Origin: Geothermobacter ehrlichii
Lineage (GTDB): Bacteria; Desulfobacterota; Desulfuromonadia; Desulfuromonadales; Geothermobacteraceae
DNA length: 64,000 bases
Direction of reading: 5' to 3'
Assembly: GCF_008124615.1 (NCBI RefSeq)
Contig: NZ_VNIB01000012.1
Coordinates: forward strand, 1-64,000
The position numbers were made by a program, and so were the translations under genes. The notes under the pieces are model-generated. The model ran no database searches. It had not been told where the DNA came from and worked only from the letters and a program-made list of their open reading frames with translations. Positions 1-64,000 of the stretch are shown one piece after another; position 1 is the first letter of the stretch; every line of letters starts with the position of its first letter.

Positions 1-88
1 ACTGAACAACAGGCCGAGAAAGTGCCTCGGCTACCGGACGCCCCAGGAAGTGTTCGATGAAGCCAGGGGTGGTGCACTTGCAAATTGA
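1..88 (+). CDS. IS30-type transposase, C-terminal end only (runs off left edge)
   Basis: The reading frame from base 2 encodes LNNRPRKCLGYRTPQEVF and ends in TGA at 86-88. This matches the conserved C-terminal tail of IS30-family transposases (NxRPRKCLGxxTPxEVF). Only the last ~28 codons lie in the window. The bases just after the stop probably contain the right end of the element, but no inverted repeat partner is visible. Confidence 0.6.
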   Translation, partial: LNNRPRKCLGYRTPQEVFDEARGGALAN

Positions 89-294
89 ATCCACCGGGTC
101 TGGCTGTTGTTGGAGATTGGAGATTGATGTAAGCAATTATAGATAACAATATGGTGCATGTCTGCGTTTATGGTGTTGGGTTTTTGCAGGCGCTTTCAGG
201 GGCAGCGATGCACAATGTAATAATGTTCCGCCTCTGCACAAATAAGGTTTGATTGTAAAACTATAGTATCCAGTTAAAGCTGTGAAGATATAAA

Positions 295-1506
295 ATGGAC
301 ATGACTCCCAAGATAGCAGTTAAAAACTTGTTTAAAATTTTTGGCCCCCATCCGGAAAAGGCACGTAAACTGCTTGATCAGGGGTTAAGTAAAGAAGAGA
401 TCCTTGAGAAGACTGAAACCACTATCGCTGTTCAAGATGCTAGTTTCGAAGTTTACGACGGCGAAATCTTCGTCATTATGGGGCTTTCAGGGTCAGGAAA
501 GTCTACTATGGTCCGTATGCTTAATCGGCTTATCGAGCCGACGAGCGGCCAAATATTCGTTGATGGTGAAGAGATCACCAAAATGAGCAAGGAGCAGCTG
601 ATTCAGTTGCGCCGTGAGAAGATGAGTATGGTTTTCCAGTCCTTTGCCCTAATGCCACACCTGACAGTGCTGCAAAATGTTGCCTTTGGTCTGGAGATGG
701 CCGGTGCAGATCGTAACTCCCGTGAAGCCAGGGCTCTCCAGGCTCTCAAACAGGTTGGTCTTGAAGCTTGGGCGCAGAGTCTGCCAGAGGAGCTTTCTGG
801 CGGTATGCAGCAGCGGGTCGGTTTGGCTCGTGGGTTGGCGACAGACCCTGATGTTTTGCTGATGGACGAAGCCTTTTCTGCTCTAGACCCATTGATCCGT
901 ACTGAAATGCAGGATGAGCTTCTTAAACTGCAGGCGAATCAGAAACGGACCATCGTTTTTATCTCTCACGATCTTGATGAGGCGATGCGTATCGGGGATC
1001 GCATCGCAATTATGGAAGGAGGTCGAGTTGTCCAGGTTGGCACCCCAGAAGAGATTTTGCAAAACCCGGCAGACGATTATGTGCGCGCCTTTTTCCGAGG
1101 GGTTGACCCAACCAATATCCTTACAGCAGGTGACATAGCTGTCGACAATCAAGTCACAATCGTTATTGTTGACGGGAAAAGTCCCCGTGCCGCATTGCAG
1201 CGACTGATCAAGAATGACCGTGGCTACGGTTATGTGGTCGATAGCAACCGAACTTTTAAGGGTATTGTATCGACCGATTCGTTGCGTGAAGTGATTGAGC
1301 GGCCAGAGTCGGAACAGACAATTCCAAATGCTTACCTTGAAGGCGTTCAACCAGCATCTGTCAACGATTTTATGCAGGATATCCTGCCGGAAATCACCAA
1401 GCATCCTTGGCCGTTGCCAGTTCTTGATGACGATGGCAAGTATCTAGGGGCCATTTCCAAAAATCTATTTCTGCGCACCCTTCACCGCAGTGAATCACGA
1501 CAATGA
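295..1506 (+). CDS. proV: Glycine betaine/proline ABC importer, ATP-binding protein ProV
   Basis: This is the ATPase of an osmoprotectant (glycine betaine/proline betaine) importer on the inner face of the cytoplasmic membrane. The 403-residue length is typical of ProV/OpuAA. Walker A (GLSGSGKST) begins near residue 63, the ABC signature (LSGGMQQR) lies near 168 and Walker B (VLLMDEAFSALDP) near 185. A C-terminal CBS-domain region (about 285-395) is the part that senses ionic strength in known homologues. proW follows after 24 bases and proX further on, so this is a standard proVWX cluster. An ATG start fits the family N-terminus. Confidence 0.95.
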   Translation: MDMTPKIAVKNLFKIFGPHPEKARKLLDQGLSKEEILEKTETTIAVQDASFEVYDGEIFVIMGLSGSGKSTMVRMLNRLIEPTSGQIFVDGEEITKMSKEQLIQLRREKMSMVFQSFALMPHLTVLQNVAFGLEMAGADRNSREARALQALKQVGLEAWAQSLPEELSGGMQQRVGLARGLATDPDVLLMDEAFSALDPLIRTEMQDELLKLQANQKRTIVFISHDLDEAMRIGDRIAIMEGGRVVQVGTPEEILQNPADDYVRAFFRGVDPTNILTAGDIAVDNQVTIVIVDGKSPRAALQRLIKNDRGYGYVVDSNRTFKGIVSTDSLREVIERPESEQTIPNAYLEGVQPASVNDFMQDILPEITKHPWPLPVLDDDGKYLGAISKNLFLRTLHRSESRQ

Positions 1507-1530
1507 TTGCCTAAGCTTAAATGAACATTT

Positions 1531-2376
1531 GTGCCGATGAATTTTTTCAACTTTGAAGAGCAGCTTATCCCGTTGGACGAGTGGGTCCAGGCCTTTGTCG
1601 ATTGGCTGGTGGCCAATTATCGTGACATTTTCCAAGCCGTAAAGACTCCAGTAGAGTGGAGCCTGAAGGGGCTTGAGTGGTTTTTCAGTGCCTTGCCTCC
1701 TTGGCTGGTGATCCTGATTTTTGCCGTCGCCGCTTGGCGATTTGCGGGCAAGCGGGTGTCCTGTTTTACCGTAATGACCTTCCTTCTGATTGGCAGTCTT
1801 GGCCTCTGGGAAGATACTATGACCACTCTGTCGATGGTGATCTGCTCCGTGGCCTTCTGTGCCGTCACTGGAATCCCGCTGGGGGTATTGGCAGGCCGCA
1901 GCGACCGTTTCGAAATGATCCTGCGTCCCTTCCTCGATGCCATGCAGACCACTCCGGCCTTTGTCTACTTGGTACCGGTGGTGATGCTGTTCAGTATCGG
2001 CACTGTCTCGGGAATTCTTGCCACCATTGTCTTTGCCCTGCCGCCGATCATTCGCTTGACCAGCCTTGGTATCCGTCAAGTTCATCCCGAACTGGTCGAA
2101 GCGGCTCTCGCCTTTGGTGCTACAGACTGGCAGGTATTGCGTAAGGTACAATTCCCGTTGGCTATGCCGTCGATCATGGCCGGCCTTAATCAGACAATCA
2201 TGATGGCGTTGTCCATGGTAGTCATCGCTGCCCTGATCGGTGCCGGTGGGCTTGGTAACCCAGTGGTTCAGGGGCTCAACACCTTGGAGATCGGTATGGC
2301 TACCGTTGGTGGCTTAGCCATAGTTTTGCTTGCGATGGTCTTGGATCGGATCACTCAGGGGATTGGTAAGAAATAA
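1531..2376 (+). CDS. proW: Glycine betaine/proline ABC importer, permease ProW
   Basis: This is the membrane-spanning subunit of the betaine importer. It has a short amphipathic N-terminus followed by about six hydrophobic segments, and the ABC-permease EAA loop is visible (VEAALAFGATDWQVLRKVQFP). The GTG start at 1531 lies 24 bases after proV. An ATG two codons downstream is an alternative. The 281-residue length is normal for OpuAB-like permeases that lack the long ProW N-terminal extension. Confidence 0.93.
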   Translation: MPMNFFNFEEQLIPLDEWVQAFVDWLVANYRDIFQAVKTPVEWSLKGLEWFFSALPPWLVILIFAVAAWRFAGKRVSCFTVMTFLLIGSLGLWEDTMTTLSMVICSVAFCAVTGIPLGVLAGRSDRFEMILRPFLDAMQTTPAFVYLVPVVMLFSIGTVSGILATIVFALPPIIRLTSLGIRQVHPELVEAALAFGATDWQVLRKVQFPLAMPSIMAGLNQTIMMALSMVVIAALIGAGGLGNPVVQGLNTLEIGMATVGGLAIVLLAMVLDRITQGIGKK

Positions 2377-2556
2377 AAGACTCATTGAGAAGGACTATTC
2401 CTTCGCACTGAAGGATAAGGGTGTAGATCGTATGAGGGCAGAATTGCCCCGCTTTTGTGTTGAGCCGTCCACCGATTGATCGGGAATGCTTGCTGATTGC
2501 TGATAAGGCTGCGACTCCCATCAGTTGAATCTGTTTTCTAAGAAAGAGGAGGTTTT

Positions 2557-3576
2557 ATGAAACGACTGCTGTTTGCATTGTTGATTCTGGCCTTGGCCAT
2601 GCCGGGCTACGCGAGTTCAGACAAGCCGGGCAAAGGTGTTACGGTACGGCCTGCCCGCGCCACCTGGAATACCGGTTATTTTCAGGCCGCTTTGGTCGAG
2701 GAAGGGCTTAGGGAGCTAGGTTACAAACTAAAAAAAACCAAAGAACTGCAGAATCCGCTTTTCTATCAGGCCGTTGCGCTTGGTGACGTCGACTATTGGC
2801 CAAACGGATGGTTTCCGAACCACACCAGTCAAATGCCAAAAGGGTGGCAGGATAAGGTGGAAATTGTCGGTTATGTTGTAAAAGCCGGTGGTCTGCAGGG
2901 ATACTTGGTTTCAAAAAAGGATGTTGAAAAATACAACATCAAGTCGCTGGATGACTTTAAGCGTCCAGAGGTCAAGAGGGCTTTTGACGACAATGGTGAC
3001 GGCAAGGCAGATCTGACCGCTTGCCCTCCCGGCTGGGGCTGCGAAAAGGTCATCAGTCACCATCTGGACGTTTACGGCTTGAAAGACCACATCAATCCGA
3101 TCAAAGCCGGCTACTCTGCCAGCATGGCCGACACCTTGGCCCGTTACAAAGCTGGCAAACCAGTTTTCTTTTACACTTGGGCACCGAACTGGACCATCGG
3201 TAAACTGAAGCCGGGCCGGGACGTGATGTGGATTAACGTACCGAAGATCGTGCCAAAAGAATCCCAGATGCCGGGCAAGGATCGAATGACTGTCAGCGGC
3301 GTTACGGGTGCAGTTACCGACCCCCTCAAAGCAGGTTTTGTTGTCAGCGACATCCGGATTGTTGCCAACAAGAAGTTTCTCGCCAAAAACCCGGCTGCTA
3401 AGAAATTCTTCGAGGTTTTTACTTTACCGCTTTCCGATATCAACCAGCAGAACACTCGCATGCAGGATGGCGAAAACTCGCCGAAGGATATCAAGCGTCA
3501 CGTCAAGGAGTGGATTCAAAAAAACCAGCAAAAATGGAACAGCTGGCTTGAGGCGGCACGTAAGGCAGCCAAATAG
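2557..3576 (+). CDS. proX: Glycine betaine/proline ABC importer, periplasmic binding protein ProX
   Basis: This is the periplasmic substrate-binding protein that delivers betaine to ProVW. It has a clear Sec signal peptide (residues 1-20, MKRLLFALLILALAMPGYAS) and an OpuAC-type fold with the tryptophan/tyrosine-rich pocket segments typical of the family (YWPNGWFP, FYTWAPNW). The 339-residue length matches ProX. A strong GAGG ribosome binding site precedes the ATG. A 180-base gap separates it from proW, and it ends just before a strong terminator, so it is the last gene of the cluster. Confidence 0.93.
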   Translation: MKRLLFALLILALAMPGYASSDKPGKGVTVRPARATWNTGYFQAALVEEGLRELGYKLKKTKELQNPLFYQAVALGDVDYWPNGWFPNHTSQMPKGWQDKVEIVGYVVKAGGLQGYLVSKKDVEKYNIKSLDDFKRPEVKRAFDDNGDGKADLTACPPGWGCEKVISHHLDVYGLKDHINPIKAGYSASMADTLARYKAGKPVFFYTWAPNWTIGKLKPGRDVMWINVPKIVPKESQMPGKDRMTVSGVTGAVTDPLKAGFVVSDIRIVANKKFLAKNPAAKKFFEVFTLPLSDINQQNTRMQDGENSPKDIKRHVKEWIQKNQQKWNSWLEAARKAAK

Positions 3577-3605
3577 GTCGGTCCATCTATAAGGAAAATG
3601 AACTG

Positions 3606-3640
3606 CAAGAGCCGGAAGGACAATCCTTCCGGCTCTTGTT
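3606..3640 (+). terminator. Terminator after proX
   Basis: A perfect 15-bp stem (CAAGAGCCGGAAGGA / TCCTTCCGGCTCTTG) has a three-base loop and sits about 30 bases after the proX stop. The U-tract is short, but the stem is very stable. It probably ends proVWX transcription. Confidence 0.8.
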
Positions 3641-3671
3641 CGTTTGCCAGACAACGGAGATAAATGGGCCC

Positions 3672-3823
3672 CTACCTTCTTTGCAGCCGTTTCAGCTTTT
3701 TGCGCAAGCGGCGTTGGGCCTCTTTGGCTTTGCGTCTCTTGCGGACACTCGGTTTTTCATAAAACCTGCGGCGCATCTCGCGGAACAGCCCTTCCGTAAG
3801 CTTCCCCGTCAAGCAGACAGTTT
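3672..3823 (-). pseudogene. rpsU: 3' fragment of a ribosomal protein S21 gene
   Basis: The minus-strand frame ending in TAG at 3672-3674 encodes LFREMRRRFYEKPSVRKRRK followed by a basic tail. This is the C-terminal two-thirds of bacterial S21 (compare FYEKP and the Arg/Lys-rich tail). An in-frame stop lies just upstream and no start codon or N-terminal S21 sequence is present. It is therefore a truncated remnant between proX and the MarR gene. A functional rpsU presumably exists elsewhere. Confidence 0.7.
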
Positions 3824-3837
3824 ACGTTAAGGGGGGG

Positions 3838-4368
3838 TTAGGAGTCTGAGGATAAAGAACCGGTTTCGAGCACTGGCGCCGCCTCAATTTGGCGGGCCTC
3901 CATCAGGTCAACCAGCTTTTCGAGTGCCAAGGTGATAGAAACCTGCTCAATTTCCGGCAATTTTACCAAGGCGCTGGACAGGGAGTCCTGAAGAAGAGAG
4001 GGGGCCGATTCAACCAGTTGCTTACCAGCAGTGGTTATCGAAATATGGATCTGACGGCGATCCTTGCTATTCCGGTTCCGTTCTATCAGCCCTTTTTCTT
4101 CAAGTCGATCAATAATGCCAACCACTGTACTTGGGCTCAGGTAAACCTTCTTGGCTAAGCTGGCGCTTGTTAATGGCCCTTCATCGTTGATTGTCAATAG
4201 GCAGGCTAGTTGCGGGCCGGTGATGTTGTGTTGTGTGGATAGTTTATGCGAATGGATATCTACCGCACGGATAATCCGTCGTAACGCTTGGAGGATGCGG
4301 AGTTCGTAGCTCCCTTTCGGGATCTGAGGTTGTTGGTTTGTAGGTGGGTTTTCTGGTGTTGTGTTCAT
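3838..4368 (-). CDS. MarR-family transcriptional regulator
   Basis: This winged-helix DNA-binding protein carries the MarR core (LSPSTVVGIIDRLEEKGLIERNRNSKDRR) with the recognition helix and the basic D-R-R wing at about residues 75-105. MarR proteins are dimeric regulators released by small ligands. It is convergent with proVWX and separated from it by the rpsU scrap, so a role in osmoprotectant control is possible but not shown. The frame is open to 4434; the ATG at 4368 is chosen because the extra N-terminus is not typical. The start is uncertain. Confidence 0.85.
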   Translation of the reverse strand: MNTTPENPPTNQQPQIPKGSYELRILQALRRIIRAVDIHSHKLSTQHNITGPQLACLLTINDEGPLTSASLAKKVYLSPSTVVGIIDRLEEKGLIERNRNSKDRRQIHISITTAGKQLVESAPSLLQDSLSSALVKLPEIEQVSITLALEKLVDLMEARQIEAAPVLETGSLSSDS

Positions 4369-4552
4369 ATGGTCAGTGCCTGCTTTGAAGTCAAGATATT
4401 TTCGCATCATAGTCAGAGTTTTTACGCCAGGCAAGGGCTATTCCTCTGGTGTGGATTCCTTTGGGGCTGAGAATTGTTCCCAATGCGATAAGGGCTGAGG
4501 CTGGCGGGTGTGTTCTTCTTGTCAAGTCGCCAATGGTGCACGTGGTCTTAGG

Positions 4553-4777
4553 TCATGGTGTGGTGTCGGGCGTGATGAGTTCAACGGTGGGAAAGTAGGT
4601 TTGAAATCTGGCCCTGTCCCGTGAAAGAAGGGGCAGCTGGGAGACGGCGGCATGGGCGTCTATGAAAAAAATCGGGCAAAGGAGCGGTCTTATCCCCTCC
4701 CGCACGTCGGTATTGCAGGTAGACTTTTCCCGCACGTGCTTGGGGATGGTGACCTGTCCTTTGATGGTGACTTTCAT
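4553..4777 (-). pseudogene. Collapsed AbrB/VapB-VapC toxin-antitoxin remnant
   Basis: The ORF begins like an AbrB/SpoVT-type antitoxin (MKVTIKGQVTIPKHVREK) and then switches abruptly. In the neighbouring frame and again at the end it resembles the C-terminus of a PIN-domain VapC toxin (FFIDAHAAVSQLPLLSRDRA, then FPTVELITPD). This is best explained by an internal deletion that fused the 5' end of the antitoxin gene to the 3' end of the toxin gene. Neither protein would work. A ribosome binding site is still present upstream. Confidence 0.6.
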
Positions 4778-4863
4778 GGTGTCTCCGCAAGTAATGGTTT
4801 TAGTAAAACCCTATCTCTATGGATATGGTAGATCAAGAGGAGAACCGGTTGTTTTGGGGTGGA

Positions 4864-5352
4864 CTATCCCAGCTTCCGGTCCAGCCCGCGGTACTGCACC
4901 GCCTCGGCCAGGTGCGGCTGGCGGATCCGCTCCTCCCCGGCCAGATCGGCGATGGTGCGGGCGACCTTGAGGATGCGTGCGTAACTGCGGGCCGACATCC
5001 CCAGCCGGTCGACCACCATTTCCAGCAGCTTTTCCCCTTCGCTGTCCAGTCGGCAGAACTGCTTCAGGTGCCGGGCCTGCATCTGGCTGTTGGTGTGCAG
5101 GCCGAAGGGTTCCAGGCGTTGCCGCTGAATCTGTCGCGCCGCCTCCACCCGGGCGCGGATGGCGGCGGAAGGCTCGGCGCCGGTGGTGGCGGCCAGGTCT
5201 TTGTGGGCGACGCGCGGCGCCTCGATGTGCAGGTCGATGCGGTCGAGCAGCGGGCCGGAGAGCCGGCTGCGGTAGCGCTGGGTCATCACCGGCGTGCACG
5301 AGCAGGGGTGCTGGGGATCACCCAGAAAACCGCAAGGGCAGGGGTGTGTGCC
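4864..5352 (-). pseudogene. comM: 3' fragment of comM/yifB (Mg-chelatase-like AAA ATPase)
   Basis: The minus-strand frame reads from HPCPCGFLGDPQHPCSCTP through QRYRSRLSGPLLDRIDLHIE to the TAG at 4864. It is collinear with the C-terminal third of ComM/YifB proteins, including the CPCG cysteine cluster and the Mg_chelatase C-terminal domain. The Walker motifs and the N-terminal Lon-like domain are missing because homology stops at about 5352. It abuts the HTH gene on the opposite strand, which marks a rearrangement breakpoint. Confidence 0.75.
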
Positions 5353-5405
5353 CCTTTACCAACAATCATCAATTCCCCCCACCACGTTTTAATATCGCCA
5401 CCGAA

Positions 5406-5846
5406 TTGACGCTGCCGCAGCCTCCTGAGCTGGAGAAAGAGCCGGCCACCCTGGGCGAGCACCTGCGCCGGAAGCGGATTGAATTGGGTCTGGAGCAAAA
5501 AGAGCTTGCCGCCATGCTGGGGGTCAGCGTCTCAACCATCTGGAACTGGGAGAACGGATGGTCTATTAACTGGCAGTATTACCCTCAAATCATTCGCTTT
5601 CTCGGCTACAATCCTATTCCTATACCGGAAGGAACAATCCAAAGGCTTGAATGGTACAAGCGAATCAAAGGATTGGACCTGGTAATGCTTGGGAAAGAGC
5701 TGGGGCGTCATCCTGAACAGGTTTCAGAATGGTTGAGAGGGGTCCGTACCCCTTGCAAACGGAACATGCGGGTCATTGAGGAATTTCTGGAAGAAAGGCT
5801 GGAAGCCATGCCTACACCTGCGGCAAAATGTTCAAACGAAACTTGA
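5406..5846 (+). CDS. XRE-type helix-turn-helix DNA-binding protein
   Basis: An XRE HTH is clear (LGEHLRRKRIELGL, then ELAAMLGVSVSTIWNWENG), followed by a second HTH-like unit (LGKELGRHPEQVSEWLRG). It is probably a small DNA-binding regulator. The start is unclear: the frame is open far upstream into the comM remnant and no ribosome binding site is obvious. The TTG at 5406 is the first plausible start beyond the breakpoint, and an ATG-less N-terminal truncation is possible. umuD lies 80 bases downstream. Confidence 0.6.
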   Translation: MTLPQPPELEKEPATLGEHLRRKRIELGLEQKELAAMLGVSVSTIWNWENGWSINWQYYPQIIRFLGYNPIPIPEGTIQRLEWYKRIKGLDLVMLGKELGRHPEQVSEWLRGVRTPCKRNMRVIEEFLEERLEAMPTPAAKCSNET

Positions 5847-5928
5847 AAGGCCGCATGGCGTGTCGTGTTCTGTCACAAACGGCCTGTATTCTTCGCGATG
5901 CGAACAGGTGGATAGATTGGAGACCTGC

Positions 5929-6360
5929 ATGAAGGCAAACCTGATTGGTCGCGCCGGCGAGACCACCCGGCTCGACATTCCCCTCTTTCTCGACGCGGTG
6001 CCAGCCGGCTTTCCCTCGCCGGCCTCCGACTACAAGGAGCGCACCCTCGATCTGAACGAACTCTGCGTCAGGAATCCCGCCGCCACCTACTTTGTCCGGG
6101 CGCAGGGGGATTCGATGGTCGAGGCCGGCATCTTTCCCGGTGACGTGCTGGTGGTCGACCGCTCGTTGGAGGCCCGGCACGGCGATGTCGTCATCGCCGA
6201 GTTCAACGGCGAGCTGACGGTGAAGAAGCTGGAACTGAAACCCGAGGTGCGGCTGGTGCCGATGAACAGCCGGCACGCGCCGGTGCCGGTGCCAGAAGGG
6301 GCCGAGCTGGAGATCTTCGGTGTGGTGACCACGGTCATTCATAGTTTACGCAAGCCATGA
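5929..6360 (+). CDS. umuD: UmuD-like SOS polymerase accessory / S24 autoprotease
   Basis: This LexA-like S24 peptidase matures itself and partners with UmuC in translesion DNA polymerase V. The cleavage site PAGFPSP (Ala26-Gly27) is visible. The serine is Ser62 in GDSM, and the expected lysine is Lys99 in TVKKL, 37 residues later as in E. coli UmuD. The length is 143 residues. The ATG at 5929 is chosen because it gives the family N-terminus. The stop overlaps the umuC start (ATGA), showing translational coupling. No convincing LexA box was found upstream. Confidence 0.9.
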
Positions 6361-7616
6361 GACGCTTCGCCCTGGTCGACTGCAACAACTTCTATTGCAG
6401 CTGCGAGCGCCTGTTCCGTCCGGACCTGAAAAAGGTGCCGGTGGTCGTGCTCTCCAACAACGACGGCTGCATCGTCGCCCGCAGCCCGGAGGCCAAAGCA
6501 CTGGGGATTGGCATGGGCGTGCCCCTGTTCAAGGTACGGGACACAGTGAAACGGCACAACGTCCGGGTCTTTTCCTCCAACTACGCCCTCTACGGCGATA
6601 TCTCCGCCCGGGTGATGCAGACCCTCGAACGGTTCAGTCCCGATCTGGAGATCTACTCCATCGACGAGGCCTTTCTCGACCTGAGCGGCGTCACATCGCC
6701 GGTCGAGTACGGACAGGAGATCCGCGCCACCGTCCACAAGCACGTCGGCGTGCCGGTGAGTGTCGGCATCGGGCCGACCAAAACCCTAGCCAAGCTGGCC
6801 AATTACGCGGCAAAGAAGTTCAAGGCAACCCAGGGTGTTGTCGATCTGAGCGACCCACAAAAGCGGCAGCGCCTGCTGGCGATCACGCCTGCCGGCGAGG
6901 TCTGGGGCGTCGGCCGGCGGCTTGCCGCCAGCCTGCAGAAGCTGGGCGTGACCACGGCGCTCGATCTGGCCCGCAGGGAGCCGCGCCGCATCCGGCGGCG
7001 CTTTTCGGTGGTGCTGGAGCGGACCGTGCGCGAGCTGAACGGGGAAAGCTGCATCGGGCTGGAGGCGATGCCGGCGGCGAAAAAGCAGATCGTCTGCTCC
7101 CGCTCCTTCGGCGAGAAGCTTTCCGACTATGGGGAAGTACGCCAGACGGTGTGCGAGTTCGCCGCCCGCGCCGCCGAAAAGCTGCGGCGGGAGGGACTGC
7201 TGGCCCGCATGGTCCATCTTTTTATCCGCACCAGCCCGTTCGACGGTACCGGCCCCGGCTACAGCAACGCCGCCACCGGCACGCTGCCTTGTCCCAGCGC
7301 CGACAGTCTGGCGATTTTGGCCATGGTCACCCGCCTGTTCGACGGCATCTGGAAGGACGGCTGCCGTTACGCCAAGGCCGGGGTGATGCTCGGCGATTTC
7401 TGCACTCCCGACCAGGTGCAGCCCGATCTGTTCTCTGCCGGAACGGACCATGACCGGAACGGCAAGCTGATGCAGGCCGTCGACGCCATCAACCACAGCG
7501 GCAGGGGCAAGATCTGGTTCGGCGGCCAGCGGCCGCAAAAGGACTGGTTCATGCGTCGGGCGCACCTGTCGCCAGCCTACACGACACGCTGGGAGAGCAT
7601 TCCGGAGGTCGGGTGA
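6357..7616 (+). CDS. umuC: UmuC, Y-family translesion DNA polymerase V subunit
   Basis: This error-prone DNA polymerase copies past lesions once activated by UmuD'. Y-family motifs are present: the N-terminal metal-binding [17 protein letters not shown], then NDGCIVARS, and the catalytic [11 protein letters not shown] near residue 100. A helix-hairpin-helix thumb ([15 protein letters not shown]) and little-finger region follow. At 419 residues it matches full-length UmuC. It overlaps umuD by four bases. Plasmid and ICE umuDC pairs are common, so this may be acquired cargo. Confidence 0.93.
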
Positions 7617-7642
7617 GGGGAGAGAATGAATCGGGAGTCGCG

Positions 7643-7965
7643 CGTACTTCGGTGGAATCGCAATGTACACATGGACGTGGCCCAGGCACAAATGACCTTC
7701 CAAAACGTGAATCTCTCGTTGCTGGGCTAACTCTTGTTTCTCCTCTACCAAATGCTGCCGAACCCGGCCATCAAGAACTCTCTGACGGCACTTCGATGTC
7801 CAAACTACGTGATACTTGCAGTCCCAAACTGAATGACATAAGCTTTGTGTGCTGTCCAATGAAAGCTTCCCCTCTGTAAACTTTGAGCGGTTCACAGAGA
7901 GGACGCTTTCAAATTCCCCCCAACACTCTGCTAGTCCCCCATAAAGCCGGGGTTACCCGGTGTAT
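7643..7965 (-). mobile_element. tnpA: Truncated IS200/IS605-type element (tnpA N-terminal fragment)
   Basis: On the minus strand, 7895 down to about 7643 encodes SVWDCKYHVVWTSKCRQRVL and later GHVHVYIAIPPKY. This is the N-terminal half of a Y1 HUH transposase of the IS200/IS605 group with its HxH motif. The C-terminal half with the catalytic tyrosine is missing, cut at the umuC 3' end. Upstream, at about 7933-7946, a small hairpin (CCGGG-GTTA-CCCGG) resembles the subterminal hairpin such elements use for end recognition. Confidence 0.65.
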
Positions 7966-7997
7966 TTACGTGTATTTACAGATAAGGAAGAACGGCC

Positions 7998-8363
7998 ATG
8001 CCAAGAATTAAAAACCAAGAAATTTTCGTAAAAAATGATAATAACAAATGGACGATAAACCTTTCCAAGTCTTTCTATGAAAAAGCCGCCATCTTTGCTG
8101 CTGCCTACAAGTTAAATCGATTCGCGACCATCCAAATCGAGCCTAAGGGCGAAAACGAGGTACTAGTAACTTTCTCCGGGATAAAGAGCTTGGAGTACGG
8201 CGTCACAGGCCAACAACTGGTGGAAGAGTTCTGTCGCGAAGTCAACGACCAACAATTGCGTCAAGAACTAAACCGCCAATTTGGAAGGCTACGTGATCTG
8301 ATTGTTGAACAGGCATTCAAGCCAGTGGCGAACCTCGAGGACAAGATCAATGGCAAGGACTAA
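7998..8363 (+). CDS. hxsD: His-Xaa-Ser system protein HxsD
   Basis: This 121-residue cytoplasmic protein of unknown biochemical role belongs to the His-Xaa-Ser (Hxs) system. Its identity rests on its size, its N-terminal YKLNRFATIQIEP segment and above all its position immediately before two radical SAM genes and an HxS-repeat peptide gene. It overlaps hxsB by 14 bases. HxsD might help recognise the HxsA precursor, as small partner proteins do in other radical SAM peptide systems; that is inference. A GGAAG ribosome binding site precedes the ATG. Confidence 0.8.
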   Translation: MPRIKNQEIFVKNDNNKWTINLSKSFYEKAAIFAAAYKLNRFATIQIEPKGENEVLVTFSGIKSLEYGVTGQQLVEEFCREVNDQQLRQELNRQFGRLRDLIVEQAFKPVANLEDKINGKD

Positions 8364-9810
8364 CCGCTATCATATCCTTCCCTTTCAGTTTAAGAGAAGG
8401 GAAGACAACACCGTGCTGATGGTCAACGAAGCTGGCGATTACGTCTTTTTGCCGACCCAACAGTTCGAAGCTTTTGTCTGCCAAGATCTTGACACTAACA
8501 CGGAAACTTTCAAGACCCTCAAGGGCAAGCACTTTGTTGCCGAGGACGACCTGCCACTGGCGATTGATCTTTTAGCTAACAAATATCGCACGCGCAAAGG
8601 GTTTTTGAGGGACTTTACCTCTCTACACATGTTGGTCATAACCCTACGTTGCAACCAAGATTGTCAGTATTGCCAAGTCTCGGCCGAAAACGATACGGCA
8701 CGGGAGTTCGATATGAGTCCTGAGACAGCCCGCATCATTGTAGAGCGAATCTTCGAGGGACCGTCGAACGATATCAAAATTGAATTTCAGGGAGGAGAGC
8801 CGACCCTTAACTGGCCAGCCCTGACCGCGGCTGTTGAACATGCAGAGTCATTGAACCAGGTGGCTGGCAGGAATCTGTCCTTTGTCGTTTGCACAAATCT
8901 GACTTCGATCACCCGCGAACAACTTGAATTTTTTCGGGCCCACAATGTAAGCATTTCAACTTCTCTGGACGGGCCAGCCAACATCCACAACAAACACCGC
9001 ATACTGCGTAACGGCAGGGACACCTATACCGCCTTTCTGAATAACCTCGCCCTAGCCCGTGAAATCTGCGGACATAACGCAGCCTCGGCTTTGATGACTA
9101 CGACGCGCAGTAATTTAGACTCCCTCCAGCAAGTTGTGGATGAATATATCCGGCTCGGATTCCAAGGCGTATTCTTCCGATCTCTAAACCCTTATGGCAT
9201 GGCAGCAGAAAATCAGACGACCCTTGCCTATACTCCAGCTGAGTGGTTGGCTGCCTATCGTTCAGGCCTAGACTACATAATTGCTAAGAACCTCGAAGGA
9301 CACCATTTCCCTGAATTTTTCGCGACGATCTTGTTGACACGAATCTTGACGCCTTTCGCCACTGGATTCGTGGACTTACAATCGCCAACAGGAGCTGGAA
9401 TTGCCGGTGCAATCTACGATTATCAGGGGGATGTTTTCCCTTCCGACGAAGCGCGCATGCTGTCCCGCATGGGGGACAACTATTTCAGGCTCGGAAATGT
9501 TTGGGAATCGACGTTCAAGGAGATTTTTAACGGTCGCAAGTTGCGAGACATCGTTAAACAAGGAAATTTGGAAGTGATGCCTAGCTGTGCCTCCTGCGTC
9601 TACCAAGCGTACTGTGGTGTTGACCCAGTACGTAATTACCTAGAGACAGGAGATGTTGTCGGACATCGGCCTGAGAGCGATTTTTGCCAAAAAGCCATGG
9701 GGGTGTTCGATATCCTATTCGACAAATTGCAGCGAAACGATGAGCAAGAAATGGCCGTATTCTGGTCTTGGATCACTAGGCGACCACTGGGCCGCGGAGA
9801 CAAATCATGA
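8350..9810 (+). CDS. hxsB: His-Xaa-Ser system radical SAM maturase HxsB
   Basis: This radical SAM enzyme (about 486 residues from the ATG at 8350) carries the 4Fe-4S motif CNQDCQYC (Cys101, 105, 108) and the GGEP motif (FQGGEPTLNW). A C-terminal SPASM-like cysteine region (CASCVYQAYCG, later DFCQKAMG) would bind auxiliary clusters, as in anaerobic sulfatase and peptide maturases. It probably modifies the HxsA peptide with HxsC. The start at 8350 is preferred over 8302 because it follows a GAGG site and gives a normal N-terminus. It overlaps hxsC by four bases. Confidence 0.9.
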   Translation: MARTNRYHILPFQFKRREDNTVLMVNEAGDYVFLPTQQFEAFVCQDLDTNTETFKTLKGKHFVAEDDLPLAIDLLANKYRTRKGFLRDFTSLHMLVITLRCNQDCQYCQVSAENDTAREFDMSPETARIIVERIFEGPSNDIKIEFQGGEPTLNWPALTAAVEHAESLNQVAGRNLSFVVCTNLTSITREQLEFFRAHNVSISTSLDGPANIHNKHRILRNGRDTYTAFLNNLALAREICGHNAASALMTTTRSNLDSLQQVVDEYIRLGFQGVFFRSLNPYGMAAENQTTLAYTPAEWLAAYRSGLDYIIAKNLEGHHFPEFFATILLTRILTPFATGFVDLQSPTGAGIAGAIYDYQGDVFPSDEARMLSRMGDNYFRLGNVWESTFKEIFNGRKLRDIVKQGNLEVMPSCASCVYQAYCGVDPVRNYLETGDVVGHRPESDFCQKAMGVFDILFDKLQRNDEQEMAVFWSWITRRPLGRGDKS

Positions 9811-10943
9811 AACAGTCGAAAGGCACCCCTTTTGGTCTCGCCAGAACAGTTTTGGCCCGTGTAACGACAACCCCTAAGAGCTTTCTGAGTAGACGGAACT
9901 ACGTATTCACGGGAGACGAGGGCGCCTATGGATATGCGGCCTGCCTTTCCTCCAATAAATTAGGCCCAGGGGTTAAGGGAGTCGGCAACCTCCCCCACGA
10001 ATTCCTATCCCTTGATCTTCAAGATAACGATATAGTCCTGATCTCTCCAGCGGGGGAGGTTTCAGTGGTATGGGAAGCTGGGTCGCGACAGAATAGCTTG
10101 CTCCTGACCGAAGCCTGCGACTGTCGGTGCCTGATGTGCCCTCAGCCGCCAAAGAAGCATGACCCTGCCCTGCCGAAAATTGCTAGGAATATTCTTGCCA
10201 TGCTCACCCCAGAAGAAGTCGAAGGGCTTTGCTTGACTGGTGGTGAACCATCTTTGCTTCGGGATGAATTCGTCGCGATACTCGAGATGATCCGAATCCG
10301 CTTCAAGGATCGACCTACGGTCCTACTTACCAACGGCAAGAATTTTTCCGATTTTGAGTACGCTAAGAGATGTGCTATCGCTGCGGGGGGACAAGTTATC
10401 TTCTGCGTGAGTTTGCATGCCGATAATGACCGTGATCACGATAGGATTGTCGGGGTTAAGGGGAGTTTCGCCAAGACCGTCAAAGGAATTACCAATCTAG
10501 CCAAGCTTAGAGTGCCCATCGAGATTCGCTTTGTGGTCAACCGTGTCAATGCAGGACAGATGGGGCGGTTCGCAGATTTTGTTTACCGAAATTTCCCCTT
10601 TGTCGTTCATGTCGCTTTTATGGCTATGGAAATACGGGGTTTGGCTGACGAAAATATCGACACGATCTGGATCGATCCGTTCGATTACGGAGAACAAATG
10701 AGACATGCAGCAAACCAGCTTGCCCTGAGGGGAGTGCCGGTGTCGATCTACAACATGCCCCTATGCCTGCTTCCCCGAGCGGGTTGGGATTTTGCTCGCC
10801 AGTCTATATCCAGATGGAAAAACAGTCTGGTCGAAACATGTGCTCCCTGTGCGGTGAAAGAACAATGCGCCGGGGTTTTTGCCACATCTAGCAGGCAAAG
10901 TGCCTATTTGCGCCCCGTTTTGGAGAAGATTGACAATGGGTAA
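9807..10943 (+). CDS. hxsC: His-Xaa-Ser system radical SAM maturase HxsC
   Basis: This is the second radical SAM protein of the Hxs cluster (378 residues). The cluster-binding cysteines are in CDCRCLMC (Cys104, Cys108 and Cys111 fit CxxxCxxC; Cys106 is extra), and CLTGGEPSLL is the SAM-binding GGE motif. A C-terminal CAPCAVKEQCAG segment suggests an auxiliary cluster. It is translationally coupled to hxsB (ATGA). The exact chemistry of HxsB/HxsC has not been established in the literature known to me. Confidence 0.9.
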   Translation: MKQSKGTPFGLARTVLARVTTTPKSFLSRRNYVFTGDEGAYGYAACLSSNKLGPGVKGVGNLPHEFLSLDLQDNDIVLISPAGEVSVVWEAGSRQNSLLLTEACDCRCLMCPQPPKKHDPALPKIARNILAMLTPEEVEGLCLTGGEPSLLRDEFVAILEMIRIRFKDRPTVLLTNGKNFSDFEYAKRCAIAAGGQVIFCVSLHADNDRDHDRIVGVKGSFAKTVKGITNLAKLRVPIEIRFVVNRVNAGQMGRFADFVYRNFPFVVHVAFMAMEIRGLADENIDTIWIDPFDYGEQMRHAANQLALRGVPVSIYNMPLCLLPRAGWDFARQSISRWKNSLVETCAPCAVKEQCAGVFATSSRQSAYLRPVLEKIDNG

Positions 10944-11013
10944 TGTCTGTGCTTTATTTGGTCTTAGTTTAGTTGGTTTGACCATTTGACAACACGAGAT
11001 GGTAGGGGGATAT

Positions 11014-11268
11014 ATGAAAAAAATAATTGCGAAAGTCGGATTGTTTGTTGCAGGCCTGCTTGCGCTTGGCGGAGCCAACACTTCAGTTCAGGCTGACCAA
11101 GGCATTGCCAACGTCGACGAAAACACCCCATTGTATCTAGACCATGCGCCGTCCCAAGTCTCTAACGGAGAGGTTGTCGTCGGCTGGCATTACTCACACA
11201 GGAGCCACGAATCTCATTACTCCCACGAGTCCCATTACAGCCACCGTTCGCACTACTCCGGGTATTGA
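11014..11268 (+). CDS. hxsA: His-Xaa-Ser repeat protein HxsA (exported substrate peptide)
   Basis: This 84-residue precursor has a Sec-type signal peptide (residues 1-27, cleavage probably after VQA). A short linker is followed by an uninterrupted run of eight His-X-Ser triplets at residues 59-82 (X is Tyr, Arg or Glu), ending in Gly-Tyr. This is the hallmark HxsA architecture. The ATG at 11014 is chosen over 10999 because it starts the signal peptide and follows a GGGGG site. It is the likely substrate of HxsB and HxsC. The envelope location and metal-like His spacing suggest a surface or metal-binding role, but that is speculation. Confidence 0.85.
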   Translation: MKKIIAKVGLFVAGLLALGGANTSVQADQGIANVDENTPLYLDHAPSQVSNGEVVVGWHYSHRSHESHYSHESHYSHRSHYSGY

Positions 11269-11286
11269 CCGAGAATTCGCAATCTC

Positions 11287-11318
11287 CCAAGAGCCAGCTT
11301 CCTCAAGCTGGCTCTTGG
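11287..11318 (+). terminator. Terminator after hxsA
   Basis: A perfect 14-bp stem (CCAAGAGCCAGCTT / AAGCTGGCTCTTGG) with a four-base loop sits 19 bases after the hxsA stop. The U-tract is short. It marks the end of the Hxs operon. Confidence 0.75.
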
Positions 11319-11484
11319 TGTTTAGATAGCAAAAGAAACATTTCAAGCTAGGCGGGCTCATAAAATTATTGCCGCCACAGTCCTCTCACGAGGAATCCCA
11401 AACCAGTAGTGAAACCCACTTCTCCTTTTGTTCTTGATCCGACAAACGGCTCAATGAAACTGCCCCTTCCCCCCAACCCCATTT

Positions 11485-11658
11485 CACAGGCGACACCTTT
11501 CGGAGGCCGTCGCCTGTGGCAAAACCAAGCCCGACATTCTTTACCCGCTCCTGCCACAACCCTCGCGTCTGCCGCTACCAGCAGGCAATCGGTAGCTGTT
11601 ACAGTCGAACTCCCTATCCGGCCCGAATCGCCTCCATCCAGCAGGAAGGAGGCAATCC
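11485..11658 (+). promoter_or_regulatory. Structured leader before the first transfer operon
   Basis: A 10-bp hairpin (CACAGGCGAC / GTCGCCTGTG, 11485-11518) is followed by GCCTCC at 11630-11635, which is complementary to the GGAGGC ribosome binding site at 11648-11653. This resembles the leaders found before many genes at 26-37 kb, although the arm-exchange scheme is less clear here. The remainder of the 11319-11658 gap holds no gene. Confidence 0.4.
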
Positions 11659-12393
11659 ATGATCCCCCACGACCTTCTGGAGAAGTACAACCTCCCTGAA
11701 GATCAGGTCGCCGACGCCATCGAAAAGGCCATCTCTCGCACCCTCTCCGCCATGTTCGATCTGGACATTCTGGTGCGACTCGACGACCGGCTTGAAATCT
11801 ACGCCCTGAGCAAGTCCTTTCTGGACACCGATCCCAGACCGATCGATCCGCGCGGCCTCTCCAGACAGGTCCGGCGGCAGATCCGCTACCAGATCGAGCG
11901 GGAGCTGGAAAAGCGCCAGGCCATCCACGAAGGGAACCTGCTGCGCTCTCTCCGTGGACAGATTGTAAAGGGCGAAATCCGCCAGGTATCCTCTTCCGGT
12001 GACGTGGCCGTGGTTCTGGAAGTCGAGGACCACTTCCGCAACGTCGCCATCACCGGCCTCTGCCCGTTCCGACATGTCCCTCCCAAGGAACGAGGCACCT
12101 TCAAGCCAGGCGTCGTCCGTTCCTTCCTGGTCACCAGTGTCCTGCCCGTACAGCAGAAGGACCGCTACAAAGTCCAGATTCGACTGAGCCGAACTTCCAA
12201 AACCCTGCCCAAGCTTCTGCTACGGGAAGAAACAGGCGTCAAGGGCATACGCTGCACAAGGCGCATCGCCGGCGCCTTCAGCGAGATCGAGTCACCGCAA
12301 TTTCTTCCCAAAACCGCGATCCGCAAGGTCGCCGACGAACTGGGAGAAAGGATCATCGTCCGTGTCGTTCTTCCGGAGAAGAAAACCGCCTGA
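11659..12393 (+). CDS. NusA-like transcription factor at head of transfer operon
   Basis: This 244-residue protein follows the NusA plan. The N-terminal helical segment (VADAIEKAISRTLSAMFDLD) parallels NusA's RNA-polymerase-binding domain. An S1-like barrel follows (GQIVKGEIRQV, then FKPGVVRSFLVTSVLP, then KVQIRLSRTSKTLPKLLLRE) in the same order as NusA's S1 region. A short KH-like tail comes last, but the two full KH domains are absent. It could promote elongation through the transfer genes. The match is by eye, so the call is moderate. It overlaps the next gene by 32 bases. Confidence 0.5.
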   Translation: MIPHDLLEKYNLPEDQVADAIEKAISRTLSAMFDLDILVRLDDRLEIYALSKSFLDTDPRPIDPRGLSRQVRRQIRYQIERELEKRQAIHEGNLLRSLRGQIVKGEIRQVSSSGDVAVVLEVEDHFRNVAITGLCPFRHVPPKERGTFKPGVVRSFLVTSVLPVQQKDRYKVQIRLSRTSKTLPKLLLREETGVKGIRCTRRIAGAFSEIESPQFLPKTAIRKVADELGERIIVRVVLPEKKTA

Positions 12394-13741
12394 ACCGTCC
12401 ACGCTGATCGGCACCGGGGTCCACCTGGACAATCCAACCAGGATTGTCCCCATTCGACTACCGGAGCGGGACCGGAAACGTCACACCTTCGTTTTCGGCA
12501 CCACCGGAGTCGGCAAGACCCGTCTGGCCGAACTGATGATCGAGCAGGACATTCGGGCCGGCAAGAACATCGTCTTTCTCGATCCCAAGGGCGACCAGCA
12601 GATCTTCACCAAGATCTTTGACGTGGCCCGGCAGTGCGGCAGGGAAAACGAGATGCAGCTGGTCACGCCGATCTATCCCGAATACTCGGCTGTGATAGAC
12701 CCTATGGCCTACTACTTCATGCCCGATGAACTGGTCGGCCACCTGGTTGCCGGCATCAAGGACGGCAAGGAGCCTTTCTACCGCAACGTCGCCAAGGAGG
12801 TCGCCACGGCAGTCGTCACCGGAACCATCCTGCTGGCCAGGGCCGAGGGCCGCCCACCGATCATGAACATCGACCTGGTGCGTCAGGCCATCCGCCGCTC
12901 CGCCCTCGAAGAGATGCGCCAGGCTCTGGAGCGGATAGCCGACCCCGAGGCGCAATCTGTCGCGGGAGTCCTTCAGGACATCCTCGACTCACCGCAGGGC
13001 TACTACGAGAAGGTCAGCACCACCCTCCGCACCGCCCTGAACGAACTGTCCAGTGGCAACATCGGCCAGATCATCGGCAAGGCCGAATCCAATCTCTTCA
13101 TCGAACGCCTGGAACAGGGGCAGGGCGTCATCCTGGTGGTCCATACCGGCTCGATGATTACCCGCGAGGCCGGAGAAACCCTGGGACGGGTCATCCTCTC
13201 CATGATCCAGTCCTTCGTGGGCCGGGTCTACCTTTCCGGCCGCCAGAGAATCGACCGGGGGCTGTCCATCTACATCGACGAGGCGCAGTCCCTTTTCTAC
13301 AGGGGCGTCGAGGACCTGTTCGCCAAGGCCGGGTCCGCCGGCGTCATGGTCCAGGCGTTCGCCCAGAGCGTCAACCAGCTCTATTCCGTCCTGGGAGAAT
13401 CAGCGGCCAAGGCCATTCTCGACAACACCAACACCAAGATTTTCATGCGTGCGCCCGACCCGGAAACCGCCGAGTACGTGGTGCAGCACTTCGGCAGGAA
13501 GAAAACCCTGTCCACCATCTACAACCCGGCCCAGGTCACCACCCGCGAGATCGAAGAGGACGTGCTGAGGGTGCAGGACGTTCTGGACCTTCAGCCACGC
13601 GAACTCTTCATCATGACCTATTCGGGCCGGTATCGGGGAAAAACGGCGGAGGTCGAGGACCCGAAGCTGACCATCCAGTTTCCGGACGCCCCGGCCATCA
13701 TCCGGGCCGACCGGAGCATCGGGGAGCGCCATGCCGTCTGA
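12362..13741 (+). CDS. traD: Conjugative coupling ATPase, TraD/VirD4-like (T4CP)
   Basis: This hexameric ATPase links the relaxosome to the secretion channel. Walker A (GTTGVGKT) lies near residue 46, FLDPKGDQQ near 76 and Walker B (LSIYIDEAQS) near 303. The C-terminal segment AKAILDNTNTKIFMRAPDPETAEY is typical of TraD/TraG-type coupling proteins. At 459 residues it lacks the usual N-terminal transmembrane pair, so it may be a soluble variant or rely on a partner for membrane attachment. The GTG start at 12362 lies inside the end of the previous gene. Confidence 0.85.
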   Translation: MSFFRRRKPPEPSTLIGTGVHLDNPTRIVPIRLPERDRKRHTFVFGTTGVGKTRLAELMIEQDIRAGKNIVFLDPKGDQQIFTKIFDVARQCGRENEMQLVTPIYPEYSAVIDPMAYYFMPDELVGHLVAGIKDGKEPFYRNVAKEVATAVVTGTILLARAEGRPPIMNIDLVRQAIRRSALEEMRQALERIADPEAQSVAGVLQDILDSPQGYYEKVSTTLRTALNELSSGNIGQIIGKAESNLFIERLEQGQGVILVVHTGSMITREAGETLGRVILSMIQSFVGRVYLSGRQRIDRGLSIYIDEAQSLFYRGVEDLFAKAGSAGVMVQAFAQSVNQLYSVLGESAAKAILDNTNTKIFMRAPDPETAEYVVQHFGRKKTLSTIYNPAQVTTREIEEDVLRVQDVLDLQPRELFIMTYSGRYRGKTAEVEDPKLTIQFPDAPAIIRADRSIGERHAV

Positions 13742-15191
13742 TCTCATCACCTCTGTCGGAATCGGCTGTTGCTTGGGACTGATCGGCTACGCCGCCTGGC
13801 AGTTTCGCCCGGCCCCGAAAGGAAAGAATAAGGAACGCCGCCTGCTGGCCGACATCGCCCGGCTATGGACCGGCAAGGGGGAAGTGGTCGACTTCCGGGA
13901 GATCGCCCAGATTTGGCGCACAACGCCCGAAGCCGCCCGGAAGCAACAGGAGAAGGCCCCGAACTACACCAGGAAGGAGATCCGGGACTTTCATGCCCGC
14001 TGGTGCAATACGGCCACCGTCCGGGGCGAGAAGAAACTGGTCATCGAAAAGATCCTGTCCATCCTCGACCAGAAGGGCGACTGTCCCTCCGTCGTTCACC
14101 GCAACCCGAATGAGGCGGAGAAGAAATACGACAGGGACGTGTTCGCCCTGCTTTCCCGGGTTCCGCTCTGGCAACACAGCCTCGATGTGGCAACCCGCCT
14201 GGCCGAAGGAATGAAGCAGGCCGTCATGATCCCGGACGCCCTGATCGCCGGCCTCGGCCACGACCTGGGCAAGCTGCCGTCCTACCAGTACGCCCTCTAC
14301 CGCACCGGAGACCATCCCGTCCTATCCCTCATCGCCCTGCACCGCGTTCCCGGCTTCGAGTCCATGTCGAACGCGGACGACATAGCCCAGGCCATCCGCC
14401 AGCACCACCTGGTCGCCCCGGACAATCCCCTTGGAGCCGCCCTGAAACAGGCCGACCAGAAAACCCGGCTCGACGAGATCAGCCGCCTGTCTCCCGCCGG
14501 CAGGGATATCCGTCTCAAGCCGGACGACGAACAGGAGGTGCCCCCGGACACCATTCAAGAGAGTGAGGGGGAAGAACCCTCGACGTCCACCACGGACAAA
14601 GAGACGCGACTGGAAACCGGGGCAGAGTCCGCGCCGGACATGGCGGCTGACGAAGAAGGGGAGAAGACAGACCCGGAGGACTCCGGGGGGCAACAGGAGG
14701 AACTGTCCGAAGCCTCCACGAACAAGGGCTTCCCGGACAACCTTGACCTGGAAGCGGTCCTGAGCGGTCTCAAGAAGCGCATCAACAGGATCGAGAAGGG
14801 ACGCTGGTCGGTCGTCTCCATCCCGGAAGGGCTGGTTCTCTGCCAGCCGGACGCACTCTGGAAGGAGATCAGGCGGGTCGGCAAGCGGACACCGGAGCTT
14901 TTGCTTGGCGATGCCGACGAAGAAACGAAACGAAAGATTCTGGCGGCGGTCGTGGAGCGGATGAGCAGTGAGCTGAAGGCCATCGAAACCAGCATCGTCG
15001 CCGAAGGCTACTACACCTCGCAATGCCTGGTGGTCATGGGCAGCGGCAAGGCATTCAGGTCGCTGCTGATTCCCTTCCGGGCCGAAGCTTTTGGCGTCCT
15101 GCCGTCCCACCTCGAAGCCCTGAAAAGCCCCCTGCTGCGGCAGATGGTGCGGAAAGTCAAGCTGCCGAACCAGACAGGAGAGAACGAATGA
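13731..15191 (+). CDS. HD-domain membrane-anchored protein, candidate MOBH-type relaxase
   Basis: An N-terminal hydrophobic segment (residues 5-23) is followed by an HD-hydrolase core: LWQHSLDVATRLAEG, then GLGHDLGKLPSY and AIRQHHLVAPDNPLG. A long acidic, low-complexity linker (about 260-330) leads to a C-terminal domain. Conjugative MOBH relaxases (TraI of R391/SXT type) also carry an HD fold, and this gene sits exactly between the coupling ATPase and TraF. I cannot confirm relaxase activity by eye. It may be a nucleotide-type HD hydrolase. It overlaps traF by four bases. Confidence 0.6.
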   Translation: MPSDLITSVGIGCCLGLIGYAAWQFRPAPKGKNKERRLLADIARLWTGKGEVVDFREIAQIWRTTPEAARKQQEKAPNYTRKEIRDFHARWCNTATVRGEKKLVIEKILSILDQKGDCPSVVHRNPNEAEKKYDRDVFALLSRVPLWQHSLDVATRLAEGMKQAVMIPDALIAGLGHDLGKLPSYQYALYRTGDHPVLSLIALHRVPGFESMSNADDIAQAIRQHHLVAPDNPLGAALKQADQKTRLDEISRLSPAGRDIRLKPDDEQEVPPDTIQESEGEEPSTSTTDKETRLETGAESAPDMAADEEGEKTDPEDSGGQQEELSEASTNKGFPDNLDLEAVLSGLKKRINRIEKGRWSVVSIPEGLVLCQPDALWKEIRRVGKRTPELLLGDADEETKRKILAAVVERMSSELKAIETSIVAEGYYTSQCLVVMGSGKAFRSLLIPFRAEAFGVLPSHLEALKSPLLRQMVRKVKLPNQTGENE

Positions 15192-16003
15192 GCCGGCGCA
15201 TGGCATGGGTCGCCCTGCTTCTGCTGGTCGTGGCCGCCAGCCATGCCAGAGCCGCCACGGACACCCGGCATGACGATCCGAAACGGGGCTACTGGTGGTA
15301 CGAGCGGCCACCGCAGGAAGAAAAGAAGAAGGACAGGGAAAAGCCGGCCATCCCGGACTACACGGTGGACGAGATGATGAACATGGACCCGGACCGGCTC
15401 AGGGAATACGCCGAGCAGGTCCTGAAGGAGGCCGTCCGGGTGCCGACGGAGAAAAACGTCCGGCGGCACTACCTGGTCCAGGACGTGATCCGGCGCAAGG
15501 CCCTGGCCTTCGTCAACACCTCGGAGATGGTCTGGCAGAAGTACCCGGAGCTGACCACGGCCAAGGACAATCCTCTGACCACGCCGGGCCGCAAGGCGCT
15601 GACCAGGGCGCAGGTCGAGGAACGGCGCCGGAAACTGATGAAGGCGAAAGACGAGTTCGCGCTGCTCTATTTCCGCTCCGACAGTTGCCCCTTCTGCCAG
15701 GCGCAGGACGCGATCATGCCGCACTTCGTCTCCCGTGTCGGCTGGCAGGTCAAGCCGATCAACATCGAGGACAATCCCGACCTGGCCGCACGGCTTGGCG
15801 TCGAGACGACACCGTCCCTGATCCTGATCCGCAGGGGATCGGATGACTTCTTCCCGGTGACGACCGGCGTGGCCTCGGTCATGGAAATCGAAAAGCACCT
15901 GTTCCGGGCGATCCGCCTGATGCGCGGCGAAGTCACCCCGGAAAACTTCAATCTCTACGACTTCCAGCGGGGAGGCGGATACGATGTCCAGGCCCGACGC
16001 TGA
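15188..16003 (+). CDS. traF: TraF-like conjugal pilus assembly protein (thioredoxin fold)
   Basis: This periplasmic protein has a signal peptide (MSRRMAWVALLLLVVAASHARA) and a C-terminal thioredoxin-like domain with a CPFC active site (RSDSCPFCQAQ, near residue 165) and a cis-Pro segment (VETTPSLIL). That arrangement is typical of TraF of F-type systems, which helps fold disulfide-containing pilus components. The ATG at 15188 overlaps the upstream stop and begins the signal peptide. The next gene overlaps by 20 bases. Confidence 0.85.
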   Translation: MSRRMAWVALLLLVVAASHARAATDTRHDDPKRGYWWYERPPQEEKKKDREKPAIPDYTVDEMMNMDPDRLREYAEQVLKEAVRVPTEKNVRRHYLVQDVIRRKALAFVNTSEMVWQKYPELTTAKDNPLTTPGRKALTRAQVEERRRKLMKAKDEFALLYFRSDSCPFCQAQDAIMPHFVSRVGWQVKPINIEDNPDLAARLGVETTPSLILIRRGSDDFFPVTTGVASVMEIEKHLFRAIRLMRGEVTPENFNLYDFQRGGGYDVQARR

Positions 16004-16466
16004 CTTTCAGGACGGCTTTCTGGTCTATGGCGGCAAAATGCCAGGCTCCATCGGCATCTGCCATCTGCGGGTCATTGCCGGCAAAAAACGGACAGTCTTT
16101 CTGGCCAGTGAGCTGACACACAATCCCGGTCCTTCCGTCACCAACGCCATCGAGGGCGTCTGGTGGGCCATCCTGACCGAGTTTCCGCATCAGGCCAAAC
16201 AGCATCCGCTGTTGATCGAGCACTACAACGACAGGGCCATCTACGGGATACCGGAAGGTGGCGACCGCTACGCCGAAGCAAGAGTCCGCCCCGGCGGAAG
16301 CGTCGAGTGGTATCACCGTAGTCCGAAGACGATCATGAAGATGGCCGGCATCCCTGCCGCCAGCCTGGAAATCCCGGTCGACACCCTCACTCTCAACCCG
16401 CACGCGCTGGAACAGGAGGCACGTCGTCATGCGCAACTGGACACACCGCGTCCGCGTCTGGTCTAG
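15984..16466 (+). CDS. Hypothetical protein within transfer operon
   Basis: This 160-residue soluble protein has no signal peptide or membrane segment and no recognised domain. Notable segments are a Gly-rich start (FLVYGGKMPGSIGICHLRV) and SVTNAIEGVWWAILTEFP. It overlaps traF by 20 bases and traH by 38, so it is clearly part of the translationally coupled operon. Its function is unknown. Confidence 0.75.
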   Translation: MSRPDADFQDGFLVYGGKMPGSIGICHLRVIAGKKRTVFLASELTHNPGPSVTNAIEGVWWAILTEFPHQAKQHPLLIEHYNDRAIYGIPEGGDRYAEARVRPGGSVEWYHRSPKTIMKMAGIPAASLEIPVDTLTLNPHALEQEARRHAQLDTPRPRLV

Positions 16467-17907
16467 GAGAATCGCTCTGGCCGGCTGTCTGGCCCTGGCC
16501 ACGGGCAGCCTCACGCCCGCCACCGCCGGCTGGGTCGACGACTGGGTGACGCAGAAAACCTCGTCCAGCCCGAACTTCTACTCCGGGGCCAAACGTGGCT
16601 ACTTCACGGCAGGCAGCTTCGATGCCCGCTGGAACCTGCGGAACGACTACCTGTGGAGCATCACCCTCCCGAAACTCAAGACCGGCTGCGGCGGCATCGA
16701 CGCCTTCATGGGCGGGATGTCCTTTCTGAACACCGACTACCTGGTGGCCAAGCTGGAGCGGATCATGAACGCCGCGCCGGCCGCCGCCTTCGACGTGGCA
16801 CTGAAGGTCTTTGCCCCGCAGGTGAGCGACACCATCCGCTCGATGGAATCCCTGGCGTCGAAACTGAACAACATCCAGCTCGACGAGTGCCGGGCCTCCA
16901 AGTCTCTTGTCGCCACCCTCATGACTCCCACGGCCCGCAGCGAGGAACAGAAGTCGAAGCTGAGCCGCATCCAGGCCGACTGGTGGCAGACAACCGGAGT
17001 CGGGGATCTCTGGACCGAATTCCAGAAGCTTCGCAAGGCCGACAACGACAAGCCAGACCCGGCGGCCGCCGCCGGGTCCATGTCCGGCTGTTCGGCGGAG
17101 TTCAGGGACGTGTTCGCCGGCGGCAGTGTGTTGGACAACGCGGCGGCCAAGATCGGCCTGACGAACGCCGACTACATCAGGCTGATGCGAGGTTACATCG
17201 GGGACATCTACATCGAGGCGCCCAACCCGGCAACGGGGGTCGCGGCCTACAAGGTCGTCTACGATCCCCCCTGTGAGAAGAACACCGGCCTCGACGACTT
17301 CCTGAACGGGGACGCGGAGGGCAAGGCGGCTGCCGGAGCCTGCACGCCCATCCCCGACGCCAACAAGAACCTGCAACAGTACGTCCGGGCCCGGCTCATC
17401 GCCATCCGCGACCGGATAGCTAATCGGCAGCCGCTGGCAGCCGCCGACCGGACGTTTCTCAACTCGCTGCCCCTGCCGGCGGTCGAAATTCTCGAGAACG
17501 CCGTGGCGTCCGGCCTGGAGTCCTCCGAAATGCTCTACCTGGGCGAGGTAGCCGGCAGGGCCTATGCCTACCGCCTGCTCATGGACCTTTTCGCCAAGAC
17601 CGACCGGTTGCTTTACACCGCTCAGTCCATCATGTCGACGCAGAACAACCCGACCGGCAACAACAGCACGGCGACCTGCCGGATCGACAACGTGGACGAA
17701 GCCGCCGCACAGATCACGGTGGTGCAGGAGCGGACCAGGGAGCTGATGGACGCGGTGCGGAAGGACCTGGCCGCGACGCTGAGCGAACTCAACGCCCTGG
17801 AAACCTACGTCAGCCGGCGCAAGGTTTTTTCCGACGAGGTGCGAAGGCAGTTGAAGGAACGATTCAGCGGAGGGCTGGCAGAACGGCTGATGCCCAAGAA
17901 CGGTTAA
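16429..17907 (+). CDS. traH: TraH, F-type conjugal pilus assembly protein
   Basis: TraH works with TraF and TraU in the periplasm/outer membrane during F-pilus biogenesis. A twin-basic signal peptide (residues 1-34) is followed by the TraH signature region (FYSGAKRGYFTAGSFDARW, then LKTGCGGIDAFMGGMSFLN) and several conserved cysteines. The length of 492 residues matches the family. An AGGAGG site precedes the ATG. Confidence 0.92.
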   Translation: MRNWTHRVRVWSRRIALAGCLALATGSLTPATAGWVDDWVTQKTSSSPNFYSGAKRGYFTAGSFDARWNLRNDYLWSITLPKLKTGCGGIDAFMGGMSFLNTDYLVAKLERIMNAAPAAAFDVALKVFAPQVSDTIRSMESLASKLNNIQLDECRASKSLVATLMTPTARSEEQKSKLSRIQADWWQTTGVGDLWTEFQKLRKADNDKPDPAAAAGSMSGCSAEFRDVFAGGSVLDNAAAKIGLTNADYIRLMRGYIGDIYIEAPNPATGVAAYKVVYDPPCEKNTGLDDFLNGDAEGKAAAGACTPIPDANKNLQQYVRARLIAIRDRIANRQPLAAADRTFLNSLPLPAVEILENAVASGLESSEMLYLGEVAGRAYAYRLLMDLFAKTDRLLYTAQSIMSTQNNPTGNNSTATCRIDNVDEAAAQITVVQERTRELMDAVRKDLAATLSELNALETYVSRRKVFSDEVRRQLKERFSGGLAERLMPKNG

Positions 17908-17921
17908 CGCAGGAGGTAAAT

Positions 17922-18299
17922 ATGGCAAAGAAAGGATCGAAGGACATTCGGCAGCAGCGCATGGAGCGCCGTATCGAAATGGCGAAGCGGGACGACGTGG
18001 AAGTGGTCCCCCGGCGGGCGGCGGAAACGAACGACTTTATCCGCCTGCTTTCGGCCAACGACTTCATCATCAACCGGCTGCGGCAGCGCCTTGGCAGGCG
18101 CAATGGGGTTCCGGTCGAACAGGCAATCAGATTTCTGGAACGCAACGAAGAGCTGCGGCAGGAGATGAACCGACTCAACGCCGAGATGTGCGCGGCAATG
18201 GGCATGGAGTACCGTCCGCCACGTGGATTCGACAATCCATTGAAAACGGAACCGGAACTGGAAGTGGTCGAGGACAAGAAAGCCGCGAAGACCAAGTAA
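17922..18299 (+). CDS. Small charged protein at end of transfer operon
   Basis: This 125-residue, highly basic, mostly helical protein has no signal peptide (KKGSKDIRQQRMERRIEMAK, then AIRFLERNEELRQEMNRLNA). It may form a short coiled coil. It follows traH by 14 bases with a clear AGGAGG site and ends at a strong terminator. I do not recognise the family. Confidence 0.7.
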   Translation: MAKKGSKDIRQQRMERRIEMAKRDDVEVVPRRAAETNDFIRLLSANDFIINRLRQRLGRRNGVPVEQAIRFLERNEELRQEMNRLNAEMCAAMGMEYRPPRGFDNPLKTEPELEVVEDKKAAKTK

Positions 18300-18330
18300 A
18301 CCAAAGCCCCCGTCATGGGGGCTTTGGTTT
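18298..18330 (+). terminator. Terminator of first transfer block
   Basis: The stem CCAAAGCCCCC / GGGGGCTTTGG with loop GTCAT is followed by TTT. The same sequence occurs inverted at 21204-21233, after the MucR gene. Confidence 0.85.
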
Positions 18331-18536
18331 ACATCCTGATAAATCCATGGTCTTTTCGGAAATCGCCATCAACCAACTTATTGATGTTGCAGGTGCCAAT
18401 GACAATATTTCATGAGCAAGCCTCAATGGTCATAATAACCGGCTGCGACTGGACGTTGGAGCTAGTAAAGACCTTTACGAGAACACATGGAGGGGTTTCA
18501 GTGTGCACTGAATGGCTGGTCTGGACAACTTAATAG

Positions 18537-18770
18537 CTAAGTATTTTTTTTGTCGAGAAAACACCAAATATACAACAAAAACGTTGGCACATAACCCAAC
18601 CATCCGGACATTACAACTGAAGGATATAACATTAAAAGAGGACCAACTACCGTAAAAATTTTTATAATCCTCTTATGGGCGCAATTTCTTTTTTCTGCAA
18701 CAATCCACGGACCACAGAAATAAATCAACAAAACAAACAAAGCCATTATTGTAATCAATAACGATATCAT
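18537..18770 (-). CDS. Small membrane protein (hypothetical)
   Basis: This 77-residue AT-rich gene encodes two strong hydrophobic segments (about 1-20 and 38-70) separated by a basic loop (AEKRNCAHKR). No family is recognised. Base composition differs sharply from the GC-rich transfer genes, so it is probably acquired cargo. About 200 bases between the terminator and this gene hold nothing clear. Confidence 0.5.
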   Translation of the reverse strand: MISLLITIMALFVLLIYFCGPWIVAEKRNCAHKRIIKIFTVVGPLLMLYPSVVMSGWLGYVPTFLLYIWCFLDKKNT

Positions 18771-18836
18771 ATAACACCAATATTCCTTCTGTTTGTGTCT
18801 AATTGGCTCTTTGCTTTTCGATTTCGCTTTACATTA

Positions 18837-19379
18837 TCATTGACATTCAACAGTAATTATCGTTCTTCCATATCCCGCACCCCCTCGAAACAACTTCATG
18901 TCTCCTGTGCAGCCATCCCCCAAGTAAAACCTGTCAACTGCGATTTGTTTATAATATTTTGACATAATATCACGATGCCATTTATGAGTTTTTTTTGAAT
19001 TATCAAGCGCCATCAACGGCCCAAGATATTTTCCTTTTCTCATTCGTCCCTCAGCAGGCGTAAGCATAACCTTGAACACCTCTTTGTCTCTGCTGTCAGA
19101 CACTGACCATCCCACCTCTCCTCCATAATAACGAACAAACTTATAAGATGTGGCCCCCTTGCCACGGGCAACCATTATCATTTTCTCTACATCGCTCGAG
19201 GTGTAAAAATTAAGCAGAACGTGCTGGATTTGATATATTGTGTTCACTACTGCATCTTCGGCTTTTATCGATTGAGCTCCAGCAACAGGAATTTCATCAA
19301 TGGGCATCAAGATGGCGCACACAACAAGAGCTCCAGTGAATGTGCATAATTTTTTTAAAATTTCCATATTGCCATCCAA
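18837..19379 (-). CDS. Exported hypothetical protein
   Basis: The 180-residue product has an N-terminal signal-like hydrophobic stretch (KLCTFTGALVVCAILMPI) and a soluble remainder with a C-terminal Cys pair (DGCTGDM, VECQ). No domain is recognised. The gene is AT-rich and co-oriented with the neighbouring small genes. The start could be the ATG at 19379 or 19367. Confidence 0.6.
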   Translation of the reverse strand: MDGNMEILKKLCTFTGALVVCAILMPIDEIPVAGAQSIKAEDAVVNTIYQIQHVLLNFYTSSDVEKMIMVARGKGATSYKFVRYYGGEVGWSVSDSRDKEVFKVMLTPAEGRMRKGKYLGPLMALDNSKKTHKWHRDIMSKYYKQIAVDRFYLGDGCTGDMKLFRGGAGYGRTIITVECQ

Positions 19380-19610
19380 TAACTCAAATTGGTTGTTGTA
19401 ACATCATCTGGTTGTCACTGGAAATGGTTGGCTAATTCAATTTGCAAGCACACCTAAGAATCAACATTATCAACCACAGTTTATTAGAGCTAACTGTAAA
19501 GCAGTACGGTGATAACGATGTGCAGCGTTGTTTGCGTCCGAACAAGCGCATTGTGCACTTACCAAGGAAATACAGAGCAATGGTTCAAGAAATTGTTAAA
19601 TGTTGCGCTT

Positions 19611-19853
19611 TCAGTTTCGAGGAAGAAGACCCTTTATATTTCTTTTTGGGATTGGAAGCCCTTTATTTTTGATGTGATTAAGAAGAATCTCTTCATAATG
19701 TGTTGACCAACCATCCCAATTACTTCGCCAGCACGAATCACAGCAAAAAATTCCGCCATATAACTCTAGTTTATGCCCTTCATATCGTCCTGGCCCATGC
19801 TGGTATTGTTTGCCACATACGTCACATGAAAACATAAGTTTCTCTTTTTCCAT
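19611..19853 (-). CDS. Small CxxC zinc-binding-like protein
   Basis: The 80-residue product has a treble-clef-like cysteine pattern: CDVCGKQYQHG, then FCCDSCWRSNWDGW. This resembles small zinc-ribbon proteins of unknown function. A GGAGG site precedes the ATG. It lies just beyond repeat copy 3 in the same orientation, as the next gene in a cassette-like series. Confidence 0.6.
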   Translation of the reverse strand: MEKEKLMFSCDVCGKQYQHGPGRYEGHKLELYGGIFCCDSCWRSNWDGWSTHYEEILLNHIKNKGLPIPKRNIKGLLPRN

Positions 19854-19920
19854 GCTTTCCTCCTAGTGCCCAACCTATTAATCCTTTTCCTTGTATGGCC
19901 TGCCATGATTTCATTTAAAA

Positions 19921-20010
19921 AAACAAAAAGCCGCCCGGTCGGTTACTCCCCGGACGGCTTTGTTCATCGTGTCATAATCCCCCTCCTGTATAACGATTCT
20001 TTGTTAGCCT
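19921..20010 (-). repeat. Recombination-site-like repeat, copy 3 (half length)
   Basis: Read on the minus strand: GGCTAACAAAGAATCGTTAT, then AGGAGGGGGATT, the mini-ORF ATG-ACA-CGA-TGA, and a terminator hairpin (AAAGCCGTCCGGGG / CCGGGCGGCTTTTT). It begins three bases after the stop of the HEPN-like gene. It matches copies 1, 2 and 4 but lacks their second half. Confidence 0.8.
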
Positions 20011-20012
20011 TG

Positions 20013-20813
20013 TTAAAATAATGTTTTTGTAAACTTTTCCACGCCTCCCACCAGTTCTTCTACTTCTTCTTTCGTCGGTTCTCTATCTTTGTTGTGATCA
20101 CAAAGATTCCTGATGTCTCCCAATCTTTGTATCTGACGCCATGTAGGTACATCAAGGACTCCGCCGTTTTTGAGCAGGTCATTAAAGTCGCTTATTGTGG
20201 GATGCTTCTTGCGAGTTTTAATATTATGGTTATTTGCAACTTGTGCGAGATGTTTTTCTAAAATAACCCCTGCAATTGCCCCAGCAGCACGAAGAAAACC
20301 ATTCTTTAAAAGTTCCCTTGCCGCATCAAGCTCTGAGTCAAACAAGTCTGCTTGTACAAGTTGACGAATATCAAATAAGGAGCTTTCAAAACGAGCCTTG
20401 ACGGCTTTAAGTATTTCTATCTGCGTATGGAACCGCATCGATACCACTGCAAAATCATTGTAATATTTCTCTCCCGTAAAATTGTTCACGCCAGCGCGAA
20501 TACCATTAAGCCAATCCTGCACATTGTAAGTAGTACTGTTAATTTCTTTTCTCTTGCCGTCACCTTTGTATAGGTGTTCAAACTCTATGATTCTATCGGG
20601 GAGCAATTGCCTTATTATCGCTGTGGATTCTGTGTACCAGCGTTGATAGTTTTTTTCAAAAGAACCTTTGAATTTCTTAAAGGTCTCCTTGTCTTCCGCA
20701 GATAGCTTGCCTTCTTCCTCTAGGTGTCTAAAGGTAAGATCTAACTCCATAGTTTTCCCGAGTTTGATCAATGAATCGAGATCACTCTTGTACTTGTCTA
20801 AATTGGTCAGCAT
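20013..20813 (-). CDS. HEPN-like protein on a cassette-like unit
   Basis: This 266-residue soluble protein has a helical N-terminal half. Its C-terminal domain resembles DUF4145/HEPN-type proteins: AAGAIAGVILEKHLAQVA, then LGDIRNLCDHNKDREPT with the R-N-x-x-x-H pattern at residues 235-240. HEPN proteins are often RNases in toxin or defence systems; activity here is inferred. The gene is tightly enclosed by repeat copies 4 (upstream) and 3 (three bases after its stop), like a mobile gene cassette. Confidence 0.65.
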   Translation of the reverse strand: MLTNLDKYKSDLDSLIKLGKTMELDLTFRHLEEEGKLSAEDKETFKKFKGSFEKNYQRWYTESTAIIRQLLPDRIIEFEHLYKGDGKRKEINSTTYNVQDWLNGIRAGVNNFTGEKYYNDFAVVSMRFHTQIEILKAVKARFESSLFDIRQLVQADLFDSELDAARELLKNGFLRAAGAIAGVILEKHLAQVANNHNIKTRKKHPTISDFNDLLKNGGVLDVPTWRQIQRLGDIRNLCDHNKDREPTKEEVEELVGGVEKFTKTLF

Positions 20814-20951
20814 ATTGGTCCTTATAGACTAACTTGTTGTTATTTCTCTCCATCTAATAACCCAAGATGGTCGACCGTGTACCCACTCGTCCTGCCAAGC
20901 CTAAGGAGCATTATTACCTTGATTTCAATGCCTAAGATATGTCAGCAACCA

Positions 20952-21118
20952 AATTGCCCTGTTATGTCGGCTCATCCATAACAGCGGATTCCAATATCTG
21001 TGCGGTTCTGCAGCTCGGTAAAAAAACAAAAGCCGCCCGGTTGGTTTCCTCCCCGGACGGCTTTTATTTTTTGTGTCATTCTCCCCCTCCCATATAACAA
21101 CTCTTTGTTAGCGTGTTT
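20952..21118 (-). repeat. Recombination-site-like repeat, copy 4 (full length)
   Basis: On the minus strand the first half has GCTAACAAAGAGTTGTTATA, the purine block and the terminator hairpin. The second half has TTGGAATCCG and an inverted repeat CTGTTATG - 10 bases - CATAACAG (about 20959-20984). Both halves align with copy 1 at 40564-40755. The mini-ORF is altered in this copy. Confidence 0.8.
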
Positions 21119-21203
21119 TTATTGAGCTGTCAAGCCTGCAACCAAGAGGTGAAAGGAACGAAGCTAGAAGTAGCCACAAACAATTGGAAAACCAAAGCCG
21201 GAC

Positions 21204-21233
21204 AAACCAAAGCCCCCATGACGGGGGCTTTGG
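21204..21233 (-). terminator. Terminator after the MucR gene
   Basis: The CCAAAGCCCCC / GGGGGCTTTGG stem has the same loop as 18298-18330 but in opposite orientation. It lies 17 bases beyond the mucR-like stop codon. Confidence 0.8.
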
Positions 21234-21249
21234 CGTTTCCAGCATGAGT

Positions 21250-21687
21250 TCAGCTTTTGGCGGATTTTTTCTTCTTGCCCTTGGCCGCCCTGGCCTTGGC
21301 AAGGTTATCGGCAAGACCAGCGTCGATAGCCATCTGCCGACGAGTTTCGGAATAGCTCCTGGCGGCCAGCGGCTGGGAGCTGGGAATGTCGAACTGCTTG
21401 CGGTAGTCGGACGGCGTCATGTCGTGCTTGGTCCGCAGGTGGCGGGCAAGGGTTTTCATTCCCTCGCCGCAAATCATGCAGTAAACCTTGTCTTTGCCAA
21501 AAGCCTTTTTGCGGCTCACAACAGGACCGGCCTCACTCTCTCCGGCACCCGCCTCCTGCTGCTGGGAAAGGCCTTGGAGCGCCTTGTAGATCTCCGAAAG
21601 GGACGTGATCATTTCCTCGGTCGACATCGAACGGGAAGTGGCTTGAGCTTCGACCAGGTCCTTGGCCATCTGAAGAATTTCCGACAT
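21250..21687 (-). CDS. MucR/Ros-family zinc-finger transcriptional regulator
   Basis: This 145-residue DNA-binding protein has the Ros/MucR core with its atypical C2H2 finger (CMICGEGMKTLARHLRTKH) followed by DMTPSDYRKQFDIP. A lysine-rich tail (KGKKKKSAKS) is at the C-terminus. MucR proteins act as global repressors or nucleoid-like silencers. It could control transfer or cargo genes. A GGAGAA site precedes the ATG, and an inverted repeat GGTGGC-N13-GCCACC (21715-21739) lies upstream as a possible operator. Confidence 0.9.
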   Translation of the reverse strand: MSEILQMAKDLVEAQATSRSMSTEEMITSLSEIYKALQGLSQQQEAGAGESEAGPVVSRKKAFGKDKVYCMICGEGMKTLARHLRTKHDMTPSDYRKQFDIPSSQPLAARSYSETRRQMAIDAGLADNLAKARAAKGKKKKSAKS

Positions 21688-21786
21688 GTTGTTTCTCCTT
21701 TAGTTGGTTTTATTGGTGGCTGACAAAAATATTGCCACCTTAAATCTGGAGGATTGGCAAGCTCCTGTCAAAATAAAATTTTATAT

Positions 21787-22845
21787 CTACCAATCAAAAG
21801 ATGAGTATTCACTCCAGTTAAACATATCATTTAATATTTTATTCTGTTTTATATATCTGTTATTGGCCACACTTATTGTCATACAATCATTTTTGTATGA
21901 AAATGAATGGTCGGCATGTTTTAAACATACATATCCTTCTTCCCTGAGCCACGAGTCCCTTTTTTTGGCAAATTTATTGATAACCATATTTCTCCTTAGT
22001 GAAGAAATCATGTTTTCACTGCGTCCATATGTTATAATCTTATAATAATTGTTTATTTCTTTTGTTGCAGTTTTATAATTTGAAAAACTTGCCCCGGAGC
22101 TTGAGTTAAAATAATCCCTATCGATTTCAAAAACCATATTTTGAAAATTGAAATCAGGCAATTGAATTATTTCCGGAAAATAAATCAATGGAAAACTTGC
22201 AATTGTGATAAATTCTATATATTTAGAATGGTCCTTTTCTCCAAACAGTTTTTCTTGTATAACATCCTGCGAAAAAGCACCAAACCTTCCAGCCTGAAGT
22301 CTTAGCACACCGTTTTTTATAAAAACTCTTAGCAGAAGACCACAATAAGGCACACCTTCTGGTTTATAGATCAAATCGACATTTTCTATATCATCCTCCG
22401 TGCGCGGCAGAAAGATTTCATGATAAATAAGGCCGTCTGATTTAATCTCGTTGTTTTCCAGCAATAACGCTCCGCCAACAACATCATAAGTCAACTTGTA
22501 TGTATGACTTTCTTGATTTCTTGTTTTTATAAATGTATCTAAAATTTGCTTTTTCCAAAGCTCATGCACTTCTTGAAAACAGCCATCCCCTTTTCTCTTC
22601 TCAACAATATTTTTAATTATTTCATTGCTTAATATATTTTCTATATCTAGCTCTATCTCAATGTGCACATTGCACGCAATTGCTATCATATTATATTTTA
22701 AATTGTGATATATTTGTCTTGTCTTATATTTAAAATACATAAAAAAAGAACCCAACAAACAACTATTACCAATCGAAACTTGTCCTATGTAAAATAAATA
22801 CAGAGCCGACAATGCAAAAAGCCAACAAACAATCCTATACAACAT
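21787..22845 (-). CDS. Membrane-anchored hypothetical protein
   Basis: The 352-residue product of an AT-rich gene has one or two N-terminal transmembrane segments (residues 1-38) and a large soluble domain. No family is recognised. The marked AT bias and lack of partners indicate horizontally acquired cargo. Confidence 0.6.
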   Translation of the reverse strand: MLYRIVCWLFALSALYLFYIGQVSIGNSCLLGSFFMYFKYKTRQIYHNLKYNMIAIACNVHIEIELDIENILSNEIIKNIVEKRKGDGCFQEVHELWKKQILDTFIKTRNQESHTYKLTYDVVGGALLLENNEIKSDGLIYHEIFLPRTEDDIENVDLIYKPEGVPYCGLLLRVFIKNGVLRLQAGRFGAFSQDVIQEKLFGEKDHSKYIEFITIASFPLIYFPEIIQLPDFNFQNMVFEIDRDYFNSSSGASFSNYKTATKEINNYYKIITYGRSENMISSLRRNMVINKFAKKRDSWLREEGYVCLKHADHSFSYKNDCMTISVANNRYIKQNKILNDMFNWSEYSSFDW

Positions 22846-23263
22846 TCAGAACCCTCCTTCTAAATATAGTTTGCTTTGTGTTTTCATGCATTAGTAATTT
22901 CTTTTTTATGACACACAAACATTGCGGCCTATTTGTATTTCTTTATTTAATTGTGCTATAATCAAAAAGTTATGCAACCATATTGATTGTTTATCTGATA
23001 TGGCATTCCAAGGTAGATTTCATTTCTCTATCACATCTCCATCCTCCAATATCGCCGAGTATACATGCAACATCGTCATATCGATTTTTTAGCATACTCG
23101 TTCACGATCTAACATTGAACAAATAACATTACCTCCACCAGAAACAAGAGCACCTTTTAACTTCAATCACTATATCATAAAACTTATATTGTCAACGCTG
23201 CACCGCTTAAGTGCCTTGATAACGTCTTTCCCAGCTTGGTCAGTAATATGTTCAGAAATATCT

Positions 23264-23280
23264 GCATGACGAAGTCATGC
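23264..23280. promoter_or_regulatory. Perfect 17-bp palindrome upstream of Fic gene
   Basis: GCATGAC-gaa-GTCATGC lies 83 bases before the Fic start at 23363, as a repressor operator would. The 22846-23362 gap is otherwise AT-rich and shows no gene. Confidence 0.4.
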
Positions 23281-23362
23281 CAGATGGTTTGCAGATAAAT
23301 TTGCATGTGAGGCGAATCTGGCTTATTATTGACTCAATATTTGAGGCGATAAGGCGAGCCAA

Positions 23363-24511
23363 ATGACTCACGAACCGCAATACATCTGGCAGCATCCGTC
23401 CTGGCCCAACTTTCGCAAGGACAGTGAGGCACTGATAAAGCCCCTTGGAGAATGCCGCTTTAAACAGGGCTCCCTCTTGGCCCAAATGCGCGAGCTGGGG
23501 ATGGAGGTCCGGCAGCAGGCCAGAGCCGAAGTCCTGATCGAGGAAGCGTTAAAAACCTCTGAGATCGAGGGCGAAAAGCTCGACCCGAAGGCCGTGCGGT
23601 CGTCAGTAGCCCGCCGGCTGGGCCTGCCTACGGCCGGCTTGCCGGAAATCCGGGACCGACATGCCGATGGCGTGGTTGAGATTTTGCTCGACGCAACCCG
23701 GAACCATGACAAACCGTTGACGGCTGAAAGGCTGTTCGGTTGGCATGCGGCGCTCTTTCCTACCGGATACTCAGGCCTGCAGAAGATCCGGGTCGCAGCC
23801 TGGCGCGACGACCTGGATGGCCCGATGCAGGTCGTTTCCGGTCCCGTGGGACGGGAGAAGGTTCACTACGAGGCGCCTCCCGCCAAACGGGTGCCCCGCG
23901 AGATGGAGCGGTTTTTACACTGGTGGGAAGAAAGCAGCCAGAAGGAAGACGGCCTTCTGCGGGCGGCGGTGGCCCATCTGTGGTTTGTCGCCATCCATCC
24001 TTTCGACGATGGCAATGGCAGGATTGCCCGCGCCCTGACCGAAATGGCACTGGCCCAGGACGAAGCCCTCGCGATCCGTTACTACAGCCTGTCCTCGCAG
24101 ATCATGGCTGACAGCGCTTCCTATTACTCCGTCCTCGAACGGACCAACAAGGGAGATGGCGAGATAACCGGATGGCTCCTGTGGTTCCTCGACTGCATGT
24201 CCAGAGCCATCCTGCGGTCAAACGAACTGCTGACCAATGTTCTGGTCAAGGCCCGCTTCTGGCAACGCCATGTCCAGACGGAACTCAACGACCGGCAACG
24301 CAAGGTCATCAACCGCCTTCTGGAAGCCGGCCCGGACGGATTCGTGGGGGGCATGACCAACCGCAAATATGCCGGCATGACACATGTCAGCCGGGCAACG
24401 GCGCAAAGGGAGCTGGCCGATCTGGTCAACAAGGGCATCCTGCGACAGAACCAGCAAAGAGGACGAAACGTCAGCTATAGCCTTGTCTGGGAGGATTCCG
24501 TCCACCTGTAG
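23363..24511 (+). CDS. Fic-family protein with DUF4172-type N-terminus
   Basis: Fic proteins transfer AMP or another nucleotide part to target proteins. The catalytic motif HPFDDGNGRIAR is intact near residue 212. A class II-type autoinhibitory segment (TSEIEGEKL, near 68) is present, so activity is likely held in check. The N-terminus (WQHPSWPNFR) fits DUF4172 and the C-terminus carries a winged-helix-like region (MTHVSRATAQRELADLVNKG) suggesting DNA binding. The gene is convergent with a second Fic gene 48 bases away. Confidence 0.9.
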   Translation: MTHEPQYIWQHPSWPNFRKDSEALIKPLGECRFKQGSLLAQMRELGMEVRQQARAEVLIEEALKTSEIEGEKLDPKAVRSSVARRLGLPTAGLPEIRDRHADGVVEILLDATRNHDKPLTAERLFGWHAALFPTGYSGLQKIRVAAWRDDLDGPMQVVSGPVGREKVHYEAPPAKRVPREMERFLHWWEESSQKEDGLLRAAVAHLWFVAIHPFDDGNGRIARALTEMALAQDEALAIRYYSLSSQIMADSASYYSVLERTNKGDGEITGWLLWFLDCMSRAILRSNELLTNVLVKARFWQRHVQTELNDRQRKVINRLLEAGPDGFVGGMTNRKYAGMTHVSRATAQRELADLVNKGILRQNQQRGRNVSYSLVWEDSVHL

Positions 24512-24559
24512 GGAGAACCCCGAAACCGACTATGGTGGCCCCGCACGCCCGCGTTTTGT

Positions 24560-25780
24560 CTATCGGGGCTCTGAAAACTCGACGCCCTCGGGGTAGAGCC
24601 TAGGGAAATAGTAGCCGGCGACACTGGCCGGGAAGAACAGTCGAACCGGCCCTTTTTCACTGTCGGAAACAAGCAGTTTTCTGTCCAGCAGGCTTTTGAG
24701 GATACGGCGGGCGGTCCGCTCGGGGCGTCCCGTTATTCGGGCTGCCTCCCCGCGAGGGACTTCACCGCGCAACAGGGCTTCACGAAGCAGGTAGGCGGCC
24801 TCGGGTGCCAGTTCTCCGAAGCTCACCTGACGCTCCACGTATCCGGTCATCCTTTTTTGCAGACCGTCAAGCTCCAACAGGTCGGACATGAAATGGACCT
24901 GATCGAGGGCCATTTCCAGGAAGAAGGTACAGAAGGCGACCAGCCCACGGTTCGACAGGTTGCCGCGTCCATCCAGATCCCCCTGCCGGTGCGCGTCGGC
25001 TCCCGCCAGGGCAGCCAGGTAGGCTTCCCGGTTACGGGCAAGCCCCCGCGATACGGTCCACAGGCCATGGCCGTCGATTTGTGCCCTGATCAGGTAGGCG
25101 TGAGTGAACAGACGGGTGACCCGACCGTTCCCATCCAGAAACGGATGTATCCAGGCAAGGCGATGGTGGGAAGCCGCCGCCGCGATGACCTTGTTGACGG
25201 CGTTCAGCCTCTCGGGGCTGTACACCGCTTGGAAGCGGGACAAAAAATCGGGCAGGGCATGATGGCTAGGAGCGACATGGCGTCCGACGGTCACGTCCTC
25301 CTGGCGCAGCTCACCGGGGACCACCTGCTTGGTCGACCCGTCCGGAGCCTGGACATGGCAGAACTCCTCGGGCAATCGCGCGTAGAACTCCCGGTGAATC
25401 CAGCACAGAAAGTCATGTGAGCAAATATCCAGATCGGGGGATTTCCGCAACCTGGCTTCGATAAGCCTCTGCACTTCGATATGGGCGGCGCTTTCCATCT
25501 GCATGGCCCGTTTGGCCGGGTCGTGGGAATAGTCCCTGGCCAGGGCGCGTTCGATGTCGACCGGGTGGGTGTTGTGCCCCTCGATCAGGTTCGAGTAGTA
25601 GCTGTTCATCGAACGGACCAGCTCGACAACCGCCCGCCTTGTGACCGGGTGCAGAAACGAACTCAGGGCCGCCGAACGGCGGATGACCTCGACGGCCAGA
25701 TCGGTCAGGCTCGAATCGCCGACAGAAGGGAGCAATGGCTCCATTTCGGAGATGTTGCTGTACAGGGATGTTTCTGCCAT
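24560..25780 (-). CDS. Second Fic-family protein
   Basis: The 406-residue protein has an intact Fic motif (IHPFLDGNGRVTR, near residue 217) and an inhibitory segment (SNLIEGH, near 65). A C-terminal winged-helix region (GEAARITGRPERTARRILKS) is present. It differs from the neighbouring Fic protein in its N-terminal domain, so the pair is not a simple tandem duplication. It is probably a self-regulated or toxin-like cargo gene. Confidence 0.9.
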   Translation of the reverse strand: MAETSLYSNISEMEPLLPSVGDSSLTDLAVEVIRRSAALSSFLHPVTRRAVVELVRSMNSYYSNLIEGHNTHPVDIERALARDYSHDPAKRAMQMESAAHIEVQRLIEARLRKSPDLDICSHDFLCWIHREFYARLPEEFCHVQAPDGSTKQVVPGELRQEDVTVGRHVAPSHHALPDFLSRFQAVYSPERLNAVNKVIAAAASHHRLAWIHPFLDGNGRVTRLFTHAYLIRAQIDGHGLWTVSRGLARNREAYLAALAGADAHRQGDLDGRGNLSNRGLVAFCTFFLEMALDQVHFMSDLLELDGLQKRMTGYVERQVSFGELAPEAAYLLREALLRGEVPRGEAARITGRPERTARRILKSLLDRKLLVSDSEKGPVRLFFPASVAGYYFPRLYPEGVEFSEPR

Positions 25781-25936
25781 CCGGATTACCCTTGACGCCT
25801 GGACTTGGCCGATGTTCTGGCCGAAGTTGCTTTTAGGAAATTAAAGCCATAGCTGCACTTTAACTGCATATCAAGTGTTTTTCAAGGGAGTTTTTGGCCG
25901 ATTCTGTGGCCGATTGCAAGTGGCGGAATCTTTTTC

Positions 25937-25964
25937 TTGACAGCCCAGATGAGATTTTTACAAT
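25937..25964 (+). promoter_or_regulatory. Sigma-70-like promoter for the recombination operon
   Basis: TTGACA (25937-25942) and TACAAT (25959-25964) are separated by 16 bases. This is the best promoter match before the ssb-bet operon and would give a ~400-nt untranslated leader. Confidence 0.55.
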
Positions 25965-26236
25965 GGAGGCAATATTCCACTCTACCTCCAAGTAGAGACT
26001 CCTGCCCGCCAGGACAAACTTTCAGGGAAAGCCCCTGATCGAAAAGCCCCAGGCATGGGACGAACCCTGTGCAGGGAGAAACCGTAGCCCGGTGACCCGA
26101 TCCGCACGCGACAGCGGACTCCCCTGCATGATTACAGCGCCGCGCCACCGTCCACCGTGGACACTCGCGGCTGACAACCACCCCACGTGAGCCTGTTTCT
26201 CGCACGCTCACACACACAACCAGAAACTTTCCGAAC

Positions 26237-26272
26237 CAACCCATTCAGGCAGCCGCCTCAATGGGTTTTTCT
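26237..26272 (+). terminator. Intrinsic terminator inside the leader (possible attenuator)
   Basis: ACCCATTcAGGC / GCCTcAATGGGT is followed by TTTTTCTTT, about 100 bases before ssb and well downstream of the predicted promoter. Either it closes a short leader RNA or it attenuates the operon. Confidence 0.6.
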
Positions 26273-26294
26273 TTGCCCGGAAATCATCAACCAT

Positions 26295-26373
26295 CCCGGC
26301 AGCGGGGAGCATCTTCCCCCTTGCGGGGTGGATTCCTTTCTGCCGGGGCAACCCACAGAAAGGAGGTCAAAGC
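26295..26373 (+). promoter_or_regulatory. Switch-like structured leader before ssb
   Basis: CCCGGCAG (26295) can pair with CTGCCGGG (26340). The overlapping CCTTTCTG (26335) can instead pair with CAGAAAGG (26356), which contains the start of the AAAGGAGG ribosome binding site. The two pairings exclude one another. Confidence 0.55.
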
Positions 26374-26769
26374 ATGTACAACAAAGTCACTCTCGTAGGT
26401 CGCATCGGCAGGGAACCCGAATACCGGGCCACCAAACAGGGAGCCGGCGTGCTTTCATTTCCGCTGGCAACCTGGGAACGGTACAGAAAGGAAGACGGGG
26501 AATATGCCGAAAAGACGGAATGGCACCAGATCGTCGCCTGGGAACCATTGGCCAACAACTTTCTGCTCTACCTGACCCAGAGAGGCGATGAGCCGAAAGG
26601 GAAAGGTCTGCTGGTTCTCGTCGAAGGCTCGATCCGGCACCGCAGATACCAGGACAAGGACGGGAATACCAGGTATGTGACGGAAATCAGGGCGGACGAA
26701 ATCAAGGCCCTGCCGTCACAGAAAAACGGCGACAGCAACCGCGCCGAAGACAGCGACATTCCGTTCTGA
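26374..26769 (+). CDS. ssb: Single-stranded DNA-binding protein (SSB)
   Basis: This 131-residue OB-fold protein coats single-stranded DNA during transfer and recombination. It starts [18 protein letters not shown] and keeps the aromatic DNA-contact positions. It ends in DSDIPF, the acidic tip by which SSB recruits partner proteins. It is the first gene of the recombination operon, upstream of bet. An AAAGGAGG site precedes the ATG. Confidence 0.93.
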
Positions 26770-26793
26770 CAACCAATTCACGTAACCCGCCCC

Positions 26794-26876
26794 GCAGGGG
26801 AGACATCGACTCTCCCCGGAAGGGGTGCGTCTGTCTCCCCTGTGTGGCTCCAGCCAACAGGAAGGAGGCAGACAGC
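26794..26876 (+). promoter_or_regulatory. Switch-like structured leader before bet
   Basis: Arm 1 CAGGGGAGACA can pair with arm 2 TCTCCCC (26811 region) or with arm 3 TGTCTCCCCTG (about 26832). Arm 3, starting CTGTCTCC, also pairs with the GGAGGCAGACAG ribosome binding site region ending at 26875. Confidence 0.6.
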
Positions 26877-27905
26877 ATGACCACTCAACTCGCAACCACG
26901 ACCAGTCACGCTCTCGCCCCGCCGTCCGTTCTGGACGGAGAAAAGATCGCGCTTCTGAAGCGGACGATCTGCAAGGGAGCAACCGACGATGAACTACAGC
27001 TTTTCATCAACCAGTGCAACCGCACTGGCCTGGACCCCTTCGCCCGCCAGATCCACGCCATCAAGAGGTGGGACTCCAGCCAGAACCGGGAAGTCATGAC
27101 CATCCAGACTTCCATCGACGGTTTCCGGCTCATCGCCGAGCGCACCGGCAAGTACGCCGGCCAGCTCGGCCCCTACTGGTGTGGCAAGGACGGCAGATGG
27201 GTCGAGGTCTGGCTGAACGAAACCACGCCACCCTTCGCCGCGAAGGTGGGCGTCATCCGCAAGGATTTCAAGGAACCCCTGTGGGCCGTCGCCAGGTTCA
27301 GCACCTACGCTCAGCGGACCAAAAAGGGGGAACTCACCAGATTCTGGGCGAACATGCCGGATCTGATGATCGCCAAGGTCGCCGAGGCCCTGGCCATCAG
27401 AAGGGCGTTCCCGCAGGACCTGTCGGGCATCTATCTCCACGAAGAGATGGACCAGGCCGGCGAACCTGTCCAGGAATTTCCGCCTACGGGCATGAACGGC
27501 CAGACCGACAACCCACCGCCAGCGCCCGGCCCGGACGAATCCCAGGAAGGCGAAGTCCTGATCTCCAAGGGGCAGATCGCCACCCTGGAAAGGATGATCC
27601 GGGAATCCGGCGCGGACCGGCAGAAATTCCTTGAATACCTCGGCGTCACGGCCCTGGAAGAGCTGCCGCACAGCCAGTACAAGGAGGCATGCGACGCCCT
27701 GCGGAGGAAGATGAACGGAGAACCGATCAAGCCTCCGCGCAGCGTTGATGCCATCCTGTCGGCCCTGGCCGCTCACCGGATTCAGGCGAAGCTGTCTGAG
27801 GACGGCAGGACCGTCTACGCCGAGAGCTACGAACACCGGAACCTGCTCAAGAGCATGGGCTTCCGGTGGGACAAAACCATGAAGATGTGGGCCATGACCT
27901 TCTAG
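26877..27905 (+). CDS. bet: Bet/RecT-family single-strand annealing protein
   Basis: This phage-lambda Bet-like annealase (342 residues) pairs homologous single strands. The family core is visible: [20 protein letters not shown], then [20 protein letters not shown] and [20 protein letters not shown]. An added C-terminal region (about 255-342) carries a helical segment and an aromatic tail ([17 protein letters not shown]). Together with SSB and the downstream nuclease it forms a Red-like recombination system, as also found on SXT/R391 ICEs. The ATG at 26877 follows GGAGG. Confidence 0.92.
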
Positions 27906-27935
27906 GAAGGCCCCAAGCAGCACACCAACACCCTT

Positions 27936-28015
27936 CACAGGGGAGACAGCGAATCTCCCCGGAAGGGGCGCGTCTTGTCTCCCCTGTGTCCAACACAGAC
28001 AAGGAGGCAAGACCC
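27936..28015 (+). promoter_or_regulatory. Switch-like structured leader before microprotein 1
   Basis: Arm 1 CACAGGGGAGACA (27936) pairs perfectly over 13 bases with TGTCTCCCCTGTG, or over 7 with the nearer TCTCCCC. The third arm (GTCTTGTCTCC) also pairs with the GGAGGCAAGAC ribosome binding site. This is the clearest example of the exclusive pairings. Confidence 0.65.
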
Positions 28016-28129
28016 ATGATCGAGAACATCCTTTTAGCGCTCGCCAACGTCCGCATCAAAAACATCCTGACCGGCACCATCCTCGGCTCCAGCCTCGTTG
28101 CCGCCATGTGCATCGGAGGACTGGTATGA
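28016..28129 (+). CDS. 37-residue membrane microprotein 1
   Basis: This is a single hydrophobic helix (NILTGTILGSSLVAAMCIGG) after a short amphipathic start. It is paralogous to the microprotein at 28783: both share the pattern ALxNVxxxNIxTGxxxGSxxVAA. An AAGGAGG site precedes the ATG and the stop overlaps the next start (ATGA), which supports translation. Confidence 0.65.
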   Translation: MIENILLALANVRIKNILTGTILGSSLVAAMCIGGLV

Positions 28130-28317
28130 AAGGGGCGCTCGTGCCAACGGTCATACGGGGAAAGGAATTTCCGAACTACCGGACCTGCCCGGAGTGTGGG
28201 ACGGACTTTCCTCTGGATGCCAGGAGAGGAATCCCCAGGTGCAACGGCGTCCTGATTAACAGGTGTCCGTGGTGCCGGGAGGACAGCCGGCCCTGGAGAA
28301 ACGGACGTGGGATATGA
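28126..28317 (+). CDS. Small zinc-ribbon-like protein
   Basis: The 63-residue product has two CxxC knuckles (TCPECGTDF and RCPWCRED), a zinc-ribbon layout. It overlaps both neighbours by four bases and is thus coupled in the operon. Its function is unknown. Confidence 0.65.
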   Translation: MKGALVPTVIRGKEFPNYRTCPECGTDFPLDARRGIPRCNGVLINRCPWCREDSRPWRNGRGI

Positions 28318-28703
28318 ACGTGAACCCCAGAACCCGAGAAGACCTTGAGGCGTTGGGGTATCGAACAGACGGGGACTGTTTCGTTGTGGCGTTCCGTCTC
28401 GTCATGGACATGGAGGGGGCAACCCTCGTTCATGGCGAAGTCAGCCACGGCGACTTTCCCGAGCTGCGGTTCACCCACGCCTGGATCGAACAACAGGTCG
28501 AGCTGCTTCCCGGCATCAGGATGACCCTGGTGATCGACAGGTCCAACGGCAGGAACGTCCAGATTCCGAAAGAACTGTACTACCTGTTCGGGCGCATTGT
28601 CGACGAGCCGGGCAAGCTCGCCAGGTACACAAGGGACCAGGCCCGCCGCATGGCTTTCGAGACTGGGCACTACGGCCCTTGGGACCTGGACAACGATTTC
28701 TGA
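28314..28703 (+). CDS. Hypothetical protein (129 aa)
   Basis: This is a soluble mixed alpha/beta protein (CFVVAFRLVMDMEGATLVHG, then LRFTHAWIE). No family is recognised with confidence. The start at 28314 overlaps the previous stop. It ends just before a structured leader. Confidence 0.65.
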   Translation: MNVNPRTREDLEALGYRTDGDCFVVAFRLVMDMEGATLVHGEVSHGDFPELRFTHAWIEQQVELLPGIRMTLVIDRSNGRNVQIPKELYYLFGRIVDEPGKLARYTRDQARRMAFETGHYGPWDLDNDF

Positions 28704-28712
28704 ACCGACCCC

Positions 28713-28782
28713 GCAGGGGAGACAACGCGCTCCCCGCCAGGGGCCTTGTCTCCCCTGTGAACCATCACAAGGAGACAAGGAC
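28713..28782 (+). promoter_or_regulatory. Switch-like structured leader before microprotein 2
   Basis: Arm 1 CAGGGGAGACAA pairs with TTGTCTCCCCTG or with the nearer CTCCCC. The third arm CCTTGTCTCC pairs perfectly with GGAGACAAGG at the ribosome binding site. Sequence changes in all arms match the stem, unlike the other leaders. Confidence 0.65.
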
Positions 28783-28887
28783 ATGGAAAACTTCATTTTC
28801 GCTCTGCTCAATGTAAATCACAGGAACATCGTCACCGGCGTGGCCTTCGGCTCGCTCGTTGTCGCGGCCCTGGCCTTCACCCGGTAG
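28783..28887 (+). CDS. 34-residue membrane microprotein 2
   Basis: This is a paralogue of the microprotein at 28016 (NVNHRNIVTGVAFGSLVVAA against NVRIKNILTGTILGSSLVAA). It is a single hydrophobic helix ending in TR. Its conserved pattern and its own leader argue that it is a real gene. Confidence 0.6.
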   Translation: MENFIFALLNVNHRNIVTGVAFGSLVVAALAFTR

Positions 28888-28925
28888 CCAGCGGCTTTTC
28901 CTTCGTGGTAGAAAGGAGGAGCCGG

Positions 28926-29366
28926 ATGGCAGGACGACAACTTGAGGATTACGTCATGACCTACTTCAACCCGGACCTTTCGGCTCTCGACCGATTCAAC
29001 ATCATCAGCCGCCTCGTCTGCCAGGATGAGGTAGCGGTAAGCCTGCTGGAAAAGCTCATTTCATCTGCCGAACACTACTTCTCAAAGGTAGTTGAAATGG
29101 AAACCCGGGTCAGGCTCGCCCGACTGAGGATTGATGGCGAAGAGTTGCGGGAGCTGACTGAGGTCCTGGACAAGAACCGGACTATGGCTCACGAAGCCCT
29201 GATTTCCGATCTGCATGTATTCAACCGCTATCTGATGAAAAACTACGAGGACGCTCCGGTTGGCGGAATCTTCAGCAAGGACCCGGATGCCATCCGCAAC
29301 CGCGTGGCAGTAGCGGACTGGGCCGGAGAACTGCTGGCCGCCATTTACCAGGAGCGCCGAAAGTAA
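28926..29366 (+). CDS. Hypothetical helical protein (146 aa)
   Basis: This largely alpha-helical soluble protein (SALDRFNIISRLVCQDEVAV, then LLEKLISSAEHYFSKVVEME) has no recognised catalytic motif. The ATG at 28926 follows AAAGGAGGAG. A terminator-like hairpin follows at about 29402. The function is unknown. Confidence 0.7.
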   Translation: MAGRQLEDYVMTYFNPDLSALDRFNIISRLVCQDEVAVSLLEKLISSAEHYFSKVVEMETRVRLARLRIDGEELRELTEVLDKNRTMAHEALISDLHVFNRYLMKNYEDAPVGGIFSKDPDAIRNRVAVADWAGELLAAIYQERRK

Positions 29367-29401
29367 TCATCGGATAGTCCATCATCAACAAGGAACACCA
29401 A

Positions 29402-29476
29402 CCCCACGAGGGGCGGGACGAAAGCCCCCCTCGCGGGGTTTTTCGTGTCCGCCCCTTGCCATTTACGGAGGCGGAC
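29402..29476 (+). promoter_or_regulatory. Leader with terminator-like hairpin before the exonuclease gene
   Basis: The first hairpin (CGAGGGG / CCCCTCG, then GGGG-TTTTT) looks like an intrinsic terminator. Beyond it TGTCCGCC (29446) pairs perfectly with GGCGGACA (29470), which overlaps the ribosome binding site and start codon. Confidence 0.55.
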
Positions 29477-30451
29477 ATGAGCAAGCTTCAGGCATTTCTC
29501 GAAAACGCCCTTCGCGAACAGTCCAAAAAGAACAGCAGCCACCTTGGGGATCGCAGCAGGTACGTTGGAGCGTCCGACATCGCCGGCTGCCCCCGCAAGG
29601 CGGTTCTGTCCAAGATCAACCCGCAGCCCCATGACGCGGCCACGTTGCTGCGCTTCTCTCGGGGACACGCGGCCGAAGATCTGATCGACAGCATCTTCCG
29701 GGCCGGTGGCCTGACTCCGCAGCGCGAAGTCGAACTGAGCCACCCGGACTTCCCGGAGATCAAGTGTCACATCGACTTCCTGTTCCACTCCAGGGCCAGC
29801 GGCCGCTTTCACGTCATGGAACTGAAAACGGTCGGCGGCATCCCCGATGCTCCCTACGAGGGATGGGTCAACCAGCTCCATGTCCAGATGGGACTCTTGG
29901 AGCTGAACAACCCAGGCGCACCCATCGGCGGAAGCATCCTGGCGGTCGACCTGAACGCCGGGGAGTGGAGGGAATTCAACTCCTACACGCCTAACAGGGT
30001 CCTGTTCGACGCCCTGATTACCAAGGGCCGGCACATTCTGGCCTCGCTCAAACAGCCGGAAAAAGCCCAGGCCGAGCCTGGCCGTCTGTGCGGCTCCTGC
30101 GACTACCGCGCGGACTGCCCGGCCTTTACGGAAGGTGCGGTGGAGATCCCCGGAGAGATCCGGACCCTCGCCGCCCGCTACCTGGAGAAGACCGAAACGA
30201 AAAAGGCCCTCGACAGGGACATCCGGGAACTGAAAGAGGAGATCCTTGGCTTCACCGGGCCGGACTTCAGGGGGCTGTCGGACTCGTTTCAGGTCTGCGC
30301 CTTCGAGGTCGGACCCTCTGAGACCGTGGACACCAGGCGCCTCAAGGAGAAGTTCCCGGAGGCCTACGAGAAGGTGAAGAAGGAACGCGCCGGATACACC
30401 CGGCTCGAAGTCACCAGAGTCGAGAAGAAGGCTGCCAAGGCTGCGGCCTGA
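29477..30451 (+). CDS. PD-(D/E)XK exonuclease (Cas4/AddB/YqaJ-like), Bet partner
   Basis: This nuclease of the PD-(D/E)XK superfamily (about 324 residues) has the active-site pattern CHIDFLF ... HVMELKTVGG (the E-x-K motif near residue 118). A conserved early cysteine (DIAGCPRKAVL) and a late cluster (LCGSCDYRADCPAF) resemble the 4Fe-4S cage of Cas4 and AddB nucleases. With SSB and Bet it would supply single strands for Red-type recombination. The ATG at 29477 follows GGAGG. Confidence 0.85.
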   Translation: MSKLQAFLENALREQSKKNSSHLGDRSRYVGASDIAGCPRKAVLSKINPQPHDAATLLRFSRGHAAEDLIDSIFRAGGLTPQREVELSHPDFPEIKCHIDFLFHSRASGRFHVMELKTVGGIPDAPYEGWVNQLHVQMGLLELNNPGAPIGGSILAVDLNAGEWREFNSYTPNRVLFDALITKGRHILASLKQPEKAQAEPGRLCGSCDYRADCPAFTEGAVEIPGEIRTLAARYLEKTETKKALDRDIRELKEEILGFTGPDFRGLSDSFQVCAFEVGPSETVDTRRLKEKFPEAYEKVKKERAGYTRLEVTRVEKKAAKAAA

Positions 30452-30461
30452 CTCAGAACAA

Positions 30462-30543
30462 CCCCCACCAGGGGCGCTTTATGCCGCCCCGTTGGGGGAC
30501 TCCTTTCCGGAGCGGCGTATCGCGCCCCGGAAAGGAGAAGCCC
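30462..30543 (+). promoter_or_regulatory. Structured leader before a small membrane protein
   Basis: CAGGGGCG / CGCCCCGTTG forms the first hairpin. CTCCTTTCCGG (30500) pairs perfectly with CCGGAAAGGAG (30527), which includes the ribosome binding site. Confidence 0.55.
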
Positions 30544-30699
30544 ATGTTCAAGAACAGGTCGCTGCTGGTGGTGGTGATCCTGAGCCTGGTACTGCTGGCC
30601 CTTATGGTCACGCCCAGGCCGAAGGAAAACAGCCGGCAGTTTGCCGAAGCCTACGCCGACTATCGCCAGATGCGGGAGGTGTCGTCATGGTCGCGCTGA
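30544..30699 (+). CDS. Single-pass membrane small protein (51 aa)
   Basis: One transmembrane helix (LLVVVILSLVLLALMV) near the N-terminus is followed by a short hydrophilic tail. It follows an AAAGGAG site and overlaps the next gene by 13 bases. The function is unknown. Confidence 0.6.
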   Translation: MFKNRSLLVVVILSLVLLALMVTPRPKENSRQFAEAYADYRQMREVSSWSR

Positions 30700-30878
30700 C
30701 GAAACACGCCGCCAACCGCATCCTCGAAAGAAACATCCCCTTCGACGCCGTTGAAGCCTGCCGTATCGCCGCCCCGATCCTGAACGAGAACCCCCTGCGG
30801 TTCCGTTACCGGGGCCTGGTCATCGTCGCCAGAAAGGCGGGAGGCATTCCCCGGATCATCTCGGTCTGGAAGGCGTGA
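30687..30878 (+). CDS. DUF4258-like small protein
   Basis: The 63-residue product starts VALTKHAANRILERNIP and ends RIISVWKA. This recalls DUF4258 proteins (small, RelE-like fold in some toxin groups), with H-A-x-x-R at the start and a C-terminal beta strand. No antitoxin partner is evident. The call is tentative. Confidence 0.55.
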   Translation: MVALTKHAANRILERNIPFDAVEACRIAAPILNENPLRFRYRGLVIVARKAGGIPRIISVWKA

Positions 30879-30902
30879 AGGTGAAACCTGACAGGAACTG
30901 AC

Positions 30903-30990
30903 CACCCCAGGTCCGGGGGAAGACTTCTCTTCCCCGGACGGGGGAGACGTGTCTTCCCCCCGGTCGAACATCGACAAGGAGGAAGACACG
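30903..30990 (+). promoter_or_regulatory. Switch-like structured leader before the MoxR-type ATPase
   Basis: GTCCGGGGGAAGA (30911) forms a near-perfect hairpin with TCTTCCCCGGAC. GTGTCTTCC (30949) pairs perfectly with GGAAGACAC (30981-30989) just before the ATG. Arm 1 (CCGGGGGAAGAC) can also pair with the third arm. Confidence 0.65.
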
Positions 30991-31920
30991 ATGACGCCAA
31001 AGCAATACAGCATCGCCAAGACCTTCGGTCTGGAAGGCATCCCCGAAGAGCTGACGGTTCGCGGCTATGCCGAACGGACTCCGTTCGTCCCGGCTATCGA
31101 CCCTGACTATCAGTTTCGCAAGGACCTCCTTTCGGACATTCTCGCCTGGCACATGCTCGGCGGAATTGAAGGTCTGTACCTGACCGGCCCCACCGGGTCC
31201 GGGAAATCCACCCTGGTCACCCAGGTCGCCGCCCGGCTGAACATTCCCGTTCACCGGGTCACCGCCCACAGTCGGCTGGAAACGCCGGAGCTGGTCGGTC
31301 ACCACGCCCTGGTCAACGGCTCCATGACCTTCGTCGACGGGCCGCTGACCACGGCCATGCGGGAGGGGCACTGGTTCCTTCTCGACGAGATCGATCTGCT
31401 CGACCCGGCGACGGCCGCCGGCCTGAACGGGATCGTCGAGGGTTCGCCCCTGGTGATTCCCGAAAAGGGCGGGGAGATGGTCGTTCCCGCTCCCGGCTTC
31501 TGCTTCATCGCCACCGGGAACACGGCAGGTTCCGGTGACCAGACGGGACTGTACCAGGGAACCCTGCGCCAGAACCTGGCGTTCATGGACCGCTTCTGGA
31601 TGGTCGAGGTCGGCTATCCGGAAGAGGAACAGGAACGGACCATCCTGGCGAAGGCCGCGCCCGGCATCCCGGAGGAAATCAGAAGCGGCATGATCGCCTA
31701 CGCCACGGAGGTGCGAAAGCTCTTCATGGCGGGACAGATCGAAGTCACCCTCTCCACCCGGACCCTGGTCCGGTGGGCCAGGCTGGCGGAATTCTTCCGA
31801 CCGCTGGCCAGCCAGGGAAAGAACCCGCTCCACCACGCTCTTGAGCGGGCCTTCACCTTCCGGGCTTCACCCGAAACGCGCGACGCGCTGGCGGAGATCG
31901 CGCAGCGCATCTTCGGGTAG
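30991..31920 (+). CDS. MoxR/CobS-type AAA+ ATPase
   Basis: This AAA_5-family ATPase (309 residues) has Walker A (GPTGSGKST, near residue 68) and Walker B (HWFLLDEIDLLDP, near 127). Sensor regions (FIATGNTAG) also match. MoxR/CobS proteins are remodelling ATPases that work with a VWA-domain partner, and the CobT-like VWA gene at 33390 is that partner here. The DUF3150-like gene between them completes a trio seen on phages and ICEs. The ATG at 30991 follows GGAGGA. Confidence 0.88.
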   Translation: MTPKQYSIAKTFGLEGIPEELTVRGYAERTPFVPAIDPDYQFRKDLLSDILAWHMLGGIEGLYLTGPTGSGKSTLVTQVAARLNIPVHRVTAHSRLETPELVGHHALVNGSMTFVDGPLTTAMREGHWFLLDEIDLLDPATAAGLNGIVEGSPLVIPEKGGEMVVPAPGFCFIATGNTAGSGDQTGLYQGTLRQNLAFMDRFWMVEVGYPEEEQERTILAKAAPGIPEEIRSGMIAYATEVRKLFMAGQIEVTLSTRTLVRWARLAEFFRPLASQGKNPLHHALERAFTFRASPETRDALAEIAQRIFG

Positions 31921-31929
31921 GAGGGGGCC

Positions 31930-32256
31930 ATGCAAATCCACCTGAGATTCGACAACCCGAATGGCACACAGAAAGACTGGATCGCCGAGGACCGCCCCGA
32001 TGGACTCCATATCTGGTGGGGCAGGACTGGCAGCACTCTCCAGTCGAGGGTGGTTCCAGCGCACAAGTGCCACCTGACCCCTCGGGACGAACTTCTGAAG
32101 CGTGCCGCCAGCAAACAGGCGAAGGGCTACTACGTGGTGTCCAGAATCCACGAACCCGGAGAAGAGACGCCACCGCCCGAACCGCCCGAGAACAACACTG
32201 TAAGCGAAGCCCTGTCCCGCTGGATCAACGGCGGGGTGAGTGCTTCGTGGTTTTAA
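31930..32256 (+). CDS. WGR-domain-like protein
   Basis: The 108-residue product shows the WGR pattern: IWWGRTGSTLQSRVVPAHKC followed by KQAKGYYVVS. WGR domains bind nucleic acid in PARPs and some MolR-type proteins. It follows the ATPase by nine bases with a GGAGGGGG site, so it belongs to the same module. Confidence 0.65.
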   Translation: MQIHLRFDNPNGTQKDWIAEDRPDGLHIWWGRTGSTLQSRVVPAHKCHLTPRDELLKRAASKQAKGYYVVSRIHEPGEETPPPEPPENNTVSEALSRWINGGVSASWF

Positions 32257-32280
32257 CCGCACCAACCGACTATCAACCAA

Positions 32281-32358
32281 CCCCGGCACGGGGGAGACAT
32301 TCTCCCCTGGCGGGGATGGTGTCTCTCCCGTGTCCATCTCGGACAAGGAGAAGACACC
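32281..32358 (+). promoter_or_regulatory. Switch-like structured leader before the DUF3150-like gene
   Basis: Arm 1 (CACGGGGGAGACA) can pair with TCTCCCC or with the third arm (TGTCTCTCCCGTG). GGTGTCTCTCC pairs with GGAGAAGACACC at the ribosome binding site (32347-32358). Confidence 0.6.
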
Positions 32359-33300
32359 ATGCTCGATCTGCTGCAAAAGCTCGTCTGCTTCAGTCTCGAC
32401 ATTCACATCTGGTCCGGCCGGAAGAAACTCACTCCCGCCGATCTGGGACTGGCCGGCGAGGAAATTCCCCCGGAAGAGCTTGCCACTCTCGGGGTCAAGA
32501 AAATCTGCCATCCGGCTCTTTTGACCCGGTTCCAGGCCCTGCGCCGCCGCTCCGAACGCATCTGCGAAGCGACAGGCGTTCGCTTCCTGGGCGGTTACGC
32601 CGTCCCGGAAGAGAAGGCCCAGGCGGTAGCCCAGGATCTGGAGAAGGTCGCAGCCGAGTTCGAGGCGGAGAAGCAGGAATTCCTGAAAAGCTACGCCACC
32701 AACATGGCGGCGTGGCTCAAATCCCTTCCGGAACAGTGGCGGCCGATGGTCGAAAGGGCCGTCGAGTCGCCCGAGTACGTTGCAACCCGCATCTCCTTCG
32801 ACTTCCAGACCTTCCAGGTCACCGGAGTCGAGGGACTGAACAGGGGGCTTGAGTAAGCCGCCAGCGGGCTTGGCAGCCAGCTCTACCGCGAGATTGCCCA
32901 GGCCGCGAGGCAGACCTGGGAGACGTCCTTTCGCGGGCGCAACCAGGTCCGCGTGTCAGCGGTCAATCCCATCCGGCGTATCCACGAGAAAGCACGCGGG
33001 CTCGTCTTTCTCGAACCCGGCCTGGCGGACGTGCTGGACGCAATCGAAGCGGAGCTGGACGCGCTGCCAAGTGAGGGGCCTCTCAAGGGCCCGGACTTCT
33101 TCGCCCTGGTCGGCATCCTGAACACCCTGGCCAGCCTCGACGGGATCAATCTCCATGTCGAGGACGGACAGGAAAAAGAAGAGATCGATCCGGTCCAGGA
33201 AGAACAGGAATCTCCGTCCACCGTGGACGTGGAGGATGTTTTCCAGCCCATCACCGGACAGCGGCAGGCGGCTGTCGCGCCGCCGGTCGCCTGGTTCTAG
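32359..33300 (+). pseudogene. DUF3150-like gene interrupted by an in-frame TAA
   Basis: Codons from 32359 encode a DUF3150-like N-terminus (LVCFSLDIHIWSGRKKLTPA) and stop at TAA 32854-32856. The same frame continues without shift as AASGLGSQLYREIAQAARQ to 33300, keeping normal codon use and ending in PPVAWF. The single stop splits a protein of about 313 residues into 165 and 147. It is either a recent nonsense mutation, a sequencing error, or two separately made halves; the second half has only GTG starts. DUF3150 proteins accompany CobS/CobT-like pairs. Confidence 0.7.
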
Positions 33301-33322
33301 GGCAGGCAGTCCCTTCATGGAC

Positions 33323-33389
33323 CACCCCACCGTCCTGGGGCGTTTGAATCTTTCCGACGCCCCGGACGGGGGGCGTCTATGGAGGTCGC
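33323..33389 (+). promoter_or_regulatory. Structured leader before the CobT-like gene
   Basis: CGTCCTGGGGCGT (33331) forms a hairpin with ACGCCCCGGACG. The following GGGGGCGTC can compete for the same ACGCCCC arm, close to the GGAGG ribosome binding site. Confidence 0.45.
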
Positions 33390-35150
33390 ATGAACGTAGC
33401 CAGCACACTTCCCGTCGTCGCCAAGGCGATGGGAGACAAGATGGGAGTCAGGGTCGTCATCGGCGGAGGAATGGCAAGAACCGATGGGGATACCATCTAC
33501 CTGCCAACCCTGCCCGAGAACGACGGGGAAGCCCTGCTCCTGGCGCGGGGATTCCTCGATCACGAGGCCGGGCACGTCCGGATGACGGATTTCTCCGTGG
33601 ACAAGGGGGCCGACCCGCTCCTTGCCAACCTGACCAACATCATCGAAGACATCCGCATCGAGAAGGGGATGGGCCAGCTCTATCCGGGCTGCGCCGTCAA
33701 CCTGCGAAACCTGGCGAATCACCTGGCGGCGAAGGGAGCGTTCGACTTCAACCCTGGCGAACCGGACAAGCTGTTCCTAGGGTGGGTCGTTTCCCGCTGT
33801 CGCAGCCGGATTCTCAGGCAGGAAGGACTTGTCCCCGTTTTCGAGAGAACCAACCAGCTCCTGGAACCTGTCATCGGCCCGGAACTGCTCGGCAAAGTCG
33901 CCCGGTTGCTCGATGGCGTTGGCGAACTGCTGTCCACTTCGGACGCGCACGCCCTCGCCAGACGCATCCTCGACCTGCTCCGGCAGGAACAGCAGCAGGA
34001 CGAACCGTCCGGGAAGAGCGATGAATCCCCTTCGTCAGATCGGCAGGATCAGCATCCGGCCGAAAACTCTCCGTCCGACATGGACGGCGAGAACGGCGAG
34101 GATGCAGGCCAACCTGACAATAGGGATCGGTCTTCAGACGGGGCCGAGACAAAAGACAGGGAAAAGGATTCACTCTCCGGCGAGAGAAACGGGAGCCCCG
34201 ACGGGAACCAGGAACAGGGCAACGAGTCCGTCTCCGACGCGGACACGGAAGCCCATTCCGCCGGAGCCGAATCACGGCAGAAGCGGCAAGACTTCCTCGA
34301 CCAGATCCTGAATCCATCCAATACGGAGGAATACGGGAACATCGGGGAGATCGTCGCCAGCGAACTGGAAAGCAGGTCGGAAGCAACAAGCCAGGAGACA
34401 TCGTGCATGGTCTACGCCGGCGATGGCGACCCGGAGGACTATCTGGATCGCCCGGTCGATCTGCACGATGTTCGGCGAAAGACCTCGGCGCTTCGCGCCA
34501 GGCTAGGCTGTCTGGTCCAGGCGTCCCGTCTCAAGCGGTCGTGCGCCGGTCGGTCCGGCAGGCGGATCGACCACCGGGTTCTGTCCCGGCTGCCGGTCGG
34601 GGATACGCGGATCTTCCGCCGGCAGGAGGAAAAGACGGCGGTCAACACCGCAGTCATCATCCTGCTCGACCGTTCGGGATCTATGGCCAAGCGAATCGCT
34701 CTCGCCGCCGACATCACGCTGGCCGTGGCGGACGCCATGAACACCATTCCCGGCGTCGCCGTGGCGACCGCAGCGTTCCCGGCGGCAGGGCATTCCGTCG
34801 TTGTCATGACTCCCTTCGGGATGTCGCCGGCGCGGACGGCCAGAAATTACGGCCTGAGCGCCGTAGGCGGAACCCCACTGCACGAGGCGCTTGGTTGGGC
34901 CGCCGTGCAGTTTGCCACGCGGCAGGAGACGCGAAAAGTCCTGCTGGTGGTCACGGACGGACAGCCAAACCATACGACACTTACCCGCGATTACCTCAAA
35001 CGCCTGGATGCCCAGGGAATCGAGCTGATGGCGCTTGGGATCAGTGATGGAGGCGCTTGCGGCCGGTTCTTCCAAAACCACCGCACGATCAACGACATAA
35101 CGGGGCTGCCGAACGCCCTGTTCGGAATGCTCCAGGAAGCACTGATCTGA
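33390..35150 (+). CDS. CobT-like protein with C-terminal VWA domain
   Basis: This 586-residue partner of the MoxR/CobS ATPase has an N-terminal CobT-like region with a zinc-protease-like motif (FLDHEAGHVRM) and IIEDIRIEKGM. A long acidic low-complexity linker spans about 210-310. The C-terminal VWA domain has the MIDAS motif DRSGSM (near residue 429) plus conserved T and D positions. The target is unknown. Such trios are not cobalt chelatases here, since no cobN or cobalamin genes are nearby. Confidence 0.85.
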   Translation: MNVASTLPVVAKAMGDKMGVRVVIGGGMARTDGDTIYLPTLPENDGEALLLARGFLDHEAGHVRMTDFSVDKGADPLLANLTNIIEDIRIEKGMGQLYPGCAVNLRNLANHLAAKGAFDFNPGEPDKLFLGWVVSRCRSRILRQEGLVPVFERTNQLLEPVIGPELLGKVARLLDGVGELLSTSDAHALARRILDLLRQEQQQDEPSGKSDESPSSDRQDQHPAENSPSDMDGENGEDAGQPDNRDRSSDGAETKDREKDSLSGERNGSPDGNQEQGNESVSDADTEAHSAGAESRQKRQDFLDQILNPSNTEEYGNIGEIVASELESRSEATSQETSCMVYAGDGDPEDYLDRPVDLHDVRRKTSALRARLGCLVQASRLKRSCAGRSGRRIDHRVLSRLPVGDTRIFRRQEEKTAVNTAVIILLDRSGSMAKRIALAADITLAVADAMNTIPGVAVATAAFPAAGHSVVVMTPFGMSPARTARNYGLSAVGGTPLHEALGWAAVQFATRQETRKVLLVVTDGQPNHTTLTRDYLKRLDAQGIELMALGISDGGACGRFFQNHRTINDITGLPNALFGMLQEALI

Positions 35151-35162
35151 CAACGAACCATG

Positions 35163-35230
35163 TCCAGCCCGGACAGGGAAACGCCCCTGTCCGGGGCCTC
35201 CCTGTCTGGTGCCATAAGGGAGGTGACAGC
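35163..35230 (+). promoter_or_regulatory. Structured leader before an eight-codon ORF
   Basis: CCGGACAGGG (35169) pairs with CCCTGTCCGG. CCTCCCTGTC (35197) pairs with GGGAGGTGACAG (35218). The start codon at 35231 opens only MKLEGDDP-stop (35231-35257), so the gene it once served was probably lost, or this is a leader peptide. Confidence 0.5.
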
Positions 35231-35316
35231 ATGAAACTAGAAGGAGATGACCCGTAGCCCCTCTCCTTGCGGCAAGGAAATCAAACCATTATCCTAAACT
35301 GTAAAAGGAGGATCTT

Positions 35317-35418
35317 ATGGGCTACATGGTCATTGCCGGGGTCGTCCTGGTGCTCTTCGGCGTTGTGGTCATCATCCGCGACAAGATCGTGGACAGGCGC
35401 CAGAAGCACCAGAAGTAA
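35317..35418 (+). CDS. 33-residue membrane microprotein
   Basis: One hydrophobic helix (VIAGVVLVLFGVVVII) is followed by a basic tail (RDKIVDRRQKHQK). A strong AAAGGAGG site sits seven bases before the ATG and a terminator follows, which together support expression. Confidence 0.6.
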   Translation: MGYMVIAGVVLVLFGVVVIIRDKIVDRRQKHQK

Positions 35419-35445
35419 CCCCAACTCCAGATAGAAAAAGAAGAG

Positions 35446-35481
35446 AAGGGCATCCGCGTAAGCAGGTCTGCCCTTTTTTTG
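35446..35481 (+). terminator. Intrinsic terminator
   Basis: AAGGGCA / TGCCCTT with a 16-base loop is followed by seven T residues, after the microprotein gene. Confidence 0.65.
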
Positions 35482-35495
35482 CGCCCAAAAGCAGT

Positions 35496-35562
35496 CCCCG
35501 GCAGGGAAATTCCTCCCTGCGGGGAGGGCTTCTCCCTGTCCGTATTTCACAAGGAGAAGCCC
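35496..35562 (+). promoter_or_regulatory. Structured leader before a 119-residue protein gene
   Basis: GCAGGGA (35501) pairs with TCCCTGC or the later TCCCTG. GGGCTTCTCC (35526) pairs perfectly with GGAGAAGCCC (35553-35562), masking the ribosome binding site. Confidence 0.6.
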
Positions 35563-35922
35563 ATGAAGAAAGTCCTGAAAGTCAGAATCAGTAACGAGTT
35601 CGCGGAAGGTCCGGAGGTGGCCGTCGTCGAGATCGACGATCATCTCAGATCCCGTGTCCGGCAACTCGCCTCGGCAGTCAAATCCCTGAATGTCTACGCC
35701 ATCCGGGAGTTCAACGGCTACCCGGAGTTCTTCATGCAGGACCATGAGCATGAAGAGTCGGTCACTCCCCGTCCGCCGGAGGACGGGTTCGAGGAAATGG
35801 CCTGCCGGGTCGAGTGTGTGACGTTGAACGTCACGGACTCGGACTTCTATTGGACCGGATACGTCAAGCACACGGATGTCCGGTTCGAGACGGACAGTAT
35901 TCCTCTGGAGGAAATCGAATGA
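35563..35922 (+). CDS. Hypothetical protein (119 aa)
   Basis: This is a small acidic soluble protein, probably alpha/beta (KVLKVRISNEFAEGPEVAVV, later CVTLNVTDSDFYWTG). No family is recognised. It lies in the maintenance operon with its own leader. Confidence 0.65.
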   Translation: MKKVLKVRISNEFAEGPEVAVVEIDDHLRSRVRQLASAVKSLNVYAIREFNGYPEFFMQDHEHEESVTPRPPEDGFEEMACRVECVTLNVTDSDFYWTGYVKHTDVRFETDSIPLEEIE

Positions 35923-35932
35923 CACCAACCCC

Positions 35933-35987
35933 ATGACGGGGGGAATCATCCTCCGTCGTGGGGGAGTTTCCTCCCAGGGAGGTAGCC
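35933..35987 (+). promoter_or_regulatory. Structured leader before the TSCPD gene
   Basis: CATGACGG (35932) pairs with CCGTCGTG (35953). CCTCCC (35970) is complementary to the GGGAGG ribosome binding site (35977), though the spacing is very short. This is a weaker member of the leader group. Confidence 0.4.
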
Positions 35988-36377
35988 ATGGTAGCGAAGA
36001 AAGCACGTCCGAAGGTTGTCCGGGGGGAAACTCTTGAAATGAAATCCCCCTGTGGCAAAATCTACGTCACTCTGAACGACCATCCGGAAACCGGCAATCT
36101 CATGGAGATTTTCGTCCGGTTCGGAAAATCCGGAACCTGCGCCAGCCTGGTCGCCAATGCCCTTACCATCATCACTTCCTACGGACTTCGGTCCGGAATG
36201 GACGTAACCGACGCCATCAAGGGGTTGATCGGCCACGGCTGTCACAAGGCTCCGGTTTACGACGACAGCGGAATGATCACGTCCTGCGTCGACGCCATCG
36301 GCAAGGCCATCCGCATTCACGCGGGGCTGGAGCCGGAGGAAGAGCGGGAACAGGAAAACACGTCACAGGAGGGTTGA
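35988..36377 (+). CDS. Stand-alone TSCPD-domain protein
   Basis: The 129-residue product is essentially one TSCPD domain: GKIYVTLNDHPETGNLMEIF, then GKSGTCASLVANALT and a late Cys-containing segment (GCHKAPV, TSCVDAIG). This domain normally forms the C-terminal end of B12-dependent ribonucleotide reductases. Free-standing copies are known but of unclear role. An AGGGAGG site precedes the ATG. Confidence 0.75.
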   Translation: MVAKKARPKVVRGETLEMKSPCGKIYVTLNDHPETGNLMEIFVRFGKSGTCASLVANALTIITSYGLRSGMDVTDAIKGLIGHGCHKAPVYDDSGMITSCVDAIGKAIRIHAGLEPEEEREQENTSQEG

Positions 36378-36378
36378 G

Positions 36379-36669
36379 ATGAAGAAGCTGGTGGTTCTGA
36401 TTGTCATGGCCTTCCTGCTGAGTGGCTGCTCGGCAGAAGGTCTGCGGAAAGCGGAAAAGACCACGCGGATTGGTGGGCTGGCCAACCCGATTGGAGCGAT
36501 CATTCACGCCCCTATTTGGGTGGCCGCTGAAATCGCAAACGCCGGATCGGAGCCCGAACTGACCGAGGCCGACAAGGAGGCCCAGAGAAAGGCCGTTGAA
36601 GAGGCCCGGAAACGGAGGGCGAAATATCTGGCGGAAAAGGCGGCGAAGGAGAAGGAAGCCGCCGAATAA
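36379..36669 (+). CDS. Small lipoprotein
   Basis: The 96-residue precursor has a lipobox (LLSGC, cysteine at residue 16) after a hydrophobic signal. A charged helical C-terminus is rich in Lys, Glu and Ala (probable coiled coil). It follows the TSCPD gene by one base. A GC hairpin (36685-36704) lies after the stop. Confidence 0.7.
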   Translation: MKKLVVLIVMAFLLSGCSAEGLRKAEKTTRIGGLANPIGAIIHAPIWVAAEIANAGSEPELTEADKEAQRKAVEEARKRRAKYLAEKAAKEKEAAE

Positions 36670-36721
36670 GCCTGAGCGGACATAGCGGGGCCTGACGGCC
36701 CCGCTTGCCTCCGGGTGAAGT

Positions 36722-36812
36722 CCAGAAGGGCTTCCTCCAGTCCCTGTCCAGATTCGACGGGGATTGCGGGAAGCCCTTCTGGGTTCAACTTCACCAGCAA
36801 AAGGAGGCTGCC
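36722..36812 (+). promoter_or_regulatory. Long-hairpin leader before a 38-residue protein
   Basis: CCAGAAGGGCTTCC (36722) pairs with GGGAAGCCCTTCTGG (36768-36782) across a 32-base loop. This is the arm-1/arm-3 style of the other leaders, but the ribosome binding site pairing is only partial. Confidence 0.45.
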
Positions 36813-36929
36813 ATGTCCGTCAAAGTCAAGATCAACAATCGCGTATTCACTCTCTCTTGGGATGAGTTCGAGAAGCTGATCCTGAGAAAGGCCCCGAAAG
36901 CTCCGGTGGAAATTCTGAGCATGGGGTAA
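36813..36929 (+). CDS. 38-residue hypothetical protein
   Basis: A short soluble peptide (MSVKVKINNRVFTLSWDEFE) begins eight bases after AAAGGAGG. It is followed by a clear terminator. The function is unknown. Confidence 0.5.
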   Translation: MSVKVKINNRVFTLSWDEFEKLILRKAPKAPVEILSMG

Positions 36930-36931
36930 AA

Positions 36932-36972
36932 GGCAGGGCGTGGACGCAAGTCCCCGCCCTGCTATTTTTTTT
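36932..36972 (+). terminator. Intrinsic terminator
   Basis: GCAGGGCG / CGCCCTGC is followed by T-A-T8, directly after the 38-residue protein gene. Confidence 0.8.
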
Positions 36973-37014
36973 GGATATTCCCTCCGCAATCATATAAAAG
37001 GTGAGGGAAAAGCC

Positions 37015-37284
37015 ATGACCATCCTGCAGCAGACCTACCTCGAAGCCGATTCCCCCGGCCACGCCTGGTATCGGTTGCAGCTGATCCAGCTTGCCGAAGG
37101 GTTCGTGATCGAGAAGCACTCCGGCTGCCGTGGCCGCAAGGCCCACACCGAAGCCTGGTTCCGGTGGGACAAGGCGGCGGCCCGCAAGGTCTACGACAGG
37201 ATTCTCAGAAACAAAACCAAAGATGGCCGGCGCAGGGTCTATCGGGAAGTCCCCTCGCCGGCACAGCTCGAACTTTTCTCTTGA
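37015..37284 (+). CDS. Hypothetical protein (89 aa)
   Basis: This is a small basic protein with a WGR-like feel (GFVIEKHSGCRGRKAHTEAW, then FRWDKAAARKVYDRIL) and a C-terminal LELFS tail. It may be a degenerate WGR or nucleic-acid-binding domain. That assignment is tentative. A GAGGG site precedes the ATG. Confidence 0.6.
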   Translation: MTILQQTYLEADSPGHAWYRLQLIQLAEGFVIEKHSGCRGRKAHTEAWFRWDKAAARKVYDRILRNKTKDGRRRVYREVPSPAQLELFS

Positions 37285-37301
37285 AGGAGGGGGGCAAGGC
37301 T

Positions 37302-37676
37302 ATGACCAATGAAGAGATCGCCCAGAAATGGGTCGAGGGGTTGACGGTAATCCGCTCGCATCTGGCCGTCATCAACGACGATGCGGCCTGGCAACAGGAG
37401 CCGAACAGGGTGCTGGCCGCCACGGACCGTCTCGCCAAGCTCAAAAGCTGGTGTCTGGAGGTTATGGCGGCCTGGCCGGAGATGCGGGAGAAGTTTCTGG
37501 AGGACATCGCCCGGAGAGAGGAAGCCGATGGCCGTGATCGTCCTTCCGCGCTTCAAGATGCCGAAAGCGCGGTGTTCAGATTCGACAAGACGGCAGAACC
37601 GGAGGATCGAAAACAGCATCCAGAAGTCGATTCTGGACTGGTTCGCCATCAGGGGCGTCCGTTGCGAACGGCTTAA
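37302..37676 (+). CDS. Hypothetical helical protein overlapping the VRR-NUC gene
   Basis: The first ~75 residues look like a genuine helical protein (MTNEEIAQKWVEGLTVIRSH, then VLAATDRLAKLKSWCLEVMA). The last ~50 lie in a different frame on top of the VRR-NUC gene and look unlike coding sequence. A frameshift may have extended this gene beyond its natural end near 37540. A GGAGG site precedes the ATG. Confidence 0.6.
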   Translation: MTNEEIAQKWVEGLTVIRSHLAVINDDAAWQQEPNRVLAATDRLAKLKSWCLEVMAAWPEMREKFLEDIARREEADGRDRPSALQDAESAVFRFDKTAEPEDRKQHPEVDSGLVRHQGRPLRTA

Positions 37677-37941
37677 CTCCGGGGCGCTGAAGGCGGAGGA
37701 ACGGTTCATCCGCTTCGGGTTTCCCGGATGCCCAGACCTGATGGTCCTCGATCCCGTTGTCAGGGTTGGCTTCATCGAAGTCAAGGCGCCCGGCGGCCGC
37801 CTGAGCAAAGACCAGAGGGACTTTCGGGAGCATTGCCGTCGCAGTGGCATCCCGCACCTGGTCGCCCGGTCGCTGGAGGACGTTATTGACTGGTGGGCAG
37901 GCCATGAAAAAGGTCACCAGAGTCGTTCCGACGTGGGTTAA
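37528..37941 (+). CDS. VRR-NUC domain nuclease
   Basis: This 137-residue nuclease of the PD-(D/E)XK superfamily has the VRR-NUC layout: an N-terminal glutamate (ENSIQKSILDWF), then GFPGCPDLMVL (catalytic Asp) and VGFIEVKAPGGRLS (E-x-K). VRR-NUC proteins are structure-specific nucleases common on phages and mobile elements. It overlaps both neighbours, by 149 and 38 bases. Confidence 0.85.
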   Translation: MAVIVLPRFKMPKARCSDSTRRQNRRIENSIQKSILDWFAIRGVRCERLNSGALKAEERFIRFGFPGCPDLMVLDPVVRVGFIEVKAPGGRLSKDQRDFREHCRRSGIPHLVARSLEDVIDWWAGHEKGHQSRSDVG

Positions 37942-38197
37942 GGTCGCCGGCCTTGCGGTGCTTACCGGATACCTTGGTTACCACCTGATCGCGGAAGAAC
38001 CGTCCCGAGTTCCCGCCACCGAGAAGCCCCTCGTTGTCACGCCAGGCCCTGGCATCGAACGGGGGCTGCCTGGAAAAATCCTGCTCAACACCAGACAGGT
38101 TGTGACCGGCAATGTGTTCAGCCCGGTGGTCGAGCCGGACGAGGCCCCGGTTGTCATCAGGGAGTCAGACGGCAAGCCTTTCTACGCCGACGAATAA
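37904..38197 (+). CDS. Small membrane-anchored protein
   Basis: The 97-residue product has one N-terminal hydrophobic segment (VKVAGLAVLTGYLGYHLI) and a periplasm-like tail. The start lies inside the VRR-NUC gene. No family is recognised. Confidence 0.55.
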   Translation: MKKVTRVVPTWVKVAGLAVLTGYLGYHLIAEEPSRVPATEKPLVVTPGPGIERGLPGKILLNTRQVVTGNVFSPVVEPDEAPVVIRESDGKPFYADE

Positions 38198-38204
38198 GCG
38201 GGCC

Positions 38205-38678
38205 ATGAAATGGCGCAACCACAAGCTCTGCACCTTCTGCGTGATGTTCGCCGCCACCGGCCGACTGCTGCCTGCCTTCATTGCCGGGCTCGGCTCGATC
38301 CTGCCGGATGTGCTGGAGGCCGGACTTGTCCGGCACCGGACGCTGACCCACTGGCCGGTCATCTATGTTCTGGCGATCATTGTCCTGTTGCCGGCTATCA
38401 AGCTCATATCCTGGTGGACATGGCTGGTAACGGCCTGCCTGGTTGTCGGCTGCCTGCTGCATCTGGCCGAAGACGGACTGAGCAAGGGCGGTATTCCGCT
38501 GCTGAACCCGGCTGGCCGGAAATTCGGCGCCGGCTGGTACGTGACGGACTCCATCGCGGAAACCTTCGTGGTGACCGGGATTGTTGCCTTGGCCCTGGTT
38601 GTTGCCGGGAAGCGGGGCTTCCTCTCGATGGACTTTCTCGCCGTCGAGATTCAGTGGCTGCTGTCCTGGTGGAAGTGA
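38205..38678 (+). CDS. YdjM-like membrane-bound metal-dependent hydrolase
   Basis: This 157-residue multi-pass membrane protein resembles YdjM/DUF457 proteins: GLGSILPDVLEAGLVRHRTL (D and H-R metal ligands), then LLHLAEDGLSKGGIPLLNP and RKFGAGWYVTDS. E. coli YdjM is SOS-controlled, but its function is not well known. It is the last gene of the long plus-strand operon and is followed by two hairpins. Confidence 0.8.
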   Translation: MKWRNHKLCTFCVMFAATGRLLPAFIAGLGSILPDVLEAGLVRHRTLTHWPVIYVLAIIVLLPAIKLISWWTWLVTACLVVGCLLHLAEDGLSKGGIPLLNPAGRKFGAGWYVTDSIAETFVVTGIVALALVVAGKRGFLSMDFLAVEIQWLLSWWK

Positions 38679-38687
38679 ACTTGTTTT

Positions 38688-38721
38688 CCCGTTGCCTAAA
38701 AAACAGGCAGACGGCAACGGG
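38688..38721 (+). terminator. Hairpin after the YdjM-like gene
   Basis: CCCGTTGCC / GGCAACGGG has a 16-base loop and lies just after the stop codon. There is no U-tract, so it may protect the 3' end rather than terminate. Confidence 0.45.
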
Positions 38722-38798
38722 CCAAGTCGGTCCCGAAACATGGGACGACCTTATCCACAGAAAACGGGCTGGTTATCCAGTGTGACTGTTGATTGACG

Positions 38799-38822
38799 AC
38801 CGGGCTTTGCGACCCGGTTTTT
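38799..38822 (+). terminator. Terminator of the recombination/maintenance operon
   Basis: ACCGGG / CCCGGT with an eight-base loop is followed by TTTTT. The gap from here to 39011 shows no gene. Confidence 0.75.
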
Positions 38823-39011
38823 GGACGGATTTTTACTCTACATAATTGACCTTCTGTAAAGCAAACGGCTCACTGTTCTGCTCACCGACCATGAGAGGCC
38901 GGCGTGGTGGGCTGGAGCCACCAAGTGGCAGCACAAGGAGCGCACCTGCATGATTGTGCCTCCTGAGAAAGTCCAGCAGACGAGCCAATAGAATAGAACA
39001 AGGAGGCACAG

Positions 39012-39476
39012 GTGACCGTGGTCCAGGCGGGCAGCAAAATTCTGCGCAAACTTGTCGTGGCTGTGATGGCTCTAACCTTGGCTGGCTGCGGAGCCACAAT
39101 CGCATACAATGGGAGCAAACCCGCGACAAGATACTTTGGCGCAACCATCGAGGATTTGAGAATCCTTCTGTGCCCGTTCTCAAAAGGGTGGGGTTGGCGT
39201 ACCTACGGGGTTCTTACGCCTTTCGTCGGCTTCTACGATCTCTACGTATCTATACCCGTCGATGTCATCGCAATTCCGTTTGTTTTCAAAAATCGCAATC
39301 AGGAACTTCTGTCGAGATTGATGGAGCGACAAACAAAGGACTATGTGAGCCTGCCCTTAGAACAAGATGAAAAAGAAACGACACAAGCCCAGATGGCCAC
39401 AGGTGCGACTGAAGAGAAACCCCAGGATTCAGGGTCGGATTGCCCCAAAAAGGCACCATCGGCGCCTCGCTCTTGA
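39012..39476 (+). CDS. YceK/YidQ-type lipoprotein
   Basis: The 154-residue precursor has a lipobox (LTLAGCG, cysteine at residue 26). The mature part (YFGATIEDLRIL, then PFVGFYDLYVSIPVDVIAIP) matches the YceK/YidQ family of small membrane lipoproteins of unknown function. The start is GTG with an AGGAGG site nearby. It directly precedes the integrase gene. Confidence 0.75.
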   Translation: MTVVQAGSKILRKLVVAVMALTLAGCGATIAYNGSKPATRYFGATIEDLRILLCPFSKGWGWRTYGVLTPFVGFYDLYVSIPVDVIAIPFVFKNRNQELLSRLMERQTKDYVSLPLEQDEKETTQAQMATGATEEKPQDSGSDCPKKAPSAPRS

Positions 39477-39523
39477 AAATTTCCGCTCGACCAGTGGTCG
39501 AGCATAGATGGCCGGGAAACTAT

Positions 39524-40507
39524 ATGGAGAAAAATAAACATGTTGAACTTGTCCAAACATCCCTGCCCCCTGCCTTCGCGCCGGACCTAACTGACCTGCT
39601 TGCCGACTGGCTCAACCTCGATGTCGCCAACGGGGACGCCTGCGCCGACACCCTGAAGACCTACCAGGGACAGATCCAGAGCTGGCTGGCTTGGTGCGGC
39701 GAGAATAATGTCCATCCCGGACAGGCCACAACCGAGGATGTCAAAGCCTGGCGGAAGGCCCTGATCGCCGCCGGCGCGAAGCCCTCGACGATCTCGCTCA
39801 AGCTGACCACCATCCGCAGGTTTTACCAGTCCGCTGTGGACAGGGGACTGATCGACAAGAACCCGGCAGCCAACGTCAGGGCCCCTCGGGAACGCCGGGC
39901 CAGAAGGGAGCAGATGAAATACCTGTCGGCGGGCGAGGCGGAACTTCTGTTCCGCGCCATCCCGACAGATGGCGGTATCAAGGCCCTGCGGGACCGGGCC
40001 ATGATCGGCCTGATGGCACTGGAGGGCCTTCGCCGGGTTGAGATCGTTCGGGCCTGCGTTTCCGATATTGAGGGGAGCGGGCAGGACATGCGGCTGCTGA
40101 TCCACGGCAAGGGCAAGGACCGTTTTATCTACCCAAGGGAGGACACGGCCCAGGCTCTGGCGGACTACCTGGTTGCGCGTGGCCCTGTTGTCGGAGACGA
40201 ACTGGGGGAACCCCTTTTTGTCCAAATCCGCAAGGGTGGTCATCCCGAAGGCCGGATTACCAGACAAGGCGTGAACTCGGTCATCAACCATTATCTGCTG
40301 AAGGCCGGCCTGAAGCGGGAGGGGGTTTCCTGCCATGCGTTGCGCCACACCTGCGGGGCCCTGCTCTACCAGGCAACGAGGGACATTCGGGCCGTTCAGG
40401 AAACACTCGGGCACAGCAGCATTTCCACTTCCGCCGGCTATGCCCACATCGTCGAGCGTGGGCAGGCACGTTACACGCGGCAGATTCCGGTGGAGCTGAA
40501 GAGGTGA
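39524..40507 (+). CDS. Tyrosine recombinase/integrase (XerC-like)
   Basis: This site-specific recombinase of 327 residues has an N-terminal SAM-like core-binding domain (about 20-110). The catalytic domain shows Arg in LEGLRRVEIVRA, Lys in IHGKGKDRF, HALRHTCG (H-x-x-R), the second His in LGHSSIS and the likely nucleophile Tyr in SAGYAHIVERG. The ATG at 39524 is preferred. It is immediately followed by repeat copy 1, and its 3' end is duplicated at 49997-50325. The repeats are likely its recombination sites. Confidence 0.9.
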   Translation: MEKNKHVELVQTSLPPAFAPDLTDLLADWLNLDVANGDACADTLKTYQGQIQSWLAWCGENNVHPGQATTEDVKAWRKALIAAGAKPSTISLKLTTIRRFYQSAVDRGLIDKNPAANVRAPRERRARREQMKYLSAGEAELLFRAIPTDGGIKALRDRAMIGLMALEGLRRVEIVRACVSDIEGSGQDMRLLIHGKGKDRFIYPREDTAQALADYLVARGPVVGDELGEPLFVQIRKGGHPEGRITRQGVNSVINHYLLKAGLKREGVSCHALRHTCGALLYQATRDIRAVQETLGHSSISTSAGYAHIVERGQARYTRQIPVELKR

Positions 40508-40563
40508 GAGAATCAGGCAGCTCAAAGCGTTCTTATACTTCTGGGGTAGTGCATCGATGACAA

Positions 40564-40755
40564 CCTTGACAATGCGATAAAAAAGCGCTAACAAAAAGCT
40601 GTTATATAGGAGGGGGATTATGACACGATGAGCAAAAGCCGTCCGGGGAGCAACCCAACCGGACGGCTTTTTGTTTTTTTTCTCCGAGATGGAAAAACGT
40701 GGACAAATATTGGAATCCGTTGCTGTTGATGAGCAGACATAGCAGTGTAATTTGT
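40564..40755 (+). repeat. Recombination-site-like repeat, copy 1 (full length)
   Basis: It contains, in order: TTGACA; GCTAACAAAAAGCTGTTATA; AGGAGGGGGATT; the mini-ORF ATG-ACA-CGA-TGA; a terminator hairpin (AAAGCCGTCCGG / CCGGACGGCTTTTTG); and TTGGAATCCG with an imperfect inverted repeat around GATGAGCAGACATA. It starts about 55 bases after the integrase stop. It aligns with copies at 50387, 20952 (inverted) and 19921 (inverted). Confidence 0.85.
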
Positions 40756-40806
40756 CCGCAAGCCCCCCTAACACATTGATATCAAAGCCCTAAAAGAGCG
40801 ACAAGC

Positions 40807-41181
40807 GTGGAACGGGAATGGATGCAAGTAGGCCATCCATATAAAGCAATGAGAGAGACAATTAAAATATTTGGGAAAATGAATGTATCTTTAATAGATA
40901 GAGTGAAGGGCTTCTTTTCCAAGGATAAATTCGGATATTGGTTTAACCACTTTGCCGACGAAGAGAAGAAACAGGCGGCAATGGATGCTATCGGGCTGGC
41001 AAAGATCATTGCTGCAGACACAGACGCAGAAAGCGAAAAAAGAAAAATCGTAGCGGAGTACATTCTCAAACAACGAATAGCCAAGCTACAAGCTAAGGCA
41101 ACTCTGGTCGCCGCGATAATTGGAGCCGTCCTAGGAGGATTAATAACTGGAATTATTTCTTTTCTTGTTAACTACTATTAG
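40807..41181 (+). CDS. Small protein with C-terminal membrane anchor
   Basis: The 124-residue AT-rich gene encodes a charged helical region and a C-terminal hydrophobic segment (LVAAIIGAVLGGLITGIISF). It is the first gene after repeat copy 1, in cassette-like position. The start is GTG at 40807, with ATG alternatives at 40822 and 40882. The function is unknown. Confidence 0.55.
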   Translation: MEREWMQVGHPYKAMRETIKIFGKMNVSLIDRVKGFFSKDKFGYWFNHFADEEKKQAAMDAIGLAKIIAADTDAESEKRKIVAEYILKQRIAKLQAKATLVAAIIGAVLGGLITGIISFLVNYY

Positions 41182-41307
41182 TGGTTTCACCGCAAGTGTC
41201 CATGAAAGATCATCCATCTTTTGCAGATTGTGAACATATATACTGGCACATCGCTAAGACAATCCATGATCGCGTTATTTGAGCACATACCAAAACGAGA
41301 CATAGTC

Positions 41308-42276
41308 ATGAAATATTTCTGCATGACGTTATGTCTTTTCTTCTTTTTGTTTACTGATACAGCAGTCTACTCAATGGATCTCTGTCGCGCATCGAACGTC
41401 ATTGACGGAGACAGCTTAACCATTAAATGCCAGAGATATAATGGCATTATTGGTCTCTATGGTGTTGACGCTCCTGAATTGACTCAAGCATATGGAAATG
41501 AAGCAAAGAATTACCTATTCAATCTCGTCAAAAACAAGCAATTAATAATTATAAGCATGTTTCATAAACAAAAAAAAGCAAGTATCGTTTTTGAGAATGG
41601 GAAAAGCTTGAATGCTCAACTCATTCTTAATGGCTATGCTTGGGCAGACAAAAACGAGAGAAGCCCTAGCAGCCGTTATTTAAAATTTGAAAAGGAAGCG
41701 CGAAAAAGCAAAAAAGGTTTATGGGCAATTGAAAACAATGTCCAACCTTGGGTTTATAGATTACGCTATAACCTTGCTGACGACGAGGAAAAAGTTTTGA
41801 ACAACCTGGAAACAAGCAAATTCAACCAGGAACAAAAAAAACATGGGCACTCCAGTCAAAGCAACAAGTATTCTAATTATAGTGAGTGCTTCTACGCAGA
41901 ATATAGCAAGGCAGTTGGTGGCTCCAGTGCAAAAACAGCATCAGGGGCTATTATAAACTTAAAAATTGGAACATCAGTCGCACAAACAATTTGTGATGCT
42001 ATGTTTGGCGTTAAAAGAAAAACGACTAAAAGAAAGATAAGCAAGGCAATTAAATGTAGGTCAGACTATACATGTAGAATTGGTTATATGTGCATGAAAA
42101 AACCATATCGTTCTGAAGGAATCTGTGTAAAACGAGTTGATAAATATGGCATTCAGTCTTTTGATCCTCCCCAAGCCGACAGTGTGGGACCAAGACTAGA
42201 CGAAGGCTGTATATCTAGCGTAGATTGCCCGACTGGATTCAGATGTGATCCATTTTACAAGCAATGCGTAAAATGA
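41308..42276 (+). CDS. Exported SNase-like (thermonuclease-fold) protein with Cys-rich tail
   Basis: A signal peptide (MKYFCMTLCLFFFLFTDTAV) is followed by an SNase-like OB fold (CRASNVIDGDSLTIKC, then LYGVDAPELTQAYG and GLWA). Some catalytic Arg positions of thermonucleases look altered, so activity is uncertain. The C-terminal third has several Cys motifs (CRSDYTCRIGYMC, then CISSVDCPTGFRCDPFYKQC). The gene is AT-rich cargo. The ATG at 41308 is chosen for the signal peptide. Confidence 0.75.
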   Translation: MKYFCMTLCLFFFLFTDTAVYSMDLCRASNVIDGDSLTIKCQRYNGIIGLYGVDAPELTQAYGNEAKNYLFNLVKNKQLIIISMFHKQKKASIVFENGKSLNAQLILNGYAWADKNERSPSSRYLKFEKEARKSKKGLWAIENNVQPWVYRLRYNLADDEEKVLNNLETSKFNQEQKKHGHSSQSNKYSNYSECFYAEYSKAVGGSSAKTASGAIINLKIGTSVAQTICDAMFGVKRKTTKRKISKAIKCRSDYTCRIGYMCMKKPYRSEGICVKRVDKYGIQSFDPPQADSVGPRLDEGCISSVDCPTGFRCDPFYKQCVK

Positions 42277-42445
42277 AGACCTTTTATATCAAGTAAGAAA
42301 CGATCCTTTTTTTCAACCTTGAAAGGAAAGCAAAATCAAAAAAATGGGCTTTGGTCGACAAAAAACCCAGCACCGCCATGGAAAAGCCCAATGTTTATAA
42401 AAACACGACTTATATAAATACGAAATTTTGCTATACGCTTACAAT

Positions 42446-42541
42446 ATGAACGATCAAAAAAATCAAGCTACACAAATTAGGAATATTGGCGACGCAAGGA
42501 TTCAAAACAGCACAAAGACGAGAACGTCTAATACAAGCTAA
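42446..42541 (+). CDS. Possible 31-residue peptide upstream of nurA-herA
   Basis: The frame is ATG...TAA encoding MNDQKNQATQIRNIGDARIQ and a Ser/Thr-rich tail. A TATACG/TACAAT-like AT-rich element lies just upstream, but no clear ribosome binding site is seen. It may be noncoding leader. The rest of 42277-42645 shows nothing firm. Confidence 0.25.
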   Translation: MNDQKNQATQIRNIGDARIQNSTKTRTSNTS

Positions 42542-42645
42542 ATTACGAAGTTATTTTTTTATAAAAAATCATTGTTTAGTTTTCTACATGTTCGCTAGGC
42601 GTCAAAAGTGAACTGTCACAGCAGCGATATTTCAATGGATAACAT

Positions 42646-43788
42646 ATGATCGACCCAGCCAGTCAAGCGCAGCTGAAAGAGGCGATTGCTGATTGCATTA
42701 GCACCGACCAAGGGGTGCTAGATATCCTGCGGAAAGAGATCCGTCCTCTAAAAAGCGCCACACGCCGAATTCAGCTACGAGCCACAACATCGATTTCGCT
42801 AGTAGGCACCGATGGTGGCAACAATCAACTTCACTTCGACCCTTTTCTAATTCAGTTGATCAGGGTGGTGGACAGCAGCAACAACGAGTACTGTCTGGAG
42901 GCAGTCTCCCCCACAACGCCAATTCAGAAGCTCAACAATCGTCAATTTGCCGTGGACGGGTCGCCGCGCACAGCTCTTGGCGAGATGATGGCCTTTCTGG
43001 AGGTGGACAGTTTACCGGCGCTTTCCCACATGATTCGGCCAACCGACAAAGGTAAACCGGTCTCCCCTAGCTGGGTCCAGGTCTACCGGGAGCTGGTCGA
43101 GTGGGCGATCCTGTTCGCTATCCTGAAGAAGGATTTCGGAACCGACACCCTGATTGTTTGCGACGGCTTGTTACGCAGCAAGGTCTTCGCTAAGGATCTG
43201 TTCCAACGCCTGCTTCAAGGCATTAAATCCCGTATCGACTTGCAGTGGAGTAAGAGCCGCCGTCGTGTGTATCTGGCCGGTGTAGCCAAACACAGCAAAG
43301 TGCTTTCACGATACCGCCTCGCTATGGCCCTAGAAGGAGTACTCCAAACCGACTACCCCGCCTACGTAGAGGTGCCACGCGAAGTGGAAGAAAAGGCCTA
43401 CGTCTGGTCGGAGTTCGCACGAGGTGATGACCGCTCCGTGGAAGGCAGGGAGATCAACAAGTTCGTCGGTGGCAAGATGTTCCTAGTGAAGTTCGGCTCA
43501 CATCGCAGCGACCCAGTATGGCCTGTGGACATCTTTGTGCCGCAAGTCGGGGAAGCTCAGGCCATCTTAGGTGCGATGCTCGCTGACGCTATCAATGGCT
43601 TCCCGGTACCCCACTATCCGCTTTGCCTGCAAAAGGCACATGAAAATGCGGCCTTAGTCGATTTTGATTTCGATATTCTGCAAGATTTCATTTACGAGGG
43701 CGTCCGATCTAGTTTAGGCGACGATGCAGAGACCCTAGACGTATTTCATCTTCAGGATGCCGACCCCGCGCAACGCCGGTACGGATAA
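42646..43788 (+). CDS. nurA: NurA-type nuclease (HerA partner)
   Basis: This 380-residue NurA-domain protein shows the metal-binding Asp in SLVGTDGGNNQLHF near residue 52 and a second Asp in TLIVCDGLLRSKVFAKD. A C-terminal region has FGSHRSDPVWPVDIFVP. NurA is a 5'-3' exo/endonuclease that works in complex with the HerA translocase. The HerA-like gene begins 16 bases downstream with a good AAGGAGGG site. The context suggests DNA end processing used for phage defence rather than the archaeal repair role. Confidence 0.85.
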   Translation: MIDPASQAQLKEAIADCISTDQGVLDILRKEIRPLKSATRRIQLRATTSISLVGTDGGNNQLHFDPFLIQLIRVVDSSNNEYCLEAVSPTTPIQKLNNRQFAVDGSPRTALGEMMAFLEVDSLPALSHMIRPTDKGKPVSPSWVQVYRELVEWAILFAILKKDFGTDTLIVCDGLLRSKVFAKDLFQRLLQGIKSRIDLQWSKSRRRVYLAGVAKHSKVLSRYRLAMALEGVLQTDYPAYVEVPREVEEKAYVWSEFARGDDRSVEGREINKFVGGKMFLVKFGSHRSDPVWPVDIFVPQVGEAQAILGAMLADAINGFPVPHYPLCLQKAHENAALVDFDFDILQDFIYEGVRSSLGDDAETLDVFHLQDADPAQRRYG

Positions 43789-43803
43789 GTAAGGAGGGAC
43801 AAC

Positions 43804-45915
43804 ATGACAGATCTCCAGCTCTTTCCCAAGGAAAAGGTCGTAGGAATTTTCCGAGGCTTCCAACAAGGAGGCATGGAGTTCCACGCCGACCTAGTCTTGC
43901 CGTACCGGAACGAGTTCCAGAACATCCCGATGCACGGACAATTCCTACTTGTGCAATTGGAGACGCCCGATGAGGCTGTGTTAGGCCGCATCGCCTCTTT
44001 ATCCTCGGAGGGCAAATTGTCTTTTGGTTCCGGCGAAGAGTTCAACATTCGCGCGGTCCGTGAGGATCGGCCGATTCCCGAAGATCTTAGGGAGCAATAC
44101 CTGAAATATAGGGTTAACATCCGAGTTCTTGGCGTACTGCGGCGTAATGGCAAAGGTCTGACCTTCGTCCCGTCGCATCGACGGCTCCCGCATGTAGGCA
44201 GCAAGGTAGCCTTTCCGAGCGATGAGGTGCTACGCGAGATCGCCGGCCACAACATCAATGGGGCGCCCATCGGCCACCTAGCCTTCGGCGAGTACATATA
44301 TGCAGCAGGAAACAGTTCATTTCAGTCACAAGAGTGGATGCAGGTGGTTTCTCCGGAGGTATTGGTTCGATTCCCGATAGAATCTCTTGTATCTCGCCGC
44401 AGTTTCATCTTTGCACGAGCTGGGTTTGGCAAATCCAATCTCAACAAGCTTCTTTTCTCGAAGCTTTATGAGAGAACGCCCTTCGTTACAAAACGCGCTG
44501 GCAAGCAAGTTCCCGTAGGCACCGTGATTTTCGACCCCGATGGTGAATATTTCTGGCCTGACGACAAGGGCCGTCCTGGTCTATGCGATGTTCCCGCCCT
44601 TGAGGACAAAGTTGTTGTTTTTACTGACAAGAAAAATCCAAGCCCCTTCTACCAATCGTTTGTCGCCGGCGGCATCAAGCTAGACATTCGCCGTCTACGC
44701 CCAAGCGATGTAATCGCAATTGCGCTCGGACCAGAACGTCAAGAGCAGCAAAATGTTCGGAAGTTGCGTGGGCTTCCACAGGCCAAATGGCAGGAATTGG
44801 TTGATTTGATTGATGCCAACGGCAACTCTGCAGATCTGGGTGAGCTCAAAAAGCTTCTCGATCTGCAAGACTCTCAAGAGGCTGAAGCGCTCGCTGCTAG
44901 AGGCAACATGACCACAATCGTGAAGATGCTACATGACAAAAGCAGCCAACTCATGGACATGCTGGTTCATGCGCTCTCCGAGGGGAAATTGTGTGTTATT
45001 GACGTCTCGCAGATGCGCGGTGGCCAGTCGTTGGTGCTCTCGGGTCTGATCTTGCGCCGGATCTTCGATCGGAACCAGCAGGAGTTCACAGCGGCCGATC
45101 CAAAGACCATCCCGACGATCGCAGTTGTCGAAGAGGCACAGTCGGTGTTGAACGAAAATGCACCGGCTGCCGAACCCTATATCGCCTGGGTGAAGGAGGG
45201 TCGTAAGTACGACCTTGGTGCACTGCTGATCACCCAACAGCCAGGCAGCATCCCTTCCGAGATTCTCAGTCAGGGCGACAACTGGTTTATCTTCCATTTG
45301 TTGTCGGCAGCGGATCTCACTTCACTGAAGAAAGCCAATGCCCATTTTAGCGACGATTTGTTGAGCTCTCTTCTCAACGAACCCATCCCGGGGCAAGGTG
45401 TGTTTTGGAGCTCGGTGGGAGGCAAGCCCTATCCAGTCAGCCTTCGCGCACTGTCATTCGAAAAGATGTACTCGATGCGGGACCATGACTACAACAAACC
45501 CGCCGGTCGCACTTACGCTCAGACGCTGCGCAGCATCTTCACTGAAATGAGACAGATTGCAAAGACAGCCCACAATCCCGAAACCAAAGGTACAGGCACA
45601 TTGTTTCCTACAGAGGTAGAAGCAGAAGAAGCCGAACCGGTGGATGTCATGGCAAACATCGAGCAGCGGGCAATTGAAGCATTTCGGGGGGATAAAGACA
45701 TCCGCCAAAAGCTAGAGTCTCCGAACGGCATGCCTTGGTATGGCGTTCAACATTTCCTGATTGACCACCTGCCAGAACACTTGGAAGACCGACGTCAGTT
45801 TGCCTACAATCTTGTCTCAAAAGCCATGACTGCTGTGTTTGGACCACAGCCCGCAGCATGGGAGACCTTTAAGAATCCGACCACGGGGAAAACGTGGATA
45901 AGGGCCAACAAGTGA
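43804..45915 (+). CDS. herA: HerA-like DNA translocase ATPase
   Basis: This 703-residue hexameric FtsK/HerA-type ATPase has an N-terminal beta-rich HAS-barrel region (1-150), Walker A GFGKSNLNK near residue 207, and DPDGEYFWPDDKG. Walker B is IAVVEEAQSV near 440, followed by GALLITQQPGSIPSEIL. It would drive DNA through a ring for the NurA nuclease. A long C-terminal extension (about 560-703) is not part of the core and may contact the methyltransferase or target. It overlaps the methyltransferase gene by 22 bases. Confidence 0.88.
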   Translation: MTDLQLFPKEKVVGIFRGFQQGGMEFHADLVLPYRNEFQNIPMHGQFLLVQLETPDEAVLGRIASLSSEGKLSFGSGEEFNIRAVREDRPIPEDLREQYLKYRVNIRVLGVLRRNGKGLTFVPSHRRLPHVGSKVAFPSDEVLREIAGHNINGAPIGHLAFGEYIYAAGNSSFQSQEWMQVVSPEVLVRFPIESLVSRRSFIFARAGFGKSNLNKLLFSKLYERTPFVTKRAGKQVPVGTVIFDPDGEYFWPDDKGRPGLCDVPALEDKVVVFTDKKNPSPFYQSFVAGGIKLDIRRLRPSDVIAIALGPERQEQQNVRKLRGLPQAKWQELVDLIDANGNSADLGELKKLLDLQDSQEAEALAARGNMTTIVKMLHDKSSQLMDMLVHALSEGKLCVIDVSQMRGGQSLVLSGLILRRIFDRNQQEFTAADPKTIPTIAVVEEAQSVLNENAPAAEPYIAWVKEGRKYDLGALLITQQPGSIPSEILSQGDNWFIFHLLSAADLTSLKKANAHFSDDLLSSLLNEPIPGQGVFWSSVGGKPYPVSLRALSFEKMYSMRDHDYNKPAGRTYAQTLRSIFTEMRQIAKTAHNPETKGTGTLFPTEVEAEEAEPVDVMANIEQRAIEAFRGDKDIRQKLESPNGMPWYGVQHFLIDHLPEHLEDRRQFAYNLVSKAMTAVFGPQPAAWETFKNPTTGKTWIRANK

Positions 45916-47018
45916 CCTACGGCTTTCAGCTCAGCAATACCGCCCTAAACGGGATCTGCCCCTATTTCACGATGTTCCCGCTCGACTTCCCGCTCAACAT
46001 CCTGCAGCGGAAAGCACGAGGAGGCGATGTGGTGCTTGACCCCTTTTGTGGTCGTGGCACCACCAATTTCGCCGCGCGACTCGTCGGCCTGCGGTCCTTG
46101 GGTGTTGATTCCAGTCCAGTTGCCACAGCCATTGCTGCCTCCAAGCTAGTGATGGCGAGCGTCGAGGAAATCCTCGACGAAGCACGGAGGATTCTAGCCG
46201 AACGTGAGGCGAGTCACATACCGGAGGGCGAGTTTTGGCAATGGGCGTTTGATCCAACCGTGCTGGACGCGCTGTGTCGATTCCGGGAGGCATTCCTAGA
46301 GGATTGCACATCAGACGCCCGCATTGCGCTCCGCGGCATAGTCCTAGGCGCGTTGCACGGCCCAAAACAAAAGACTTTCCCTAGCTATTTCTCTAACCAA
46401 TGTCCCCGCACCTACGCCCCCAAGCCTGCTTATGCTACGCGCTATTGGCGGGAGCGTGGGCTTGTACCTGAACCCATCGATGTCCTAGCCGTGATCAAAC
46501 GCCGAGCGAAACGTTACTACAGCATGTCATCCGATACCACTGGAGCAGTACGATTGGCAGACAGCCGGAAGGCCGAGTCCCTCCAGCCGGAATCACCAGA
46601 TACCCGCTTCAATTGGGTCATTACTTCGCCTCCGTATTACGGTATGCGGACCTACATTCCCGATCAGTGGCTCCGTAATTGGTTTGTCGGTGGCCCCGAC
46701 GTTGTCAACTACACCAATTGCAATCAAATTGTTCATTCTAGCCCCGAGGAATATTCTGCGGACCTGCGTCGAGTATGGCGCAATGCAAAGAACGTTAGTG
46801 TGGAAAATGCAATAATGGTCATTCGATTCGGCGGAATCACAGACAGACGCGCCAATCCGCTGGATCTCATTAAGAGTTCCCTCAATGACAGCGGTTGGCG
46901 GATTACAACAATAAAAAAAGCGGGCACTGCAACCGAAGGGAAGCGGCAGGCTGACTCTTTCTTGCGGAAGAGGTCAACCCCTATGACCGAGTACGACATT
47001 TGGACGGTTAGGCAATAG
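45894..47018 (+). CDS. DNA methyltransferase (N4/N6 amino type)
   Basis: SAM-binding motif I (DPFCGRGTTNFAA, near residue 43) precedes catalytic motif IV (VITSPPYYG, near 243), an order seen in many beta-class N4-cytosine or N6-adenine methylases. The length is 374 residues. It is co-transcribed with nurA and herA, so it probably protects self DNA from the NurA-HerA nuclease. No conventional restriction endonuclease gene is adjacent. The GTG start at 45894 overlaps herA; GTG at 45912 is an alternative. Confidence 0.85.
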   Translation: MDKGQQVTYGFQLSNTALNGICPYFTMFPLDFPLNILQRKARGGDVVLDPFCGRGTTNFAARLVGLRSLGVDSSPVATAIAASKLVMASVEEILDEARRILAEREASHIPEGEFWQWAFDPTVLDALCRFREAFLEDCTSDARIALRGIVLGALHGPKQKTFPSYFSNQCPRTYAPKPAYATRYWRERGLVPEPIDVLAVIKRRAKRYYSMSSDTTGAVRLADSRKAESLQPESPDTRFNWVITSPPYYGMRTYIPDQWLRNWFVGGPDVVNYTNCNQIVHSSPEEYSADLRRVWRNAKNVSVENAIMVIRFGGITDRRANPLDLIKSSLNDSGWRITTIKKAGTATEGKRQADSFLRKRSTPMTEYDIWTVRQ

Positions 47019-47040
47019 AACTACGAATTCTAGGGTTGTT

Positions 47041-47240
47041 GCCACTGCGAACCGCCAACAAGTCGTTCATCTGATAGGCATCCCAGAGATGTTTGTCCTG
47101 GCCAATCGTATCGACTGGGTGGTCTTCGATCAGGAGTTCGGTGCCCTCTATTCCGAGAAAGGCCGTCCCGGCAAACCGACCCGGCCGATGGTGGGCCTGC
47201 ACTACCTGAAACACGCCTTTGACGAAAGTGAGCTGAAGCA
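47041..47240 (+). pseudogene. IS5-like (DUF772) transposase N-terminal fragment
   Basis: The frame encodes LANRIDWVVFDQEFGALYSE followed by KGRPGKPTRPMVGLHYLKH. This is the conserved N-terminal DUF772 segment of IS5-group transposases (IDW, YSEKGRP, MVGLHYLKH). Homology stops near 47240 and no catalytic DDE domain follows. The rest of the gap to 47817 holds no recognisable gene. Confidence 0.65.
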
Positions 47241-47817
47241 TTGCACAACAATCTCTTTCACTATGGCTTGCTTTCAAAGAGCAGGTACGGCTCAAATCGG
47301 CGTTTTTGTCGCCCAGAATTGCCTTGGCGGCTCTTGTGGAACGCATAACTTCTCTAGAGCCAAGCTTTGGATGTCAATTAAGTCTCATCTGAGAGTAAGT
47401 TGCCGAGTTTTTCGGGGACGACTAGCATAGTTTGATTTTTTTGAGAAATTTTTGAGATCAAGTCCATACAATAGTCCCCAAAATGGTGTGGATTTGCATG
47501 CTACGTAGGTGATGAGGCACGGTGACTAGCCCCAAAAAAGTGCTATTGATCGTTGTCTGGGTTGGACGGTCGAAATAACCCATGAGCGTATTCTTGGTGC
47601 TTTCAGGGTGAAATATATAAATCCTGCTACAGATGCGTGATTGCCAGTGAAGGCTGGAGAGGAAATGATGACGCTAAATAAATTGGATGATTTGGAAAAA
47701 AAGGATTAGTGCCGGATCGGAATGCTCTAGGCATAGCATGAAGTGGAATCACGGTAGGCCGCCAAGCTAAATGATGGGGAGAGATAATAAATAGTTATGT
47801 GTAAGGAGGAGAAAAGA

Positions 47818-48879
47818 ATGCGTGGAAAAATAATTCAACTTGCAATTATTTGTTTTGCTTGTTTGGCAATAACGGCATGTGAAAAATTAGCTGGCCCGAG
47901 TCCAAATGAAGTTTTGAACCAATATTTGGATGCCTGCCTAAAAGGAAGATACGAGGAATCCTATTCTTATGTGTCTGCCGCAGATAAGGCAGTAAAGGAT
48001 TTACAAAGTTATCTCAAGGAAAATGAGAAAAAAAATAGTCCATTCACTGAAGCAATTGTCAGCAAGGTGTCATACAAGATTTTAAGCCTTGAAAAATCAG
48101 AAAAGACAGCTACAGCAAATGTCGAGATAACTTTGCCAGACTTTGGATCAATCTTTTCCGATGTTATGGGGGCCGCATTCAAATCGGCTTTTGGTGGTGG
48201 AGACGAAAAGGAGATGGAAAAAATATTGGCCAAAAAGTTTGAAAGTGGTGAAGTTCCACTGACAACCAAGAAAGAAACCTTCAATTTGGTAAAGGAAGAA
48301 GACGGCTGGAAGGTGTTTTTGGACTGGAAAGCCGAAAAAATTAAAAAAGAAAGACAGGCAAAGATTCAGGCACTTTTGGCTGAAGCAGAAGAGCTAAAGA
48401 AATCAAAGAAACTCCATGGGGCAGTCAAGAAATATGAACAGATTTTAGAGCTTGATTCAGAAATGGTTGACGCTAAAGAAGGTCTTAAAGAAACAAAAAA
48501 AGAGATAAAATCATTTGAGAAAAAACAAGCGTATATAAAAAAAGTAGTACTTTATGACCTAAAAGCTAGATATTACGACACATTTTTAGAAAAAAAGGTT
48601 CCAGGCGTTGAGTTTAAGATAAAAAATAAAGGCGATAAGACCCTAAAAAAAGTAGAAGTAACTGTATATTTTAAAGATGCAAATGGCACCATAATTGCCG
48701 AGGAAGATTATTATCCTGTTTTGGTCACAAAATATTCGTTCGGCGGCAATAACAAGCCACTCAAACCAAACTATATATGGCAAATGGAAAGAGGTAAATT
48801 CTATAAAGCAGATTCTGTCCCGAGTGAATGGAAAGAAGGTTCTGTTTCCGCGAAGATTACCAACATAGAATTTGAATAA
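47818..48879 (+). CDS. Lipoprotein with DUF4878-like domain
   Basis: The 353-residue precursor has a lipobox (CLAITAC, cysteine near residue 20). An NTF2-like DUF4878-style region follows (SPNEVLNQYLDACLKGRYEE). A Lys/Glu-rich coiled coil (about 170-240) leads to a C-terminal beta domain (GVEFKIKNKGDKTLKKVEVT). The start is taken at 47818, eight bases after AAGGAGGAG. An attC-like site follows 11 bases after the stop. The function is unknown. Confidence 0.65.
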   Translation: MRGKIIQLAIICFACLAITACEKLAGPSPNEVLNQYLDACLKGRYEESYSYVSAADKAVKDLQSYLKENEKKNSPFTEAIVSKVSYKILSLEKSEKTATANVEITLPDFGSIFSDVMGAAFKSAFGGGDEKEMEKILAKKFESGEVPLTTKKETFNLVKEEDGWKVFLDWKAEKIKKERQAKIQALLAEAEELKKSKKLHGAVKKYEQILELDSEMVDAKEGLKETKKEIKSFEKKQAYIKKVVLYDLKARYYDTFLEKKVPGVEFKIKNKGDKTLKKVEVTVYFKDANGTIIAEEDYYPVLVTKYSFGGNNKPLKPNYIWQMERGKFYKADSVPSEWKEGSVSAKITNIEFE

Positions 48880-48889
48880 TGAAAACATG

Positions 48890-48956
48890 CACATAACAAC
48901 CGCATCAACTCGGACTGGCAATTCCGCTGCGCTCCATTGCCAGCCGGTTATGCGGC
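48890..48956 (+). repeat. Integron attC-like site
   Basis: Outer boxes CATAAC (48892) and GTTATG (48947) are inverted, with an inner stem CTGGCAAT / ATTGCCAG and a central CCGCTGCGCTCC loop region. The size (about 65 bases) and the position just after a stop codon match integron cassette attC sites. No intI gene is in the window. Confidence 0.6.
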
Positions 48957-48990
48957 CATAAGAAACCTGTTGCGCCATAAGGAGGATACA

Positions 48991-49581
48991 ATGCCCACAA
49001 GACCTATCATGTTTGTCTTAACGGTCCTACTTCTCTTACTTCCGGCTCAAGTGCCTGCTCAAGATACTCAGTCCGAGGACATCGAGGCGGCACGGTCTGA
49101 GATGCTCAAACGCTGGAACGTTGATGGCCTCGTGAAACCGGCCGATGTAGAGTCCAAGGCAAAAGCCCTGCTTAGTCGACCGCTGTCTGAGCAGGCTGAT
49201 GAGGAACTAGAAGACCTTGCCCAGCAGGCAAACGCAGCCGCCAACTTCGTAGGTTTTATTCTTGAAGGATACCAGCAGTACTACCGTGATAACTACCGGT
49301 ATGATTTCGTGCAGGAAAAGGTTGCTCCATTTCATGACGCCTACGTCGTACTGTCCAATCGGCTGAAGTCATACCGGAATCAAGCCTACTTCAATCTCGG
49401 CAAGAAGGCTGCCGAGCGTGGCGATGAGATCACGGCGTTTTTTTTCTTCCGGGACGCATATCGCTTGAGTGCTTTCACTGACGACGAAGGAGATCACAAA
49501 GGTATGAGGTACAGGGCCGAGATCGAGATGAAAAAGCTTCTGGGCCTCGACGGCATGGGAACATTCGTTTACTGGAGGTAG
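48991..49581 (+). CDS. Exported hypothetical protein
   Basis: The 196-residue product has a signal peptide (MPTRPIMFVLTVLLLLLPAQ) and a helical mature part (QAYFNLGKKAAERGDEITAF) suggestive of a TPR-like repeat. The ATG at 48991 follows AAGGAGG, just beyond the attC-like site. No family is recognised. Confidence 0.65.
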   Translation: MPTRPIMFVLTVLLLLLPAQVPAQDTQSEDIEAARSEMLKRWNVDGLVKPADVESKAKALLSRPLSEQADEELEDLAQQANAAANFVGFILEGYQQYYRDNYRYDFVQEKVAPFHDAYVVLSNRLKSYRNQAYFNLGKKAAERGDEITAFFFFRDAYRLSAFTDDEGDHKGMRYRAEIEMKKLLGLDGMGTFVYWR

Positions 49582-49662
49582 AGAGGCGCATAATACTTAT
49601 CAGGCCCCCGGCTGTTAAGAGTAAAAAAGTCCGTAAACGCAAAAGAGTAGCCGGCGAATTCA

Positions 49663-49995
49663 ATGCGAAAAACGATTGTTTTGGCATTAGCCCTAGCGTT
49701 TCTGACCGCCCCTCCCAGCCTTGCCTCTTCTTTCTCCGGCCTGGTCGTCAAAGTCTCCGATGGCGACACTATTCAGGTTCTTGATGGTGGTCGGGCTGTC
49801 AAAATCCGCTTGGCCGAGATTGACTGCCCGGAAACCAGCCACGGCCCAAAGAAGCCCGGCCAACCCTTTGGCCAGACAGCAAAGAAATTTGTCCTCAACC
49901 TGGTGGGCGGAAAAACCGTGCGCGTCGATGTCGTCACCAGGGACCGCTATGGCCGCATCATTGGTAAGGTCTTACTTGATGATGGCACATTGTAG
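49663..49995 (+). pseudogene. Truncated SNase-like gene (5' part only)
   Basis: The 110-codon frame has a signal peptide and the first half of an SNase domain (VVKVSDGDTIQVLDGGRAVK, then LAEIDCPETSHGPKKPGQPF). It is highly similar to the complete gene at 52326-52991. Similarity ends at DDGTL, where the sequence switches to the integrase remnant and meets TAG. The second catalytic Arg/Glu region and the Excalibur domain are lost. Confidence 0.8.
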
Positions 49996-49996
49996 C

Positions 49997-50325
49997 CCGT
50001 GGCCCTGTTTTCGGAGACGAACTGAGGCAACCTCTCTTCGTCCAGGTCCGCAAGGGAGGGCATCCTGAGGGCCGGATCACCAGGCAGGGCGTGAACTCGG
50101 TCATTAACTATATCTGCTCGAGGCTGGTCTGAAACTGGAGGGGCTTTCCTGCCATGTCCTACGCCATACATGCGGGGCGCTGCTCTGCCAGGCGACAAGG
50201 GACATTCGGGCCGTCCAGGAAACACTCGGGCACAGCAACATTTCTACGTCTGCCGGCTATGCCCACATTGTAGAGCGTGGACAGGCGAGGTACACGCGGC
50301 AGATTCCGGTGGAGCTGAAGAGATG
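49997..50325 (+). pseudogene. Decayed 3' end of a second integrase copy
   Basis: From CCCGTGGCCCTGTT onward the DNA matches the integrase 3' end (40179-40507) closely, through the HxxR-equivalent region, GHSNISTSAGYAHI and the final PVELKR. A small deletion near the CATTAAC segment shifts the frame and the HALRHT motif is mutated. It continues into repeat copy 2, as the intact integrase does into copy 1. Confidence 0.85.
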
Positions 50326-50386
50326 ACAGGGAGCTTGGCAGAACAAAACGTTCTTGTACCTCTGGGGAATGGTGCGCCGAGACAAT

Positions 50387-50572
50387 CTTGACAATGTGAT
50401 AAAAAAGCGCTAACAAAAGCTTGTCATGCAGGAGGGGGGGGATTATGACACGATGAACAAAGCCGTCCGGGGAGAGATCCTTTCGGGCGGCTTTTGTTCT
50501 TTGAACTGTGAAACCGATTATAGATACTGAAGTCCATTGCCTATGGATAAGAAGTCATAGTAGGGCAATTGA
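50387..50572 (+). repeat. Recombination-site-like repeat, copy 2 (full length)
   Basis: It has the same order of elements as copy 1 (TTGACA, GCTAACAAAAGCTTGTCATG, purine block, ATG-ACA-CGA-TGA, terminator hairpin, then ATGGATAAG and TAGGGCAATTG). It is in direct orientation with copy 1, 9.8 kb away. Confidence 0.85.
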
Positions 50573-50649
50573 AGAAAAGCACAGATTGACACTCAAAGAA
50601 ACGGCAGAAAATTTTAAAAAATTAATCGCAATATTAGGGAACACAAGAA

Positions 50650-52041
50650 ATGCAACAACCAGTAAACCAACGTCAACTATCATGGTTATCCTCCGAGAAC
50701 ATACTTAAGGCTGAAAGGTTTTTAGATTTTGCAGATCAAATGCAAGAAATATCGGACTTTGGTCCTATTCATAACCAGTCAATTACATTTTCGGGCGGAG
50801 TTCTTCCTATACAATTGACTGGCGACCCGAACCAGGTTCGTAACGAGTTTGAGCAAATTACTGACAAACGATTTACAACGGTGAACTTCAGAGCTGTTTT
50901 CCCAAGCAGCAATAACTTAACAGTAACTGTGACTTCCAACCTTTCATTCGGCCATGTGAATGTCACCATTCAAAATGGCACCGATGAATTAGCAGAAAAA
51001 TTATTTTTATTAGCATTAGAAGCATTCCCACGCTCTACTGGCCCATCCGATCAAGAGATAGAACAACAATCTTTACGTCTTTCTGCCCTTATCAAAGAAG
51101 CAGAAAAGGCAGTCAGCGCAAGCAAGAAAGCGCAAAAAAGTAGTGACTCTGCAGAACAGCACGAACAAAATGCAAATAATTTCCTGAAAATAATACAATC
51201 GGCAAAAACTGAATCGGAAAAATTGTTAAATGAACTAAAGATGCTGTCTGAAGAAAGCTCACAAAAAGCAACTGAAATTACTAACTTTAAGAATCAGTCA
51301 CAAACTAATAGGGATGCGTCACAGAAGCTCAGAGATGACATAGGTGCAATCGAAGCAAAAATAAGGGAATTCTTCAATGAAATTGAGGCAACAAAGAATA
51401 CAATAAATGAGTCCAGAAACTTAGCGGACACTACGGTTAAATATTGCAAAGAAGAAACTAAAAAAATAATTACGAAAAATCAAGAATTACAAGCCGAAAC
51501 AAAAGAACACTTACTGAAAGCCGTTGGTGCATCTTTGTTTAGCGCTTTTGAAAAACGCAAAAAAAGGATAGAATTTTCAAAATGGGTTTGGGCTCTCCTC
51601 ACTACAGCAGCAATTGTTGCTCAAGCAGTTGTCATTATCTGGATTGCTGAACATGTGCAAACACTTCAATCAGACATCCCATTTTACAAAGCCCCTAGTT
51701 TCCTTTTACGTGTCACAGTCAGCATTCCTATCATTTTTTTCATAGGCTACTCCATACATCAATATGCAAGAGAACGTGAGTATGAAGAGCTTTACGGTTT
51801 TAAGTCATCTCTATCATTTTCTCTCTCACCATATCTTGATCTTGTTAGAAAATTAAAAGAAGAATCTGCCGATTCAAACGGAGAACATCGTCAATTTGTA
51901 ATTGAAACTATAAGGCAAATTTTTGAGAATCCGCTTCCTTCAAGAGTTGAAACATCCAAAAAAGGGGCATCCGACTCAAATATATTAAAGGATCTACTAG
52001 ACAGGGTAATTAAAATTATTGAAAAAGGCAGACAAAATTAA
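50650..52041 (+). CDS. Coiled-coil membrane protein (cargo)
   Basis: The 463-residue AT-rich gene product has an N-terminal beta-rich domain (about 30-110) and a long coiled coil (about 130-290, many Glu, Lys and Gln heptads). Two transmembrane segments follow (WVWALLTTAAIVAQAVVIIW and LLRVTVSIPIIFFIGYSI), then a cytoplasmic tail. It is the only gene between repeat copy 2 and the next SNase gene. This layout resembles membrane effector or sensor proteins in defence islands, but no family is recognised. Confidence 0.7.
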   Translation: MQQPVNQRQLSWLSSENILKAERFLDFADQMQEISDFGPIHNQSITFSGGVLPIQLTGDPNQVRNEFEQITDKRFTTVNFRAVFPSSNNLTVTVTSNLSFGHVNVTIQNGTDELAEKLFLLALEAFPRSTGPSDQEIEQQSLRLSALIKEAEKAVSASKKAQKSSDSAEQHEQNANNFLKIIQSAKTESEKLLNELKMLSEESSQKATEITNFKNQSQTNRDASQKLRDDIGAIEAKIREFFNEIEATKNTINESRNLADTTVKYCKEETKKIITKNQELQAETKEHLLKAVGASLFSAFEKRKKRIEFSKWVWALLTTAAIVAQAVVIIWIAEHVQTLQSDIPFYKAPSFLLRVTVSIPIIFFIGYSIHQYAREREYEELYGFKSSLSFSLSPYLDLVRKLKEESADSNGEHRQFVIETIRQIFENPLPSRVETSKKGASDSNILKDLLDRVIKIIEKGRQN

Positions 52042-52057
52042 TCAATCGACAATGAAC

Positions 52058-52101
52058 GCACCCTTTCGCTATCAAGCTTTGCTTGATAGCGAAAGGGTGT
52101 A
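52058..52101 (+). terminator. Long hairpin after the coiled-coil gene
   Basis: A near-perfect 18-19 bp stem (CACCCTTTCGCTATCAAGC / GCTTGATAGCGAAAGGGTG) has a three-base loop. It lacks a U-tract. The rest of the 52102-52325 gap shows no gene. Confidence 0.6.
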
Positions 52102-52325
52102 ACAACAATTATTGCGGCACACAAGAATAGTCCCGCAGAGAAAGCCGACATCTGACATTATGATATAATCATGTAAATAGATTGCGATTCTATTATAAAT
52201 ATATCTATTGCTGAGGTCGCAGGGCTAATACATTGTCTGCTTGGATCTGTTATAAATTTGATGGCCTACAGAATAGACAAAGAACTTCATGTCGAAATTA
52301 CTAGAACACCTATTGATAACTTTCA

Positions 52326-52991
52326 ATGAAAAAGCTCGTCGTTTTGTTATTAACCCTAGCACTCCTGACAGCCCTTCCTTGCCTCGCATTTACCGGCAAG
52401 GTCATCAAAGTCTCCGACGGCGACACGATTCAGGTTCTTGATAGCGGTCAGGCAGTAAAAGTCCGCCTGGCCGAGATCGACTGCCCAGAAACCAGTCACG
52501 GGCCAAAGAAGCCTGGGCAACCGTTCGGTCAAGCCGCCAAAAAGTTCGTCCTTGACTTGGTAGGCGGCAAAACCGTCCTAGTCGATGTGGTCACCAAGGA
52601 CCGCTACGGCCGTATCGTTGGCAAGGTCTTCCTTGATGACGGCACCACCCTTAACAGCCGTCTGGTGCAGGCCGGTCTTGCCTGGGCATATCGCCGGTAC
52701 GCAAACGACCCCGCTCTATTCAAGCTTGAAGCAGAAGCCAGAGCAGCCAAACGGGGTCTTTGGTCCGACCCGCACCCGATCCCACCGTGGGAATGGAGGC
52801 ATGGCGCCGGATGGGGAAAAGCGAAACGGACATCTCAATCTTCCACGGTTTCGTCAGGCCGGTGTGGACAGAAGAGATATTGCCGGGAGATGGTGTCGTG
52901 CGAAGAGGCGATGTTCTACCTGAACCAGTGCGGCCTGACCCGGCTGGACAGAGACGGGGATGGGATTCCGTGTGAGTCAATTTGCCGCTGA
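52326..52991 (+). CDS. Exported thermonuclease (SNase) with Excalibur domain
   Basis: This is a complete 221-residue nuclease. A signal peptide (residues 1-21) precedes an SNase domain with VSDGDTIQVLD, VRLAEIDCPE and the later RYANDP...EAEARAAKRGLW segment. A C-terminal Excalibur calcium-binding module has conserved cysteines and DRDGDGIPCE. It is probably a secreted, calcium-dependent nuclease. The 5' half is duplicated at 49663. A terminator follows at 53022. Confidence 0.88.
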   Translation: MKKLVVLLLTLALLTALPCLAFTGKVIKVSDGDTIQVLDSGQAVKVRLAEIDCPETSHGPKKPGQPFGQAAKKFVLDLVGGKTVLVDVVTKDRYGRIVGKVFLDDGTTLNSRLVQAGLAWAYRRYANDPALFKLEAEARAAKRGLWSDPHPIPPWEWRHGAGWGKAKRTSQSSTVSSGRCGQKRYCREMVSCEEAMFYLNQCGLTRLDRDGDGIPCESICR

Positions 52992-53021
52992 ATCGGCGGA
53001 TACCTTCCCCCCTTCTACGTG

Positions 53022-53045
53022 GCCCAGTCAAGCGCCGGGCTTTTT
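53022..53045 (+). terminator. Terminator after the SNase gene
   Basis: GCCC / GGGC with an 11-base loop is followed by TTTTT. The stem is short but correctly placed. Confidence 0.55.
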
Positions 53046-53133
53046 CTTTGTGGGTTCCCCTCTGTGTTATATATTCTGGTAAAGAGTTAATCTTCGACAC
53101 CGAAACGTCCGATACCACGGAAAGGAGGGCGTC

Positions 53134-53418
53134 ATGTCGATCCTGAACATGCTGAAAAAATTCCGGCTGCCGGCCTTTGATGACGAATTCGTCCAGGACC
53201 CGGTGGACAAGCACCTGGACAATCGCACGGACGAAGAGCTGCTTCGCGCCAAGGCGCTGAATGATATGCACCGGTATCAGGAACGGGAGAAGTTTCTGCG
53301 GGAGAATGCGGAAGCCATCCAAGAGGCGACGGAAGAGGCTATGGAGGATTTTTCCAGACAAAACGATCCAACTTATCCTGGTTCGCTAGCATATCTTTAC
53401 CGAGAGGATGAATATTAA
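53134..53418 (+). CDS. Small acidic hypothetical protein (94 aa)
   Basis: This charged helical protein (LDNRTDEELLRAKALNDMHR, then EAIQEATEEAMEDFSRQ) has no recognised domain. An AAAGGAGG site precedes the ATG. It is convergent with traG and shares the terminator between them. Confidence 0.65.
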   Translation: MSILNMLKKFRLPAFDDEFVQDPVDKHLDNRTDEELLRAKALNDMHRYQEREKFLRENAEAIQEATEEAMEDFSRQNDPTYPGSLAYLYREDEY

Positions 53419-53442
53419 GCCCCCGAATCTTAGGGGGCTTTT
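53417..53442. terminator. Bidirectional terminator between convergent genes
   Basis: AAGCCCCC / GGGGGCTT with an eight-base loop is followed by TT on the plus strand. It overlaps the stop of the 94-residue gene and precedes the traG stop. Confidence 0.75.
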
Positions 53443-53447
53443 CCAGG

Positions 53448-56400
53448 TTACCAGTCCAGCTTTTTCAACATTTCTTCAAGCCTCTTCTGCTCCTTCTCCG
53501 TCATCCTGAACGTTGATCGGGGCGGCCTGTTCGCGTCGAACACCGACCCGCCCCGTAGCGGCTGCCACCGCTCCGGAGCCTGCTCCCCTGGACCCTGCGG
53601 GTCCAGGCCTGGCATGTTCCTGGCGTCCGGCTCCTGCGGCTGTGAAACAAACGGGCTGGCCGCGTCCCGCCCAAGCTGCTTGAGCGGATTCGAGCCAAAA
53701 TCGAAACTGCCGTTGTCCTGGTAGATCTGGTCTATGACGCCACGCCGCACTTCCCGGCGCTGCTGTGCCTTCTCAGGATCAGGCCCGTTCAATCCCTGTC
53801 TTGGATCGCTGAAAGAATTGTCACCAACCGCCGCATTTGCCCGGTCGACAACGCCGGAGCCTTCCTGCCGGTGGCCTTCGATTCCCGCACCAACCCTGTT
53901 CCTGATACTGGCAATATCACGCATCACATGGTTGCCTGTCTGCGGAGTGTCCAGGTAGTCGTCGTAGCGCCTCCGCACCCAGGTGTTGATGTCGCCCGCC
54001 AGGGAGTCCTGCCCCTCACCGGAGCCGGTGCGCTGCCTGTTCATGTCGTCGAGAACGCGCATCCGGGTTTCGTTGCTGACCTCGCCATAGTCACTTCGCG
54101 CCCGGTCGTCGACGTATGCCTTCATCAGATCCATTGTCACGCCAGTTGAAGTCGTGTCGCGGGTCATCGCCTCTCGCACATGGGACCAGCCTTCAGCGGC
54201 ATTATCCCGCGCGGCGGAGGACACTGCATAGTCCCTGCCGGCGGATGTTCGCAGTGTCCTGGCAATCGCGTCCTCCCGGATGCCGGCAATTTCCTGAGAC
54301 AGCGCCTTGATTTCAGATTCACTGGCAGTAAATTCCGCTGTTTTGCCGTCTTTGCCAGCCAAACGATACATCCCTTCTCCCGAAGGGGTTATCCTCACGG
54401 TCCCAAGCGTCAACGCTGAAAGCAGGGCTTCCCCTGTCTTTCCGAGTCCGATCTTGACACCAGCAGCCACCATTTTTTCTCTTGTCTCTGCCTTCACCTG
54501 CTTGAACGCAGACCCGTCCTCAACCTTCTGCTGCACGGAATCGGCAATCCTATCGGAAACCGCCTCCCGGTAGCTCCGGGCCTCATCGCTGGTTATGGCA
54601 TCCCTGTTCACTTCCTGCCAGTGCTGCGACCAGCCCCTGTCCGTGGCCAGGCTGTGCGCTCCCTTCTCTATGGCGGCTTCCTGGTACGCCTTGCCGAAGG
54701 TGGCCGACAGCCCCTGGGCGTTGACATGGGTCGTCACCTGCCCGTCCGGGCCTGTCGTCTCCGTGATCGTGCCGGCCGCCCCCACAAAGGTCGTTGTCTG
54801 GCCAACCACCTCCCCGCCCTGGGTCCGGACGCTGCTCTTCCGGGTCCAGCCGTTGGCAAGTGTGGTCTGGGATGTCTCCGTCCCGACGCCTCCTGCCCCG
54901 ACGTTGTAGTGGATCGGGTTCCCCTGCATGTCCGTGAAGGTATCGGACCGATACTTGCCGTCCAGCGCCTGCATACCGGCTCCACCATAGGGATCGCCGG
55001 CCCCGATACGTCCCATCTCCTGCAGGGCCCGCACCTTCTGTTCGTGCGCTGTCGCTGCCGCCGTCTCCTGCATCATCTTGAGCTTGGCGGCGTGCTGCAT
55101 TCCCTCATAGCCCCAGCCCCACTTGTGGGTGTTGGCCATGTCCTGGGTGGGGATGGCCTCGACGTTGGACCTGATGGCCGCCGCCCGGCCGGACGGGTCC
55201 ATCGTGACGCGGGCTGCCTGGAGTCCGGCGCCCTGGATCTGCCCCATCAGGTTGCCCGCCATCGAGGCCAGGGCGTGGCCACCGAACTTGACCAGCATCC
55301 CGGTCATGACCGTGGCCAGCATCAGCCCCGAGCTGCGGATGATGGCGAACATACCTAAGACCTTCACCAGCTCGCCCGGCGCGAAGAAGAACGCGTCCAT
55401 CGCGAAGGCGTTCGCCGTGTTCCCGATACTCGCCAGATCGGCCAGGGCTCTGCCGGCATAGTCGATGGCGTAGCTGTGCAGGAAGGCGTCAATCACACCC
55501 CAGGACACCAGCCAGATCATCGTGCCCAGAAAGAGGCTGAGCGCACGGCCAAGCAGCGGCGTCGGGAGAAACAGGGCAATGAACGGAGTCAGCCCGAGAG
55601 CGATGGCAGTCAGGACGCCCTTCAGGATGGGCAGCCATTCGTTCGTGGCCACCAGGGTTCCGCCGGCGTTGGTGATCAGCTTGTAGTTGGTCAGGCTGGC
55701 GGTGTCCCCGGTCAGGAAAATCTGGTGCAGCCGGGCGGCGATAAACTTCTGACGGGCAAAGTCCGTGAGATTGACGCCCGTCAGCCCCAGATCGTCCAGC
55801 ACGCCCTCGATGGCGACCCGGCACTGCTGTTTCGAGCTGGCCACGGACACGTCGAAGCCGATCTCCGAACAGACGGAATTGATCGCCTTCTCGAAGGTGG
55901 CGATGTTGTTCAGCACAGGCAGGATGTACCTGCTCCAGGCGTCTGCGCAGTTCGCCTGCATCCCCTTAGGGCTGCTGGCGGTGTAGACCGTGGTCGGGAT
56001 CGCCGGATTGGCCGCCTTGCCGAAGGACACCCGGAAGTCCGCGCTCTCCCGCCGCAGCTCCTGCACCGTCAGTTGCGAATACGGCGAATCGACCTCGAAA
56101 GCGACACAGGTGTCGATGTAGGTATTGATGTTGTCCATCAGGTAGGTGTCGTCCGGGATGACGCTCCTGCCGACCAGCTTCAGCAGCCCCATGTAGCCGG
56201 TTCCGCCGGCCTGGTAGGTGTAGCTTTTCGGATCGGAGGATGTCTCGATGATCTCCACCAGCCCCTGCTCGATGCTGTTCAGGACGTGGGACACCATGAT
56301 GACTCCCACGGGCACGCCCGGCACCGGCATGTAGCGGTTGGTCTTGGTCGAGTAGACGTGCATCGTCCCGGTCGGAACCACCATGCCCAGGTAGACCAGG

Positions 56401-56678
56401 CACCCGATGAAGATTGGCACCAGCCAGCCGATGGGAGACATCCGCGCCCCGGTTCCCGCCCGGACCAGCACGTTGATGACGCCAAGTAGCAGCCCAAGCA
56501 CGACGACCGAGTAGAGCAGTGCCCTGTATCCGCCATCGGAAAAGATCAGGGCGATCCGCTGGAAGCCCGACACAACCGCGTCGAAGCCCCCGTAGGTGTA
56601 AAATTCCCCGTCCAGCGCGAACGCCGAGACGGGGAACAGGACAAGAACCGCAACCGCGAAAAGCATCCGTTTCCTCAT
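53448..56678 (-). CDS. traG: TraG, F-type mating-pair stabilisation protein
   Basis: This inner membrane protein of about 1076 residues has a signal-like start (MRKRMLFAVAVLVLFPVSAF) and a TraG-N type region with several transmembrane segments (near 40-75 and 370-520). A long hydrophilic Gly/Ser/Thr-rich C-terminal half extends into the periplasm. In F, TraG supports pilus assembly and stabilises mating pairs. The ATG at 56678 overlaps the upstream stop (ATGA) and follows GGGGAG; the frame is open to 56717. Confidence 0.88.
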   Translation of the reverse strand: MRKRMLFAVAVLVLFPVSAFALDGEFYTYGGFDAVVSGFQRIALIFSDGGYRALLYSVVVLGLLLGVINVLVRAGTGARMSPIGWLVPIFIGCLVYLGMVVPTGTMHVYSTKTNRYMPVPGVPVGVIMVSHVLNSIEQGLVEIIETSSDPKSYTYQAGGTGYMGLLKLVGRSVIPDDTYLMDNINTYIDTCVAFEVDSPYSQLTVQELRRESADFRVSFGKAANPAIPTTVYTASSPKGMQANCADAWSRYILPVLNNIATFEKAINSVCSEIGFDVSVASSKQQCRVAIEGVLDDLGLTGVNLTDFARQKFIAARLHQIFLTGDTASLTNYKLITNAGGTLVATNEWLPILKGVLTAIALGLTPFIALFLPTPLLGRALSLFLGTMIWLVSWGVIDAFLHSYAIDYAGRALADLASIGNTANAFAMDAFFFAPGELVKVLGMFAIIRSSGLMLATVMTGMLVKFGGHALASMAGNLMGQIQGAGLQAARVTMDPSGRAAAIRSNVEAIPTQDMANTHKWGWGYEGMQHAAKLKMMQETAAATAHEQKVRALQEMGRIGAGDPYGGAGMQALDGKYRSDTFTDMQGNPIHYNVGAGGVGTETSQTTLANGWTRKSSVRTQGGEVVGQTTTFVGAAGTITETTGPDGQVTTHVNAQGLSATFGKAYQEAAIEKGAHSLATDRGWSQHWQEVNRDAITSDEARSYREAVSDRIADSVQQKVEDGSAFKQVKAETREKMVAAGVKIGLGKTGEALLSALTLGTVRITPSGEGMYRLAGKDGKTAEFTASESEIKALSQEIAGIREDAIARTLRTSAGRDYAVSSAARDNAAEGWSHVREAMTRDTTSTGVTMDLMKAYVDDRARSDYGEVSNETRMRVLDDMNRQRTGSGEGQDSLAGDINTWVRRRYDDYLDTPQTGNHVMRDIASIRNRVGAGIEGHRQEGSGVVDRANAAVGDNSFSDPRQGLNGPDPEKAQQRREVRRGVIDQIYQDNGSFDFGSNPLKQLGRDAASPFVSQPQEPDARNMPGLDPQGPGEQAPERWQPLRGGSVFDANRPPRSTFRMTEKEQKRLEEMLKKLDW

Positions 56679-57172
56679 GGCTCTCCCCATCCTCCACGAA
56701 CCGGGGCACAAACCCACCCTTTGTAGTTGAAGGGATTCTGCCGGTCCTCGAAGCAGAAAAGCGGCTCCACCAGCGTGTAGGCTCCCGGGACGTATTTCCG
56801 GTTCTTCGCCGCCCGGTAGCCCCGCAGGTATTCCTCGTAAACGAAACGCTCCCTTGCCAGGGTCGACATGCCGGCCAGGCGCTGGTCCAGCATGATCTGG
56901 CGGTAGTAGCTGTTGTTCAGGATGACCTCGCTCTGCCGCTCAATTCTTCTGGCCCTGGCGGCCTCGCCGGTTTTCTCTTCCCAGTCCGGGTCTTCCGGGC
57001 AGACAACATCCATTTCCCGGCGGCCGACTTCGACGAACTGGCACTCGCCCCGTCTGGCCCGCTGCTTTCGCATCTCCTGCCTGAAGTCGTGGACGATCTT
57101 GATGTCCTGGATGCCACTACACCCGGAAAGAAACAGCGCAACCGCCAGCAGACAGCCCATGAACCGATACAT
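56675..57172 (-). CDS. Lipoprotein in transfer operon
   Basis: The 165-residue precursor has a lipobox (LFLSGCSG, cysteine at residue 18) and several further cysteines (GECQF, VVCPED, FCFEDR, WVCAP). It lies directly before traG and is coupled to it. It could be an outer-membrane-linked part of the secretion system. The family is not recognised. Confidence 0.75.
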   Translation of the reverse strand: MYRFMGCLLAVALFLSGCSGIQDIKIVHDFRQEMRKQRARRGECQFVEVGRREMDVVCPEDPDWEEKTGEAARARRIERQSEVILNNSYYRQIMLDQRLAGMSTLARERFVYEEYLRGYRAAKNRKYVPGAYTLVEPLFCFEDRQNPFNYKGWVCAPVRGGWGEP

Positions 57173-57189
57173 CTTCTTTTCCCCCTTCC

Positions 57190-57795
57190 CTATGTCGTCA
57201 CCAGGCTCAGCGGCGGCCTGGCGTGTTTGCCTTCGGCCAGCCCGAGAACAACCCGGACAGCGTGCAGCACCTTCCTTTCCTTCTCGCCGGCGAAAAGCCC
57301 TTCCACGGTTTCCCGGACCTGCCGGAGAAGAAAATGCGGATGCAGGATCTCCCGGCGATAGGGGCGGTCGTCCATCAGGGCGGCGAGGGTGTCCGCCACC
57401 TGGATGATCCGGGCCTCGAAGCAGACTTCCCTGGTTCCCAGCGGATACCCGGTCCCGTCCGGTTTTTCATGGTGCTGGAGAACGACCTGCTTGAACGTTT
57501 CGAGGACGGTTCCCTGGCAGAACTGGCCGCCCCAGATCGGATGCAGCTCCATGACGCCGCGCTCCGTGTCGTCCAGCGGACCGGACTTGAGCAGGATGGC
57601 GTCCGGCAGGAAGAGCTTTCCGGCGTCGTGCAGCAACCCGGCGATATGGGCCTGCTGCGGGTCGTAGTCCCGCCAGAGATCGCCGGCCACCACCAGTTGC
57701 TGCGCCAGCCGGCCGGTCACCATTGAGTGGTTGTACAGGCTGGCACTTCTCGCATAGAGGGACTTCAGGACAACATCGACAATCTCACTCAACAT
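57190..57795 (-). CDS. HD-GYP-type phosphohydrolase in transfer operon
   Basis: The 201-residue protein keeps the HD-GYP hallmarks: HD in AGLLHDAGKLFLP, HPIWGGQ, QHHEKPDGTGYP and VADTLAALMDDRPYR. HD-GYP proteins usually cleave cyclic di-GMP. No sensor or receiver domain is attached. It is translationally coupled within the TraG-side operon (11-base overlap with the gene before it), suggesting that transfer or attachment is tied to a second messenger. This link is inferred. Confidence 0.88.
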   Translation of the reverse strand: MLSEIVDVVLKSLYARSASLYNHSMVTGRLAQQLVVAGDLWRDYDPQQAHIAGLLHDAGKLFLPDAILLKSGPLDDTERGVMELHPIWGGQFCQGTVLETFKQVVLQHHEKPDGTGYPLGTREVCFEARIIQVADTLAALMDDRPYRREILHPHFLLRQVRETVEGLFAGEKERKVLHAVRVVLGLAEGKHARPPLSLVTT

Positions 57796-58510
57796 GCACC
57801 AGCCCCGCCTTGATCAGTTTCCGGTTTCTGATGGTCGCCAGCACCATCGAAACCGTTGGAATCAGGATGAACACCAGCGTGACACCGACGACGAACCATG
57901 CCGAAGTCAGAAGCACCGGCTTGAAGTCGTAGATCCACGAGTAGGCCGACATGACGAAACGGCGTGGCAGGTGCGCCTTGTACAGCAGTTGCGCTCCCTT
58001 CACCATGTTCGCGTCGGACAGGACGACAAAATAGAGGAAGTGGAATCCGAGAAACGCCAGGATCGCCTTCAGGATCGATCCGGCCACCACTCCGCCGAGA
58101 AGGTTCCTGATCATCGACCTGGTGTAGCTTCCGATGAACTTGGTGCAGGCGTAGGCAAGGAAAATCGCAAATCCGATGGAATAGCCGACCGCCAGCATGA
58201 AGGCGAACACCAGGTCGAACCTGGACGGGTCGGCGTCTCCGAAGATCGGGATGTACCGCTCGACCACGCCAATCGCTATCGGGGTCAGCAGGGCCGAAAT
58301 CAGGCCGGAAAGAAACGAACTGCGGAACCCGACCTCGAAGAACTCCAGCCGCTGCTTGGTGGTCAGGAAGGTGTCCCGGATTATTGCGCCGCCAAGCTCG
58401 TTGGCAAAGCTCTGTTCGATAAAGGAAATCGCCTCCAGAAAGCCCTTTGGATGAATCTCCTGGCCGTCCGGCATGGGCATGATGTCCGTGGTGCCAGTGT
58501 CTTTCCCCAT
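57785..58510 (-). CDS. Multi-pass membrane protein in transfer operon
   Basis: The 241-residue product has about four transmembrane segments (FLSGLISALLTPIAIGVVE, FAFMLAVGYSIGFAIFLAYA and two more C-terminal). No family is recognised. It is coupled to the HD-GYP gene downstream and the small membrane gene upstream, so it probably belongs to the transfer apparatus. Confidence 0.7.
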   Translation of the reverse strand: MGKDTGTTDIMPMPDGQEIHPKGFLEAISFIEQSFANELGGAIIRDTFLTTKQRLEFFEVGFRSSFLSGLISALLTPIAIGVVERYIPIFGDADPSRFDLVFAFMLAVGYSIGFAIFLAYACTKFIGSYTRSMIRNLLGGVVAGSILKAILAFLGFHFLYFVVLSDANMVKGAQLLYKAHLPRRFVMSAYSWIYDFKPVLLTSAWFVVGVTLVFILIPTVSMVLATIRNRKLIKAGLVHVE

Positions 58511-58519
58511 TGAGTCCTC

Positions 58520-58774
58520 CTAGCGGGCCAGAAGCCCAAGAAACCGCATGAACGCCGCGCCATAGGCCAGAGAACCGGCCCCGACGAAGGTCCAGAACCC
58601 GAGAATCCAGTTGCGTCGGCGCACACCGAACCAGAACGACAGCACAAGCAGCAGGCTGGCGAAGGTGCGGCTCCAGATGCCGAGGAAAAGCGTTGCGAAC
58701 AGGGTCTGCCAGAAGGTGGCGTATTCGCCGGCGCTCACGTGGGTCAGCGGGTTGATGTTGGCGAACCAGTCCAT
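58520..58774 (-). CDS. Small membrane protein in transfer operon
   Basis: The 84-residue product has two hydrophobic segments (about 20-45 and 55-80). Its size and position recall small accessory or pilin-like proteins of F-type operons, but there is no signal peptide typical of pilin. The function is unknown. A GGAGG site precedes the ATG. Confidence 0.6.
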   Translation of the reverse strand: MDWFANINPLTHVSAGEYATFWQTLFATLFLGIWSRTFASLLLVLSFWFGVRRRNWILGFWTFVGAGSLAYGAAFMRFLGLLAR

Positions 58775-58785
58775 AACGACGCCTC

Positions 58786-59307
58786 CTAGAAAAGACCGAT
58801 GGCGCGGTACTCGAAATCCCGCTTGTCCACCAGGCCGAAATACCGCGAATCGAAACTGTCCATGTTGTCGGCGGCCATGTACGCCCTGCCGGGGGGAATG
58901 ACACCCTCGAACCGAAGCGCACGCAGCATCTGTCCGGTGTGGCTGCGCTCTTTCACCCGGCCAAGGAACTCGTTGCCGCAGTAGATGTCCCGGCCTCTCG
59001 GCCCACGGTGGCTGATGACTTCCCCTTCGTCGCAGGCCAGCCGCTTCACTGCCCGGATGAAGCCCTTTTCGTCCTTCAGGTCCACCGGCAACGGGACTCC
59101 CTGTAGCCGCCTGGTGTCGAGACGGAAGACGACGTAATCTCCCTTCCGCGCGTTGTGGACATCATCGAGCCAGAGAACCCGGTAGGAGATGGACGGAGTA
59201 ATGGAAATGAACAGGTGACGGATGATGTAGGTGCCAAGAAAAAGGGCCGACACAAGCCCAAGAGCCAGCCCCCGGCGTTCCCGGACGAAATCCCGCAGCC
59301 AGGTCAC
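58786..59307 (-). CDS. S26-family signal peptidase, conjugative TraF type
   Basis: This 173-residue membrane-anchored peptidase has one N-terminal transmembrane segment. The probable catalytic Ser is in TPSISYRVLW and the Lys in AVKRLACDEG, and the C-terminal DNMDSFDSRYFG box is typical of S26 enzymes. The TraF type (RP4 and F-like relatives) processes propilin or other exported components. It overlaps the trbI-like gene by four bases. Confidence 0.88.
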   Translation of the reverse strand: MTWLRDFVRERRGLALGLVSALFLGTYIIRHLFISITPSISYRVLWLDDVHNARKGDYVVFRLDTRRLQGVPLPVDLKDEKGFIRAVKRLACDEGEVISHRGPRGRDIYCGNEFLGRVKERSHTGQMLRALRFEGVIPPGRAYMAADNMDSFDSRYFGLVDKRDFEYRAIGLF

Positions 59308-59684
59308 GGCTTCAGCACCTCGATGTTCCGAACAACAACATCGCCGAGAATGACGGAGTGGTTTTCGGGAATCCGGTCAACGAACGCTTCCAGCTCGTTC
59401 ATGCGCCGGTTCAGATCGTCCTCGCTGATCCTGCCGTTCAGGTAGTCATCCTTCTGTTGCTGCAGGAAACCCTTGAGATCGACCGCGACGATCTTCTGGG
59501 CGTAGTGCTGGTCGTAGTACCAGACGGTCCCAACCGCCGTTGCCAGACTGGTCAGCAGACAGAGAAAAAAGACCTGGACCGGCCCCATTGCGCGAGGGAG
59601 GGGGGAAAAACTCGCGGGGGCCGGTCCAGCCTCCATTGAGGTAAAGTGAGGGTGGGTTGTCCGGTCCTGATGGTCACCACTCAT
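59304..59684 (-). CDS. trbI: TrbI-like F-type transfer protein
   Basis: The 126-residue protein has one transmembrane segment (VQVFFLCLLTSLATAVGTVW) and a periplasmic helical domain (IVAVDLKGFLQQQKDDYLNG). F TrbI is a small inner-membrane protein of this type lying near traW/traU. The N-terminus is hydrophilic. It is the first gene of this sub-operon on the minus strand. Confidence 0.7.
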   Translation of the reverse strand: MSGDHQDRTTHPHFTSMEAGPAPASFSPLPRAMGPVQVFFLCLLTSLATAVGTVWYYDQHYAQKIVAVDLKGFLQQQKDDYLNGRISEDDLNRRMNELEAFVDRIPENHSVILGDVVVRNIEVLKP

Positions 59685-59744
59685 CCGGATCTCCTTTCGA
59701 GGCTCCCTACCCTTGTATTGCCGAAGGGGGGAATCTCTCAGCGA

Positions 59745-59859
59745 TTCCAGAAAAGAACGGTGACCGTCTCGTCAAAGAAGCAGGCGGACTTTTTCCAGAG
59801 AGATATAACTATTTATATTATTTTCAGTTTTTCCAGAAAACTTTTTCAGCGATTCCAGA
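59745..59859. repeat. Four TTCCAGA repeats upstream of the trbI-like gene
   Basis: TTCCAGA occurs at 59745, 59793, 59831 and 59853. The first and last lie in the longer identical CAGCGATTCCAGA. They sit in the 59685-60074 gap between divergent genes and could be a protein-binding site. Nothing else is clear in that gap. Confidence 0.4.
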
Positions 59860-60074
59860 GTTTGCCCTTCCAAGCCTTTGCCAAAAGGCGTCCTTTCTTC
59901 GCCCGTTCTTGATGAGAGCCCGCAAAGAAGCTACGCTGTCCATTGTTGACAGGACGAAAGGGGAAGGCCCGGAAAACGATTCATCGTGTGGCCAATGTAT
60001 GGTAGGCCACCCAGGAAATCGCGGGTGAAGAGTAAAAGCCCAAGAAAGCCCTGACCCGAGAGCCGAGGCCGTTT

Positions 60075-61085
60075 ATGTCGCAAAGCAAGGAACAGATTCT
60101 GGAAGAATTCCAGCAGCGCCGCCAGGCCTTCGATCAACTCTGCCAGCGCATGTGGAACGACCAGGTTCCATCTTACGAAGCCTTCAACTGCTGCACCTGT
60201 CCGGTGTGCGGTTATCCCACTCTCTCGGAACGCGGCAACTATGACTTATGTTTCCTCTGTGATTGGGAAGATGACGGACAGGACGACGATGAGGCCGACA
60301 AGGTCTGGGGCGGGCCGAACGGTGACTATTCCCTGACAGAAGCGCGGCTGAACTTTGCACGTTACGGGTGCATGTACCGTCCCGGTGAGCCGGACTTTGA
60401 TCGCGTCAAAGAGAACCGTGAGGAAAACAGGACATTGATTCATCTTTTCCATAGGATGCTGGAATCTCGCGACTCCCCGGACCTTCCAGAACGGGTGATT
60501 GAGGTCAAACGCTTCTTGGGGTTGCCAACAAACCTGGCGGAGTATCTGGGCAGGCAAGCACTCACTTACAAGCAACGCAAAAGAGTAATTAGTGACGACA
60601 GATGGCTTGGACACCCGGTATGGGAAGGCACCAGCTTGCATGGTGGCTGGATAACTCCGGATTCAGCCCTGTACCATTTAGAGTTGCTGTCTGATCGCAT
60701 GGAGGAAACCTGCGACCGTTGCCGGGAGAAAATGCCGGGGAAGTTTAATCGCCAACCGTGCGCTGTCTGCGGGATGCCGACCCTGAAAAAGGGAGACACC
60801 AGACCTTGCAGATTATGCGGCTGGGCAGAGCAGACAATCCAGAGCCATGAAGACCAAGAGGGGGCTTCAAGGCTTGAAACGGCACGCCTTAATTTTGCCA
60901 AGTACCTGACCTCTTTTGGACCGGAAGACGAACCGGCTTTCAGCCGGAGCCAGGATAACCTCCTGAAGAAATGCCTCCTGATTCGCGCCTACCTGGGACT
61001 CGTCGAAGGGCCTTCTATGAACCTCCGGATGCTCGATGAAGTCATAAAGCTGGAGAAGGAAGTTTTTGGCGCGGAAGACCGCTAG
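60075..61085 (+). CDS. Protein with two CPCC-type cysteine modules
   Basis: The 336-residue protein contains two CPCC-type zinc-binding-like modules. The first (residues ~35-75) has CCTCPVCGYPTLSERG followed by LCFLCDWEDDGQ. The second (~235-290) has CAVCGMPTLKKGDTRPC followed by LCGWAE. Each is followed by a matching TARLNFARY-like segment. It is presumably a duplicated small domain with a spacer. It is cargo inserted between the two halves of the minus-strand transfer operon. The role is unknown. Confidence 0.75.
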   Translation: MSQSKEQILEEFQQRRQAFDQLCQRMWNDQVPSYEAFNCCTCPVCGYPTLSERGNYDLCFLCDWEDDGQDDDEADKVWGGPNGDYSLTEARLNFARYGCMYRPGEPDFDRVKENREENRTLIHLFHRMLESRDSPDLPERVIEVKRFLGLPTNLAEYLGRQALTYKQRKRVISDDRWLGHPVWEGTSLHGGWITPDSALYHLELLSDRMEETCDRCREKMPGKFNRQPCAVCGMPTLKKGDTRPCRLCGWAEQTIQSHEDQEGASRLETARLNFAKYLTSFGPEDEPAFSRSQDNLLKKCLLIRAYLGLVEGPSMNLRMLDEVIKLEKEVFGAEDR

Positions 61086-61722
61086 ACAAAGAGCCTGTTC
61101 TGGCAGATCCAAACCTGACGGCTCAACCTGCCAGGCGTTCATGGACAGGCTTGTGCTGGATTGGTCAGGAGGGCTTTATCTGGGGCGAATACCGGGAGAT
61201 ACTGCAACAGCTACCAGCATCTGCCTTCCTCCCTGAAGGCGGGGCGACAGCAGGAAATTTTCGGCGTTGCCTGTGGCGCCATCGACCCTATGGTCGATGC
61301 CGGTATGGTGGGGAGTAGCCGGCCACCCACCCCACCTGCTTCTACTACTCATCTGCCATCAATGCTGTGATGTTCTTCAGTGGGCACTGTGTGACACGGT
61401 GAAATTCCCCCGGCCGTACCACTCGCTTTGCGGGGATGGCCATGCGGGGTTGCCGCTTCAGGCGGATTGGGGGCCCCGCCACAGTGCCTCTTTCCTCTCT
61501 CTATGGCCGAAACACCAACCAATTTATCAGTGAAGGCAGCCTCTAGAGTCCAGTGGCAATTGACAGGTTCTAAGAAATTTTTTAGGCTGGGCACCAACTA
61601 CCGCTTGTCGGGCAGGAAATCTTGGAGGGGGGATATCCGCACTTCAGCCAATCTAAATCTTTGAACCCATAGCCCTCCTAACTATAAACAGAGAAACAAA
61701 GATAACTCAAAGGAAACCAATT
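61086..61722. other. 637-base gap without recognisable gene
   Basis: GC-rich sequence; open frames on both strands look non-coding. A hairpin CATCGACC-cta(t)-GGTCGATG lies near 61277-61296. It may be decayed sequence or untranslated region. Confidence 0.4.
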
Positions 61723-61962
61723 GTGTCTAGACATTCCATCACTCTAAAACGCGATGGTGTATGCGGATTTTTATCAAATCAGAGCATTGGCACTGATGCT
61801 CTAAATGCTCTCCGAAGAATCCCTGGGATTGAAGATCTAGAAATTATTTCCGAGTCAGAAGAAAAGGTTGAAATCAGATACACTTGGAATGGCAAAGGGA
61901 AATTTTGGGAAACAAATGACATTCTTTTAAAACATGGATTAGTTCGTGCGGACAGCAAATAA
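61723..61962 (+). CDS. Small hypothetical protein (79 aa)
   Basis: An AT-rich gene with a GTG start encodes SITLKRDGVCGFLSNQSIGT and EEKVEIRYTWNGKGKFWET. It may be a heavy-metal-associated-like beta-alpha fold, but no motif confirms this. It is co-oriented with the next gene and probably part of the same small cargo. Confidence 0.45.
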   Translation: MSRHSITLKRDGVCGFLSNQSIGTDALNALRRIPGIEDLEIISESEEKVEIRYTWNGKGKFWETNDILLKHGLVRADSK

Positions 61963-62022
61963 AACATCACCAACCAACTAAGAACCATTGTTTAAACTTT
62001 ATAACCAAAAAAAGGAGCGGCC

Positions 62023-62508
62023 ATGAAGTTTTTATTGGCTTTATTGATCGCTTTAATTAGTGTTAAGTCAGCACACTCAGAAGAGTCTATCATTTTTCAC
62101 GGAAAGAAACTATATATCGGGGAAGAAAAGAACCAAGTATTAAACAAGCTTGACAATATATGCAATTTCAACACCACGCCTGATGGCATTTATTTATGCA
62201 AAAACAATAAAGGCGAATACCTTGGCAACATTCAATTTATATACAACAAAACAATATCAATAAGCGTAAACCAATATGTAGCCCATGAACATGACTTGTC
62301 TCAAGGGATAAAAAAATATATTGAACTCCTTTCAAGCAATAGTATCGATCTTGGCAAAATCGAAACCACTACCCATCACCTACCTGCTGGCACAATAGAA
62401 ACACTAAGCATAACAACAGGCAACAGGAGCTACTCTCTACAAATAGTAGAAACCAAAGAAAAAACAATCGTTTATATCAAGGAACACCTATTCGGCAATC
62501 TAAAATGA
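62023..62508 (+). CDS. Exported hypothetical protein (161 aa)
   Basis: A signal peptide (MKFLLALLIALISVKSAHSE) precedes a soluble AT-rich product (FHGKKLYIGEEKNQVLNKLD). An AAAGGAGC site precedes the ATG. No family is recognised. It is convergent with trbC. Confidence 0.6.
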   Translation: MKFLLALLIALISVKSAHSEESIIFHGKKLYIGEEKNQVLNKLDNICNFNTTPDGIYLCKNNKGEYLGNIQFIYNKTISISVNQYVAHEHDLSQGIKKYIELLSSNSIDLGKIETTTHHLPAGTIETLSITTGNRSYSLQIVETKEKTIVYIKEHLFGNLK

Positions 62509-62524
62509 CGATACAGTATATTTT

Positions 62525-63229
62525 TTATTCAGCTCCTATGCCCTCAATCAAAAGGCTGCCTACTTCGCTCAAAAACTTCTTCAAGGCATACCCCAGACTC
62601 ACATCGCCATAAACCGTCAGCGGCTCTTTCCCCTCCCGGTCGAGAGTGATGGCCGGCACCTGCCGGATACCAAACCGGCGAAACTTCTCCGGGTCGACGG
62701 TCACCGACACCGGCCAGGCATCGCACTGACCGGTCGACAGGTCGCAGGACGAATCCACCTTCAGAATGTCCCCTATCAGCCTGGCGGTCGGCCCGATTTT
62801 CCCGGCCCCGCCAACGAATCCCCGGAACACCATCACCGCGTCATATCCCTCCAGAGCGGCCATGTCGGCGGCATAGTTCCGCAGGGTCTGCAACGGAACC
62901 GAAGAAGAGACGAAAACATACACAGAACGGCCTAACGTCTTCCCGTGGCCATCATCCCCCCTGTCCGCCTCCGGTTGCCCCTCCAGGCCCAGAATTTCGC
63001 GGATTCTGGCCTGCTCCCGTTTCAGTTTCCGCTGGTACTCCGGGGAACGATACAGGGAAAGCAGCCGGTCCACCCTCTGCCGGATCTCCGGGGAGATTTC
63101 CACCTCCGGTTTGTCCAGATCCATCTTCGTCGCCCGGTCCCGCAACCCGGCCGCCTGTTCCTCCAGAGACGCCGCAACGGCGGACGACAGAACCGACAGC
63201 ACCATCAGCGCGGCAAGCAATCCCTTCAC
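62525..63229 (-). CDS. trbC: TrbC, F-type conjugal pilus assembly protein
   Basis: This 234-residue periplasmic protein has a signal peptide (residues 1-19) and the TrbC F-type core: SVYVFVSSSVPLQTLRNYAA, then VMVFRGFVGG and VPAITLDREG. The Cys pair (SSCDLSTGQCD) recalls a disulfide-dependent fold. TrbC acts with TraW in F-pilus assembly. It lies 13 bases after traU on the minus strand. Confidence 0.88.
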   Translation of the reverse strand: MKGLLAALMVLSVLSSAVAASLEEQAAGLRDRATKMDLDKPEVEISPEIRQRVDRLLSLYRSPEYQRKLKREQARIREILGLEGQPEADRGDDGHGKTLGRSVYVFVSSSVPLQTLRNYAADMAALEGYDAVMVFRGFVGGAGKIGPTARLIGDILKVDSSCDLSTGQCDAWPVSVTVDPEKFRRFGIRQVPAITLDREGKEPLTVYGDVSLGYALKKFLSEVGSLLIEGIGAE

Positions 63230-63242
63230 GTCCAGCCCTCCA

Positions 63243-64000
63243 TCACGGCGCGTAGCCGATGCAGCACCTGTTCTTCCGGGTCAGCACCCAGAGAAAATTG
63301 TTCGGGGCATTGGGACCGGCCCCTGTCGGGGGATTCTTCCCGGCCCCCCAGAGGAAGTCCGACCGGCCGATGGGGATGCAGTCGTTTCCCCTGACCGGCC
63401 GTGCGATCTGAAGTCGGTAGAGGCTCTTTTTCCAGATGGGCGTCATGACCGCGCCGCAGGGATCGGTCCCCCGGTCGAACAGCAGCATTTCCCGGCCCAG
63501 CTTGAACAGCATTCGCGCCGCCAGCCCCGCGTTCGCGATCGTGTCGTCCCGGCCCTCGATGGAACCGGTCAGCGGATAGGCGCTGCCCCACGAACCCATG
63601 CACCAGAAAAGCTGGTCAATCGGATAGCCCGTGTTGGCCGCCACGCTGTCCGGGACACATGACAGCTGCGACGCCGGATTGGCAAACAGCAGCGCCTCCG
63701 GGTTCAGCAGCAGCGCCAGCACGTCGTTGGACCACAGCGGGTCGGCTTCCGTCATGTAGGCCAGGTCAAATCCCTTCTGCTCCAGGCAGGGAAAATCCAC
63801 GAACAGGTTCATGAGCTGGAAGACCGGCAGCACGTAGTAGTGAACCTGCTGGAAGATCTTGGCCCCGCCGTGCAGTGTCGGATCGTCCTTCGAGCCGTTC
63901 AGGAAACCCGGCTGCGGGTTCGACATCCGCGTTCCCAGGGAGGGAAAACAGTACGCGTCCTGCACCGTCTCGATCATCCGCGCCGGCTCGTAGAAGCTCA
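63243..64000 (-). CDS. traU: TraU, F-type transfer protein (5' end beyond right edge)
   Basis: The C-terminal ~252 residues match TraU: FYEPARMIETVQDAYCFPSL, then VLPVFQLMNLFVDFPCLE and the Cys-rich end (TRKNRCCIGYAP). The frame is open through base 64000, so the gene starts outside. TraU is a periplasmic disulfide-rich protein needed for DNA transfer more than for pilus formation. Upstream neighbours (TraW, TraC and others) are expected beyond the edge. Confidence 0.88.
   Translation of the reverse strand, partial: SFYEPARMIETVQDAYCFPSLGTRMSNPQPGFLNGSKDDPTLHGGAKIFQQVHYYVLPVFQLMNLFVDFPCLEQKGFDLAYMTEADPLWSNDVLALLLNPEALLFANPASQLSCVPDSVAANTGYPIDQLFWCMGSWGSAYPLTGSIEGRDDTIANAGLAARMLFKLGREMLLFDRGTDPCGAVMTPIWKKSLYRLQIARPVRGNDCIPIGRSDFLWGAGKNPPTGAGPNAPNNFLWVLTRKNRCCIGYAP

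Follow-up and report, generated by a model that had tools for sequence, protein, structure and literature searches.

A His-Xaa-Ser gene cassette as cargo of a comM-integrated element in Geothermobacter ehrlichii, with a proposed His-Ser cyclophane chemistry

A complete His-Xaa-Ser (Hxs) system is encoded at positions 7998-11268 of the stretch analysed here (64,000 nucleotides of Geothermobacter ehrlichii contig NZ_VNIB01000012.1, hereafter the window), inside a mobile element that has split the host gene comM. Of the identity and location of this cassette, taken alone, we are highly confident. Hxs is a known type of bacterial gene set, with two radical enzymes that presumably alter a secreted H-x-S repeat protein. 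The system is annotated widely, yet no paper reporting its chemistry or naming its product was found among the listed matches in the CC-licensed literature, in agreement with the initial annotation. Our best overall explanation, namely that the cassette is cargo of the element in comM and that the triplets of its substrate HxsA are turned into cyclophanes before export, is one that we favour while giving it somewhat less than an even chance.

All four genes of the cassette lie on the plus strand. The first, hxsD (ATG at 7998, stop at 8363), encodes an accessory protein of 121 residues (model pLDDT 87.3) and overlaps by 14 bp with hxsB (8350-9810), which encodes a radical SAM maturase of 486 residues with PDB matches, an N-terminal domain of three strands and three helices and one auxiliary Cys set (model pLDDT 92.5). 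An ATGA overlap joins hxsB to hxsC (ATG at 9807, stop at 10943), the gene for a second radical SAM maturase (378 residues), and a ribosome-binding-like stretch, GGTAGGGGG, precedes hxsA (ATG at 11014, stop at 11268), whose 84-residue product, the substrate, comprises a signal-peptide-like N-terminus, the leader motif TPLYLDHA and a C-terminal array. The bounds of this single tight unit had been placed exactly in the initial annotation. Family membership was assessed with the NCBIfam models of the Hxs system (TIGR03976, TIGR03977, TIGR03978 and TIGR03979), credited to Haft and Basu in the excerpted text of PMC9062424. HxsD (69.8 bits, cut-off 50, TIGR03976), HxsB (594.8 bits, cut-off 370, TIGR03978) and HxsC (321.5 bits, cut-off 267.9, TIGR03977) exceeded the curated cut-offs, and the protein adjoining them contains a run of eight consecutive H-x-S triplets, which marks the set as a complete Hxs system, as had been proposed. 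HxsA itself scored 35.8 bits against a cut-off of 121.65 (TIGR03979) and also remained under the NCBIfam cut-offs of HxsA2, HxsA3 and HxsA4; the HxsA-family cut-offs were likewise missed by all ten of the clade relatives scanned, out of 14 having an array. Judged by its sequence, the short HxsA appears to be a class without a curated model of its own.

The cassette had been described as lying next to a mobile element, a placement that needs correcting: it sits within an integrated element that measures about 79.3 kb, at a distance of 2.65 kb from the left end. The left terminal 16-bp inverted repeat (5345-5360, minus strand) has its partner at C12:84654-84669, on the contig beyond the window, and a search for exact copies of this repeat gave a single match in the window and another single match in L143 (chance expectation 0.00). 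Directly beside it lies the severed 3' part of comM (4864-5344, minus strand), whose 5' part ends at about C12:84670; the matched parts of the gene, C12:5197-5349 and C12:84658-85152, are 79.3 kb apart. A large serine recombinase with the domains PF00239 and PF07508 is encoded at one junction (C12:83208-84701), and a split target gene, repeats at the element ends and a recombinase at one end together identify the integration. The element also carries traD-like, traF and TraG_N conjugation genes, and in G049 each junction of a comM element bears a repeat that has 2 mismatches. Long direct repeats were sought as well, and none of at least 8 bases was present at the comM junctions in the stretches compared, the ends being marked by inverted repeats instead.

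Between the left end and the cassette lie the element genes umuD and umuC (translesion polymerase V; 5776-7616, plus strand; NCBIfam over cut-off), followed by a truncated IS200-type transposase (about 7641-7832, minus strand; PF01797, 48.5 bits, profile positions 1-64 of 121), which bears out the IS debris noted earlier beside the cassette. A terminator had also been reported at the border of the cassette; a strong RNA hairpin does follow hxsA (about 11288-11317, plus strand; -28.6 kcal/mol for 11266-11330, z -4.7), but its T tract is weak and a simple terminator scanner did not list it. Further downstream on the same strand follow a lytic transglycosylase (slt) gene reduced to a remnant of its 3' end (11560-11659, approximate and judged by eye), a gene that is present here in related elements, and a conserved element backbone (11659-13741) consisting of the ORF at 11659-12393 and the traD-like coupling protein at 12362-13741. 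Neither Rfam matches at gathering scores nor tRNA genes were found in the window.

Comparison with related elements shows that the cassette is exchangeable cargo of the comM-inserted element, since relatives fill the slot upstream of ORF 11659 and traD with defence systems and other cargo. Its contents include BREX (BrxC 1943 bits, PglX 1390.8), a type I RM system, a methylase with Vsr and, in genome G003, an RND-efflux-like set read by eye. Known defence genes were present at the slot in three of the five related elements examined (PADLOC was run on the ORFs of these three only), and Hxs is sporadic, as among 58 related genomes HxsB was over its cut-off in one, the window's own. Because the slot holds phage-defence systems in relatives, we considered that the Hxs unit could be a peptide weapon or a defence trait of the element. 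Hxs is also carried by a Leptospira phage and by 22 plasmid records, which is in keeping with such a role. However, the slot takes other cargo too, as does an island of Vibrio parahaemolyticus in which, according to the excerpted text of PMC6537148, an Hxs set and a galactitol system occupy one position in two strains; moreover, the Hxs unit includes no immunity gene or protease, and long HxsA proteins often look like cell-wall proteins. We consider a weapon or defence role very unlikely.

Beyond the comM elements, Hxs maturases were found under many phylum names in addition to the plasmid and phage records. Many of the loci come from metagenome bins, in which the organism may be misnamed; the mixing of phyla in the tree, which was built by a quick method, is therefore no proof of transfer. 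In viral contigs, a single-protein HxsB query returned no relatives, and an alignment query returned 15 loci, including one, L128, that is hardly a relative (18 bits to the HxsB profile).

The array that closes the window's HxsA was recovered in a six-frame scan of the window at 11188-11259 (plus strand), where eight perfect H-x-S triplets with X = Y, R, E, Y, E, Y, R, Y are followed by GY and the stop codon; the initial annotation had likewise counted eight. Only one other run of at least two triplets, HFSHKS at 44318, occurs in all six frames. The array did not arise by recent tandem DNA duplication, as none of the eight same-residue triplet pairs share DNA; across all arrays, 54 of 609 such pairs do, compared with 29.2 +- 4.5 after codon shuffling, and a small recently duplicated share thus exists there. 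His makes up 8 of the 24 residues of the array, which would also suit HxsA being mainly a metal-binding surface protein, with the radical enzymes only tuning metal affinity or locking its shape and the cassette conferring a stress or metal trait. The RND-efflux-like set found by eye in the same slot of G003 is compatible with this, and an imidazole bonded at C2 would presumably retain both its nitrogens. Against it, no metal gene was detected among the ten window ORFs scanned (5776 to 16000), and in 11 annotated plasmid and phage neighbourhoods only chrA and an Fe-Mn superoxide dismutase were noted, at L032; we judge a mainly metal-related function rather unlikely.

To place this array among its relatives, we compared 109 sources (the window, L003 and L022-L128), of which 96 had an array of at least four triplets. 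No array was found in the remaining 13 (L003, L039, L043, L050, L056, L059, L060, L062, L070, L110, L117, L127 and L128), in some of which, though not all, the contig ends there. The genome loci represent the best 80 of at least 569 relatives (at least 595 stretches matched), a choice that makes the sample lean to relatives of the query, with ten Pseudomonas loci included. The arrays hold four to nine triplets, and the short, array-terminal form accounts for 71 of 101, with 27 long arrays. The substrate had been called minimal, a term that the comparison contradicts, as its short form is the commonest and its eight triplets are among the longest runs (16 of 101 arrays have eight or nine). His and Ser of the triplets are fixed by the search definition and X is left open; at this position, 640 residues comprise 14 kinds, with no D, F, I, L, P or W. 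The restriction of X to Tyr, Arg and Glu, as first described, holds for the window's peptide and fails across relatives, where Ser, Arg, Tyr and Ala are commonest, Glu is rare (9/640) and Cys occurs in some (5/640).

We also examined the order of the X residues, using shuffles of 92 distinct arrays in which kinship is ignored. Equal residues recurred at lag 2 in 174 of 402 cases, compared with 137.4 +- 7.0 in shuffled arrays, while alternation of bulky and small residues at lag 1 was not significant (185/494, shuffled 190.4 +- 7.8). The comparison of X residues among homologues that had been suggested at the outset thus revealed a pattern: in relatives, Arg tends not to occupy adjacent triplets and instead comes back two triplets on, mostly in long substrates (25 of 32 Arg lag-2 pairs). 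The window's array, which holds two Arg only, cannot show this alternation. The lag-2 patterning could mean that triplets are paired, and since the triplets are gapless, the Ser of one adjoins the His of the next; the same Hxs system might accordingly form bonds between adjacent triplets, or an ether or C-N bond from the Ser oxygen or carbon to the imidazole. Ether bonds made by radical SAM enzymes are known from DarE (excerpted text of PMC9055067), but the origin of most of the Arg signal in long substrates counts against this reading, to which we assign a distinctly low probability.

Features upstream of the arrays are shared as well. The leader motif, TPLYLDHA in the window, recurs in 52 of 88 leaders (7.1 +- 2.5 in shuffled leaders), with the motif having been defined after looking. 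A signal-peptide-like start was found in 88 of 101 substrates compared with 188 of 2000 control ORFs, and the window's HxsA, with its Sec-like start, looks exported, as had been supposed. Long HxsA versions often resemble cell-wall proteins; a PG_binding_1 domain was present in six of the nine that were scanned, out of the 27 long arrays in all.

The two maturases were described at first as radical SAM enzymes with extra cysteines, and cysteines of the kind expected for auxiliary clusters are indeed invariant in both. In all 12 aligned HxsB proteins seven Cys are invariant (CxxxCxxC and C413, C416, C422 and C446), of which six remain so in a wider set of 53 while C446 is kept at 90% or above, and seven are likewise invariant in 12 of 12 HxsC proteins (CxxxCxMC and C320, C345, C348 and C354). 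Many SPASM enzymes hold two auxiliary clusters; the invariant Cys of HxsB suffice for one only. The best structural matches of HxsB are anSME and the thioether enzyme CteB, followed by ChlB, TigE and SuiB. By VIA-align, anSME ranked first (Z 36.5, rmsd 2.7, 357 aligned residues), and the ranges of CteB (Z 35.3, 409 aligned) and TigE (Z 26.7, 392 aligned) start at residues 10 and 4 of HxsB, although the program warned that residues before 85 were barely tested and gave no aligned N-terminal count. Residues 1-88 are predicted to form three strands and then three helices, which would fit the secondary structure of a RiPP recognition element; Pfam gave no match in residues 1-92. For the predicted structure of HxsD, Foldseek gave no match at E 0.001 or better, and the best VIA Z of 7.9 is at a level common by chance, with no PqqD-like entry among the matches listed.

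The enzyme anSME acts on Cys or Ser, and its rank as the best match, together with the presence of two maturases, which suggests two reactions, fits a different His/Ser chemistry of the same system: one enzyme would oxidise the Ser C-beta to formylglycine, as anSME does, or invert its C-alpha, the other would make a second change, and the H-x-S spacing would serve to display His with no ring formed. The match to anSME nevertheless spans residues 88-476 only, leaving out the N-terminal domain, and a His two residues before every Ser would exceed the needs of a reaction on Ser alone. We regard this alternative as unlikely, if worth serious attention.

Under the cyclophane explanation that we prefer, HxsA would be made with a Sec-type signal peptide, behind which come the leader motif and then the array. 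Prior to export, HxsB, aided by HxsD, would grip the leader through its N-terminal domain, and HxsB and HxsC would abstract the Ser C-beta hydrogen within the triplets. Each Ser C-beta would then bond to the imidazole C2 of the His two residues earlier, making every H-x-S a three-residue cyclophane, in which X would face outward and thus be free to vary. The modified protein would be exported to the periplasm or the surface, where the long versions often bear peptidoglycan-binding domains, and might there benefit the host or the element. The recurrent leader motif, the N-terminal range of HxsB that overlaps CteB and TigE, the absence of Cys from HxsA and the open X position between fixed His and Ser are consistent with such a product. 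Counting against it are the single auxiliary Cys set of HxsB, its best structural matches, anSME and the thioether enzyme CteB, and the Cys that some relatives have at X. Precedents for the bond come from enzymes that form three-residue cyclophanes with His as the first residue or Ser as the third. Excerpts of PMC11002830 describe radical SAM bonds from i to i+2 in which His C2 is joined to the C-beta of Ala by HaaB and ScaB and to that of Arg by YhhB, and in which MscB joins Phe C4 to Ser C-beta. As a bolder generalisation, which we put forward speculatively and think improbable as a whole, Hxs arrays may be ladders of up to nine adjacent His-C2 to Ser-Cbeta cyclophanes on a secreted protein, forming a rigid imidazole-lined rod, or a cell-wall fitting in the long forms, built before export by two radical enzymes and traded by mobile elements in a phage-defence slot.

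The comparison yields a definite prediction: each triplet should become lighter by 2 Da and contain a bond between His and Ser. The short HxsA, with 84 residues, one Sec-like leader and one clean array, is well suited to testing it, and cuts and mutations can be aimed at the leader motif and at the N-terminal domain of HxsB.

With regard to known systems, the cassette resembles the curated Hxs system in its HxsB, HxsC and HxsD scores, its tight gene order and its repeat protein with a signal-peptide-like start, and differs from the models in that its substrate is short, array-terminal, placed downstream (order D-B-C-A) and under all HxsA-type cut-offs. In having split comM, in the repeats at its ends and in its conjugation genes and large serine recombinase, the element is like integrative conjugative elements with exchangeable cargo; no name for its family emerged from the listed matches of a broad literature search. 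CteB (5wgg, 5why) and TigE (8vpo) are strong structural matches to HxsB with ranges starting in its N-terminal domain, but CteB makes thioether bonds (PDB entry title), a chemistry ruled out for the window's HxsA, which has no Cys. HxsB remained under the cut-offs of the five cyclophane-maturase models that are among the best 25 of 71 matched families (GrrM/OscB 74.8 of 310, YhhB 73.8 of 445, AmcB 68.2 of 425, FxsB 57.7 of 370 and XyeB 56.2 of 450 bits), and scored higher on the PapB (125.1), anSME (93.3) and SCIFF (90.7 bits) models. The triceptide enzymes HaaB, YhhB and MscB, as described in the excerpts of PMC11002830, are similarly radical SAM proteins with extra Cys, acting on i, i+2 motifs that are comparable to H-x-S in that they begin with an aromatic residue or His and form the bond through the C-beta of the third residue. 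HxsB nonetheless falls outside their families by score, and Hxs differs from them in adding a second maturase and HxsD and in having up to nine tandem motifs; one-enzyme triceptide systems manage with fewer radical SAM enzymes, and the use of two for one simple bond counts against the cyclophane.

The four hxs genes lie where the initial annotation had placed them, with hxsD (7998-8363) overlapping hxsB (8350-9810), hxsB overlapping hxsC (9807-10943), and hxsA (11014-11268) following 70 bp after hxsC. HxsD (69.8 bits, NCBIfam cut-off 50), HxsB (594.8, cut-off 370) and HxsC (321.5, cut-off 267.9) all pass, and the set is a sound but unexceptional representative of a known family whose mobile setting is well defined. 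HxsA itself reaches the cut-off of none of the four NCBIfam HxsA models, and the same holds for 10 of 10 HxsA scanned from the 14 clade relatives that carry an array; the window-type HxsA is a short downstream class still without a model in NCBIfam.

Relatives were sought from an alignment of twelve HxsB, keeping the best 80 of at least 569 in the genome collection and adding 15 viral-contig loci and twelve regions of public plasmid or phage records. Across the 109 sources scanned, including these best 80, we found 101 arrays of at least four H-x-S triplets in 96 loci, having four (1 array), five (24), six (34), seven (26), eight (14) or nine (2) triplets. The array ended within six residues of the stop in 71 of the 101, more than 40 residues before it in 27 and at an intermediate distance in 3. 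Short, array-terminal HxsA is therefore the usual form and an array of eight triplets is at the long end, so that the description of the window's HxsA as a minimal substrate fails. In five loci (L051, L071, L075, L082 and L103) two arrays accompany one best maturase set, and paired arrays differ in the middle residue X, e.g. AAAAAA and SRSRY in L071.

Among 640 X residues, Ser was most frequent (256), followed by Arg (110), Tyr (97), Ala (82), Gly (31), Thr (15), Glu (9), Val (9), His (8), Gln (7), Cys (5), Asn (5), Met (5) and Lys (1), and the final X was Tyr in 54 of the 101 arrays. Glu at X is thus rare; two of the nine are in the window array and two in a Smithella locus (L037, X = SREEYR) of the same clade. 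The comparison of X alternation proposed in the initial annotation was run on 92 distinct arrays against shuffles, which ignore kinship, and showed recurrence two triplets apart in relatives: X was identical at lag 2 in 174 of 402 pairs (shuffled 137.4 +- 7.0; 0 of 2000 shuffles as high), with no excess at lag 1 (173 of 494; shuffled 168.6 +- 7.5). Adjacent Arg pairs numbered 5 (shuffled 20.8 +- 3.0) and Arg pairs two triplets apart 32 (16.9 +- 2.8); with the last X removed, the counts were 4 (19.0 +- 2.7) and 28 (14.3 +- 2.5), respectively. As the long substrates supply 25 of the 32 lag-2 Arg pairs, the Arg alternation tells little about the window's peptide.

In the window's HxsA, MKKIIAKVGLFVAGLLALGGANTSVQA is a start of Sec type that includes an AxA-like site; a spacer containing TPLYLDHA follows, and the triplets come last, in WHYSHRSHESHYSHESHYSHRSHYSGY. 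Besides this array, the six frames of the whole window hold a single H-x-S run of at least two, with two triplets at 44318. None of the eight same-residue triplet pairs of the array is identical in DNA, and because their codons differ, the array is kept by selection at the protein level; a fresh duplication as its origin is ruled out by the same count. By a simple rule (basic start plus hydrophobic stretch), 88 of 101 HxsA have a signal-peptide-like start vs 188 of 2000 control ORFs. Between signal and array, 52 of the 88 leaders carry a motif whose pattern was defined post hoc (shuffled 7.1 +- 2.5), as PLYLxHA in many rows near the window and FVLKR in many proteobacterial rows. Nine of the 27 long arrays were scanned for domains, giving PG_binding_1 in six, Ig-like domains in one and no domain in two. 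Together, signal-like starts, leader motif and domains of long HxsA point to modification in the cytoplasm followed by export to the envelope. In L058 (5473-6816), an array with X = RSRSRSRY precedes bacterial Ig/cadherin-like domains (Big_9, three stretches), an envelope module different from the usual peptidoglycan-binding one.

HxsB and HxsC each have seven Cys invariant in 12 of 12 sequences, three of them serving the SAM cluster and four in keeping with one auxiliary cluster per enzyme. In the predicted HxsB model (pLDDT 92.5), residues 1-82 form three strands and three helices, a part without a Pfam match. Matches to CteB (5wgg; range 10-464, Z 35.3, rmsd 4.0, 409 aligned) and TigE (8vpo; range 4-463, Z 26.7, rmsd 4.6, 392 aligned) start inside this N-terminal domain, where residues before 85 are barely tested, whereas that to anSME (4k38; Z 36.5, 357 aligned) starts after it, from residue 88. 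The N-terminal part of CteB is a RiPP recognition element. The predicted HxsD model (pLDDT 87.3) gave no clear fold match in structure comparison. Additionally, in L141 (G053:C1:2880000-2898000, ~6957-10116, minus strand), HxsB-like (357.9 bits, just below the 370 cut-off) and HxsC-like genes adjoin an ORF without a Pfam match in which a His-rich stretch, SHCKDSHVNHWKDDHNNNSHSNGC, replaces the H-x-S triplets, possibly a sister system with another substrate.

A quick tree, which includes bins with unsure names, places the window's HxsB in a group of 16 rows with good support (SH-aLRT 98), whose members come from Thermodesulfobacteriota, Myxococcota, Spirochaetota, Verrucomicrobiota and further phyla; with the same reservations, the tree requires 25 changes of phylum label (minimum 16, shuffled mean 39.1). 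An array is present in 15 of the 16 rows, always downstream of hxsB (15/15), and across all loci 47 short arrays lie upstream and 24 downstream.

On the full contig (C12, the window being C12:1-64000), comM is split at about codon 356, as numbered in an intact comM ORF (L151), its 3' part matching C12:5197-5349 and its 5' part C12:84658-85152, both on the minus strand. GGTAAAGGGGCACACA is inverted at both junctions (5345-5360, minus; C12:84654-84669, plus), and a 497-aa ORF (C12:83208-84701; L143:7208-8701) combines a resolvase and a recombinase domain, as large serine recombinases do. These positions give an element of ~79.3 kb, with the start of hxsD lying 2.65 kb inside the left end. The recombinase ORF crosses the right-end repeat (L143:8654-8669), its last codons and stop coming from the comM side, and its C-terminus should therefore differ between integrated and circular forms. 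The element also holds two convergent Fic-family genes (23363-24511, plus; 24560-25780, minus), one with DUF4172. In G049, the repeat occurs with 2 of 16 positions different at both comM junctions read, and with seven comM 3' copies and one 5' part (C1:3770648-3919099 and 4005497-4005997) elements seem stacked in tandem within comM. In G050 comM is likewise split; G003, G053 and G017 have an uninterrupted comM match, so not all related elements sit in this gene.

Of 98 related genomes, 7 have the coupling protein gene, one being that of the window, and slots were compared in five of the six others (all except G051). Homologues of ORF 11659 and traD are retained in 5 of 5 elements and the upstream contents vary: the Hxs cassette in the window, and, by PADLOC (nine of ten ORFs matched), BREX in G050, a type I RM system in G053, and in G049 a C5 methylase together with Vsr and a type IV-like nuclease. 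By eye, G003 carries an RND-type efflux set, with a tyrosine integrase (PF00589), and G017 no clear content. An SduA-like (DUF4263) gene adjoins the BREX genes in the G050 slot (L138:13705-14970, 515.1 bits in PADLOC). The neighbouring lytic transglycosylase is intact in L137 (PF01464) and, by eye, apparently a short 3' remnant in the window. Among 58 related genomes, HxsB exceeds the cut-off in that of the window alone. Trading of the cassette as cargo is not confined to the window, since one report places Hxs and a galactitol system at the same island position in two Vibrio parahaemolyticus strains (PMC6537148), and another has hxsABCD in a Pseudomonas aeruginosa gene list also holding integrating-element and conjugation genes (PMC8446631).

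The comparison sharpens the chemical question. His and Ser are fixed, the array search being defined on H-x-S, X is open, and the window's HxsA has no Cys. As rival readings, HxsA may primarily bind metal, with the chemistry secondary, or Ser could be oxidised or epimerised, or form an ether bond or a bond between triplets. Our own proposal, tentative and somewhat more doubtful than sure, is that each triplet may become a cyclophane linking His C2 to Ser C-beta. Against it, HxsB scores below the cut-off of all five listed cyclophane families and nearer the PapB, anSME and SCIFF models, and Hxs has two maturases, beyond the need of known systems. The proposal stems from H-x-S uniting a known first and a known third residue: in the review PMC11002830, radical SAM enzymes link C2 of His to the C-beta of an Ala or Arg at i+2, and one links Phe C4 to C-beta of Ser at i+2, so that His is placed as in the His-C2 cases and Ser as in the Phe-Ser case.
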